This document shows, piece after piece, positions 1-41,368 of a stretch of DNA of 41,368 nt. How positions within the stretch are numbered: position 1 is the stretch's first letter; the number at the start of each line of letters is the position of its first letter. This stretch comes from Prevotella sp. Its GTDB lineage: Bacteria; Bacteroidota; Bacteroidia; Bacteroidales; Bacteroidaceae. The stretch spans positions 1 through 41,368 of the forward strand of contig JAFYDA010000027.1 of the NCBI GenBank assembly GCA_017545045.1, given 5' to 3'. The notes beneath the pieces are model-generated. The model had not been told where the DNA came from. It did not search any database and was given only the letters and a program-made list of their open reading frames with translations. The translations under genes were made by a program, and so were the position numbers.

Positions 1-21
1 ACAAGCAAAATCATCAATGAC

Positions 22-273
22 ATGGCAAAGGTAAGCATAAAATCTGAGAAAATCACTCCTTTTGGAGGAATATTTCATGTGAGGGAGCTATATTCCCGTT
101 ACGTCGGCCCCGTTATCGACAAAGTACTGGGTCTCCGTTGTACGTCTGATACTATCCTGAGGGGGATTTCGGAGTTGGGCCCCTGCAATGCTTATTGGGG
201 TAAGGGGATGTTGCACACAACCATCCATAAGCGTCAACGTAATGGCAAAATAATCGCCAAATGGAGGGGCTGA
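22..273 (+). pseudogene. IS1380-type transposase remnant, internally deleted
   Basis: The first ~40 residues (MAKVSIKSEKITPFGGIF... to VIDKVLGLRCTS) look like the N-terminus of Bacteroidota IS1380-family transposases. These are normally over 400 residues long and carry a DDE catalytic domain. Here the reading frame jumps directly to a motif like the later S-ADTILR segment (seen as SDTILRGISEL), then to an unmatched tail, and stops after 83 residues. No catalytic residues remain, so it cannot transpose. The family call is from memory of the conserved N-terminal pattern. No inverted repeats were identified, and the left end may lie outside the window. The remnant sits just upstream of a repeat array. 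Confidence 0.6.
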
Positions 274-404
274 CAGGAAAATTTAGCATCCAAAACTATT
301 AGTTGCGGATTTTAGGTACACTTTTTTTGAAATAAAAAAAAGAAATTGCAAAAAAAAAGAGATTTTCTGCGCAGAACTGGCTTTTTTGTTATCAATCTCG
401 GGTT

Positions 405-493
405 CTTCGAGGAGGCTTCCCAGAAAAATTCCAGGGTTTGGGACAAAAATCCCAAAGCCTGGGAAAAAAGTCCCAAGGCCTGGGAAAAAAGCA
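405..493. repeat. Modular 21-base-period intergenic repeat, array 1
   Basis: Three consecutive 21-base units (about 429-449, 450-470, 471-491) share the pattern CCCAAGGCCTGGG followed by AAAAAAG. They are preceded by a gaggcttcccag module. Read on the minus strand, each unit is a short CCCAGG..TTGGG stem followed by a T run, like a small terminator. Related arrays occur at about 12855-12975 and 32702-32800. I know of no established name for this family. Confidence 0.75.
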
Positions 494-520
494 GAGCCAC
501 CACAGAATCTGTAGCGGCTC
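485..520 (-). terminator. Likely intrinsic terminator of the GH5-GH43 gene
   Basis: On the minus strand, GAGCC (516-520 on plus) pairs with GGCTC (494-498). Inside it is a second perfect stem, ACAGA/TCTGT (502-512). The hairpin is followed by a run of six T (485-490). It lies about 25 bases past the stop codon of the minus-strand hydrolase gene. The T run is the edge of the repeat array, so the array supplies part of the terminator. Confidence 0.6.
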
Positions 521-544
521 CTTTGTTTACGAATCTTCAATGTA

Positions 545-3500
545 TCACTTTACAATCACTTTCTTACCGTCCACAATGTAGACGCCGGAAGAAAGTCCAC
601 GGGTGGCCTCGGCACGTGTGGCGGCAGTACGCAGGTGCTGACCGCCAAGGGTGTAGACGCTGACTGCGTTGTTGTTAAGACGCCCTGAAACGGTGGCCTC
701 GACAATGCCCGTCGGGTCGTATTGTGTGTCGTTGGTAAGGAACATTTCCTTCACAATGACCGTCTTTCCTGCTACAGCACCTGAGAAAGTGACCATGCGA
801 ATCTTCGATGCATCCAGTGGTTTTCCTTTGCTGGAATTCGAAGTGTAGACGGCAGACTGCAGGTCGATGACCGTCAGCACGTCGTCAGTGCTCAGCGGTG
901 TAGAGCAGCATACTCCCGTCGTCTTCTCCGTCGTGTAGAGGTTCAGTTTAGCATTGGCAGACTGCTTGGTGCTAAGACGGATCACCAAATACCTGTAATC
1001 GGAGAGGTCGGTATTGGCATCGTAGACCCATCCCATCTGGCTCTTGGTGTCAACGAACTTGAAGACGACGTTATTAGCGTTCTTGGTGAATGTACCGGTG
1101 CCTGCGATGTTGTTGCGCACATACTCGTAGGTGAGGGGGAAGTATCCAGACTTTGCGGTGAACGTAGCTTCTGACTTATTGCCCAGCAAGTCTGTATAGG
1201 ATGCCGTGACCTCAGTTGTGCCCTGTCCGACGCCAATAACCTGTCCTTGCTGGAAGTCGACGATGTCTTTGTCGGCAGCGGTGAAATCGGTGACGGTATT
1301 GACTATCTCCGTGTGCTTGTCGGCGTATGTGGCCGTAATGATGGGCAGAACCTTCTTGCCAATCATGGTTTCAACGGTCTTTGCGGTAGCAGGCACGGTA
1401 ATCTTGGTAGCCTTGTACATATCCTCCGTGGGTGCAGTGAAGTCGGCGGGATAATAGTCAGCCTCATCGAAATCGTTCTCAGTGGTGAACCAGTCGAAGT
1501 CGGCATAGCCGCCTTTCTTCTTTGAGGCATAGCAGAAGAGTCCGAAACGTGAGCCAACAAAGACGCTGAGATTGAAGTACTGTGAGGTCTCGTTTCCAAA
1601 AGCCTTCCACGTCTTATTGTCGAGAGAGTAGAAGAACTTGGCCTTGTTCTCGCCGTACTTCATGCTGGCACGGAGGTAGACAATGCTGTCGGTCAGTTCA
1701 ACAGCCTGCGTCTTCTCGGCAGCCTTGAAATCTTTGCCACCGTCCTTCACCTCGCCGTTCCACCAGACGAGCTGCAGTTTGCCATCCTTCATCTCAACAG
1801 CGATGGCGGCGTAAGGATCCTGCAGGATGCAGATACCGGCGCGGTCGCCTTCGGTCAGGTGGGTGGCGTCAATGCGTACGGAGCCGTTGGTGTATTTATC
1901 CTTGATGGCAAAGATGCGCTGGGTAAGCATGTTGCGGGCCTGCGGCAGCTTGGTAGTGATGTTATAGGTCTTGAGCCGCAGCCATCCCGGACGCTCAAAG
2001 AGACTCCACGCTGTATCTTCTGGCTTGTGGTTCCACTCCCACTGCATGCCGATGGGGAAGGTACGGAATACGTCGGTGGTGGGCAGGCGCTTCACGCGGA
2101 CGTCACCAGCAGCCGTGGGCTTAGCAACCTTTTGGTTGAAACTTTCGTAGGGTTTTCCGCTGGTGGTACCGACGACGGGCCAGTCGTCAGTCCATTTGAC
2201 AGGCTGCAAGTTGGGCATGCGGCCCATGGCACCAAGATCTTCCTGCATGATGGTCCACCACTTGCCGTTAATATCTTCGATGAGAGCACCCTGATGGATG
2301 GTGTTGGGTTTGCCGTCGTAGTATTTCTCAACAATCATCTTCTCTTCATAGGGACCAAACACGTCTTTCGATCGGAACATTGCCTGACCAGAGGGGAAGC
2401 CTCCGTAGGTAGCATAGATATAATAGTAGTCACCAATCTTGTAGAAATGACTGCCTTCGAGGCCGTCTTTACCAGAGATGACAGTCTTCTCGCGCTTGAA
2501 GTTAAAGTTCTCGTCGAGTTCACAGATGGAAATGTTACCAATGCCCTGTGCCACGTAGACTTTGCCATTGTCGAAGAGCATGCCCGGGTCATAGTAGCTG
2601 CGTGACAGCTTCTTGGCCGTCCACTGACCTTCGGGATTGGTGGCGGTGAGGAGCCAGCCTTGCAAAACCCAACCATCAACAGGACGCTTCTCGTTAATCA
2701 GGATGTGGAATTTGCCATTGTGATATTTCATGGAGCATGCCCACATGCCTGAAGCGTAGGCATTGGTGTTGCTCTTCAGGGTATATGCAGCGTCGTTGCT
2801 TACCTGCTGCAAGGGGTGAGCGCAGTATTCCCAGTTGACCATGTCCTGCGACTTGAGGATGGTGGCACCAGGGAAATTGTACATGGTGGTCGACACCATG
2901 TAGTAGGTATCGCCGACTCGGATGACATCGGGGTCAGGGAAGTCGGCACGCACGATTGGATTCTGGAACTGCTTGCCGAAGTCGCTGACAGGCACGCTCT
3001 TGAAGTCGGCCTTGGGATAGTCCTTTTCATACCACTCGGCATACCAATCCCAGCAGGCCTTGCCACAGGCCTCAGGCTCACCGCCGAAGGAGGGCTCGGC
3101 CTTACCTGTCTTTATCAGGTTGTCGATGTCGAGCAGGCAGTGTGTGCCCGAAAGCGTCATCGAAATGTTGCCGTAATGGTCGAGCATAGCTTTGTAGCAC
3201 TGTCCCCACTTCGATGTGGAGCCGGTCGACCATGTGCCGTAATTGGACTCCACCCATTCACCATGCTCGTTGTAGTGGCCGGTTCCGGGCTTCTTGGGAC
3301 TCCAGTCAATCTCGGTAATGATGATGGGGTTGGTATCCACGACGGGCACCTGATTGTGGAACTGGTTAATCTTCTTCTTCTTACTCGTCTCGATGTTCTT
3401 GTCGCTGTCAACGCTCTCGTCGCTGCAGCCGTACCAGCCCGTGTAATCGTGGACGGCGTAGCCGATGTTATAGCCAGTGATGGGGTAAGTCTTATAGTCG

Positions 3501-4252
3501 GCATAGCTCGACTGCCAGCCAGTGCCTGGCACCCAGATGATGCCTGTGAAGCCGTTCTCGCGAATCTTGTCGACCACGGGCTGGAAGAAGTCGTGCAGAG
3601 CCTTCTTGTCATCGGAATTGCTAGCACTCTTCAGTCGTACAGGCTCGTTGGCCAGCTCGATGCTGATTTGTCCGGAATACTTGCGGATAGAGTCGTTCTG
3701 AGTGAAGAGATCCCATACGTTGAGCAGGTACTTCTGATAATAGTCGCCAACGTTCAAGTCGCCCGGGCAAACACCCGGCGGACGTACAACAACGTACATG
3801 CCGTGCTTCATGGCGCGCTGCATAAGCGGGAAATACAGCTTTTTCAGATAGTTCGTCAGGCGCGTAGGATTGAAGTGCTTGATATCGGCCTCGCCCGTCC
3901 ATTCTGTCGACTGTCCGAGGGCAATGGGATAGGTGTAGCTGTTGTCATTGGTCCAAGCGGGATCCATGTGCAGACGGAATACATTGCACTTGGCCTGCTC
4001 CAGTCCCTTGAACAACTTTTCGAAATAGGCCTGGCAGTTCGACGCGCCAGTGTCGTTGTAACCGCCTGTCCAGCGGTTGTCGTTGAACCACATGCTCGGG
4101 GTGTCCATCACACCATGCAGCACGACATGGTTGCCGTGCGTGTCAACCAGCCACTTGCCTTCGACGTGAAGTGAGGGCAGCGGCTTTACGCCTTGTGCAC
4201 CCAAACTAAGGGCGGCACAGAGGATTAAAGCAAAAGTAAATAATCTCTTCAT
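545..4252 (-). CDS. Secreted two-catalytic-domain GH5-GH43 glycoside hydrolase
   Basis: The product is a large secreted plant-polysaccharide hydrolase. A signal peptide (MKRLFTFALILCAALSLGAQ) is followed by a GH5-like barrel at about residues 25-420, with acid/base E203 in ANEP and nucleophile E314 in ITEIDW. A GH43 beta-propeller begins at about residue 430, with base D440 in DFPDPD, D555 in YYDPG and general acid E599 in EGSH. A GH43-type C2 beta-sandwich, a bacterial Ig-like segment (about 960-1065), another beta-sandwich and a short GVYIVDGKKVIVK-type tail follow. GH43 enzymes usually remove arabinose or xylose, so a xylan or arabinoxylan substrate is likely but unproven. I place the start at 4252 because the longer ORF (to 4285) would begin inside the -7 promoter box. 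It diverges from the GH2 gene. Confidence 0.9.
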   Translation of the reverse strand: MKRLFTFALILCAALSLGAQGVKPLPSLHVEGKWLVDTHGNHVVLHGVMDTPSMWFNDNRWTGGYNDTGASNCQAYFEKLFKGLEQAKCNVFRLHMDPAWTNDNSYTYPIALGQSTEWTGEADIKHFNPTRLTNYLKKLYFPLMQRAMKHGMYVVVRPPGVCPGDLNVGDYYQKYLLNVWDLFTQNDSIRKYSGQISIELANEPVRLKSASNSDDKKALHDFFQPVVDKIRENGFTGIIWVPGTGWQSSYADYKTYPITGYNIGYAVHDYTGWYGCSDESVDSDKNIETSKKKKINQFHNQVPVVDTNPIIITEIDWSPKKPGTGHYNEHGEWVESNYGTWSTGSTSKWGQCYKAMLDHYGNISMTLSGTHCLLDIDNLIKTGKAEPSFGGEPEACGKACWDWYAEWYEKDYPKADFKSVPVSDFGKQFQNPIVRADFPDPDVIRVGDTYYMVSTTMYNFPGATILKSQDMVNWEYCAHPLQQVSNDAAYTLKSNTNAYASGMWACSMKYHNGKFHILINEKRPVDGWVLQGWLLTATNPEGQWTAKKLSRSYYDPGMLFDNGKVYVAQGIGNISICELDENFNFKREKTVISGKDGLEGSHFYKIGDYYYIYATYGGFPSGQAMFRSKDVFGPYEEKMIVEKYYDGKPNTIHQGALIEDINGKWWTIMQEDLGAMGRMPNLQPVKWTDDWPVVGTTSGKPYESFNQKVAKPTAAGDVRVKRLPTTDVFRTFPIGMQWEWNHKPEDTAWSLFERPGWLRLKTYNITTKLPQARNMLTQRIFAIKDKYTNGSVRIDATHLTEGDRAGICILQDPYAAIAVEMKDGKLQLVWWNGEVKDGGKDFKAAEKTQAVELTDSIVYLRASMKYGENKAKFFYSLDNKTWKAFGNETSQYFNLSVFVGSRFGLFCYASKKKGGYADFDWFTTENDFDEADYYPADFTAPTEDMYKATKITVPATAKTVETMIGKKVLPIITATYADKHTEIVNTVTDFTAADKDIVDFQQGQVIGVGQGTTEVTASYTDLLGNKSEATFTAKSGYFPLTYEYVRNNIAGTGTFTKNANNVVFKFVDTKSQMGWVYDANTDLSDYRYLVIRLSTKQSANAKLNLYTTEKTTGVCCSTPLSTDDVLTVIDLQSAVYTSNSSKGKPLDASKIRMVTFSGAVAGKTVIVKEMFLTNDTQYDPTGIVEATVSGRLNNNAVSVYTLGGQHLRTAATRAEATRGLSSGVYIVDGKKVIVK

Positions 4253-4282
4253 CATTTTATAGTTTGGTTTTACATTTTGGCG

Positions 4283-4290
4283 CAAAGGTA
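4283..4290 (-). promoter_or_regulatory. -7 box TACCTTTG for the GH5-GH43 gene
   Basis: A match to the Bacteroidota -7 consensus TAnnTTTG on the minus strand. Transcription would start near 4276, giving a leader of about 25 bases before the ATG at 4252. A clear -33 TTTG at the usual spacing is not evident. Confidence 0.6.
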
Positions 4291-4333
4291 CAAAAAAATT
4301 GCAACTAATAATGTATATTTAATTTTTTTTTTG

Positions 4334-4341
4334 TAGTTTTG
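4334..4341 (+). promoter_or_regulatory. -7 box TAGTTTTG for the GH2 gene
   Basis: A match to TAnnTTTG on the plus strand, about 29 bases before the ATG at 4370. With the minus-strand box at 4283-4290 it forms a compact divergent promoter pair, so both hydrolases could be controlled from one 85-base region. The -33 region is a T tract without a clear TTTG. Confidence 0.55.
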
Positions 4342-4369
4342 CAAGCAAAACCTAAAAAATTTGATACTC

Positions 4370-7300
4370 ATGCGCAAATTTCTCCTTTGCTTGACCGTGC
4401 TGACATCGCTTGGCACTACTTATGCCCAAACGGGCAAAGAGTGGGACAATCCCCTGATAACAAGTGTGAATCGCGAAACGGCCCATACCATCGCTATCCC
4501 CGTAGCATCGGAAGCCGCCGTAGCAGACAACGACATGACAGCTTCGCCCTATTATCAGTCGTTAGACGGAAAGTGGAAATTCCAATGGACAGGAACGCCC
4601 ACTGGCGCCAAGAACGACTGGTGCAAGAAGGATTTCAACGATGCCGCATGGACTAACATTGACGTGCCGTCGAGCTGGCAGGTATGGGGACTGCACAACA
4701 ACAAGTCGTGGGACAAGCCGCTGTATTGCAACGTGGCCTATCCCTTCTCGTTCAATGAAACGACCTACAGCGTGATGGCTGATCGCCCCGGATGGTTCAC
4801 CTATAAAGGTACGATGACCAACCCCGTAGGAACTTACCGTCGTACTTTCACCGTCCCAGCCGACTGGGCTGGGCGTGACGTCTACGTGCGTTTTAACGGC
4901 GTGGGCCACGGCTACTACCTGTGGGTGAACGGCGAGCGTGTAGGATATTCTGAGGACTCTTACCTGCCGTCGGAATTCAATATTACGAAATACCTCACAG
5001 AAGGTGAAAACATCATGGCCCTGCAAGTGTATCGTTTCACCAGCGGTTCGTTCTTAGAGTGTCAAGACTACTGGCGCCTGACGGGTATCCAGCGTCACTG
5101 TTTCCTGTGGTCGGCACCGAAGAGCCAAATTCGTGATTATTTCTTCAGCACCGACCTTGATAAAAAATATACGGATGCCAAAGCCCAGATAAAGGTCAGC
5201 CTGACGGAGGTGGAAGCTATCAAAGGAGGTTCTGTTGAAGCCCGCATCGTTGACAAAGGAACGACCGTTGTCGAGACGTCTGCCGAGGCCAAAGCTGAAA
5301 TGACTCTTAATATGAACGTCACAGCGCCACGCCTGTGGAGCGCAGAGACCCCCAATCTCTATGACCTTGTTCTCGTTCTCAAGGATGCCAGCGGCAAGAC
5401 AGTAGACATCCGAGGCTCAAAAGTGGGATTCCGCGAGGTAGAGATTCGCAAGAGCGATGGTGCCCTGCTTATCAATGGTCAGCGTATGGTGTTCCACGGG
5501 GTGAACCGTCATGACTTCTCGCCTGTGAATGGTCGTGCCATCAGCGATGAAGAGATTGAAGAGGACATCAAGACCATGAAGCGACTAAACATCAATGCCA
5601 TACGCACTTCGCACTATCCCAATGACCCTGTTTTCTATGACCTCTGCGACAAATACGGCATGTACGTACTGGCCGAGGCCAATGTGGAGTGTCATGCCTA
5701 TCAGCAATTGTCATCAGAGCCGAAGTTCAAGAATGCCATGGTGGAACGTTCTGAGAACCACGTTCGCTGGATGCGTAACCACGTCTGTATCTTCATGTGG
5801 TCGTTCGGTAACGAAAGCGGCGGCGGAAACAACTTTCAGGCTGTGCAGACGGCCATCAAGGCACTCGACAAGACGCGCTTGACTCACTATGAGGGCGGTA
5901 GTCAATATGCCGATGTCAGCTCGTCAATGTATGGCAGCTACGATCATATCAACTGGATTGGCTCATCACAAAAGAACCGCCCGCACATCCAGTGCGAGAA
6001 CTCCCACTCCATGGGTAACTCGATGGGAAATGTCCGTGAGATGTTCGACCTTTACGAGAAATATGCTTGTCTGACAGGTGAGTTCATCTGGGACTTCAAG
6101 GATCAGGGACTGCTGACGAAGAGCAGTAGCGGCAAAGAATACTGGGCATACGGAGGTGATTTTGGTGACAGTCCCAATGATGGCAACTTCTGCATTAACG
6201 GACTTGTGCATCCTGACTGGAGTCTCACAGCCAAGTCGTATAATACGAAGAAAGTGTATCAGCCTTTGGAGTGGCATCCCGTCAGCGGCAAGCCATCGCA
6301 GTTCACGATGAAGAACAAAATGGCCTTCCTACCCAGTAGCGCCTACGATGTCAGCTACAACGTTATGGACGAAGAAGGACATATCCTAAGCAGCGGTGCC
6401 ATCACCGATGAAGTTGATGCCGGCAAGACGAAGGAAATAACCATCGACCTAAGTGCCGTCAACAGTCTCGATGCTGCGGAAGAGGCTTTTATACAGTTCA
6501 CTGCCAAACAGCGCGACAATACTGCTTGGGCTGATGCCGGCTATATAGTGGCCGAAGAAAAACTGCCCGTGAAAACTGCCGTCAAGCCCATGAAAGCGCT
6601 CGACTTCACCATTAGCGATGCCCTGACGGTGGAAGAGACAAGCACCGTTGTCAATGTCAGTGGAGCCAACTTCAAAGCCACCTTTACAAAGAGCAAAGGC
6701 ACCCTTACAGGCTACACCTACGATGGCGTGTCGATGATAAGCAAGCCATTGCAGCTCAATGCATTCCGCCTGCCAACCGACAATGACGGCAGCAAAACAG
6801 GCAGTTGGGACGGTATGGGATTGCCCAAGCTCAACACCACGGGCAAAGGCACTGGCACCACGGTAACAAAGGGTGATGATGGCAAGACTGTCACGATTGC
6901 CATGAACAGCACTTATGGCAGCGGCTCGAATACGTTCGACGTGATTCTCAACTTCATCGTCTGTGCTGACGGCACAGTGATGGTCAACTCGTTCATCCGT
7001 CCCGCCAACACAGGTGCTATTATTCCAAAACTCGGCTTCCGTTTGGAGATGCCAAAGGAGATGGAACAGTTGTCTTGGTTCGGACGCGGGCCGTGGGACA
7101 GCTATCGTGACCGTAAAGAGGCCTGCCTGCCGGCTATCTACCAGAGTACAGTTACCGACCAGTATGAAGAATACATCCTTCCGCAGGAACATGGCACAAA
7201 ACAGGAAGTACGTTGGTTGTCGCTAACCAACGGCGAGGGACAGGGACTTCTCTTCGTCGCTCCCGACCAGATGGCGGCCTCCGCTGTTCACTTCCGTCCC

Positions 7301-8317
7301 GAGGATAACTACACGTCCGGAGGCAATCGCTCAAGACATACTTACCAATTCAAGAGCTGCTCTACCGCAGTTGTCAATCTTGATGCCGTCACTCGCGGCT
7401 TAGGCAACAACTCATGCGGTCCCGATGTTCTGGACAAGTATGAACTGAGAGCAGCGAACACCGCCTTCAACTTTTTTATCATCCCCCTGAATTCTCAGAA
7501 CACAAATCTTAAAGCTCAGATTGCCCGTATTGACATGCCCATCTGTCAGCCCGTCAGCTGCGAGCGACAGGAAAACGGCAAGATCAAGATGAGCACTCCG
7601 ACCAAAGGTGCTACCATCTGGTACAGCATCAACGGCAGCGACTACAAGAAATACACGGCTGCCGTCCAGTTCGACGAAGCCTGTACCGTTAAGGTATACA
7701 GCACAGCAGACGGACGACTGAACAGTGTGAACGTGAGCTACAGTTTCGATATGTATATCAACAAAAGTGCGTGGAAGCTTGTCAGTGCCGACAGTCAGCA
7801 CGGCGGCAATGAGGCCAAGTTGGCTTTCGACGGCAAGAACAACACCTTCTGGCACACAGAATATTCAGGTAGTGAGCCGCCTTGTCCACATACGATTATT
7901 GTCGACATGCAGAATATCTACAAAGTGACGGCCTTCACTTATCTGGCTCGTCAGGACGGCAGTCAGAACGGTATGGTAAAAGCTTACGAGGTCTATCTGA
8001 GCAATGACGGCAAGACGTGGGGACAGCCGGTCGTTACAGGCGAATTCAAGAACACGACGGCGCTTCAGGTTGCAAAACTGAAAAAGGCCGTCATCGGCCG
8101 CTACCTGAAGTTTGTGGCCACAAGCGAAATCAACGGCAAGGCATGGACATCGGCAGCAGAGATTGGTATACAGGCCGATGCCGATGTGACAGCCATCAGG
8201 ACTGTGCCGTCCAATGAAAAAAGGGAGGAGGCCGTATTCGACATGCAAGGTCGTAGGTCACTCCCCCCTTATAAAAAAGGTATATATATATCCAATGGGC
8301 GCAAGGTGCTGCTTTAG
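4370..8317 (+). CDS. Secreted GH2 beta-galactosidase (LacZ type) with F5/8-type C-terminal domain
   Basis: Predicted to hydrolyse terminal beta-galactosides outside the cytoplasm. A 20-residue signal peptide precedes a full LacZ-like arrangement: sugar-binding jelly roll, Ig-like domain, TIM barrel and the small-chain beta-sandwich. The GVNRHDFSPVNGR motif, acid/base E482 in FGNESGGG and nucleophile E543 in CENSHSMGNS are all present. After the LacZ core come a chitobiase-C-like Ig segment (about 1065-1125), a discoidin/F5/8 type C (CBM32-like) domain (about 1130-1270) and a tail ending GIYISNGRKVLL. At about 1315 residues it is longer than the ~1020-residue E. coli LacZ because of these additions. 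I chose ATG 4370 over the TTG at 4361 because the signal peptide starts there. Its stop overlaps that of the convergent GH27 gene. Confidence 0.93.
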   Translation: MRKFLLCLTVLTSLGTTYAQTGKEWDNPLITSVNRETAHTIAIPVASEAAVADNDMTASPYYQSLDGKWKFQWTGTPTGAKNDWCKKDFNDAAWTNIDVPSSWQVWGLHNNKSWDKPLYCNVAYPFSFNETTYSVMADRPGWFTYKGTMTNPVGTYRRTFTVPADWAGRDVYVRFNGVGHGYYLWVNGERVGYSEDSYLPSEFNITKYLTEGENIMALQVYRFTSGSFLECQDYWRLTGIQRHCFLWSAPKSQIRDYFFSTDLDKKYTDAKAQIKVSLTEVEAIKGGSVEARIVDKGTTVVETSAEAKAEMTLNMNVTAPRLWSAETPNLYDLVLVLKDASGKTVDIRGSKVGFREVEIRKSDGALLINGQRMVFHGVNRHDFSPVNGRAISDEEIEEDIKTMKRLNINAIRTSHYPNDPVFYDLCDKYGMYVLAEANVECHAYQQLSSEPKFKNAMVERSENHVRWMRNHVCIFMWSFGNESGGGNNFQAVQTAIKALDKTRLTHYEGGSQYADVSSSMYGSYDHINWIGSSQKNRPHIQCENSHSMGNSMGNVREMFDLYEKYACLTGEFIWDFKDQGLLTKSSSGKEYWAYGGDFGDSPNDGNFCINGLVHPDWSLTAKSYNTKKVYQPLEWHPVSGKPSQFTMKNKMAFLPSSAYDVSYNVMDEEGHILSSGAITDEVDAGKTKEITIDLSAVNSLDAAEEAFIQFTAKQRDNTAWADAGYIVAEEKLPVKTAVKPMKALDFTISDALTVEETSTVVNVSGANFKATFTKSKGTLTGYTYDGVSMISKPLQLNAFRLPTDNDGSKTGSWDGMGLPKLNTTGKGTGTTVTKGDDGKTVTIAMNSTYGSGSNTFDVILNFIVCADGTVMVNSFIRPANTGAIIPKLGFRLEMPKEMEQLSWFGRGPWDSYRDRKEACLPAIYQSTVTDQYEEYILPQEHGTKQEVRWLSLTNGEGQGLLFVAPDQMAASAVHFRPEDNYTSGGNRSRHTYQFKSCSTAVVNLDAVTRGLGNNSCGPDVLDKYELRAANTAFNFFIIPLNSQNTNLKAQIARIDMPICQPVSCERQENGKIKMSTPTKGATIWYSINGSDYKKYTAAVQFDEACTVKVYSTADGRLNSVNVSYSFDMYINKSAWKLVSADSQHGGNEAKLAFDGKNNTFWHTEYSGSEPPCPHTIIVDMQNIYKVTAFTYLARQDGSQNGMVKAYEVYLSNDGKTWGQPVVTGEFKNTTALQVAKLKKAVIGRYLKFVATSEINGKAWTSAAEIGIQADADVTAIRTVPSNEKREEAVFDMQGRRSLPPYKKGIYISNGRKVLL

Positions 8318-10050
8318 CGTATCACCTTTCGACCTTGGCTCACCATAATTCCGTGAGCATTGGATGCGTCGGCAGGACGGCCAGACAGGTTGTAAAACTT
8401 GTTTTGGCCGTCTTCTTTTATGATTGAGCTACCGACAGCCGTCCCTTCTGCAGGTTCCACGTCAACGTAGTCAATGTCGGGCATGTCGCTACTGGCGTTC
8501 GACAGACGGATTGTGTTTTCGCCTGGCAACAACTCTATGGGCAGCGTCTTGCGGCCTACCTTGCTGAAACTGCCAGAGCTCAATGAGAGCGTCTTTACTT
8601 TCTTGCCATTGACACTGACAGTGATACTGCGGCTCTGTTGACACAGGAAGCCGATGGTAAGATTGTATTCTCCCCCACTCTTGCTATAAACATTACGCCA
8701 CTGTAGGTCGTTTGCTTCACGACGCCCTAACCAGCCAGCCTTGTAGCCGCCTGAGCAGTTGATGTCAGCACTATAGCTTCCTGTCTTTTCCGACTGGTTG
8801 TTCTTGATTTCCTGATAGACACTATTGTAGCCCGCCTCCGCTTCATAGCGGACGCGCTCCAAGCGGGTGTCAGCCTCAGCCACATAGATGCGAGTGCCGT
8901 GTTTGGGCAGGGTGACTTCGTAGCTTTCAGAAAAAGAGCCGAGATCTTTTTTCTGGAACACGTCGCGCAATTTCACATTCCCGGCCAGGTCAATGTCTCT
9001 AAAACGGACTGTCGTCTTGACCACTTTGTCTGTAGGATTATAGACGGCAAAAGCACGACGGGTACCATATTGGAGTTCTATGTCTTTAACCATGACGAAG
9101 CAGCTGTCTTGCCATTTGGCCACGTAGGCCTGCTGGTAGAGTGTGTCTTGATTCAAGGCAATGAGCTCCTGATTCTTCAGCAGGGCAAGAGCTGTTGAAT
9201 TGATGCTGCGCACATCACAGCCAATCAGAAGTGGCGAATTCATGATGCACCACATGCCGAAATGAGTTTTGTCTTCCTCAGTCGTCAAGTTGCGGCCAAC
9301 CTCCAGCATGTCCATGTCATTATAATGGCCACGGCTACAGTAGGCACTCATATACAGGTTTTCGGCCAAGATATCCTTTACAGACCCCCAACTGGCATTG
9401 ATGTCACCCGTCGTACGCCATGAGAAGGCGGCATCGTCAATCCAGGTGCCAGGATAAGCCCAGCGGCATGCGTTCATACGCACGTCCGTGCGTCCGGTAT
9501 TTCTGATGGCCTTGGCAATAGCCGTGTAGCGTGCTTTCTCATCGAGCACAAGATGGTCTTCGTTGTGATAATAGGAACCGCCACAGAAGTCTACCTTGAT
9601 GAAGTCGAAGCCCAGTTCCTTGAAGAAGAAGTCGGCGTCCTGCTGGTCATGCTCATAGAGTCCTACGCCCTTGCCTATAGCATCGCCCCCAAACATACTG
9701 CCACAGGTGTTGCGACCAGCATCGCTGTAGATACCAGCCTTGAGTCCTTTGCTGTGGATATGGTCGACAATCCCTTTCAACCCATTGGGGAAGCGCTGCG
9801 GATGAATCAGCAACTGCCCCGTCTTCTGGTCGCGACCGCCGAAGTAGCCGTCGTCAATGTTGACATGGTCGTAGCCTACGTCTTTCAGCTTCCTTGACAC
9901 CATTGCATTGGCGGTCTGCTTGATAAGCGTCTCATTAATGTTCAGCCCGAAGGTGTTCCAGGAACTCCATCCCATTGTGGGGCCGTCTTGTGCAGAAACG
10001 ACAAAGACGGAGAAGGCAAAAAGTGTTGATAAAAACAGTTTCTTTCTCAT
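8314..10050 (-). CDS. Secreted GH27 alpha-galactosidase with CBM35-like domain
   Basis: Retaining GH27 enzyme expected to release alpha-galactose (some relatives release beta-L-arabinopyranose). After a 21-residue signal peptide comes the hallmark MGWSSWNTFG opening, a (beta/alpha)8 barrel with nucleophile D154 in KVDFCGG and acid/base D216 in TTGDINASW, and a beta-sandwich. A CBM35-like region follows (about 420-545, starting RYEAEAGYNS and ending DIDYVDVEP), then a tail ending GIMVSQGRKVIR. The gene lies 29 bases downstream of tex on the same strand with no -7 box between them, so it may be read from the tex promoter, an odd pairing. Its stop codon overlaps the GH2 stop (tta/tag within 8314-8317). 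Confidence 0.92.
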   Translation of the reverse strand: MRKKLFLSTLFAFSVFVVSAQDGPTMGWSSWNTFGLNINETLIKQTANAMVSRKLKDVGYDHVNIDDGYFGGRDQKTGQLLIHPQRFPNGLKGIVDHIHSKGLKAGIYSDAGRNTCGSMFGGDAIGKGVGLYEHDQQDADFFFKELGFDFIKVDFCGGSYYHNEDHLVLDEKARYTAIAKAIRNTGRTDVRMNACRWAYPGTWIDDAAFSWRTTGDINASWGSVKDILAENLYMSAYCSRGHYNDMDMLEVGRNLTTEEDKTHFGMWCIMNSPLLIGCDVRSINSTALALLKNQELIALNQDTLYQQAYVAKWQDSCFVMVKDIELQYGTRRAFAVYNPTDKVVKTTVRFRDIDLAGNVKLRDVFQKKDLGSFSESYEVTLPKHGTRIYVAEADTRLERVRYEAEAGYNSVYQEIKNNQSEKTGSYSADINCSGGYKAGWLGRREANDLQWRNVYSKSGGEYNLTIGFLCQQSRSITVSVNGKKVKTLSLSSGSFSKVGRKTLPIELLPGENTIRLSNASSDMPDIDYVDVEPAEGTAVGSSIIKEDGQNKFYNLSGRPADASNAHGIMVSQGRKVIR

Positions 10051-10079
10051 AAATAAATAAGGTATTAAAAATCGTGTCT

Positions 10080-12230
10080 TTATTCCCTGATTCCGCGCAT
10101 GGAGAGCGATATGCGGTTACGTCGGCGGTCGATTTCAATCACGCGCACCCTGACGTGCTGATGAAGCTTAACCACCTGATTAGGGTCTTTTACGTATTTG
10201 TCAGCCAACTGGGAAATATGAACCAGGCCGTCTTGATGAACGCCAATATCGACAAAAGCCCCGAAGGCCGTAATGTTGGTCACGATGCCTGGCAGTTCCA
10301 TACCTTCCGTCAGGTCATCAACGGTCTCGACCCCTTTGGCAAACTCAAAAGCTTCAATCTGCTCGCGTGGGTCACGTCCTGGTTTTTCCAGCTCTTTCAT
10401 GATGTCGGTCAGCGTGGGAAGTCCCACGGTATCAGTGACGTAACGTTTGACATCAATGGAATGACGTCTTTCCTGACTATTGATGAGGTCGGTAACGGTA
10501 CAGCCGGAGTCTTTGGCCATTTGTTCCACAATAGGGTAACTCTCAGGGTGTACGGCAGAGTTGTCGAGTGGATTCCTGGCTTCTGGTATTCGCAGGAAGC
10601 CGGCACACTGCTGATAGGCAGAAGGCCCCAGACGCGGCACTTTCTTTAGTTGTGATCTGCTGGCGAAAGCACCGTTCTCACGGCGGTAGTCAACAATGTT
10701 CTTAGCCAATGTAGGACCTAATCCGCTGACATACTGCAGAAGATGCTGGGACGCGGTGTTCAGATTGACGCCAACACTATTGACACAGCTTTCTACCGTC
10801 TGGTCGAGCGAATGCTTCAGTTTTGACTGGTCTACGTCATGCTGATATTGACCTACGCCGATGCTCTTCGGGTCTATCTTTACAAGTTCTGCCAATGGAT
10901 CCATCAGCCGACGGCCAATGGATACGGCTCCGCGTACGGTCACATCTTCATCGGGGAACTCCTCGCGAGCCACTTTCGAAGCAGAATATACAGACGCCCC
11001 ATCCTCGCTGACGACAAAGACTTGTGGCGAGTGTTCCTGGCCTTTGACCGTCTCTTCAACGAAAGCTCGCGTTTCACGACTGGCGGTGCCATTACCAATG
11101 GCTATAGCCTCGATGTGATACTGCTCTATCATCTGCTGCAGGTGAACAGTTGCCTGCATGCGGTGGTTGACTGGCGGATGAGGGAAGATGGCCTCATGGT
11201 GGAGCAGGTTGCCCATCGCATCAAGGCAGACAATCTTGCAGCCAGTGCGGAATCCGGGGTCAACACCCATCACACGCTTCTGGCCTAAGGGAGCCGAAAG
11301 CAATAGTTGACGCAGGTTTTCTGCAAACACACTAATGGCCTGGTCGTCCGCCTGTTCCTTGCTAAGGTTGCTGAATTCCGTTTCGATAGATGGTTTCAGA
11401 AGACGTTTGTAACCGTCATCGACGGCCTCAGAGACAAGACGCCCACATGGTGTATGACCGTAGACATAATGACGCTTCAAACGTTCCACACACTCTTCGT
11501 CGTCAGGAGAGATGCTGATACGCAGGATGCCTTCAGCCTCGCCGCGCCGCATGGCCAACAGACGGTGACTGGAACAGCGTTTCAACGGTTCCTGCCAATC
11601 AAAATAGTCTCTGAATTTTGCCGCCTCATCGCTATCGGCCTTTGCTTTCACTACTTTTGAGGTGATGACCGCCTGACGGCGAAAGCATCCACGTACTAAC
11701 TGACGACTACGCTCATCCTCACTCACCTGTTCTGCAATGATGTCCTGAGCACCTTTAATGGCTGACGCAACGTCAGCGACATCACCAACGACAAAGGAGA
11801 GAGCAGCTTGCTCGGGGTCACGCTCTCGTTGCAACAATATGAGTTGCGCCAATGGCTCAAGCCCCTGTTCCCGAGCTATTGAGGCACGGGTGCGGCGTTT
11901 GGGACGATAGGGCAGGTAGATGTCTTCAAGTGTGGTTGACTCCCAACAGTCTTCAATGCGCTTCTGCAGTTCGGGCGTCATCTTGCCCTGCTCCGTAATC
12001 GTCTTGACGACGGTTTCCTTGCGCTTGGCTATCTCCTGTAACTGTTCCAGACGGTTGCTAATGGCCGTAATCTGTACCTCGTCCAGTCCACCCGTCCGCT
12101 CCTTGCGGTAACGTGATATAAACGGAATGGTGCAACCCTCGTCCAACAGTTTCAACGTGTTCTCCACCGCATGCTCCTGCAAGTGCAGTTCCGTGCTGAT
12201 AAGTTTCGTGAATATCTTGATATTTTCCAT
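10080..12230 (-). CDS. tex: Tex family RNA-binding transcription accessory protein
   Basis: Cytoplasmic nucleic-acid-binding protein of the Tex/Spt6-like family. The Tex N-terminal helical region carries IPFISRYRKERTGGLDE. A YqgF/RNase H-like fold follows with GVDPGFRTGCKIV at about residue 320, then helix-hairpin-helix segments (for example LLQYVSGLGPTLAKNIV), and a C-terminal S1 domain starting near LPGIVTNITAFGAFVDIG. The length of 716 residues is normal for the family. It is 16 bases downstream of a 57-residue ORF with no promoter box in the gap, so the nearest -7 box is the one at 12529-12536 ahead of a toxin-like remnant. GH27 follows closely downstream. Confidence 0.96.
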   Translation of the reverse strand: MENIKIFTKLISTELHLQEHAVENTLKLLDEGCTIPFISRYRKERTGGLDEVQITAISNRLEQLQEIAKRKETVVKTITEQGKMTPELQKRIEDCWESTTLEDIYLPYRPKRRTRASIAREQGLEPLAQLILLQRERDPEQAALSFVVGDVADVASAIKGAQDIIAEQVSEDERSRQLVRGCFRRQAVITSKVVKAKADSDEAAKFRDYFDWQEPLKRCSSHRLLAMRRGEAEGILRISISPDDEECVERLKRHYVYGHTPCGRLVSEAVDDGYKRLLKPSIETEFSNLSKEQADDQAISVFAENLRQLLLSAPLGQKRVMGVDPGFRTGCKIVCLDAMGNLLHHEAIFPHPPVNHRMQATVHLQQMIEQYHIEAIAIGNGTASRETRAFVEETVKGQEHSPQVFVVSEDGASVYSASKVAREEFPDEDVTVRGAVSIGRRLMDPLAELVKIDPKSIGVGQYQHDVDQSKLKHSLDQTVESCVNSVGVNLNTASQHLLQYVSGLGPTLAKNIVDYRRENGAFASRSQLKKVPRLGPSAYQQCAGFLRIPEARNPLDNSAVHPESYPIVEQMAKDSGCTVTDLINSQERRHSIDVKRYVTDTVGLPTLTDIMKELEKPGRDPREQIEAFEFAKGVETVDDLTEGMELPGIVTNITAFGAFVDIGVHQDGLVHISQLADKYVKDPNQVVKLHQHVRVRVIEIDRRRNRISLSMRGIRE

Positions 12231-12246
12231 TATCGATTCTCTTTTC

Positions 12247-12420
12247 TCACGCTATACCCCCCAGCAACTGTCTTGCGGGAATGCGTTCAATAGTCTTGCC
12301 GCCAGAAGATACAATAACATCTTCGCCACGAAGTGCTTTTTCCTCAAGCATTCGCTTTTCTGCAATCTGGAGTCCATCTTCCAATTTGCTGGTAAATTCT
12401 TTAATTTCTTTATTTGACAT
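12247..12420 (-). CDS. Small protein, possible partner of a zeta-type toxin
   Basis: A 57-residue protein starting MSNKEIKEFTSK, with a charged helical N-terminal half and an IPARQLL-like C-terminal motif. It resembles small proteins I associate with zeta-like ATPase genes in Bacteroidota, but I cannot confirm the family. Its start overlaps the 3' end of the truncated zeta-like ORF by 11 bases, and it lies 16 bases before tex. It is probably translated as the second ORF of a tex transcript. Whether it still does anything without its partner is unknown. Confidence 0.55.
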   Translation of the reverse strand: MSNKEIKEFTSKLEDGLQIAEKRMLEEKALRGEDVIVSSGGKTIERIPARQLLGGIA

Positions 12421-12520
12421 AATTCTGAATTTTAGCAAGGATATCAGGCAACACGGTATACGAGGCCGTTGTCTTCCCAGCCCCGTTGCAACCGCTGATG
12501 ATATATACATTCTTTGCCAT
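12410..12520 (-). pseudogene. Zeta-toxin-like P-loop fragment, truncated
   Basis: Only 36 residues remain: MAKNVYIISGCNGAGKTTASYTVLP and a short tail. GCNGAGKTT is the Walker A of zeta-toxin/AAA-type kinases, which are normally about 190-290 residues. Everything after LPDI is missing, and the frame runs straight into the start of the downstream 57-residue ORF, as expected of an internal deletion. The start codon and its promoter are intact, so the fragment is probably still transcribed and translated as a leader peptide ahead of tex. Confidence 0.65.
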
Positions 12521-12528
12521 ATCTGCTG

Positions 12529-12536
12529 CAAAGATA
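12529..12536 (-). promoter_or_regulatory. -7 box TATCTTTG upstream of the zeta remnant and tex
   Basis: A TAnnTTTG match on the minus strand, only 8 bases before the ATG at 12520, which would give a nearly leaderless transcript. No other -7 box is evident between here and the tex start, so this is the best candidate tex promoter. A -33 element at normal spacing is unclear. Confidence 0.5.
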
Positions 12537-12577
12537 CGTTTTTTTCCTGATATGACATCACAAAAGCTGAAAAAAGT

Positions 12578-12616
12578 ACAAAAAAGAATCGCTACCAGTG
12601 GATGATAGCGATTCTT
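12578..12616 (-). terminator. Intrinsic terminator, minus strand
   Basis: A perfect 11-base-pair inverted repeat (12584-12594 with 12606-12616, 11-base loop) is followed on the minus strand by TTTTTTG. It lies at the 3' end of the methyltransferase-like fragment and would stop transcription before the zeta/tex promoter. On the plus strand the hairpin is not followed by a T run. Confidence 0.75.
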
Positions 12617-12850
12617 AATCGATGATTCTCTCTTGCGAGGCGGTCTAACTCGGAATAGTGCTTGCCCTCCGGCGGCATCATGCCGCGCCAAGGACTTCCT
12701 GTCGCGCCGTTTCTCGTGCCAGGGGCGTGTACGGGTACTCGCTTGTAGCGTCGGCCAGTGCCTTCCTCGATGAATGGGTATTCTTTCAAGACCTTCTCGT
12801 CGCTCCATTCCTCGTAGGGGCGGTTCCAAACGGTCTCGTCGGTCTTGCTG
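12592..12850 (-). pseudogene. DNA-methyltransferase-like fragment
   Basis: About 78 residues in one minus-strand frame include YKRVPVHAPGTRNGATG, SPWRGMMPPEGKHYSELD. That combination (RNGATG, PWRG.PP.G.HW/Y, LD.L) recalls the region downstream of the catalytic domain in type III / Mod-like site-specific adenine methyltransferases. There is no SAM-binding or DPPY-type motif, and the upstream part is replaced by repeat array 2. The ORF ends inside the terminator hairpin. It is a fragment of a former restriction-modification gene, if the recognition is right. Confidence 0.5.
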
Positions 12851-12854
12851 GATT

Positions 12855-12980
12855 CTGCAGAGGCTCCCTGTGATTCTGCGGAGGCTCCCCAGAAAATTCC
12901 CACGGCCTGGGACAAAAATCCCAGGGCTTGGGAAAAACGCGTGGAGGCTCCGCAGAAATCTGTAGCTCCTCCACATTTTC
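12855..12980. repeat. Modular 21-base-period intergenic repeat, array 2
   Basis: The left half reads ctgcagaggctccctg / tgattctgcggaggctcc. This is the reverse complement of the units in array 3 (32702-32800) with few mismatches. The right half (about 12891-12936) has two CCCAnGGCnTGGG units with A runs, as in array 1. It ends gtggaggctccgcagaaatctgtagctcc, matching the end of array 1. It therefore links both unit types in a single element. The rest of the 12981-13082 spacer shows no gene. Confidence 0.75.
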
Positions 12981-13082
12981 ATTATTTCATTCTTACGTGT
13001 GCTTCAAAGACTGTTCCGCGACCTTGACAGCGGCACTATTTAAGCGTTTTTACGTAAATAGTGACAGAAAACACAGAAAAAG

Positions 13083-13114
13083 TTTGTCTGTGTGACGATT
13101 TATTTGTACTTTTG
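13083..13114 (+). promoter_or_regulatory. Promoter of the ABC-F gene (TTTG-N20-TACTTTTG)
   Basis: TTTG at 13083-13086 and the -7 box TACTTTTG at 13107-13114 are 20 bases apart, close to the Bacteroidota consensus. Transcription would start near 13121, about 33 bases before the ATG at 13154. Confidence 0.75.
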
Positions 13115-13153
13115 CATTGGTTTTTTAGAAAACCGTTTTTATAAAAGATGTAG

Positions 13154-15094
13154 ATGATCTCCGTTGAAGGACTAAAAGTGGAATTTGGCATAAAGCCATT
13201 ATTTTCGGAAGCCAGTTTCGTGATCAATCCCCGCGACCGCATAGCCCTTGTGGGCAAAAACGGTGCAGGAAAGTCTACGCTGCTCAAGATTCTGTGTGGA
13301 CAGCAAAAGCCCACTGCGGGGACGGTGGCTGTACCGCAGGACACGACAATAGGCTATTTGCCACAGGTGATGAAGTTGCAGGATGACACGACCGTGCGCG
13401 AGGAGACTCAAAAGGCCTTTGCCAACGTGACGGCTGTGGCTGAGCGCGTAGAACGGATGGAACGTGAAATGAACGAACGTACGGACTACGAGAGCGAGGA
13501 CTACATGCAGCTGGTGGAACGCTATACGACCGAACATGAGCGCTACCTGATGATGGGCGCCTCGCACCGTGAGGCAGAACTTGAACGTACGCTCACGGGC
13601 TTAGGTTTTGAGCGCACTGACTTCGAGCGTCCCACGAGCGAGTTCAGCGGCGGCTGGCGCATGCGAATAGAGCTGGCGAAGATCCTGCTGCAAAAGCCTG
13701 ACGTCTTGTTGCTCGACGAGCCCACGAACCATCTTGACATTGAGTCTATTCAGTGGTTAGAGCAGTTTCTGGCACAGTCGGCCTCGGCGGTGGTTCTTGT
13801 CAGCCACGACCGTGCCTTCATCAATAATGTGTCGAACCGTACGCTTGAAATCTCCTGCGGCAAAATCGTTGACTATCGTGTGAAGTACGATGAATATGTC
13901 ACACTGCGACGCGAACGCCATGAACAGCAGTTAAGGGCCTACGAGAACCAGCAACGGGAAATTGCCGACATGAAGACGTTCATAGAACGGTTCCGCTATC
14001 AGGCCACGAAAGCGGTGCAGGTGCAACAGAAGGTGAAACAGCTGGAGAAGATTGTGCCCATTGAGGTTGATGAAGTTGACAACTCAGCCATGCACCTGAA
14101 GTTCCCACCCTGCCTGCGCAGCGGCGACTATCCCATCATCTGCGACGAAGTGCGCAAGGCCTACCATCATCTGGTGTTCGACCACGTGAACCTGACCATC
14201 AAACGAGGCGAGAAAGTGGCTTTTGTCGGCAAGAACGGTGAAGGCAAGTCGACGCTTGTGAAGTGTATCATGGGCGAGATTCCATTTGACGGCCAGTTAA
14301 AGATAGGCCACAACATCCAGATAGGCTACTTCGCACAGAATCAGGCACAACTGTTGGACGAGAGCCTCACCGTGTTCCAGACCATCGACAACGTAGCCAA
14401 AGGCGACATCCGCCTGCGCATCAACGACATCTTGGGAGCCTTCATGTTTGGCGGAGAAAACTCAGACAAGAAGGTCAAAGTGCTCAGCGGTGGCGAGCGC
14501 AGCCGTTTGGCAATGATTAAATTACTGCTGGAACCTGTCAATCTGCTGATACTCGACGAGCCTACGAACCACCTCGACATGCCCTCGAAAGACGTACTGA
14601 AAGAGGCTGTAAGGGCGTTTGACGGCACGGCCATCATAGTGAGCCACGACCGTGAATTCCTTGACGGTCTGGTCACCAAAGTCTATGAATTCGGAGGCGG
14701 AAAGGTGCGTGAACACCTGGGCGGCATCTATGACTTCCTGCAAAGCAAGAAGATATCTGAACTCAATGAGTTGACAGGGCGCGACACCAACGCCACACAG
14801 GAAAAGCCAGCCACCACAGCAGCAGCCACGCCCGCCACACGCAAGACGAACTATGCCGAGCACAAGGAACAACAGAAGCGCATTGCACGGGCTGAAAAAG
14901 CCGTGAAAACCTCGGAGCAGAAAATTGAGCAGATGGAAGCACGGCTCAAGGAACTCGACGACCTGCTGATGATTCCTGAGAATGCAGCAGACATGACACT
15001 CGTCACGGAGTACACCACGACCAAGCGCGCACTCGACGAGGAAGTGGAACGCTGGGAACAACTGTCAGAAGAATTAGAGAATATAACAAATTAA
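13154..15094 (+). CDS. ABC-F family ATPase (ribosome-associated type)
   Basis: A cytoplasmic protein with two ABC domains and no membrane domain. The first domain has Walker A GKNGAGKST (from residue 35), signature SGGWRMRIELAK and Walker B LLLDEPTNHLD. The second has GKNGEGKST, LSGGERSRLAMIK and LILDEPTNHLD. Between them lies the charged ABC-F linker (about 235-320) with RFRYQATKAVQVQQK. A C-terminal extension (about 540-646) holds an Ala/Thr-rich linker and a coiled coil, like Uup/YdiF-type members. ABC-F proteins act at the ribosome E site. Whether this one is a housekeeping factor or gives antibiotic protection cannot be told from sequence alone, but the lack of a leader peptide favours housekeeping. 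pepO follows after 8 bases. Confidence 0.93.
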   Translation: MISVEGLKVEFGIKPLFSEASFVINPRDRIALVGKNGAGKSTLLKILCGQQKPTAGTVAVPQDTTIGYLPQVMKLQDDTTVREETQKAFANVTAVAERVERMEREMNERTDYESEDYMQLVERYTTEHERYLMMGASHREAELERTLTGLGFERTDFERPTSEFSGGWRMRIELAKILLQKPDVLLLDEPTNHLDIESIQWLEQFLAQSASAVVLVSHDRAFINNVSNRTLEISCGKIVDYRVKYDEYVTLRRERHEQQLRAYENQQREIADMKTFIERFRYQATKAVQVQQKVKQLEKIVPIEVDEVDNSAMHLKFPPCLRSGDYPIICDEVRKAYHHLVFDHVNLTIKRGEKVAFVGKNGEGKSTLVKCIMGEIPFDGQLKIGHNIQIGYFAQNQAQLLDESLTVFQTIDNVAKGDIRLRINDILGAFMFGGENSDKKVKVLSGGERSRLAMIKLLLEPVNLLILDEPTNHLDMPSKDVLKEAVRAFDGTAIIVSHDREFLDGLVTKVYEFGGGKVREHLGGIYDFLQSKKISELNELTGRDTNATQEKPATTAAATPATRKTNYAEHKEQQKRIARAEKAVKTSEQKIEQMEARLKELDDLLMIPENAADMTLVTEYTTTKRALDEEVERWEQLSEELENITN

Positions 15095-15102
15095 ATATCA
15101 CA

Positions 15103-17142
15103 ATGAAAACAAAGAATTTATTAATGATTGGAATGGTGACTGCCATGAGCCTTAATGCATGGGCAGACGAACCCTTGAAGTCGGGACTCAACCGTGCCGA
15201 CATGAACACCAGTGTCAAGGCTGGCGACGATTTCTATGAATACGCATGCGGAGGCTGGATGAAAGCCAATCCCCTGCCTGCAGCCTACTCACGCTTCGGT
15301 TCATTCGACCGTCTGGCCGAGGACAACAACAAGCGCATCAACGCCATTTTAAAGGAGCTGCAGTCGAACACCTACACTCAGGGAACGATTGAGCAGAAAC
15401 TGTCCGATTTCTACAAGCTGGCCATGGACTCTGCCCGCCGTGAGCAGGAGGGCGTAGCACCCGTGATGCCAATCATCAAGCGCTTAGAGGCAGCCAAGAC
15501 CATTCAGCAGCTGTTTGACATCCAGCTTGAAATGGCCAAATATGGCGATTCCGAGTTCTATCGTGCAGGTATGGGAGCCGACGAGAAGAACGCCACGCAG
15601 AACATCCTGAACGTTGCGCAGGGCGGACTGACGCTTGGCCAAAAGGACTACTATCTGGAAAACGACGAAGCTACCGTGAAGATCCGCGAGGCCTACAAGC
15701 AGCACATCGTCCGCATGTTCCAGCTCTTCGGCTTCAGCAAGGGAGCTGCCACGAAGAAAATGCAGAACGTCTTCAAGCTTGAGCTGGCACTGGCCAAGGT
15801 TTCGAAGAGCCGCACCGAACTGCGTGACCCGCAGGCCAATTATAACAAGATGACCCTGAAGGAGTTCAACACCCGCTACCCCAACCTCAAGCTGGAGCAG
15901 GTGATGAACGCTCAGGGACTCAAGAGCCAGTTCATGCAGGAGCTTGTTGTCGGACAGCCTCAGTTCATGGAGGGTGCCGATGCCATGATAGCCAAGATGA
16001 AGCCCGCCGAGTATCGCGACTACATGGAATGGGGCGTCATCAGCAGCGCCGCCAGCGTCCTGAACGATGCCGTACGGCTTGAAAGCTTCGACTTCTTCGG
16101 CAAGACCATGAGTGGCCGCAAGGAGGAGCATCCTCTCTGGCGCCGTGCCACCAACCAGGTACAGGGAGCCATGGGCCAGGCCCTGGGCCGCATTTACGTC
16201 AACAAGTATTTCCCCGCTACTGCCAAAGAGCGCATGGTGAAACTGGTCAAGAACCTGCAAATAGCCCTCGGTGAGCGCATTGCCGCTCAGGACTGGATGG
16301 ATGACTCCACTAAGGTGAACGCCCTGTTGAAGCTCAACACCTTCTACGTGAAGGTGGGTTATCCTGACAAGTGGATAGACATGACCAAGCTCCAGATTGA
16401 CCCCACCAAGTCGCTCTTCGACAACCAGCTGGCCGTTCTGAAATTCTGGAACGACTACTCCATTGAGCACACCGCCGGCAAGCCCGTCGACATTGACGAC
16501 TGGTACATGACACCACAGACGGTCAACGCCTACTACAACCCCACGACCAACGAAATCTGCTTCCCAGCAGGCATTCTGCAAGTTCCCTTCTTCGACATGA
16601 CGGCCGACGATGCTTTCAATTATGGTGCCATCGGTGTGGTCATCGGTCATGAGATGACGCACGGTTTCGACGACCAGGGACGACAGTTCGACAAGGACGG
16701 CAACATGCACGACTGGTGGAAAGAGAGCGACGGCAAGAACTTCACTGAACGCACAGACAAATATGCCGACTTCTTCTCGGCCATCAAGGTGCTGCCCGAC
16801 CTCAATGCCAACGGCCGTCTGACGCTGGGTGAGAACCTGGCTGACCACGGCGGTCTGCAGGTAGCATACGCCGCTTACAAGAACGCCACCAAGAATAATC
16901 CGCTGCCCGTCATCGACGGTTTCACCGCCGACCAGCGCTTCTTCTTAGCCTACGCAGGCGTATGGGCAGGCAACATGACTGAGGAGGCTATCCGTCAACA
17001 AACCAAGAGCGACCCCCATTCACTTGGCCGCTGGCGCGTCAACGGCGCACTGCCTCACATTGATGCCTGGTATGAGGCATTCGGCATCAAAGAAGGAGAC
17101 AAAATGTATATTCCTCAATCGCAGCGTCTCCAGCTGTGGTAA
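15103..17142 (+). CDS. pepO: M13 family zinc metallopeptidase (PepO/neprilysin-like)
   Basis: An exported oligopeptidase. A 21-residue signal peptide (MKTKNLLMIGMVTAMSLNAWA) is followed by the M13 N-terminal helical lobe (opening SGLNRADMNTSVKAGDDFYEYACGGW) and the C-terminal catalytic lobe. Zinc ligands are H516 and H520 in HEMTH and E577 in ENLAD, with catalytic E517. NAYYNPTTNEICFPAGILQ is the usual substrate-binding stretch. The length of 679 residues is typical. It is 8 bases downstream of the ABC-F gene and probably co-transcribed. Such enzymes cleave peptides up to about 40 residues in the periplasm. A lipid anchor is not seen. Confidence 0.95.
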   Translation: MKTKNLLMIGMVTAMSLNAWADEPLKSGLNRADMNTSVKAGDDFYEYACGGWMKANPLPAAYSRFGSFDRLAEDNNKRINAILKELQSNTYTQGTIEQKLSDFYKLAMDSARREQEGVAPVMPIIKRLEAAKTIQQLFDIQLEMAKYGDSEFYRAGMGADEKNATQNILNVAQGGLTLGQKDYYLENDEATVKIREAYKQHIVRMFQLFGFSKGAATKKMQNVFKLELALAKVSKSRTELRDPQANYNKMTLKEFNTRYPNLKLEQVMNAQGLKSQFMQELVVGQPQFMEGADAMIAKMKPAEYRDYMEWGVISSAASVLNDAVRLESFDFFGKTMSGRKEEHPLWRRATNQVQGAMGQALGRIYVNKYFPATAKERMVKLVKNLQIALGERIAAQDWMDDSTKVNALLKLNTFYVKVGYPDKWIDMTKLQIDPTKSLFDNQLAVLKFWNDYSIEHTAGKPVDIDDWYMTPQTVNAYYNPTTNEICFPAGILQVPFFDMTADDAFNYGAIGVVIGHEMTHGFDDQGRQFDKDGNMHDWWKESDGKNFTERTDKYADFFSAIKVLPDLNANGRLTLGENLADHGGLQVAYAAYKNATKNNPLPVIDGFTADQRFFLAYAGVWAGNMTEEAIRQQTKSDPHSLGRWRVNGALPHIDAWYEAFGIKEGDKMYIPQSQRLQLW

Positions 17143-17186
17143 ATTGCTTTTGCACCTGTCGTTTTTAAAAAAAAATTAGTTTTTTG

Positions 17187-17216
17187 TTGTAATAAAAAAA
17201 AAATTTTATAACTTTG
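17187..17216 (+). promoter_or_regulatory. Promoter of the signalling cluster (TTG-N19-TAACTTTG)
   Basis: The -7 box TAACTTTG at 17209-17216 has a TTG at 17187-17189, 19 bases upstream, in an A/T-rich tract. Transcription would start near 17223, about 18 bases before the first ATG. No other convincing promoter was seen in the short junctions of the cluster, so this is the probable single promoter for 17241-25765 and perhaps beyond. Confidence 0.65.
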
Positions 17217-17240
17217 CACGATATTAGCTAATAATAAAGT

Positions 17241-18179
17241 ATGATTGAAGATAACACCATCAGGCCAGGACAGGTGGATTCAGGTCAAATGAGCATGCAA
17301 CGCGAAGGACTGTGGAGAACCAACAGACCAGAGGAAAGGCTTGATTATCAGCAGCTTCAACAACAAGTGCAGGGTGTAATGTGCCCAAATTGTGGTACCG
17401 TAAACGATGCAGAGTCCATGTTCTGCGCATCGTGTGGAAGTCCATTGCGCATGGGGAGTTGCCCCAACTGTGGCAGTGAAATTGATCCTGAGGCTGACTT
17501 TTGTGAAGTATGCCATAAATACATCAAGAAGAATGTCTGTTCTTTCTGCGGGGCACAGATGAGCGAGAGCGAAGTTTACTGCCATGAGTGTGGTAATCCA
17601 CGTGGAGGCATCGTCTGCCCCATGTGCAATACGCTTAACGACTTCTCTTTCTGCAAGCAGTGCGGAACACCATTGACGCAAGAAGCCAAAATGCTGGTAG
17701 CCGACATGAAAAAAAGGCCAGACTATCAGATGTTGGTAGAAGCGGCACGTGAGCTGGAGGATCTGGAAATCCAGATTCCTTATTCATCAGAACGTGACGT
17801 TGTCAGGGATCAGATGAATGACAAGCTGCGTGAAAGAGTGCTGATGCTATTGGCAAAAGACAAAGGAGTTCAAAATCCGACAATACCCTCAAAAAATACA
17901 CGGAAAATATCACAAGAAGAGCTGACAAAGCGTAAGGATGAGAAAATACAGCTGCTGACAGAGCTTTTGGAAAAAATGGCTGTGCCAGCACAGCCGTCGC
18001 CTGCAAAGGTGCGCAACTACGCTATGGCTCAGAAACCGGCAGGGGTGAGATTAGCCTGGGTTTGCAACTGGAAGCAAGCCATGCACTCCAGTCCATGCGG
18101 ATGTGCCAAGCCCCAATTAGGAGGGAAATGGATTATCTTAGGTAAAAATAGTAAGGACGAGATAAAAGACGACAAGTAA
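17241..18179 (+). CDS. Protein with four consecutive zinc ribbons, first gene of the kinase/AAA/phosphatase cluster
   Basis: A soluble 312-residue protein of unknown function. After a polar N-terminus come four CxxC-x(8-10)-CxxC zinc ribbons: C48/C51/C62/C65, C74/C77/C88/C91, C100/C103/C114/C117 and C126/C129/C138/C141. A charged helical region (about 145-250) follows, then an unrecognised C-terminal segment with WVCNWKQAM and PCGCAKP that could bind a further metal. No catalytic motif is visible. Zinc-ribbon arrays usually mediate protein or nucleic-acid binding. The kinase gene starts immediately after its stop codon (taa then atg), so translation is probably coupled. An adaptor or scaffold role in the cluster is inference. 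Confidence 0.85.
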   Translation: MIEDNTIRPGQVDSGQMSMQREGLWRTNRPEERLDYQQLQQQVQGVMCPNCGTVNDAESMFCASCGSPLRMGSCPNCGSEIDPEADFCEVCHKYIKKNVCSFCGAQMSESEVYCHECGNPRGGIVCPMCNTLNDFSFCKQCGTPLTQEAKMLVADMKKRPDYQMLVEAARELEDLEIQIPYSSERDVVRDQMNDKLRERVLMLLAKDKGVQNPTIPSKNTRKISQEELTKRKDEKIQLLTELLEKMAVPAQPSPAKVRNYAMAQKPAGVRLAWVCNWKQAMHSSPCGCAKPQLGGKWIILGKNSKDEIKDDK

Positions 18180-21137
18180 ATGACTACCAACAGAACGAAT
18201 AACAATCCTATAGAGGATGGCAAAACGATGGCTGTTGTAGGCGGCGCGACCGTCCGCACTATGAGGGGTGTAGAGCAGACAGAATCACCTACTGCGAGTG
18301 ACGTTTTCATACTGCAAGGTCGTAACTACAAAAACATCAAGTGCCTAAGCGACAGTTCTGGAGAGGCACAGGTGTTCCTTGTTGAGGATGAAGAGGGGCA
18401 GCAGCGTGTGCTGAAAGTCTATTACCCAAATTTCGATGTCAATAAAAAGCTGTTACAGACCATCCGCTCGTTCGATTTTGAGATGATTGTCAAGTTGTAC
18501 GAGTTTGGAAAGACCTATGTCGAAGGCAAGCATCGCAACTATGAACTGATGGAATATCTGCGTGGAGGCACACTGAGTCAATATAAGCTGGAAGGTAACC
18601 TGAACCAATTCCGCCGCATTGCTCTCCAATCCGCCGCCGCATTGGCCTACTGCCATAACAAGAACATTCTCCATAAGGACATTAAACCATCGAACTTCTT
18701 CTTTCGTGACGAGGCTCATGAAGAGGTGGTATTAGCTGATTTTGGCATCTCATCAATGATGGAAGATGATGGAAAGGCGCACCGCACGACACAGGCCAGA
18801 ACACCTATCTATGCAGCGCCGGAAATGTACACAGATGTCATTGATGGCGTCGTAGAACTGACGGCTGCAGCAGACTTCTACTCTTTGGGAATGACACTGT
18901 TCGCCCTGTGGCTGGGTGAGAACCCGATGAGTACCAATGAGCGCGTGATGATGCGCCAGAAAAACGAAGGACGACTACCACGACTGAACGAATTACCCGA
19001 CAATGTGAAGCACATTGTACAAGGCCTGACGGCTGTGAACGCCATGAGCCGATGGGGATATGACGAGGTAGAGAAATGGTTCCAGGGTGAGGATGTGCCT
19101 GTTGACATTAGCTCACCATTCCTGAGGTACAAAAACTTTATCGTTGATCCTGAGCGCAACCTTATTGCCGATAATGTCCATGAACTCATTCCGTTATTGG
19201 TAGATAACGAACAATTGGCAAAAGGCTATCTGTACAACGGTCGCATCTGCCAGTGGCTTGAATCGTGTGGAAACATGAAATTAGCCACTGTTGTGAAAGA
19301 TATTGTGGTAAACCGTTATCCTGTCGATCAGCATGCAGGCTTAATGGCTGCCGTTTATGCCATGGAGCCCACCTATCCTTATAAGGATGCAGGTGGTAAC
19401 CTGTGTGACGATATTCATAGCGTGGCCATATCATTGCTGACCTATCAGGACCAGTATTCCGTCATGCTGAAGAATCCCAACGATTCACTGTTCTTGTATC
19501 TCGAATCACACTCAAAGTGTGACGTCGGACGATTACGTTCTTATTTTAATGATGACGACGGTCGCAAGAAAATCGATTATCGTGTGTCTACATTGCGTAC
19601 CGTTTACGAGATAGACAAAGAAATACCCTTCCTTGCAAAATATCCTTCTGGCAATATCGAGCAGATAGTCCACGCTTTTGGGTATGAGCAAATGTCGGAG
19701 GACGACTGGCATAGTCTGACAGACGGGCGGTTACTGTCGTGGATGTTTAGCCATGAAGACGTCATGGCGTGTGAAAGTCTGCGCATTATGACCAAGGAAC
19801 AGCCCTATTCAGAATCACTGGCCTACAAAGTTCTCTACAATATTGACCGTCATGCAGCATACGACCTGCGCAATGCGGACACACCAGAAAAAGTGGGAAG
19901 GCTGCTGGCCGAGCGGCTGAAGAACGCAGAACACCTGAATGACGAGGATTTTGCCCACGAAATGAGTGACATTATAGAGAAAGACGGTCGACTTTCCTAC
20001 TTTGCACAGTTACATGGCTGGATAGAATTACAAGCAGAGGCAACCCGTATCTTCGATATGGAATCAGAGGAGAACCGCGAGCGTCTGGGTGCCTACGACA
20101 TGAAAACGGCAGTCTATAGATTTTGCTGTACATTAGGTGTCACACCTTCCTATCTGCTGCCCGACGGTTATGAACTGACGGACGGCCTGAATCTGAATCA
20201 TTCGCTGAGCTCTCAGATGCGTAATGAAATGCGGAAGGGTAATTTCACACAATGGCTGTCTGTTTTCTACCATGAGAACCCGTCTAATGATTTCGCAGAG
20301 GAATACTCTTACGAGCGCGAGTTAGAGAAATGGCTAATGGCTCTTGGCGAGATTGACATGTCCAACCAGTTTTACAAGCGCTTTGTAGAAGCCCGTGAAA
20401 CGACACTCCAAAAAATGGCCAGTGTGAGAAAGGGATGGAAGAATGCAAAGCGCAAGGAGCAGACATGGAGATTCCTGTTCTACGGGCTATGTGGAATATG
20501 GGTATTGTTAGTGCTTATATTCGGTGTTACCGGGCGCGACTTCATGCTGCGTCATTCGGCAGTAACCATCGGTCTCCCCGTGGGCGGCATGTCAGCTGCT
20601 ATAGTAGCTACACGTGCCTATTTCCGCGGATATGGTTTTGTACTCTCGTTACTATGGGGGGTGCTGGGAGCTCTTTCGTCAATGATTCCTATTACGATGC
20701 TGAAGTATCTTAATGCATCGCATCCATCCTTATTTAATATAGGTATTGTCGTCATAACTGCCATCTACATGTTGATTTGCCATTTGACAGACTTCCGTGG
20801 AGACCAAAAAGCAGACAACAAATTAGTAAACGAAGTATTAGGTGACGATGTTCAATCAACATTGTTAGAACCTCTTTACTATACATTCAAGACCAAGTCC
20901 TTCAAGTTCAAAGGGTCAAAGTTTGGCCTGTTGGACGATGTGACCGAAGAAGTTCGCTCTGTATCTGGCGAGTCTGTACTCCACTATATGTTCTGGTGCG
21001 TGATGATTGCCGCACTGGTGGCAGAGTTCGTGGTGTTCAGTCCAAGTCTGATGAATGTGCGCAACCCCAATCTTGACGGCAAGTGGAAATTGCAGCCCCA
21101 TAAAGTGATTAAACAAATAGAAAAGGATATAGAATGA
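18180..21137 (+). CDS. Membrane-anchored Ser/Thr protein kinase with large unknown middle region
   Basis: A Hanks-type kinase domain spans about residues 45-310. It has a degenerate glycine loop near G61, the ATP lysine K79 (RVLKVYY), catalytic loop HKDIKPSN with D167, DFG at D187 and AAPEMY. The essential residues are present, so it is probably active. Lysine replaces arginine before D167 (a non-RD kinase), which may mean activity does not need activation-loop phosphorylation. The Thr-rich N-terminus (T25, T28, T35, T38) offers possible autophosphorylation sites. Residues about 320-760 are helical and not recognised. About 763-880 form roughly four membrane segments, with one more near 950. 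The start abuts the upstream stop, and the stop overlaps the AAA gene start (atga). Confidence 0.9.
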   Translation: MTTNRTNNNPIEDGKTMAVVGGATVRTMRGVEQTESPTASDVFILQGRNYKNIKCLSDSSGEAQVFLVEDEEGQQRVLKVYYPNFDVNKKLLQTIRSFDFEMIVKLYEFGKTYVEGKHRNYELMEYLRGGTLSQYKLEGNLNQFRRIALQSAAALAYCHNKNILHKDIKPSNFFFRDEAHEEVVLADFGISSMMEDDGKAHRTTQARTPIYAAPEMYTDVIDGVVELTAAADFYSLGMTLFALWLGENPMSTNERVMMRQKNEGRLPRLNELPDNVKHIVQGLTAVNAMSRWGYDEVEKWFQGEDVPVDISSPFLRYKNFIVDPERNLIADNVHELIPLLVDNEQLAKGYLYNGRICQWLESCGNMKLATVVKDIVVNRYPVDQHAGLMAAVYAMEPTYPYKDAGGNLCDDIHSVAISLLTYQDQYSVMLKNPNDSLFLYLESHSKCDVGRLRSYFNDDDGRKKIDYRVSTLRTVYEIDKEIPFLAKYPSGNIEQIVHAFGYEQMSEDDWHSLTDGRLLSWMFSHEDVMACESLRIMTKEQPYSESLAYKVLYNIDRHAAYDLRNADTPEKVGRLLAERLKNAEHLNDEDFAHEMSDIIEKDGRLSYFAQLHGWIELQAEATRIFDMESEENRERLGAYDMKTAVYRFCCTLGVTPSYLLPDGYELTDGLNLNHSLSSQMRNEMRKGNFTQWLSVFYHENPSNDFAEEYSYERELEKWLMALGEIDMSNQFYKRFVEARETTLQKMASVRKGWKNAKRKEQTWRFLFYGLCGIWVLLVLIFGVTGRDFMLRHSAVTIGLPVGGMSAAIVATRAYFRGYGFVLSLLWGVLGALSSMIPITMLKYLNASHPSLFNIGIVVITAIYMLICHLTDFRGDQKADNKLVNEVLGDDVQSTLLEPLYYTFKTKSFKFKGSKFGLLDDVTEEVRSVSGESVLHYMFWCVMIAALVAEFVVFSPSLMNVRNPNLDGKWKLQPHKVIKQIEKDIE

Positions 21138-24100
21138 TTTGTGAGCACTGTCATAAGGAAAACCGAAGCATAGCGAAGTTCTGCCGGTGGTGCGGCAAAC
21201 CACTGGTGAGTCTGAACGTACTCGATAAGTTGGTGGGCCTTGACGAGGTAAAGGCACAACTGAAAACGATTGTCGATACATATACATTCCTGCATTCCCG
21301 CAAGGATATTGCCAATGTACGCCTATCAGTAAATGCAATAATAATAGGTGAAACAGGAACAGGAAAGACCGCACTGGCAGAAATTATCCGTGACTATTTC
21401 TATCAGCATAAGATTATTGAGAAGCCCAAGCTTACTATGGTCGATGCCGTGGACTACAGTCGTTTTGTAGACAAGTGGGACGACAATATAAAAAAGGCAA
21501 AGGAGGGTATTCTATTCTTCGATAATGTGCAGAAGCTGTTGCCTGACAAGTATTCCAATCAGGTGAACCCTCTCGACAAATTGTTCGTGGAAATGGATAA
21601 GTGGGACGATAATCCCATTGTTATCATGGCTGGACTTCCTAAGGGTCTTGATGACTTCCTGGAGAGTAATCCTGCAGTGAAAAATCGCTTCAAGTACATG
21701 TTCAGGCTCCCGACACCTGGTTTCCAAGAATTATGCGATATTGCAAAGATGGAGCTGAAGACGAAATATGGTATTTCCACGTTCTCGCCAGAAGCAGACC
21801 ATCAGTTGTCCCGCTATTTCAAATACCAGATTAAAATAAAAGACGAGACCTTCGGCAATGCCCATCTGGCCTTGAAGACAGCCGAAGATATATTTACGTC
21901 GTTCATTAGCCGTGGCGCCAATGCGGAACAGGTGGAGCGCGACGATATTCAGGGTTACGTCCCCGAGGAGCGCACACTTGAAGACATTCTACATGACCTT
22001 GACAACTTCATCGGCATGGATGGTGTGAAGCAGGCTGTACGGGAGATAGCCTATTCGGTGCAGAACAGTGTTCAACGTGCTGAAAGAGGATTGGGCGAGC
22101 AGGAGAAGATGTCTATGCACATTATTCTCACCGGTAACCCTGGCACGGGTAAAACCACTATTGCCAGAAAGTTGGGTGAAATACTGGCTGCAATAGGCTA
22201 TTTGGATAGTGGTCATGTAGTGGAGGTTGATCGTGCAAAGATGGTAAGTCCATATCAAGGCGAAACGCCAAAGATAGTGGATCGTCTCTGCGACAAGGCT
22301 ATGGGCGGCATCTTATTTGTAGACGAAGCTTACACATTGGCACCATTGAGTCAAGCTGGAGAGCGCGACAATCAGGGAGCACAGGCTTTAGAGAAACTTA
22401 TGAAGCGAATGGAAGATGACCGTGGTAAATTCGTGGTCATCGCAGCCGGCTATCGCATGGAGATGGATAATCTCTTCCGCGTTAATCCTGGCTTTAAGAG
22501 CCGCTTCAACTACTTCCTCAATATTGACGACTACTCGCCTGACGAACTTTACCAGATAATGCTTGTATTCGCCAAGGCAAAGAAATATCTGATGTCTCCG
22601 GAGGCAGAAGAAAAGGCTAAGGAGTGTATCAACACGATGTATAAGTCGCGTGACAAGGATTTTGCCAACGGCCGTACCATGCGTTCGCTCTTCGATGAGA
22701 TTTGCAAGAAGCAGGCACAACGTTTGCAGAACGGCGACATGTCGGCATTGAGCAACGAACAACTAATGACTATAGAGCCGGTCGACATTCCGTTCGAGTC
22801 ACCTAAGGCTGTTGACTATAACGAGTGTCTCAAGAAACTTAACGGTATGGTGGGACTGGCTGCCGTCAAGAAGGAAATCAGTAACCTTGCAGCCTTCCTG
22901 AATCTTCAGATAAGACGTGGAGAAACCAATACCTTCCAAGGCAAGCACTACGTATTCACAGGTAATCCAGGAACAGGTAAGACCACAGTGGCACGCATCA
23001 TGGCCGATGTGTTTAAGACTCTCGGTATTCTGTCACGCGGTCAGCTCGTAGAGGCAGACCGTGCAAAACTCGTGGCAGGCTATAGTGGTCAGACAGCTAT
23101 CAAGACTAATCAGCTGATAGACTCTGCCTTGGGCGGAGTATTATTCATTGACGAGGCATATACGCTGAAATCCAACGATAGTGATTCCTTCGGGGCTGAG
23201 GCTATAGATACGTTGTTGAAGCGATTAGAGGACGACCGTGGCAAGTTCATCTGCATCGTAGCCGGATATACCGACCAGATGCACGATTTCATTGACACCA
23301 ATCCTGGACTGAAGAGCCGCTTTACGCAGACCATCCACTTCGACGACTATTCTCCTGATGAACTGACGCAGATTTTTGAGAATCTGGCAGCCGCCAAAAA
23401 CTTCACGATTAGTGATGACACTAAAGCGGCCATTCACCGTCAGTTTGAACAGCTATACCTACGACGTGACAAGAATTTCGGAAATGCGCGTGAAGCCCGC
23501 AAAGTATTTGACGCAGCAATCGAGAAGCAGAGCCAGCGACTGGTGAACTTCATGAACGATCCCGGATTTAAGGAGGATGACATGTATCGCATCACCATCG
23601 ACGACCTGCCGATGGCTCAGAATGAGAAAGCTCGTCCGTTGGATGAGGTTCTTAATGAACTTGATGACTTCATCGGCATGCGCTCTGTGAAGAACAGCAT
23701 TCGCCGTCTTGCCGTACAGAGTATGTTCATGAAGCAACGTGCCTCCATGGGTGCGGGCAATGTCCAGCAATTGGCCATGAACTTTGTGCTGACAGGTAAT
23801 CCTGGTACGGGTAAGACATCGATAGCCCGGAAGATGGGTGAAATTCTAAATTCTATGGATATTCTGCCCACCAGCCGTGTGTTAGAGACAAGCCGTGCAT
23901 CCCTTGTTGGCAAATACATGGGAGAGACACCGAAGATTGTCAATAACATGTGTGACAAAGCCATGGGCGGCGTTCTGTTTATTGACGAGGCCTACACACT
24001 GAGTGACCAAAACGACCAGTACGGCAAGGAGGCTATCGACACGTTGATGAAACGTATGGAGGACGACCGCGGCAAATTCGTGGTGATAGCTGCCGGTTAT

Positions 24101-24451
24101 AAAGACAAGATGGAGGAATTCATGCAGATGAATCCTGGACTTGCCAGCCGTTTCACACACAAGCTGCATATCGATGACTATAACGAAGACGAGTTGCTGG
24201 CCATCTTCAAGAAAATGGCCCAGAAGGAACAATACACCTTGTCTCCCACAGCAGAGTTCAAAGCGCTTGATGTCATTTTCAAGATGGTGATGAGCAAGAA
24301 TTCCAACTTTGGCAATGCCCGCGAAATGCGCAATCTGCTTGACCAGACTATCCAGCAGCTCTCTATGCGTGTATCTCAAATGCCACCCGACCAAGTGACA
24401 AAGGAGACATATCAGATTATTTTACCAGAAGATATTTTAGATAAAGCATGA
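21134..24451 (+). CDS. Zinc ribbon plus four tandem CbbX/SpoVK-like AAA+ modules
   Basis: A 1105-residue AAA+ protein. A zinc ribbon (C3/C6/C17/C20) leads into four AAA+ modules. Module 1 (about 30-260) has Walker A GETGTGKT with K78, but its Walker B ends in D130-N131 instead of D-E, so it probably binds ATP without normal hydrolysis. Modules 2, 3 and 4 have GNPGTGKT with K340, K616 and K894, and Walker B D397-E398, D673-E674 and D951-E952. Each of these three carries a pore-loop-like YxGxT motif (YQGET, YSGQT, YMGET). The modules match the CbbX/CfxQ/SpoVK branch, whose members remodel protein complexes. Both ends overlap neighbouring genes by atga, implying fixed stoichiometry. The client is unknown. 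Confidence 0.93.
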   Translation: MICEHCHKENRSIAKFCRWCGKPLVSLNVLDKLVGLDEVKAQLKTIVDTYTFLHSRKDIANVRLSVNAIIIGETGTGKTALAEIIRDYFYQHKIIEKPKLTMVDAVDYSRFVDKWDDNIKKAKEGILFFDNVQKLLPDKYSNQVNPLDKLFVEMDKWDDNPIVIMAGLPKGLDDFLESNPAVKNRFKYMFRLPTPGFQELCDIAKMELKTKYGISTFSPEADHQLSRYFKYQIKIKDETFGNAHLALKTAEDIFTSFISRGANAEQVERDDIQGYVPEERTLEDILHDLDNFIGMDGVKQAVREIAYSVQNSVQRAERGLGEQEKMSMHIILTGNPGTGKTTIARKLGEILAAIGYLDSGHVVEVDRAKMVSPYQGETPKIVDRLCDKAMGGILFVDEAYTLAPLSQAGERDNQGAQALEKLMKRMEDDRGKFVVIAAGYRMEMDNLFRVNPGFKSRFNYFLNIDDYSPDELYQIMLVFAKAKKYLMSPEAEEKAKECINTMYKSRDKDFANGRTMRSLFDEICKKQAQRLQNGDMSALSNEQLMTIEPVDIPFESPKAVDYNECLKKLNGMVGLAAVKKEISNLAAFLNLQIRRGETNTFQGKHYVFTGNPGTGKTTVARIMADVFKTLGILSRGQLVEADRAKLVAGYSGQTAIKTNQLIDSALGGVLFIDEAYTLKSNDSDSFGAEAIDTLLKRLEDDRGKFICIVAGYTDQMHDFIDTNPGLKSRFTQTIHFDDYSPDELTQIFENLAAAKNFTISDDTKAAIHRQFEQLYLRRDKNFGNAREARKVFDAAIEKQSQRLVNFMNDPGFKEDDMYRITIDDLPMAQNEKARPLDEVLNELDDFIGMRSVKNSIRRLAVQSMFMKQRASMGAGNVQQLAMNFVLTGNPGTGKTSIARKMGEILNSMDILPTSRVLETSRASLVGKYMGETPKIVNNMCDKAMGGVLFIDEAYTLSDQNDQYGKEAIDTLMKRMEDDRGKFVVIAAGYKDKMEEFMQMNPGLASRFTHKLHIDDYNEDELLAIFKKMAQKEQYTLSPTAEFKALDVIFKMVMSKNSNFGNAREMRNLLDQTIQQLSMRVSQMPPDQVTKETYQIILPEDILDKA

Positions 24452-25005
24452 TTATTTGTCCCAGTTGTAAAGAACAGATAGAAGACAATAGCTACTACTG
24501 TGACCAGTGTGGTCAGGCTTTGCTGTACTGCGACCGCTGTGGGCGTGTTGGTATTGGACGTCGCTGTACTCAGTGCGGTGGCTTAATGGTTCCTGCTGAA
24601 GGGTCCAAGAACGGTGCCGTATCATCGGTTGACCCCGTCTCTCAGACAGCTTCTTCCCGTGCTTTTGCAGGACAGCCAGGTTCCGTGTCTTTGGCATCGC
24701 AGGGCGTTCCCACATTGTTGCTCTATAACACAAGCCTTGACATCCGTATTCAGGGTATCAATGGTGCTGTTATAGGTCGTCGCCAAGGGCCGTATGCCCA
24801 ACAGTTTGAGGGAAACATGTATATATCGGGCGTCCATGCCCAGTTGAAATACAGTGCTTACTCAGGGTGGTGTATTATTGATAAGCATTCGTCAAATGGC
24901 ACAAAACTCAATCAACATCCTATACAACCCGATGTGGAGATGTCACTCAAGAATGGTGACATTGTGGCGCTTGCAAACATCAATCTTCAAGTTATTATCA
25001 ATTAA
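24448..25005 (+). CDS. Zinc-ribbon FHA-domain phosphothreonine reader
   Basis: A 185-residue soluble adaptor. Two zinc ribbons (C4/C7/C18/C21 and C28/C31/C40/C43) are followed by a Ser/Ala-rich linker and an FHA domain (about 88-185). The pThr-binding residues are present: R111 in IGRR, S127 and H130 in ISGVHAQ, and N150-G151 in HSSNGTKLN. FHA domains bind phosphothreonine, so its likely ligand is a target of the neighbouring kinase, or the kinase itself. It overlaps the AAA gene by four bases and is 13 bases from the PP2C gene. The shared zinc ribbons with the AAA and first proteins suggest they assemble together (inference). Confidence 0.92.
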   Translation: MIICPSCKEQIEDNSYYCDQCGQALLYCDRCGRVGIGRRCTQCGGLMVPAEGSKNGAVSSVDPVSQTASSRAFAGQPGSVSLASQGVPTLLLYNTSLDIRIQGINGAVIGRRQGPYAQQFEGNMYISGVHAQLKYSAYSGWCIIDKHSSNGTKLNQHPIQPDVEMSLKNGDIVALANINLQVIIN

Positions 25006-25018
25006 ATAGTCAAAACCA

Positions 25019-25765
25019 GTGAAATTCTGTATCAAGGCAGCCAGCTACGTAGGCTGTATTCGTGAAAGAAACGAGGATATGGTGCTGGTAGGTCAGCAGT
25101 TCGTTCGTGATGATGACTACGCCGAGATTGATGACCTTAATGCCAAAAGTCGTCTTATTGTAGCTCTGGCTGACGGTATGGGTGGACATAAAGGAGGCGA
25201 GGTAGCAAGCAGCGATGTCCTTCATAATCTGGCCTATTATTATGGCGATATGCCTACGGGGCTTAGTGTGCAAGGCTTCATGGAAGCCATTCAAGAATGG
25301 CTTAAATCCATCAACAACATCATCGACTCTAAAGGACGTTCTGAACCCTGTTATTATAACATGGGGACAACCCTTGTTGGCTTTGCTTACTATGAGGGTG
25401 AATTCTTCTGGATGAACTGTGGCGACAGTCGTCTTTATCAGCTTCGTAAAGGAGAATTACGCCAGTTGTCGACAGACCATTCCCTAAATAGTCTCACGGG
25501 AGAAGCCGGTCATTCCAATATCATAGTCAATTGTATAGGCGGCGGCTGCAAAGCGTCATATATAGATATTATGAAATGCACGGAGTCTGTTCATGTCGGT
25601 GACATCTTCATGTTGTGCAGTGATGGATTATCAGATATGGTCACTGATCATCATATACTCGAAATGCTTATGAATGGGGCTGATGCTAACGCATTATGTC
25701 AAGCCGCCATTATTAACGGTGGCATTGATAATGTATCAGTTTGTGTAATAAAAATAGAAGAATAA
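25019..25765 (+). CDS. PP2C-family Ser/Thr protein phosphatase
   Basis: A stand-alone PPM/PP2C phosphatase of 248 residues. The metal-binding and catalytic motifs are intact: RERNED (D20), LADGMGGH (D52), MNCGDSRLYQL, CSDGLSD (D202) and GIDNVSV (D237). It should remove phosphate from Ser/Thr residues using Mn/Mg and is the natural antagonist of the kinase encoded two genes upstream. Translation most likely starts at GTG 25019, since the conserved N-terminal strand begins right there and no in-frame ATG precedes it. It follows the FHA gene by 13 bases and precedes metA by 12. Confidence 0.94.
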   Translation: MKFCIKAASYVGCIRERNEDMVLVGQQFVRDDDYAEIDDLNAKSRLIVALADGMGGHKGGEVASSDVLHNLAYYYGDMPTGLSVQGFMEAIQEWLKSINNIIDSKGRSEPCYYNMGTTLVGFAYYEGEFFWMNCGDSRLYQLRKGELRQLSTDHSLNSLTGEAGHSNIIVNCIGGGCKASYIDIMKCTESVHVGDIFMLCSDGLSDMVTDHHILEMLMNGADANALCQAAIINGGIDNVSVCVIKIEE

Positions 25766-25777
25766 CATTCATTCACT

Positions 25778-26695
25778 ATGCCATTAAGGTTACCAGATAG
25801 ATTGCCTGCCATTGACTTACTCAAGCAGGAGAATATTTTTGTCATGGGTGACAAGCGCGCCCACGAGCAGGACATTCGTCCCTTGCGCATAGTTATCCTC
25901 AACTTGATGCCGCTGAAGATTACGACAGAAACAGATCTTATCAGGTTACTTTCGAATACGCCATTACAGCTCGACATCAATTTTATGAAGCTGAAAAGCC
26001 ACACGCCAAAGAACACTCCAATAGAGCACATGATGATGTTCTATCGCGATTTTGAGTCGATGCGTAATGAGAAGTTCGACGGAATGATCATTACAGGGGC
26101 TCCCGTTGAACAGTTGGAGTTCGAGGATGTCTTCTACTGGGACGAGATTACGCAAATCTTCGAATGGGCACGAACACACGTGACGAGTACCTTATATATA
26201 TGTTGGGCTGCACAAGCAGGTCTTTACTATCATTATGGTGTACCCAAGTATTCGCTTGACAAGAAGATGTTTGGCATTTTCCCACAGAGAATGCTTGAAC
26301 CGCTATTACCCATCTTCCGAGGTTTTGACGATGAGTTCCAGATGCCTCACAGTCGTCATACAGAACTTCATCGTGAGGATATTATTTCAAATCCGGAACT
26401 GACGCTGATTGCCGAGTCTGAAGATAGCGGAGTAAGCATTGTGATGGCTCGGAATGGCCGTGAGTTCTTTATTACGGGACATTTAGAATACTCCCCTGAC
26501 ACGCTTGACAAGGAATATCGCCGTGACAAGGACATTCGGGATGATGTGGATTTGCCACGCAACTACTATCTGAACGACGATCCTCAGCAAGGGCCTCATG
26601 TTACCTGGCGGGCTCACGCTAATCTGTTCTATTCCAACTGGATTAACTATTACGTTTATCAAGAGACGCCTTATAACATAGAGGAAATCAAGTGA
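25778..26695 (+). CDS. metA: Homoserine O-acyltransferase, predicted acetyl-CoA type
   Basis: First committed step of methionine synthesis: acylation of homoserine in the cytoplasm. The 305-residue protein aligns along E. coli MetA, with catalytic C142 (ICWAAQAG) and H235/E237 (TGHLEYSP) at the same numbers. Residue 111 is Glu (TGAPVE), where succinyl-specific E. coli MetA has Gly. In characterised homologues Glu at 111 goes with acetyl-CoA use, so this is probably a homoserine O-acetyltransferase in spite of the usual succinyl annotation. It sits 12 bases after the PP2C gene and overlaps the next gene by gtga. No riboswitch was seen in the short upstream gap. Confidence 0.95.
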   Translation: MPLRLPDRLPAIDLLKQENIFVMGDKRAHEQDIRPLRIVILNLMPLKITTETDLIRLLSNTPLQLDINFMKLKSHTPKNTPIEHMMMFYRDFESMRNEKFDGMIITGAPVEQLEFEDVFYWDEITQIFEWARTHVTSTLYICWAAQAGLYYHYGVPKYSLDKKMFGIFPQRMLEPLLPIFRGFDDEFQMPHSRHTELHREDIISNPELTLIAESEDSGVSIVMARNGREFFITGHLEYSPDTLDKEYRRDKDIRDDVDLPRNYYLNDDPQQGPHVTWRAHANLFYSNWINYYVYQETPYNIEEIK

Positions 26696-28512
26696 TAAAG
26701 TCGTTAGAGCTTTTGGCGCCGGCTAAGAATCTGGAGTGTGGCATAGCCGCCATTGATCATGGCGCTGATGCCGTTTACATTGGTGCCCAGCGCTTTGGTG
26801 CGCGGGCTTCAGCGGGCAACTCGATTGAGGATATAGCCCGCTTGTGTAATTACGCGCATCAGTATCAGGCAAAGGTCTACGTCACCGTCAATACCATTAT
26901 CTTTGATGATGAATTAGAAGCTACTCGCGAGTTGCTCAGTGAACTACAGCAAATAGGCGTTGACGCCGTTCTGGTCCAGGATCTCTCAATCCTCTCTTTT
27001 CACTCTCCCCTCCCCTCTTCTTTCAGTTTTTCCCTTCCTCTCCATGCTTCTACACAAACAGACAACCGCACGGCAGCCAAAGTGCGATGGTTATACGATA
27101 TCGGTTTCAGTCGCGTTGTTTTAGCCCGCGAGTTGTCTATTGACGAGATAAGAGCCATTCATGATGCCGTGCCCGATGTTGAGCTGGAAGTCTTTGTCCA
27201 CGGTGCCCTCTGTGTCAGCTATAGTGGTTTATGCTATGTGTCGCAGCATTGTTTTCAACGGTCGGCCAACCGCGGCGAGTGTGCCCAATTCTGCCGGATG
27301 CGTTTTGACCTTGTTGATGCCAATGGCCAAGTGATAGAGCACGACCGCCATTTGTTGTCACTTAAGGATATGTGCCAAATAGACAACCTTGAGGCACTGG
27401 CCGATGCTGGCGCTACCTCATTCAAGATTGAAGGCCGTCTGAAGGATGTTGCATACGTCAAGAATGTCACAGCTGCTTATAGCGAACGGCTCAATCAGCT
27501 TGTGCGTTGCCATCCCGACCGTTACAGGCGTGCTTCCCAGGGCCGTTGTCAGTATACGTTCACACCCAATTTACAAAAAACGTTCAACCGCGGCTATACC
27601 ACCTATTTCGCCAACGGTCGCCAGTCCTCCATTGCCTCGTTTGATACGCCCAAAGCCATGGGCGAGTTCGTAGGTACGGTTAAGGAATTGAGCGGCAACT
27701 CATTCACTGTGACAGGCACGGCCAGCTTTGCCAATGGTGATGGCCTCTGCTTTATCAACAAGAACCGCCAGTTAGAAGGTTTCCGCGTGAACAGGGCAGA
27801 CGGGAATCGCCTCTTTCCGCAACGGATGCCCATTGGACTTCATCCAGGCCAGAAACTCTATCGTAACAGTAATCAGGAGTTTGACCGTCTGCTTTCCAAG
27901 CCCAGTGCAGAACGCAAAATACCCATCACGATGACGTTGCAAGCTGTGGCCGACGGTTTCTGCTTGTCGGCAGAAGGTGTCACCGTCAGCATCCAGCATC
28001 CTCATCAGACGGCCGAGAAGCCTCAGCACGACACCATCGTGCGCCAACTTACCAAATTGGGAAACACACCGTATATTTGCACGAAGGTAGATATTCCTGT
28101 AGACTTTAACTATTTCATACCCAATAGTTTGATTGCAGAGTTGCGTCGGCTGTTGATACAGGCGCTGCAGTCATCACCATTACCCCACCCGGAGTCTCGT
28201 CCTGTGGCCTGCCTGCCGCCAACATTCCATTATGCCCAGCCCCACCTCTATAATATCAGTAACCGTCTCTCTTGCGATTTTTACGGCGTCAGCACACCTA
28301 CGGCCTATGAACTGCGTTCCACGCCCGAAGCTGCACTCATGCAGTGTCGCCACTGTCTACGCTATTCGTTAGGCTACTGTGTACGTCATGGTGGTCAACA
28401 CCCCACGTTTCGTGAACCGCTTTTCCTCAGGTTGGGCGACGGCCGCCGTTTCCGGTTAGAGTTCGACTGTAGTCACTGTCAAATGAACATTTATTCAACG
28501 CATCATTCATAA
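26692..28512 (+). CDS. Peptidase U32-family protein (RlhA/TrhP-like RNA hydroxylation factor)
   Basis: A 606-residue U32 family protein. The barrel opens LELLAPAKNLECGIAAIDHGADAVYIG. The U32 signature includes EVFVHGALCVSYSGLCYVS and continues RSANRGECAQFCR, and the C-terminal region has Cys pairs (MQCRHCLRYSLGYC, DCSHCQMN). Members annotated as collagenase-like peptidases include E. coli RlhA and TrhP, which act in rRNA/tRNA cytidine or uridine hydroxylation. The size is nearer to RlhA. GTG at 26692 overlaps the metA stop (gtga). A pyrimidine-rich in-frame segment (about 26982-27041, encoding SFHSPLPSSFSFSLP) lies between VQDLSIL and LHASTQTDN, where relatives have a shorter linker. Confidence 0.9.
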   Translation: MIKSLELLAPAKNLECGIAAIDHGADAVYIGAQRFGARASAGNSIEDIARLCNYAHQYQAKVYVTVNTIIFDDELEATRELLSELQQIGVDAVLVQDLSILSFHSPLPSSFSFSLPLHASTQTDNRTAAKVRWLYDIGFSRVVLARELSIDEIRAIHDAVPDVELEVFVHGALCVSYSGLCYVSQHCFQRSANRGECAQFCRMRFDLVDANGQVIEHDRHLLSLKDMCQIDNLEALADAGATSFKIEGRLKDVAYVKNVTAAYSERLNQLVRCHPDRYRRASQGRCQYTFTPNLQKTFNRGYTTYFANGRQSSIASFDTPKAMGEFVGTVKELSGNSFTVTGTASFANGDGLCFINKNRQLEGFRVNRADGNRLFPQRMPIGLHPGQKLYRNSNQEFDRLLSKPSAERKIPITMTLQAVADGFCLSAEGVTVSIQHPHQTAEKPQHDTIVRQLTKLGNTPYICTKVDIPVDFNYFIPNSLIAELRRLLIQALQSSPLPHPESRPVACLPPTFHYAQPHLYNISNRLSCDFYGVSTPTAYELRSTPEAALMQCRHCLRYSLGYCVRHGGQHPTFREPLFLRLGDGRRFRLEFDCSHCQMNIYSTHHS

Positions 28513-28521
28513 TGTCCAATT

Positions 28522-28588
28522 CATCATGCACAATAATTATCTACACATATTATCCAGAGTATTCATGCGCAGCCAATTGTGCATGATG
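28522..28588. repeat. Perfect 13-base inverted repeat over the lipoprotein start region
   Basis: catcatgcacaat (28522-28534) and attgtgcatgatg (28576-28588) are exact reverse complements separated by 41 bases. The arms contain the alternative start codons at 28526, 28583 and 28586, while the ATG at 28565 would be in the loop. It may be a structural element controlling translation, or only a leftover of local AT-rich repeats. Confidence 0.55.
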
Positions 28589-29551
28589 ACTTGTGCATTA
28601 TGTATTCTGCTCACCGCCTGCTACAATAGGGGACAACAGACACCGGATGCATGGGATCTCACGGAGCAGCAGCTGGACAGCATCTCGTTCTACACCACCC
28701 ATCATTACACTCAGAACTACAACTTCCTGGTGCGCGCTGACTCAATGCCAATCATTGCCCAGTTGCCTGCAGAGGCCATCAGCGACATGCCTGTCGACAC
28801 GCTTGTCGTTTACAAGGCCGACCATCTTGTCGTAGCCGATATTACCACCGTTCCTGCCGATACTATCGACTCCGTCTGGGTAAAAGTGGCTCGCGACCAA
28901 TTGACTTTTGGCTGGATTCACGAACACGACCTCCTACAGGCCGTTTCGCCCGATGACCCCATCTCTGAGTTCATCGACTTTTTCTCCGATGCCCATCTGC
29001 TCATATTCTTGGCTTTGGTCGTCGTTGTGGCTGCTGCCTACGTTTTTCTGAAACTGATGCGTCGCCAAGCCAAGTTGGTGCATTTCAACGATATCGCCTC
29101 GTTCTATCCCTCGCTGCTCTGTGTGCTGGTAGCAGCCTCAGCCATCCTCTATAGTTCAATCCAGTTGTTTGACCCTGAAAAGTGGCGTCATTTCTATTAT
29201 CATCCTACACTCAACCCATTCGCCGTACCTTTTCTCTTGGGGGCATTCCTCGTCTTGGTGTGGTCATTGCTCATCGTAGCCATTGCCGTTGTCGACGACG
29301 TGCGCCGCCAATTGCCTTTTGGAGAAATGATTCTCTACCTCTTAGGATTGGGAGCAACAATTGCCGTGGTTTATATTGTTTTCAGCGTCTTCACCTTATA
29401 TTATATAGGCTATCCTCTCTTTGTGGCCTATGTGGTTTTTGCTGTCTGGTGCTATTTCCGCCGTCCCCGTCCCCATTACCTTTGCGGCCGTTGTGGTTCT
29501 CCGCTCTACAAAAAGGGGCGCTGCCCCCATTGTGGAGCTGTCAACGAATAA
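28565..29551 (+). CDS. Predicted membrane lipoprotein with SH3-like segment, TM helices and C-terminal zinc ribbon
   Basis: Unrecognised Bacteroidota-type protein. From ATG 28565 it has an 18-residue lipoprotein signal peptide ending LLTAC, a periplasmic SH3-like beta region (about 45-130, with SVWVKVARDQLTFGWIHEHDL) and a central membrane region of about five helices between about 140 and 300. A cytoplasmic-looking zinc ribbon (CGRCG..CPHCG) closes the protein. The longer ORF from 28526 would put 13 residues before the signal peptide, so I prefer 28565, although 28583 is also possible. It follows the U32 gene by about 50 bases. Function unknown. Zinc-ribbon tails also occur in the nearby signalling cluster, but no link is shown. 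Confidence 0.75.
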   Translation: MRSQLCMMTCALCILLTACYNRGQQTPDAWDLTEQQLDSISFYTTHHYTQNYNFLVRADSMPIIAQLPAEAISDMPVDTLVVYKADHLVVADITTVPADTIDSVWVKVARDQLTFGWIHEHDLLQAVSPDDPISEFIDFFSDAHLLIFLALVVVVAAAYVFLKLMRRQAKLVHFNDIASFYPSLLCVLVAASAILYSSIQLFDPEKWRHFYYHPTLNPFAVPFLLGAFLVLVWSLLIVAIAVVDDVRRQLPFGEMILYLLGLGATIAVVYIVFSVFTLYYIGYPLFVAYVVFAVWCYFRRPRPHYLCGRCGSPLYKKGRCPHCGAVNE

Positions 29552-29588
29552 AAAAATTAAAGACAGGGAAAGTTTGCAAAATCGTGGC

Positions 29589-30419
29589 TTATAGTCCACG
29601 GGCTTTCCAGATACGTTCCTTGGCCGCGTTAATCTCCTGGAATTTCTTCTCGGCAGCCCGACGTACATCATCGCCGAGGGCCGACACTTTGTCCGGATGA
29701 TGTTCAAGTGCTAACTTACGATAAGCCTTTTTAACTTCGTCATCTGTAGCCGTAGGACTGACGCCCAGCACCTTATAGGCTGACTCCAAATCGTCGTGAC
29801 CCAGGTTGAGCATGGAGTCAACCTCAGCAGTCGACATGCCAAGCCACTGTGCACAATCCTTCAGCGCGACAACTTCTGCAGGATCGATGCGGCCGTCGGC
29901 CTGAGCTATCATGACAAGGAAGTTAAGCAGCTGAAGCCGTTGCGAGTAATCCATATTGCTATTTATCTGCTGACAGCAATCCTTGACGGTGCGGCGAAAA
30001 CCGTTCCAACCTTGCTTCTTCTGCTCACCGAAGAGCTTGTTCAGTATGTCATTGCCTTGATCAACAGCTGCATCGCCGAAATTCTGGCGTAGCATCTGGC
30101 GCACCAATTCCATTTCGGAATGCATGGCCCTGCCGTCAGCCTTGATAATGTAGGACGCCAACACAAGCAAAGAGAAAAGAAAACTGTTACGGTTACCCTG
30201 TGCCTGTTGGCGTTGATAAGCCTGACGATACACCTCTTCGTAGGCACGGAATCCACTGGCACGGCTTGAATCCGTGCCGAACGTTCCTGAATTCTCCGGA
30301 GTGTTGACAAAGTTGAGCCCCTGCTCAAAGAGCGAACCTAACAAATACCCTGCCAGAGCGCCCAGAGGCCCTCCTGCCATCCATCCTATGATGCCACCAA
30401 TCCATTTGCCCGCAGCCAT
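29589..30419 (-). CDS. DjlA-like co-chaperone: TerB region plus J domain
   Basis: A 276-residue protein. A Gly/Ala-rich N-terminal segment (about 5-35, [23 protein letters not shown]) could insert in or lie on the membrane. The middle is a TerB-like helical domain with two acidic metal-site-like motifs (IKADGR at about 92, [11 protein letters not shown] at about 172). The C-terminal J domain (about 212-276) has HPD at 241-243, needed to stimulate DnaK ATPase. This is the DjlA arrangement, so it probably recruits DnaK to the membrane. It lies 31 bases downstream of asnA on the minus strand and may share its transcript. Confidence 0.88.
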
Positions 30420-30450
30420 CTCTCTCGACTATAAAAAAACAGACAAATAA

Positions 30451-31488
30451 TCAGATAAGCGGCATACCCAGCCGCATGCATTCTTTCCGCATGTCTTCCG
30501 GCCAGATAGAGGCCTGGATTTCACCGATGTGAGCTTTGTGGAGCAACACCATACATAGCCGGCTCTGACCTATACCACCACCAATAGACAACGGTAGCTT
30601 ATCATTCAGAAGTTGCTGATGGAAATACAGTTGCAGGCGTTCCTCCTTGTCTTCCAGCTTCAACTGGCGCAGGAGCGACTCCTTGTCCACACGTATACCC
30701 ATCGATGACAGTTCGAACGAGCGACCCAACACAGGATACCAGATTAAGATATCACCATTCAAGCCCTTGCGCCCGTCCTCGGCAACCGTCGTCCAGTCAT
30801 CGTAGTCGGGTGCACGGCCGTCATGTTTTTCGCCGTTAGCCAGTTTACCGCCTATTCCTATGATAAACACTGCGCCGTAGGCCTCGCAGATAGCATCCTC
30901 ACGCTCCTTTGGGGTCTTGTCAGGATACATTTTCAAGAGTTCCTCGGCATGGATAAACTTAATCTTCTCTGGCAGGAACGGCTTCAGCTGCGGATAAGTC
31001 TCACATGTCAGGTACTCCGTGCGACGTATAGCAGCATAAATGCGCTCCACCACACTCTTTAGGAAAGCCAACGTACGGTCCTCACGACGGATAACGGCCT
31101 CCCAGTCCCACTGGTCGACATACAGCGAGTGAAGATTGTCCAGCTCCTCATCGGCACGGATGGCATTCATGTCGGTATAGATACCATAGCCTGGCTCTAT
31201 CTTATACTCAGCCAGCGACAAGCGCTTCCATTTGGCCAGCGAATGCACCACCTCGGCACGGGCGTCGTCCAGATCCTTGATGGGAAATGTCACAGCACGC
31301 TCCACACCGTTCAGATCGTCATTGATACCAAGTCCCTGCAACACAAACAGAGGCGCCGTCACACGACGTAGCCGCAACTCAGTTGACAGATTCTGCTGGA
31401 AGAATTCCTTAATCAGTTTTATACCCTGTTCTGTCTGCTTTGTGTCGAGCAGACGCTCATAGTTTATGGGTTTAATCAGATTGCTCAT
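30451..31488 (-). CDS. asnA: Aspartate--ammonia ligase
   Basis: Makes asparagine from aspartate, ammonia and ATP in the cytoplasm, using a fold related to class II aminoacyl-tRNA synthetases. The 345-residue protein matches AsnA throughout: ELRLRRVTAPLFV near the N-terminus, AVTFPIKDLDDARAEVVHSLAKWKR, DQWDWE, and the class-II motif-3-like GGGIGQSRLCMVLL near the C-terminus. The length is close to E. coli AsnA (330). A good promoter precedes it at 31514-31544. The djlA-like gene follows. Confidence 0.97.
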   Translation of the reverse strand: MSNLIKPINYERLLDTKQTEQGIKLIKEFFQQNLSTELRLRRVTAPLFVLQGLGINDDLNGVERAVTFPIKDLDDARAEVVHSLAKWKRLSLAEYKIEPGYGIYTDMNAIRADEELDNLHSLYVDQWDWEAVIRREDRTLAFLKSVVERIYAAIRRTEYLTCETYPQLKPFLPEKIKFIHAEELLKMYPDKTPKEREDAICEAYGAVFIIGIGGKLANGEKHDGRAPDYDDWTTVAEDGRKGLNGDILIWYPVLGRSFELSSMGIRVDKESLLRQLKLEDKEERLQLYFHQQLLNDKLPLSIGGGIGQSRLCMVLLHKAHIGEIQASIWPEDMRKECMRLGMPLI

Positions 31489-31513
31489 ACTTGTTACTTT
31501 TCAATTTAGTGCG

Positions 31514-31544
31514 CAAAGGTAACCATAAAATATTAATTTGCAAA
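31514..31544 (-). promoter_or_regulatory. asnA promoter (TTTG-N19-TACCTTTG)
   Basis: On the minus strand TTTG (31541-31544) and TACCTTTG (31514-31521) are 19 bases apart, a textbook Bacteroidota promoter. It is about 26 bases upstream of the asnA ATG at 31488. Confidence 0.85.
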
Positions 31545-31632
31545 CAAAACGGACGATTATTTTTGCATAATGACACAAATCCTTGATTTTAGCTAACTCT
31601 TTGCGCCAGCACGACAAATCTTAAAAGAATAT

Positions 31633-31664
31633 AATTCTCAATTCTCAATTCTCAATTCTCAATT
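31633..31664. repeat. AATTCTC heptanucleotide tandem repeat
   Basis: Four exact copies of AATTCTC (31633-31660) plus a partial fifth. The tract ends 9 bases before the -7 box of the tRNA-Arg and so covers its -33 region. Copy number could vary by slippage. Confidence 0.9.
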
Positions 31665-31672
31665 AAAAATCG

Positions 31673-31680
31673 TACCTTTG
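31673..31680 (+). promoter_or_regulatory. -7 box TACCTTTG upstream of tRNA-Arg
   Basis: A TAnnTTTG match about 30 bases before the mature tRNA 5' end. The -33 position falls in the AATTCTC repeat and has no TTTG. Confidence 0.6.
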
Positions 31681-31710
31681 CACTCGCTTTTGCAATGACA
31701 AGATATTATT

Positions 31711-31784
31711 GGTCCCGTAGCTTAGCTGAATAGAGCGTCAGATTCCGGTTCTGAAGGTCTTGGGTTTGAATCCCAACGGGATCA
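31711..31784 (+). tRNA. tRNA-Arg (anticodon CCG)
   Basis: A cloverleaf is readable by eye. The acceptor stem is GGTCCCG / CGGGATC with one G-T pair, the anticodon stem is TCAGA / TCTGA with loop TTCCGGT (anticodon CCG, reading CGG), and the T arm is TTGGG-TTTGAAT-CCCAA. The discriminator is A and CCA is not encoded. A perfect hairpin and then fragments of broken genes follow, as often seen at tRNA integration sites. Confidence 0.95.
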
Positions 31785-31795
31785 CTGGAAGGAAA

Positions 31796-31815
31796 GGGAT
31801 AGGCAAGCCTATCCC
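31796..31815 (+). terminator. Perfect 9-bp hairpin after tRNA-Arg
   Basis: GGGATAGGC (31796-31804) and GCCTATCCC (31807-31815) are exact complements around a two-base centre. The hairpin begins 12 bases past the tRNA end. The following sequence has no T run, so it is a hairpin that may set the transcript end rather than a classical intrinsic terminator. Confidence 0.45.
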
Positions 31816-31854
31816 GCATTGAAAAAGCAACCTTACGAATGAGATACAAAAAGC

Positions 31855-32310
31855 GTGGGAGGAACTGAAATAAGTAAGAAGTCTATCCGCTTTTTCAACG
31901 ACCGCGAAGTAAGAGCCGTTTGGGACGAGGAACACAGCAAGTGGTGGTTCTCGGCTACTGACATCGTGCGTGCTATCAACGATGAAGATGATTATGTGAA
32001 GGCTGGTAACTATTGGCGATGGCTTAAAAAGAAGCTTTCTACTGATGGCATTCAACTCGTGAGTGTCACTCACGACTTCAAATTCCAAGCTCCCGACGGC
32101 AAACAACGCTTTGCTGATGCTTTGGACAGCGATTGTGTTCAGACTTTGGCGGAAAACTATCCAAATAATCGTGCCCGTTTGTTTCTCCACTGGTTCACCT
32201 ACAGTGACAACAGCATTGACGGACAGAGTAAGAAGAAAGCCTATACCCTTATTGATAGCGGTTTGCATCGTTCTCCAGCGCATCAGGATTATCTATATAA
32301 TAGAGGTTAG
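31855..32310 (+). pseudogene. Truncated BRO-N-like protein, probably from a BRO-N/Fic fusion
   Basis: The frame carries SIRFFNDREVRAVWDEEHSK, then WWFSATDIVRAI, a BRO/KilA-N-like opening, and FLHWFTYSDNSIDGQSKKKAY. In Bacteroidota relatives I recall, that last stretch leads into a Fic (AMP-transferase-type) domain. Here it ends shortly after at about residue 135 with unrelated sequence, so no Fic HPFxxGNG motif is present. The 5' end is also doubtful: the only in-frame start is a GTG and there is no promoter except the tRNA's. It appears to be a 5' gene fragment, cut at about 32262-32267 where a fragment of another gene begins on the opposite strand. Confidence 0.6.
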
Positions 32311-32515
32311 AGCCCCTCTGGCACTCTATCACAACACCAAACTGCATCAAAATCGCATTTCGATGATTATGGAAAGTTCGCAGTTTCAAAGGCTGGTGCA
32401 GATCATTGATATACGCATCGTCCCATTTGCGGGCAATATCCTCAAACGAAATCTTGCCTGCATCGTAGATTGTGGAGATTAACCACATGTATTTTGCGTA
32501 TAGTCTGTCTGTCAT
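32249..32515 (-). pseudogene. Truncated WYL-type regulator (N-terminal HTH part only)
   Basis: Eighty-eight residues starting MTDRLYAKYMWLISTIYDAG, with LKLRTFHNHRNAI and a YYIDN stretch, match the N-terminal winged-helix part of Bacteroidota WYL-domain regulators. These normally continue for another ~200 residues with the WYL ligand-binding domain. Here homology stops near DALEND, and the frame runs into the opposing BRO-N-like fragment before stopping. A possible -7 box TATTTTTG at 32605-32612 remains upstream. A DNA-binding stub could still be made, but the gene is clearly broken. Confidence 0.65.
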
Positions 32516-32701
32516 ACTTCATGTGTCAAGCATATGGAATCACAGTGATGGTTCTACTAATCACTTTCAGACTCCCAGCACAACAGCAGGGTCGATATAT
32601 TGTGCAAAAATACAATAAAATTTCGATAATGAGTCGATTTTTCCTGTTTTTCTATGAAAAAAGGCATAAAATGTTTGTTTTAAATACCATTTTTCTGTAG
32701 C

Positions 32702-32800
32702 GCCTCCGCAGATTTCTAGGGAGGCTCCGCAGAATCACAGGGAGCCTCCGCAGAATCACAGGGAGGCTCCACAGAATCACAGGGAGCCTCCGCAGAAAAA
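32702..32800. repeat. Modular 21-base-period intergenic repeat, array 3
   Basis: Five units in exact 21-base register (the ctcc core recurs at 32704, 32725, 32746, 32767 and 32788). Each core is followed by a gcagaatcacag-like spacer. The cores alternate between GGAGGCTCC and GGAGCCTCC, which are reverse complements, so neighbouring units can pair into perfect 9-bp stems with 12-base loops. Units of the same type in inverted orientation form the left half of array 2. Confidence 0.85.
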
Positions 32801-32989
32801 GGCACTTATTTGATATGCGCTACCTTCATCTTCGCGAGTGTTAATCTCTACCGACATCGGAGGGAGTAATGACATGACCATGAGTATTGACATGTTATCA
32901 CAGGTTACAATATATTCCCGTGTTCAGGAAAAACACTGTAAATGCAAATAGAAAATTGCATGTTTCTTAGTATTATTTAACTCCCGTGA

Positions 32990-33021
32990 TTTGGCCATTT
33001 CACCATTTGTCCGTATCTTTG
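32990..33021 (+). promoter_or_regulatory. Promoter of the BNR-4 gene (TTTG-N20-TATCTTTG)
   Basis: TTTG at 32990-32993 and TATCTTTG at 33014-33021 are 20 bases apart, with the ATG at 33055 about 33 bases downstream. This excludes the longer ORF start at 32986, which lies in the promoter. Confidence 0.8.
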
Positions 33022-33054
33022 CCGAAAAGTGACAACAATCTAAATAACACAACG

Positions 33055-35643
33055 ATGAAGAGATTTTTCCTTTTCTGCGCCATGCTCAGCTCATTGCTGA
33101 CCATGAATGCACAGAACACTGCCAGTGTAGTGGCCGACGAGGGGGCATGGTGCTGGTTCGCCGACCCACGTGCCCTGCATTATGAGAGCACCGCCGGCAC
33201 CGTCAACGCCACCTACATAGGCTATATCGACGTACACGGCAACGTGAAGGCCACGCAGTATGACTGGCTGCGGCAGCGCAAGACCGACGTGCTGGTGCGC
33301 AGCTACTTCCAGCCCGACGACCACAATAACCCCACATTCCTCGTGCTGCCCGACGAGCGCGTGATGATCTTCTACACCCGCCACACTGACGAGGCAAAGA
33401 TATGGTACCGCATCTCGAAGAAACCCGGCGACATCACCGACCTGGGCGAGGAGAAATATCTGGCCACGGCCAACAACACCACCTATCCCTCGCCCTTCAT
33501 CCTCAGCGACGACCCGCAGCACATTTACCTCTGCTGGAGGGGCATCAACTGGCATCCCACCATTGCACGCCTGACCATGCCCGACGCGCAAGACAACTGC
33601 CAGTTCGACTTCAGCCCGAAGCAGATCGTGCAGAGTACCGGTGCACGGCCCTACGCCAAGTACCAAAGCAACGGCAAGGACAAGATTTATGTGAGCTACA
33701 CCACCGGCCATCCCGACAACGAGCAGCCCGACTGGCTCTACTTCAACGTCATCGACATCAACCAGGGCCACGGCCCAGTGCTGCGCGACCTCAACGGCAA
33801 GCAGCTCTCGGTGATAGCCAACGGCGTGTTCAACGTCAACAAGACCGACAGCTACGCTAACCAGTACCCTGCCACCATCGTTGACAAGACGGCCAACATA
33901 CGCAACTGGGTGTGGCAGGTAACTTTGGATAAGCAGGAGCATCCCGTCATAGCCTATCCACACATCGACAATGCCAAGACCACCCACGTCTACTGGTATG
34001 CCCGGTGGAACGGCACGGCGTGGAAAAACACATGGGTGCAGTATGCAGGCCACGCCTTCCACCAGAACTGGAACCAGACGGAGCGCTGCTACAGCGGCGG
34101 CATGGCCATAGACCCCGACAACATCAACGACCTCTATCTCTCCATTCCCACCAAGAACGGACAGTACGACAAGGACGGCATCTACGAGATATGGAAATAC
34201 ACCATCGATGACGAGGGCAAGGTGGCCGGCTCGGAGCAGCTGACACACGACTCGCCCAAAAACAACGCTCGCCCCTTCGTCATTCCTGGCTCGAAGAACG
34301 CACCCCTGCGTGTGGCCTGGATGCAGGGTGACTATTACTACTGGATGGTGAACAAGAGCTACCCCCAAGGATACCCCACCAGCATTCTCTGTAACTACGA
34401 CTGGCAGGAGCAGCTGACGCCGGAGGAAGAGAGTGAGCGCACCAACTGCATCTGCTTAGGAGCGGGCAAGACGGTGACCATGGCTTTCGAGCTGGATGCA
34501 GACAAGTATGAGGGCACGCTCTTCACCGTAAATCACTATCAGAAGACCGACGGCGGACTTGTCTACAGCATCGGCGCCGCCGACCAGCGGCCGCAGCTAA
34601 GCATTGACGGCACCGTCTACAAAAGTCAGAACCGGCTGCTCACCAGCGACGACTGGGCCTACAGCAGCAACGGCACCAACGGCGACAACCACCCCACGAA
34701 GCTGAAGACGGTCATCATTACCCTGACATACGACGGACACACACTCATCGTCTACCGCAACGGCCTCGTAGACCAGGTTATCGAGACAGAGAACCTGCCT
34801 CTCGGGACGGTGGACACCCACGGCGAGGATGACGGGAATGGAACCTTTGTGAGTTTCACCCACAATTGCCTGCTGCTACGAGACTACTATGCCTGTGCAT
34901 CGCCACTCACCGTGCAGGCCATGGTGGAGCAGGCCAAGGCAGAAATTCAGGCACGACACAACCAGAACCTGCCCCGCGAGCTGCAGAACGCCGACTTTGA
35001 GGGCAGCTACGCACCCATGCAGGGCAGCGACGTGACCAGCGACCGCGCCATCTATGTGCCCGAAGGATGGACCATAGACTACACGTCGCGCAACGAGAAC
35101 GACCTGACGGCCCTGAAGAGCGGCGACCTCTATTTCGACCGCTTCTTCGGCTCGCGCCCCGCACCGTCGGCCGACAGCAGACAGACCTACTGGGTGCGCC
35201 AGAACTGGGGCACCAGCACCATCGCACTGCGACAGGAGCTGCTGCTGCCCGAAGGTGAGTACACACTGACAGCGCAGGTGTGGAAGAGCGGCCTGGGCGG
35301 CGATGCCTACGTCACTGTTGCAACGCAGGACGGAGCCACCGTCGCGGCACCCACGGTGGAGAACAAGGAGGCATGGCAGCAGATGGCACTCGAATTTGAG
35401 AGCAACGGCCACGCATCGACCACCATCACCCTCACGGCCACGCACAACAACAATGGCACGGAGAAAATCATCGGCTTCGACAATGTGGTGCTAACACGCA
35501 AGGAGACCAATGGCATACAGACCAACAGCCACCAACACGTCGGCAGCGGCACCTACACCGACCTACAGGGACGCCAGGTAAGCCAGGCTGCCGCTGCTCA
35601 CGGCATCTACATCAGCCAGGGACGCAAGATGGTGGTGCGATAG
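33055..35643 (+). CDS. Secreted BNR-4 repeat protein, probable polysaccharide-active enzyme
   Basis: An 862-residue exported protein. A signal peptide (MKRFFLFCAMLSSLLTMNAQ) precedes a BNR-4-type beta-propeller (about 25-455) with GAWCWFADPRALHYE, PSPFILSDDPQHIYLCWRG and HNNPTFLVLPDERVMIFYTRH. A LamG/concanavalin-like segment (about 470-625) and a galactose-binding-like beta-sandwich (about 640-820) follow, with a tail ending GIYISQGRKMVVR. BNR-4 proteins include polysaccharide lyases and related carbohydrate-active enzymes. I cannot assign the substrate or confirm catalytic residues. The gene is more GC-rich than upstream neighbours and has no CAZyme neighbours on this side. It follows repeat array 3. 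Confidence 0.85.
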   Translation: MKRFFLFCAMLSSLLTMNAQNTASVVADEGAWCWFADPRALHYESTAGTVNATYIGYIDVHGNVKATQYDWLRQRKTDVLVRSYFQPDDHNNPTFLVLPDERVMIFYTRHTDEAKIWYRISKKPGDITDLGEEKYLATANNTTYPSPFILSDDPQHIYLCWRGINWHPTIARLTMPDAQDNCQFDFSPKQIVQSTGARPYAKYQSNGKDKIYVSYTTGHPDNEQPDWLYFNVIDINQGHGPVLRDLNGKQLSVIANGVFNVNKTDSYANQYPATIVDKTANIRNWVWQVTLDKQEHPVIAYPHIDNAKTTHVYWYARWNGTAWKNTWVQYAGHAFHQNWNQTERCYSGGMAIDPDNINDLYLSIPTKNGQYDKDGIYEIWKYTIDDEGKVAGSEQLTHDSPKNNARPFVIPGSKNAPLRVAWMQGDYYYWMVNKSYPQGYPTSILCNYDWQEQLTPEEESERTNCICLGAGKTVTMAFELDADKYEGTLFTVNHYQKTDGGLVYSIGAADQRPQLSIDGTVYKSQNRLLTSDDWAYSSNGTNGDNHPTKLKTVIITLTYDGHTLIVYRNGLVDQVIETENLPLGTVDTHGEDDGNGTFVSFTHNCLLLRDYYACASPLTVQAMVEQAKAEIQARHNQNLPRELQNADFEGSYAPMQGSDVTSDRAIYVPEGWTIDYTSRNENDLTALKSGDLYFDRFFGSRPAPSADSRQTYWVRQNWGTSTIALRQELLLPEGEYTLTAQVWKSGLGGDAYVTVATQDGATVAAPTVENKEAWQQMALEFESNGHASTTITLTATHNNNGTEKIIGFDNVVLTRKETNGIQTNSHQHVGSGTYTDLQGRQVSQAAAAHGIYISQGRKMVVR

Positions 35644-35684
35644 GAGGCCATAGCCATCGTGGAAAAAAGTTTTCGGGACTTTTA

Positions 35685-35715
35685 TCTGTTTTTGGAAAAC
35701 TTTTTGCTACCTTTG
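35685..35715 (+). promoter_or_regulatory. Promoter of the DMT transporter gene
   Basis: The -7 box TACCTTTG at 35708-35715 is clear. The best -33 candidate is TCTG at 35685-35688, 19 bases upstream. The leader to the ATG at 35742 would be about 20 bases. Confidence 0.6.
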
Positions 35716-35741
35716 CACCCGTTTTCAACCGTAACAAAAAA

Positions 35742-36671
35742 ATGGAAAATTCGAAACTACAGGCCCACGGAGCCATCCTGGCGGCCAACACCATCTTCGG
35801 GCTGGGAGTGCCCGTCACCAAACTGCTGCTCGACGAATGGGTGTCACCCATGACCTACATGGCCACACGAAGCCTCGGCGCTGCCATCGTGTTCTGGATC
35901 ATAGCCTCGCTGATGAAGCCGGAAAGGGTGGAGCGACGCGACCTGATGGTCATCATGGCGGGGGGACTCATGGGCTTCGTGGTGTCGCAGACGCTGACGG
36001 CGTGGGCGCTGAACTATACAAGCCCCGTGTACTTCTCGCTGATAGCCACGCTGACACCGGTAGCGGTGATGCTGATGGCGGCTCTGTTTATCGGAGAGCG
36101 CATCACGGGCGTCAAGTTCCTGGGCGTGATGCTGGGCATCGGCGGCGCCGTGCTAATGGTAGTCATGGGACAGACATCGGGAACGGGCAGCAACGACCTG
36201 TTGGGCATCGCGCTGGCCATCCTGAGCGTGATGACATGGGCCGTCTACATGATTATCACACGAAAAGTGGCGACGAAGTACCAGCCTGTGACGCAGATGA
36301 AGTACGTGTTCCTCGTCTCGGCCGTGGTCACCGTGCCTCTGGCATGGCCGGAGCTTGCCGACCAGCGTCTTTACAGCGCGGCGACATTCGGATGGGACGG
36401 GGCGATAGAGATGGCGTTCATCGTGCTGGCGGCTACGGTGCTCGGTTTCTTCCTCATCCCCTACGCCATGAAGTTCCTGAGTGCCACTACGGTGTCCGTC
36501 TACACCAACCTGCAGCCTATGGTGGCCTCGTTCGTGGCCATTGCCATCGGTCAGGACATCATGACGTGGGACAAGCCCATGGCGGCCATACTGGTGCTGC
36601 TCAGTGCCTATATCGTGACTGTGGCTACCAGCGGTGAGAAAAGCAAGAAAACGACTGAAACAGCAAATTAA
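35742..36671 (+). CDS. EamA/DMT superfamily membrane transporter
   Basis: A 309-residue inner-membrane protein with about ten hydrophobic helices in two EamA repeats (about 8-140 and 150-295). It has typical features such as the glycine-rich first helix (AAILAANTIFGLGVPVTKLL) and GERITGVKFLGVMLGIGGAVL at the end of the first repeat. DMT carriers export or import small metabolites (amino acids, nucleotide precursors, others). The substrate cannot be read from sequence. It has its own promoter and is followed by a separate promoter for the ThiE-like gene. Confidence 0.9.
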   Translation: MENSKLQAHGAILAANTIFGLGVPVTKLLLDEWVSPMTYMATRSLGAAIVFWIIASLMKPERVERRDLMVIMAGGLMGFVVSQTLTAWALNYTSPVYFSLIATLTPVAVMLMAALFIGERITGVKFLGVMLGIGGAVLMVVMGQTSGTGSNDLLGIALAILSVMTWAVYMIITRKVATKYQPVTQMKYVFLVSAVVTVPLAWPELADQRLYSAATFGWDGAIEMAFIVLAATVLGFFLIPYAMKFLSATTVSVYTNLQPMVASFVAIAIGQDIMTWDKPMAAILVLLSAYIVTVATSGEKSKKTTETAN

Positions 36672-36683
36672 AACAAAAATAAT

Positions 36684-36714
36684 TTTGAGGTATAGCAAAA
36701 AAATGCTATCTTTG
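36684..36714 (+). promoter_or_regulatory. Promoter of the ThiE-like/prs genes (TTTG-N19-TATCTTTG)
   Basis: TTTG (36684-36687) and TATCTTTG (36707-36714) are separated by 19 bases. The ATG at 36742 is about 27 bases downstream. It probably also serves prs and the following lipoprotein, which come after gaps of only a few bases. Confidence 0.85.
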
Positions 36715-36741
36715 CAGTTGTAAAAGTGACTGACTCACCCC

Positions 36742-37350
36742 ATGAAGCTCATCATCATGACCAAATCCACGTTCTTCGTGGAAGAAGACAAGATACTGAC
36801 CACGCTCTTTGAGGCGGGGATGGACAGTCTGCACCTCTACAAGCCGGGGGCTGAACCCGTCTACTCAGAACGTCTGCTGACGTTGCTGCCCGACGACTAC
36901 TACAGGAGGATAACCGTGCACGACCACTTCTACCTGAAAGAGGAATTCAAGCTGAAGGGCATACACCTGAACGACTGCCGGGCAAAACTGCCCGAAGGAT
37001 ACCGCGGCAACGTCAGCCGCACCTGCCACTGCACGGGGGAGCTGAAGGACGCCAAGAAACGGTCGGACTACGTATTCCTGAAAACGCTCTTCGACAGCCA
37101 GAGCAATCCCAACGACAAGGCGACGCTCGACATCGAGGAACTCAGAAGCGCCGCAAGGCAGGGGCTGATAGACAAAAGGGTGTACGCCATGGGGGGCATG
37201 AACCTCGACAACATCAGCGTAGTCAAGGACTTGGGGTTCGGAGGCGTGGTCATCTGCGGCGACCTGTGGAACCGCTTCAACATCACCAGCGGACTGGACT
37301 ACAAGGAGCTTATCAGCCACTTTGAGAAACTGAGAAAAGCCGTAGGGTGA
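36742..37350 (+). CDS. ThiE/TenI-like TIM-barrel protein
   Basis: A 202-residue protein annotated in relatives as thiamine-phosphate synthase. Family features seen are SLHLYKP (at the place of the ThiE LR-K strand), LKGIHLND, YAMGGMN and the phosphate-binding-like GFGGVVICGDLW. The position where ThiE usually has LReK is LYKP, and the usual ND before the second strand is VHD, so the pyrophosphate/thiazole site is altered. No other thi gene or TPP riboswitch is in the window. Instead it heads a unit with prs, three bases or more upstream of it. A genuine ThiE activity is therefore uncertain. TenI-like or unknown phosphate-ester chemistry is possible. Confidence 0.75.
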   Translation: MKLIIMTKSTFFVEEDKILTTLFEAGMDSLHLYKPGAEPVYSERLLTLLPDDYYRRITVHDHFYLKEEFKLKGIHLNDCRAKLPEGYRGNVSRTCHCTGELKDAKKRSDYVFLKTLFDSQSNPNDKATLDIEELRSAARQGLIDKRVYAMGGMNLDNISVVKDLGFGGVVICGDLWNRFNITSGLDYKELISHFEKLRKAVG

Positions 37351-37389
37351 AAAATGAAAAAGACAACCGTCATAAGTCAAATAGCAAAT

Positions 37390-38322
37390 ATGGAAAACTC
37401 GTACATGGTCTTCTCAGGGACAGCCACCAGATACCTCGCAGAGAGGATCTGTGCCAGCTTGGGCTGCCCCTTAGGCCAACTTCTGATCACCAAATTCTCC
37501 GACGGCGAGTTTGCCGTCAGTTACGAAGAGTCGATTCGCGGACGCGACATCTTCCTGGTTCAAAGCACCTTTCCCACCAGCGACAACCTTATGGAGTTGT
37601 TGCTGATGATCGACGCTGCCAAGCGCGCATCGGCACGGACCATCAACGCCGTCATCCCCTACTTCGGATGGGCACGACAGGACCGTAAGGACAAGCCGCG
37701 TGTCAGCATCGGTGCCAAGCTGGTGGCCGACCTGCTGTCAGTGGCTGGCGTCAACCGCGTCATCACGATGGACCTGCACGCTGACCAGATACAGGGATTC
37801 TTCGACGTACCCGTTGACCACCTCTATGCCTCGGGCGTCATACTGCCATATCTGCAGAGCCTGCACTTGGAAGACCTTGTCATTGCGTCGCCCGACGTGG
37901 GCGGCTCGAAGCGAGCCAACACCTATGCCAAGTTCCTGGGATGTCCGCTCGTGCTCTGCAACAAGACGCGTGCAAGGGCCAACGTTGTGGCCACCATGCA
38001 GATTATCGGCGACGTGGAGGGCAAGAACGTGGTCATTGTCGACGACATGGTCGACACGGCCGGCACCATCACAAAGGCGGCCGACCTCATGAAGGAGGCA
38101 GGCGCCAAGACCGTACGCGCCTGTGCCAGCCACTGCGTCATGAGCGGTCCTGCCAGCGACCGTGTGCAGGCATCGGCACTTGAGGAGATAGTGTTCACCG
38201 ACTCCATCCCCTACACCCAGCGCTGTTCCAAGGTGAAGCAGCTGTCGGTGGCCGACATGTTTGCAGAGGCCATCCGCCGTGTCATCAACAACGAAAGCAT
38301 CAGCAACCTGTACATTGTATAA
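37390..38322 (+). CDS. prs: Ribose-phosphate pyrophosphokinase
   Basis: Makes PRPP from ribose 5-phosphate and ATP for nucleotide, His, Trp and NAD synthesis. Conserved stretches include FSDGEFAVSYEESIRG, WARQDRKDKPRVSIGAKLV, MDLHADQIQGFFD, SPDVGGSKRANTYAK and the PRPP-binding VVIVDDMVDTAGTI. Starting at ATG 37390 gives 310 residues, the usual family length. An in-frame ATG at 37354, three bases after the preceding stop, would add 12 residues without family similarity and remains possible. A lipoprotein gene follows after 3 bases. Confidence 0.96.
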   Translation: MENSYMVFSGTATRYLAERICASLGCPLGQLLITKFSDGEFAVSYEESIRGRDIFLVQSTFPTSDNLMELLLMIDAAKRASARTINAVIPYFGWARQDRKDKPRVSIGAKLVADLLSVAGVNRVITMDLHADQIQGFFDVPVDHLYASGVILPYLQSLHLEDLVIASPDVGGSKRANTYAKFLGCPLVLCNKTRARANVVATMQIIGDVEGKNVVIVDDMVDTAGTITKAADLMKEAGAKTVRACASHCVMSGPASDRVQASALEEIVFTDSIPYTQRCSKVKQLSVADMFAEAIRRVINNESISNLYIV

Positions 38323-38325
38323 GGA

Positions 38326-38868
38326 ATGAAGAAAACGTTTCTCGGACTGGCAATAGCAGGCCTCGCGTTGGCTGCATGCCAGTCCGATACCTATTATATA
38401 AAGGGGGAGGCGCACGGCATCGGCGACGGCACCGTGCTCTATCTATCCACAGACCTTCAGGGTCACAGCCGCCCTGCCGACTCCATCATCGTCAGCAACG
38501 GCAAATTTGCATACCGCGGAACGACCGATGCCGACAGCGTCTGGAGGCTGTACACCCCTACCCTGCCCGAAGCCTTCGTCTACTTTTTTGCCGAACCCAG
38601 AAATGTCTATATTGAGTTATACAACAAGGCAGCCCGTTCGCGGGTGTCGGGAACGAAGACTAACAACGAATGGCAGGCTCTGAACGACACCGTTGCCAAA
38701 TACGACCGCTATATGCGCAAGGTCGTCGGCAACGACAGTCTCAGTGTGAAACAAAAATCAATTGAGATGAATCGGCTCTATACCATTCTCGACGATTGCA
38801 TCAGGCAGACTGCCCGTCGCAACAGCGACAACGTATTAGGCCGGTTCATCTCAACCCATTACGAATAA
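38326..38868 (+). CDS. Lipoprotein with DUF4369-like domain
   Basis: A 180-residue predicted lipoprotein with lipobox LALAAC and lipidation at C18. The following region (YYIKGEAHGIGDGTVLYLS..., DSIIVSNGKFAYRG, PEAFVYFFAEPRNVYIEL) has the beta-rich pattern of DUF4369. That domain usually precedes a thioredoxin-like domain in Bacteroidota lipoproteins. Here the protein ends after a short helical segment (NNEWQALNDTVAKYDRYM...), with no CxxC thioredoxin motif, so it is a short member. Function unknown. It lies 3 bases after prs and probably shares its transcript, converging on the gene at 38882. Confidence 0.85.
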   Translation: MKKTFLGLAIAGLALAACQSDTYYIKGEAHGIGDGTVLYLSTDLQGHSRPADSIIVSNGKFAYRGTTDADSVWRLYTPTLPEAFVYFFAEPRNVYIELYNKAARSRVSGTKTNNEWQALNDTVAKYDRYMRKVVGNDSLSVKQKSIEMNRLYTILDDCIRQTARRNSDNVLGRFISTHYE

Positions 38869-38881
38869 AAATCAGCTTTTC

Positions 38882-39301
38882 TTATTTGGCCTTCTTGGCG
38901 GCCTTGGCTGCTTTCTCGGCAGCTTTCTCGGCAGCAAGCTTGGCTTTGGCAGCCTTCACCTGAAGCTTTGTGTCGCTAGGGTTGGCGGCAGAATTCTCAG
39001 CGGCCTTGGCAGCTTTCTCGGCAGCCTTCTCAGCATTCTTACGAGCTTTCTCGGCTTTCTCCACGAGCTTGGCACGCTTCTCGGCCTCCTTCTGCTTCTT
39101 CTTGGCAGCGGCCTCCTTCTTCTTCTGAGCCTTCTCACGATCCTTCACTTCCTTAGCAGCTTTCTTGGCTGCCTTGTCAGCATCTTTCTGAAGTTTCAGT
39201 TCAGCCTGCTGCTCCGGTGTCAGCACATCCTGTGCCTGCACCGTCTGCGCACCCATCAGCATGCTGACAGTCAGCGCAATCGTCATAAAGAATTTCTTCA
39301 T
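38882..39301 (-). CDS. Secreted Lys/Ala/Glu-rich coiled-coil protein
   Basis: A 139-residue protein. A signal peptide (MKKFFMTIALTVSMLMGAQTVQA) is followed by almost pure K/A/E helix with repeated AEKAAEKAAKAA and KAAKEVK-like blocks. It resembles TolA-like or periplasmic spacer helices in composition only. Low complexity prevents a homology-based call. It starts 24 bases after the tRNA-Ser 3' end on the same strand, with no promoter box between them, so it may be transcribed with the tRNA. The stop converges on the upstream lipoprotein with about 13 bases between. Confidence 0.7.
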   Translation of the reverse strand: MKKFFMTIALTVSMLMGAQTVQAQDVLTPEQQAELKLQKDADKAAKKAAKEVKDREKAQKKKEAAAKKKQKEAEKRAKLVEKAEKARKNAEKAAEKAAKAAENSAANPSDTKLQVKAAKAKLAAEKAAEKAAKAAKKAK

Positions 39302-39325
39302 CGCTTTTCTTATTTAAATTAAGAG

Positions 39326-39413
39326 CGGAGAGAACAGGATTCGAACCTGCGAGCCGGTTTTGCCGGCTACACGCTTTCCAGGCGTGCCTCTTCAACCACT
39401 CGAGCACCTCTCC
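39326..39413 (-). tRNA. tRNA-Ser (anticodon GGA)
   Basis: The minus strand folds as a class II tRNA: acceptor GGAGAGG pairing with the 3' end, a long variable arm (TAGCCGGCAAAACCGGCTC), T arm CAGG-TTCGAAT-CCTG, and anticodon stem CACGC/GCGTG with loop CTGGAAA (anticodon GGA). The discriminator base is G, as usual for Ser. A -7 box TACCTTTG lies upstream at 39431-39438. Confidence 0.95.
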
Positions 39414-39430
39414 TTTTTGCTAAGCGGATG

Positions 39431-39438
39431 CAAAGGTA
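39431..39438 (-). promoter_or_regulatory. -7 box TACCTTTG upstream of tRNA-Ser
   Basis: A TAnnTTTG match on the minus strand, 18 bases before the tRNA 5' end. A clear -33 TTTG at normal spacing is not seen. Confidence 0.6.
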
Positions 39439-39490
39439 ACATTTTTAAGTGAAAAGTGAAAAACGAAAACCGAAAAATTAATATTCTTTA

Positions 39491-40264
39491 TCATTTCACA
39501 CCAAAGACACGGGCTACAGCGGCATTGGTGGCGTCAGCTACCGTCTGCTCCGTCACACCGTAAGCGGCAGCGAGCTTCTGAAGCACGTAAAGAGTGAAAG
39601 CAGGCTCGTTGCGCTGACCGCGCATGGGAACGGGAGCCATGTAGGGAGCATCGGTCTCGATGACAATACGGTCTAAAGGCACCACCTGAGGCAACACTTC
39701 AGGCAAATGCGACTTCTTAAACGTCAATACGCCGCCTATGCCTAAGACAAAGCGGTCGAACTGCAACAATTGACGGGCCTCCACTTCGTTACCCGTGAAG
39801 CAATGGAACACCCCGCCAGGGAGTTGCTGCTCATACCTCTTTAATATAGCCACCATCTCGTTTTGAGCTTTCCTGCAGTGAATCATCAGCGGCAAACGCG
39901 TCTCAACCGACCACAGGACCTGCTGTTCAAAGGCTTCCAACTGCTCGTTCTCAAACTCCCGCGACCAATAGAAGTCAAGGCCTACCTCGCCTATGGCTAT
40001 AACGGCAGGCGTGAGACACGACTTAACGTCCTCCAGCTGTTGACGCCAGTCGCCCCGCACTTCCTCTGGATGCAAGCCCACCATGGGATAGCAAAAGCTG
40101 GGAAACTGACGGCAGAGCGCCGGAATCCGCAGGGATGACGCCAGATCGACGGCGGGAACAAACACCTTGTCGACACCGGCCTGCCTGGCCCGGTCGACAA
40201 CCGCCGCACGGTCGGCATCAAACTCCTCGCCGTCAAGATGACAATGTGTATCAATCCAATTCAT
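39491..40264 (-). CDS. tatD: TatD family metal-dependent hydrolase (DNase)
   Basis: A 257-residue amidohydrolase-like protein with the TatD metal ligands: DTHCHLDG at the N-terminus, GEVGLDFYW, LMIHCRKAQNE, FHCFTGN and IETDAPYMAP. Members act as 3'-5' exonucleases or D-aminoacyl-tRNA-related hydrolases; TatD is the conservative name. A longer ORF to 40396 includes a hydrophobic stretch but crosses the -7 box at 40300-40307, so it is not real. ATG 40264 gives the family length and a leader of about 30 bases, while ATG 40291 is too close to the transcription start. Confidence 0.92.
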   Translation of the reverse strand: MNWIDTHCHLDGEEFDADRAAVVDRARQAGVDKVFVPAVDLASSLRIPALCRQFPSFCYPMVGLHPEEVRGDWRQQLEDVKSCLTPAVIAIGEVGLDFYWSREFENEQLEAFEQQVLWSVETRLPLMIHCRKAQNEMVAILKRYEQQLPGGVFHCFTGNEVEARQLLQFDRFVLGIGGVLTFKKSHLPEVLPQVVPLDRIVIETDAPYMAPVPMRGQRNEPAFTLYVLQKLAAAYGVTEQTVADATNAAVARVFGVK

Positions 40265-40299
40265 GGTGCCACTGAAATATTGATTTTCCATTTGCTGCG

Positions 40300-40307
40300 C
40301 AAAGATA
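40300..40307 (-). promoter_or_regulatory. -7 box TATCTTTG for tatD
   Basis: A TAnnTTTG match on the minus strand about 36 bases before the preferred ATG. It decides the start codon choice of tatD. The -33 element is not clear. Confidence 0.6.
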
Positions 40308-40337
40308 AGTATAATTTTTTGAATTATTAGCACAATC

Positions 40338-40368
40338 AAACTGTTAAATAAACATAACAAAACAGTTT
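40338..40368. repeat. 8-bp inverted repeat between tatD and rpsA
   Basis: AAACTGTT (40338-40345) and AACAGTTT (40361-40368) are exact complements with a 15-base loop, followed on the plus strand by a short T run. A palindrome AAAACGTTTT lies at 40382-40391. Both fall between the divergent tatD and rpsA promoters and could be a regulatory or insulating element. Confidence 0.45.
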
Positions 40369-40406
40369 TTTCAACACCGAGAAAACGTTTTTTCACTGAA
40401 TATCAG

Positions 40407-40414
40407 TAACTTTG
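40407..40414 (+). promoter_or_regulatory. -7 box TAACTTTG for rpsA
   Basis: A TAnnTTTG match on the plus strand. The leader to the ATG at 40490 would be about 70 bases, longer than most in this window, leaving room for translational control of the ribosomal protein. Confidence 0.65.
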
Positions 40415-40489
40415 CAGCCGCTTTCCAAGAAAGCAGCAATTAACATAATGTCTAACTGTATTAATTCTTAAAAAAAACATTTCAAAATT

Positions 40490-41368
40490 ATGTCAGAATT
40501 AACAAAGAACGTACAGCCGCTCGAAGGCTTCAATTGGGAAGAGTTCGAGAACGGCACCGTAGCGAATGTGAGCAAGGAAGAGCTCGACAAAGCCTACGAC
40601 GAAACCCTTAACAAGGTGGCCGACCATCAGGTAGTTGACGGTAAAGTCATCTCTGTTGACAAGAAGGAAGTTGTTGTCAACATTGGTTACAAGAGCGACG
40701 GTATTATCCCCGCTTCTGAATTCCGCTACAATCCCGACCTGAAGATCGGCGACGTTGTAGAGGTTTACGTAGAGAGCGCAGAGGACAAGAAGGGCCAGCT
40801 GCTTCTCTCTCACAAGAAGGCTCGCATGAGCAAGGCTTGGGATCGTGTCAACGCTGCTCTTGAGGCTGAGGAGATTGTCCAGGGCTTCATCAAGTGCCGC
40901 ACGAAGGGCGGTATGATTGTCGACGTCTTCGGCATCGAGGCCTTCCTGCCCGGTTCACAAATCGACGTTCACCCCATACGCGACTACGACCAGTTCGTAG
41001 GCAAGACCATGGAGTTCAAGATTGTCAAAATCAATCAGGAATTCCGCAACGTTGTTGTCTCTCACAAGGCTCTTATCGAGGCTGAGCTGGAGGCACAGAA
41101 GAAGGAAATCATCGGCAAGCTCGAAAAGGGTCAGATTCTCGAAGGTACCGTCAAGAACATCACTTCTTACGGTGTATTCGTTGACCTGGGCGGTGTTGAC
41201 GGACTCATTCATATCACAGACCTCAGCTGGGGCCGCGTCGACGATCCCAAGAAGGTTGTCGAACTCGACCAGAAGATCAATGTCGTTATCCTCGACTTTG
41301 ACAACGAGAAGAAACGTATTGCTCTTGGCTTGAAACAACTCACTCCGCACCCATGGGATGCTCTTGAC
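40490..41368 (+). CDS. rpsA: 30S ribosomal protein S1, 5' part only
   Basis: An open frame from ATG 40490 to the window edge (293 codons, no stop), starting MSELTKNVQPLEGFNWEEFE. Three S1 (OB-fold) repeats are visible: about 50-115, with VNIGYKSDGIIPASEF; about 130-195, with DVFGIEAFLPGSQID; and about 213-284, with VKNITSYGVFVDLGGVDGLIHITDLSWG. Bacteroidota S1 is normally near 600 residues with about six repeats, so about half is outside the window. It binds mRNA at the 30S subunit, which matters in these bacteria because Shine-Dalgarno sites are rare. The fragment shows no damage. Confidence 0.96.
   Translation, partial: MSELTKNVQPLEGFNWEEFENGTVANVSKEELDKAYDETLNKVADHQVVDGKVISVDKKEVVVNIGYKSDGIIPASEFRYNPDLKIGDVVEVYVESAEDKKGQLLLSHKKARMSKAWDRVNAALEAEEIVQGFIKCRTKGGMIVDVFGIEAFLPGSQIDVHPIRDYDQFVGKTMEFKIVKINQEFRNVVVSHKALIEAELEAQKKEIIGKLEKGQILEGTVKNITSYGVFVDLGGVDGLIHITDLSWGRVDDPKKVVELDQKINVVILDFDNEKKRIALGLKQLTPHPWDALD

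Follow-up and report, generated by a model that had tools for sequence, protein, structure and literature searches.

A co-inherited kinase, AAA+, FHA and phosphatase gene cassette with zinc ribbons in Prevotella, a candidate phosphorylation-gated remodelling machine

What could a membrane Ser/Thr kinase, an FHA protein and a PP2C phosphatase be doing beside a chain of AAA+ modules and a protein with four zinc ribbons? This question is raised by a group of genes in the window, by which we mean the whole stretch of Prevotella DNA analysed here (41,368 nucleotides). The initial annotation had placed a five-gene cluster at 17241-25765, and all five open reading frames were found there (Table 1), with the junctions that it described (stop abutting start, ATGA, ATGA and 13 bases).

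Table 1. Features of the cassette and its flanks, in window coordinates
Feature	Description	Position	Strand	Basis
Promoter candidate	Probable Bacteroidota-type promoter: TTTG/TTG, then TAACTTTG (17209-17216)	17183-17216	+	Sequence, gap conservation
ZR4	Four zinc ribbons, middle region, C-terminal Cys/His module	17241-18179	+	ORF list, Pfam
KIN	Membrane Ser/Thr kinase	18180-21137	+	ORF list, Pfam, residue check, hydropathy
AAA	N-terminal ribbon and four CbbX/SpoVK/EccA-like AAA+ modules	21134-24451	+	ORF list, Pfam
FHA protein	Double zinc ribbon and FHA domain	24448-25005	+	ORF list, Pfam
PP2C	Metal-dependent Ser/Thr phosphatase, GTG start	25019-25765	+	ORF list, Pfam
M13 peptidase	Upstream flank of the cassette site	15103-17142	+	
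metA	Homoserine O-succinyltransferase family; outside the machine, probably same transcript	25778-26695	+	
U32 peptidase-family gene	Downstream flank with or without the cassette; overlaps metA	26692-28512	+	

Pfam assigned double zinc ribbons to ZR4, a Pkinase domain to KIN, an FHA domain to the FHA protein and PP2C to the phosphatase gene. The reading of KIN, the FHA protein and PP2C as a writer, reader and eraser of phosphorylation is supported by predicted active-site residues that are kept across homologues: the Lys, HxD and DFG Asp of KIN in 90 of 92 sequences (the remaining two are incomplete), the putative pThr-binding residues of the FHA domain (R111, S127 and N150 in the window), with R and S in 95/95 and N in 94 sequences, and the metal-binding Asp residues of PP2C in 88 or 89 of 89. 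A tblastn recheck at the loci found no PP2C next to the cassette in L013, L073, L133, L138 and the diverged L137, so the cassette can do without a reset arm in cis. KIN itself runs from an N-terminal tail with threonine motifs through the kinase domain and about 450 residues to four hydropathic segments (residues 765-958), and the region beyond its kinase domain holds many invariant columns (34 sequences). The seven zinc ribbons that had been proposed over three proteins are recognisable by sequence, four in ZR4, one in AAA and two in the FHA protein, the last pair scoring slightly below the Pfam cut-off (26.1 vs 27.3 bits). Moreover, the C-terminal Cys/His module of ZR4, with the pattern W-x-C-N ... 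H ... C-A-x-P-x-x-G-G-x-W in 91/91 sequences (window included), is a possible eighth metal site that had been overlooked.

On AAA, Pfam placed four AAA stretches and three AAA_lid_6 domains. The proposed count of four AAA+ modules therefore holds for the window, with two qualifications: relatives have 3 to 6 modules, and module 1, which keeps its Walker A while its Walker B Glu is replaced by Asn, probably lacks ATP hydrolysis, judging from these residues. The resulting Walker B pattern over four modules, N-E-E-E, occurs in 86 of 96 AAA sequences, a set that contains the window protein and two sequences that are partial or diverged. Modules 2-4 carry Tyr-x-G-[EQ]-T pore-loop-like motifs. The GY sensor-1, a clade signature as defined in the accessible part of PMC10659427, is present in modules 2, 3 and 4 of the window protein and missing in module 1. 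Summed over the whole protein with its four modules, rather than per module, the AAA scores exceed the curated cut-offs of the clade profiles (TIGR02881, 794 vs 423 bits; TIGR03922, 721 vs 467; TIGR02880, 657 vs 459), and the only solved sequences matching at E <= 1e-20 are EccA1 (9lur) and CbbX (3zuh, 3syk). The assignment to a CbbX/SpoVK-type chain can thus be retained on the profiles, AAA_lid_6 and the GY sensor-1 of modules 2-4. In PMC10659427, in the part available, the characterised members of this clade (CbbX, EccA and SpoVK) are presented as chaperones with a narrow, dedicated task. The cassette protein departs from them in that its zinc ribbon is followed by a single chain of 3 to 6 modules, that module 1 has Asn at the position of the catalytic Glu, and that its partners are a kinase, an FHA protein and ZR4. 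Figure 3A of the same paper presents selected operons of the SpoVK-EccA clade with a zinc-binding domain labelled, and the cassette operon may be drawn there; FHA, kinase and phosphatase do not appear in its main text. Within the open PMC subset no paper was recognisable as describing the cassette.

The initial annotation had also proposed one promoter and fixed co-production. A conserved promoter candidate does precede ZR4, where TAnnTTTG occurs in the M13-ZR4 gap of 68/70 loci vs 8 in shuffles; its window copy, TAACTTTG, is probably a Bacteroidota-type -7 box. On the other hand, the transcription unit very likely continues past PP2C, given the short PP2C-metA spacing (12 bases in the window and <=50 in 74 of 76 loci) and the overlap of metA with the U32 gene, and this spacing suggests that metA is probably on the cassette transcript. 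Scans for a sigma-70 consensus (18 vs 14.3 in shuffles) and for terminators (6 vs 7.5) were uninformative.

Of the 80 closest loci with an AAA gene, 76 hold the full set of five, and in three of the other four the contig begins within KIN, which argues for a cluster beyond chance. Across 151 genomes of the family, the same 12 carry ZR4 (E <= 1e-10), KIN (E <= 1e-40), AAA (E <= 1e-100) and an FHA protein matching over most of its length, in a count made for these four of the five genes; the AAA line was set after the matches had been viewed, with 15 other genomes at 3e-84 or weaker, and four further FHA matches were partial (E 7e-8 to 9e-5). At genus level the cassette is present in 20/60 sampled genomes. 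An isolate that carries it is P. ruminicola KHT3, with locus L077. Its gene order recurs outside the class with different neighbours, and loci L127-L130 lack ZR4, KIN, FHA and PP2C by tblastn. Homologues routinely scattered in other genomes would have spoken against a single unit, and the pattern found here, near all-or-none with order kept outside the class, is that of a cassette inherited as one. Pairwise distance matrices of the five genes inter-correlate at 0.69-0.87, compared with 0.46-0.59 for cassette genes with metA and 0.56-0.73 with M13; ZR4-M13 (0.73) lies above FHA-PP2C (0.69), so the range within the cassette overlaps the range with M13. Among plasmid records, 31 match AAA, all below 60% identity and one covering at least 80% of the query, and none matches ZR4. 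Rfam returned nothing, and PHROGs returned mostly generic domains, with none for FHA.

In Prevotella the cassette has a single site, the interval between the M13 peptidase and metA, in which it is either present or absent. Such patchy presence, in the family as in the genus, at one fixed position that is empty in other genomes, could be considered the mark of a conflict or anti-phage module, with the kinase as infection sensor and the AAA+ chain as effector or effector activator. In PADLOC, KIN comes closest to the MADS kinase mad6, over the kinase region alone (5.6e-38), AAA matches TRIP13 and IetA, SUKH-family genes lie within or adjoin the cassette in L122 and L125, and a kinase-kinase-phosphatase defence module is known (PMC11341870, in the part available). 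However, these PADLOC matches span one domain (among the best 25 of 34 for KIN and 25 of 36 for AAA), and ZR4, FHA and PP2C have none. KIN shares kinase-domain similarity with MAD6 and other defence kinases but reaches 82.9 bits where the NCBIfam cut-off for MAD6 is 460, and no other MADS component is found at the cassette except a weak generic AAA match to mad8. At the same time, the Prevotella cassette sits between housekeeping genes and is probably co-transcribed with metA, its distances follow those of the M13 flank, and AAA evolves at a pace equal to that of metA (0.165 vs 0.163). We regard a defence role as unlikely. A further partial likeness is with the GAP1-N2 GTPase systems, in which a kinase with a ribbon adjoins a PP2C; according to the available part of PMC7159879, that theme of kinase, ribbon, PP2C and vWA is restricted to actinobacteria, and the cassette has neither GTPase nor vWA, with an FHA protein and an AAA+ chain instead.

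Kinase, FHA protein and PP2C form the post-translational switch of the T6SS, in which, as far as the available part of PMC3953482 describes it, the FHA protein binds a membrane ATPase complex in a pThr-gated manner. The cassette is like this threonine phosphorylation pathway (PpkA, Fha, PppA) in its membrane Ser/Thr kinase, FHA reader and PP2C eraser, all with apparently intact active or binding residues, and may be likened to it in acting on a membrane ATPase complex. Furthermore, membrane kinases clustered with a PPM phosphatase and/or FHA proteins recur in the newer T7SS types, T7SSc-e (PMC11217815, in the part available), and the T7SS protein EccA belongs to the AAA clade of the cassette. 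It could accordingly be asked whether the cassette is an uncoupled threonine-phosphorylation switch for a secretion system elsewhere, of T6SS or T7SS-like type, which we judge to be very improbable. The cluster holds no structural T6SS genes, as had been noted initially, and TssC (PF17541, the sole T6SS family used) was detected in 2/16 cassette-bearing vs 5/17 cassette-lacking genomes (control genomes, 0/14), so that no obvious T6SS switch emerges. WXG100 (PF06013) was found in 0/33 genomes, with 2/14 control genomes positive and one above cut-off, and no FtsK/EccC-type membrane ATPase occurs among the five cassette proteins and ten neighbours scanned; the genome-wide marker tests comprise TssC and WXG100. 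Unlike the T6SS pathway, the cassette has ribbons, a CbbX/SpoVK-type AAA+ chain and a proposed docking motif on its kinase and ribbon protein.

This motif, D-x-T-[IVLM]-R-P, clusters in the N-terminal tails of KIN and of ZR4, and in the window its threonines are T24 (18249) and T27 (18258) of KIN, with a TIR motif at residue 6 of ZR4 (17256). In 89 KIN tails T-x-R accounts for 299/746 threonines and S-x-R for 8/663 serines, against an Arg background of 5.8%; in 46 non-redundant tails the figures are 145/393 and 2/323, with 104 strict motifs vs <=14 in 1000 shuffles, and T[IVML]R was counted 208 times in 82 tails vs 8.7 in shuffles. Outside the tail of KIN, T-x-R falls to 3.1%. The N-tails of ZR4 behave alike (T-x-R 101/274, S-x-R 7/168; strict motif 30 vs 4.1), an excess that is absent in the FHA protein, PP2C and the remainder of ZR4 and of KIN; the count for AAA was 108 vs 85. 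Copies per KIN tail range from 0 to 7, and in the tail of L039 the form D-[KR]-T-I-V prevails with nine copies, against one of the strict motif. The motif is thus strongly enriched and Thr-specific, a predicted pThr-type docking motif on the proteins of the cassette itself, and the near-exclusion of Ser fits a pThr-specific FHA reader, which makes it a plausible link between reader and writer.

The same motif might instead mirror the substrate preference of the kinase in an exposed tail, with the FHA protein reading other proteins of the cell. A kinase consensus alone could make T-x-R more frequent close to the active site of the kinase, and 6 of the 89 KIN tails lack the strict T[IVML]R. The diverged cassette L137 bears on both sides of this question: its KIN is pseudokinase-like (HGDVKLSN, DYD, no APE) and PP2C is missing, and yet the FHA gene is retained (10589-11116), but its tail is also without the strict motif, and it is a single case, since a search with this KIN in 241 genomes gave two matches, both the KIN of canonical cassettes. 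The near-exclusion of Ser is a better fit to a pThr-specific reader than to a Ser/Thr kinase. Furthermore, D-x-T-I-R-P, a narrow form of the pattern (Ile and Pro only) with 0 to 9 matches per genome, is not clearly in excess elsewhere in the 16 genomes scanned: 27 matches vs 18 for reversed-pattern controls in eight cassette-bearing genomes, the cassette's own matches included, and 18 vs 23 in eight cassette-lacking ones. We consider a mere kinase preference improbable, though deserving of some weight. Counts so near the controls mean that the motif points to no client outside the cassette. A scan of locus ORFs for two or more motifs had a sole match, an ORF of L075 on the opposite strand of ZR4, which we rejected as a client as most likely a chance occurrence.

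With less conviction, one could hypothesise a client among the enzymes of cell-envelope synthesis, which would make the cassette, by analogy, a phospho-gated counterpart of the control of MurG by SpoVK, which is a special case of our preferred reading given below. MurG is activated by SpoVK and EccA1 has a role in mycolic acid production (PMC10659427, in the part available), and KIN has membrane segments and a conserved region behind the kinase domain; however, no consistent envelope gene appears among the neighbourhoods listed and flanks vary between families, and we hold an envelope client to be distinctly unlikely.

Our preferred reading, towards which we lean with moderate confidence, is that the products of the five genes form a single AAA+ chaperone, anchored in the membrane and assembled by phosphorylation. 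KIN would be held in the inner membrane through its C-terminal segments, would autophosphorylate and would phosphorylate ZR4 at the motif threonines of the N-terminal tails. The FHA protein would dock on these phosphothreonines, gaining avidity from several copies per tail, and the ribbons common to ZR4, AAA and the FHA protein would dock the AAA+ chain at the membrane through ribbon-ribbon contacts. Recruited in this way, modules 2-4 would use ATP hydrolysis to remodel a putative dedicated client, with module 1 as a regulatory, ATP-binding unit, and PP2C would strip the phosphates and dissolve the assembly. The ribbons could have nucleic acid as a ligand in place of protein, which counts against this reading. 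More tentatively, and with confidence somewhat short of even, we propose a stand-alone, secretion-independent class of machine, found in several families of one phylum, whose membrane assembly would be counted by tandem pThr motifs on its own kinase and read by ribbon and FHA, such that avidity would depend on the number of motifs (0 to 7) and the motor on the number of modules (3 to 6).

Switches of the kinase/FHA/PP2C kind have been described before, and so have CbbX/SpoVK/EccA chaperones; the cassette passes both on as one unit, along with a ribbon scaffold and with no secretion genes. If the preferred reading is true, rumen and gut Prevotella would possess a machine that remodels protein under the control of phosphorylation and for which a docking code can be predicted, an AAA+ clade of narrow dedicated chaperones would gain a directly and reversibly controlled member, and the cassette would lead to a new client.

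We found five tightly packed ORFs on the + strand of the window (17241-25765), which we refer to as the cassette and which encode a four-ribbon protein (ZR4), a membrane Ser/Thr kinase (KIN), a CbbX/SpoVK-type AAA+ chain (AAA), a double-ribbon FHA protein (FHA) and a phosphatase (PP2C). The gene junctions of the initial annotation (stop abutting start, atga, atga and 13 bases) were all borne out by the window sequence. In the family sets, window included (ZR4 n=91, KIN n=92, AAA n=96, FHA n=95, PP2C n=89), ZR4 has eight CxxC motifs in 85/91 sequences and six in the remaining 6, the N-terminal ribbon is present in 95/95 AAA (one partial sequence excluded), and FHA proteins have ribbon 1 in 95/95 and a complete ribbon 2 in 90/95. 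The C-terminal Cys/His module of ZR4, W-x-C-N...H...C-A-x-P-x-x-G-G-x-W, matches 91/91 sequences, and a C-x-x-C before its His in some distant sequences suggests a small zinc site. KIN residues 765-958 hold four hydropathic segments (four to six in relatives); the tail and membrane segments of KIN, and the regions of unassigned fold, are predicted from sequence.

Coordinates of the cassette genes, their neighbours and features of related loci (L-numbers)
Feature	Position	Strand	Content
ZR4 (first protein)	window, within 17241-25765	+	double zinc ribbons, Pfam
KIN (second protein)	window, within 17241-25765	+	Pkinase domain, Pfam
AAA (third protein)	window, within 17241-25765	+	four AAA stretches and three AAA_lid_6, Pfam
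FHA (fourth protein)	window, within 17241-25765	+	double ribbon (just below cut-off), then FHA domain, Pfam
PP2C (fifth protein)	window, within 17241-25765	+	PP2C, Pfam
ZR4 C-terminal Cys/His module	window 18012-18143 (residues 258-301)	+	pattern match
metA and U32 peptidase gene	window 25766-28512	+	metA 12 bases after PP2C, U32 overlapping metA
TerB-DnaJ gene	window 29592-30419	-	
Paralogous cassette	L137:2495-11116		
SUKH-family gene	L122:3304-4083		
SUKH-family gene	L125:10445-10966		
Broken KIN	L041:7024-9986		two ORFs, 366 and 620 aa
KIN tail with Val at +2	L039:6819-7200		D-[KR]-T-I-V x nine

Judging from gene content and order across genomes, the five genes appear to be inherited as one unit. 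All five were present in 76/80 of the best 80 of 207 loci encoding an AAA relative; in three of the four incomplete loci (L013, L015, L025) the contig begins inside KIN, and L013 and L073 have no PP2C between FHA and metA, the downstream gene of the homoserine O-succinyltransferase family. In a search of 151 family genomes covering ZR4 (E <= 1e-10), KIN (E <= 1e-40), AAA (E <= 1e-100, a threshold set after inspecting the match list) and FHA, the first three were each found in 12/151, and FHA matched over most of its length in the same 12. Four further FHA matches (G013, G061, G062, G080) were partial, at E 7e-8 to 9e-5, and 15 additional family genomes had AAA matches at 3e-84 or weaker. Within the family, cassette order was also kept in L132, L134, L135, L136, L139 and L168, and PP2C was absent from L133 and L138. 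AAA was found in 20/60 genus genomes and, at E <= 1e-100, in 17/395 genomes of Bacteroidota, the phylum to which Prevotella belongs. The match started at the N-terminal ribbon in seven phylum genomes (G000, G005, G216, G220, G266, G366, G411), and five of six such places examined (L131, L122, L123, L124, L125) had the five-gene order, with a SUKH-family gene inserted between ZR4 and KIN in L122; the sixth, G216 (L126), holds AAA-FHA-PP2C at a contig edge. Gene order in L131 and L132 was read from gene numbering. A separate multi-module AAA type of ~1300 aa occurs in the same phylum at L127, L128, L129 and L130 (G411, G366, G520, G338), and no ZR4, KIN, FHA or PP2C was found near these four matches.

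Cassette-bearing Prevotella loci have an M13 peptidase gene upstream and metA plus the U32 gene downstream wherever the contig extends that far, except that M13 had no match at L014, L017, L018, L023, L027 and L073. Next to M13 in 20 cassette-lacking genomes, picked for completeness and searched over a flank of up to 1.5 kb, we found metA in 9, the U32 gene in 2 and neither in 9 within that flank. Between M13 and ZR4, 68/70 loci contain a TAnnTTTG box, versus 8 in shuffles, and PP2C-metA spacing is <= 50 bases in 74/76 loci, so that metA, a methionine gene, and U32 are probably co-transcribed with the cassette. Protein distance correlations (67 loci) were 0.69-0.87 among the five and 0.46-0.59 with metA, the former range overlapping slightly with the 0.56-0.73 obtained with M13. 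None of the 80 related loci gave a match to the TerB-DnaJ gene near the cassette. AAA (0.165) is as slow as metA (0.163), and its partners evolve twice as fast (0.35-0.40). This slow evolution of AAA, the housekeeping site and the finding by PADLOC of no full-length matches for cassette proteins argue against the cassette being a defence module, although its patchy distribution, the mad6-like kinase domain of KIN and the SUKH genes adjoining two distant cassettes point in that direction. Both of these cassettes come from genomes outside the class, and their SUKH (SMI1/KNR4) family genes, which lie within the cassette or immediately follow it, possibly code for a protein of the immunity or adaptor type.

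ATP Lys, catalytic Asp and DFG Asp are kept in 90/92 KIN, the other two being incomplete (L041, split; L013, cut). The broken KIN of L041, in one MAG, reflects a sequencing error or a recent break. The FHA domain has R and S in 95/95 and N in 94/95; PP2C has its metal Asp in 89/89 and the N-terminal Asp pair in 88/89, the exception (L124) probably being a start choice that cuts the sequence. Modules 2-4 of the window AAA each carry Walker A, a Glu-containing Walker B, GY sensor-1 and a motif resembling a pore loop, Tyr-x-G-[EQ]-T; in module 1 Walker A is present, Asn replaces the Walker B Glu and GY is missing. Three Tyr-x-G-[EQ]-T motifs occur in 88/96 AAA sequences and the N-E-E-E pattern over modules in 86/96, with three to six modules among relatives. 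The second cassette of genome G576, in L137, is a diverged paralogue with an extra AAA protein: its ZR4-like protein has three ribbons, its AAA two intact Walker A motifs and its FHA His for Asn, and no PP2C was found. Its KIN, one of the 90, has DYD, lacks APE and the activation segment, and looks like a pseudokinase.

The N-terminal tail of KIN, before the kinase domain, is highly variable, yet T-[IVLM]-R recurs in it: 208 motifs in 82 tails, at least one in 78, versus 8.7 in shuffles, a type of test that overstates independence because the sequences are related. Setting Thr against Ser within one set of tails is less affected: in 89 tails (the 92 KIN minus L013, L041 and L137, seven more than the 82), in which Arg makes up 5.8% of residues, Arg stands at +2 of Thr in 299/746 (40%) and of Ser in 8/663 (1.2%), versus 3.1% and 3.8% in the rest of KIN. 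In the 46 tails left after removing similar ones, T-x-R was 145/393 versus 2/323 for S-x-R, and 40/46 carried the strict motif (104 motifs, where 1000 shuffles gave 14 at most). Among 221 motifs (88 tails), 101 have D at -2 and 91 have P at +3. The same bias was found in ZR4 N-tails (T-x-R 101/274 versus S-x-R 7/168), as in D-N-T-I-R-P at residue 6 of the window ZR4. By shuffle comparison there was no motif excess in FHA, PP2C or the rest of KIN and ZR4, and AAA had 108 versus 85. Six of the 89 tails lack the strict motif; that of L039, with Val not Arg at +2 in its repeats, has one. Tandem expansions, each in a single lineage, were seen as DGTIRP, DGTMRP or DMTMRP repeats in L075, L032 and L042 and as D-[KR]-T-I-V in L039. 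Since PMC3953482 describes the FHA domain as a unit that recognises pThr specifically, an FHA reader encoded in the same cassette would be expected to select such a Ser-excluding motif.

We hypothesise that KIN phosphorylates its own tail and that of ZR4, that the FHA protein would dock on the phosphorylated tails, and that zinc ribbons would link FHA, ZR4 and AAA. A close precedent is the T6SS pathway, in which PpkA phosphorylates TssL at Thr 14, Fha binds it and the TssM ATPase state changes (PMC3953482). That the cassette itself is a switch for a secretion system is disfavoured by TssC (PF17541), found in 2/16 cassette-bearing versus 5/17 cassette-lacking genomes, and by WXG100, found in 0/33. 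Those proteins of the AAA clade that have been characterised each have a single, narrow target: Rubisco for CbbX, T7SS substrates for EccA and MurG for SpoVK (PMC10659427). At the membrane, the AAA chain of the proposed phospho-gated assembly would remodel a dedicated client, and PP2C would reset the assembly.
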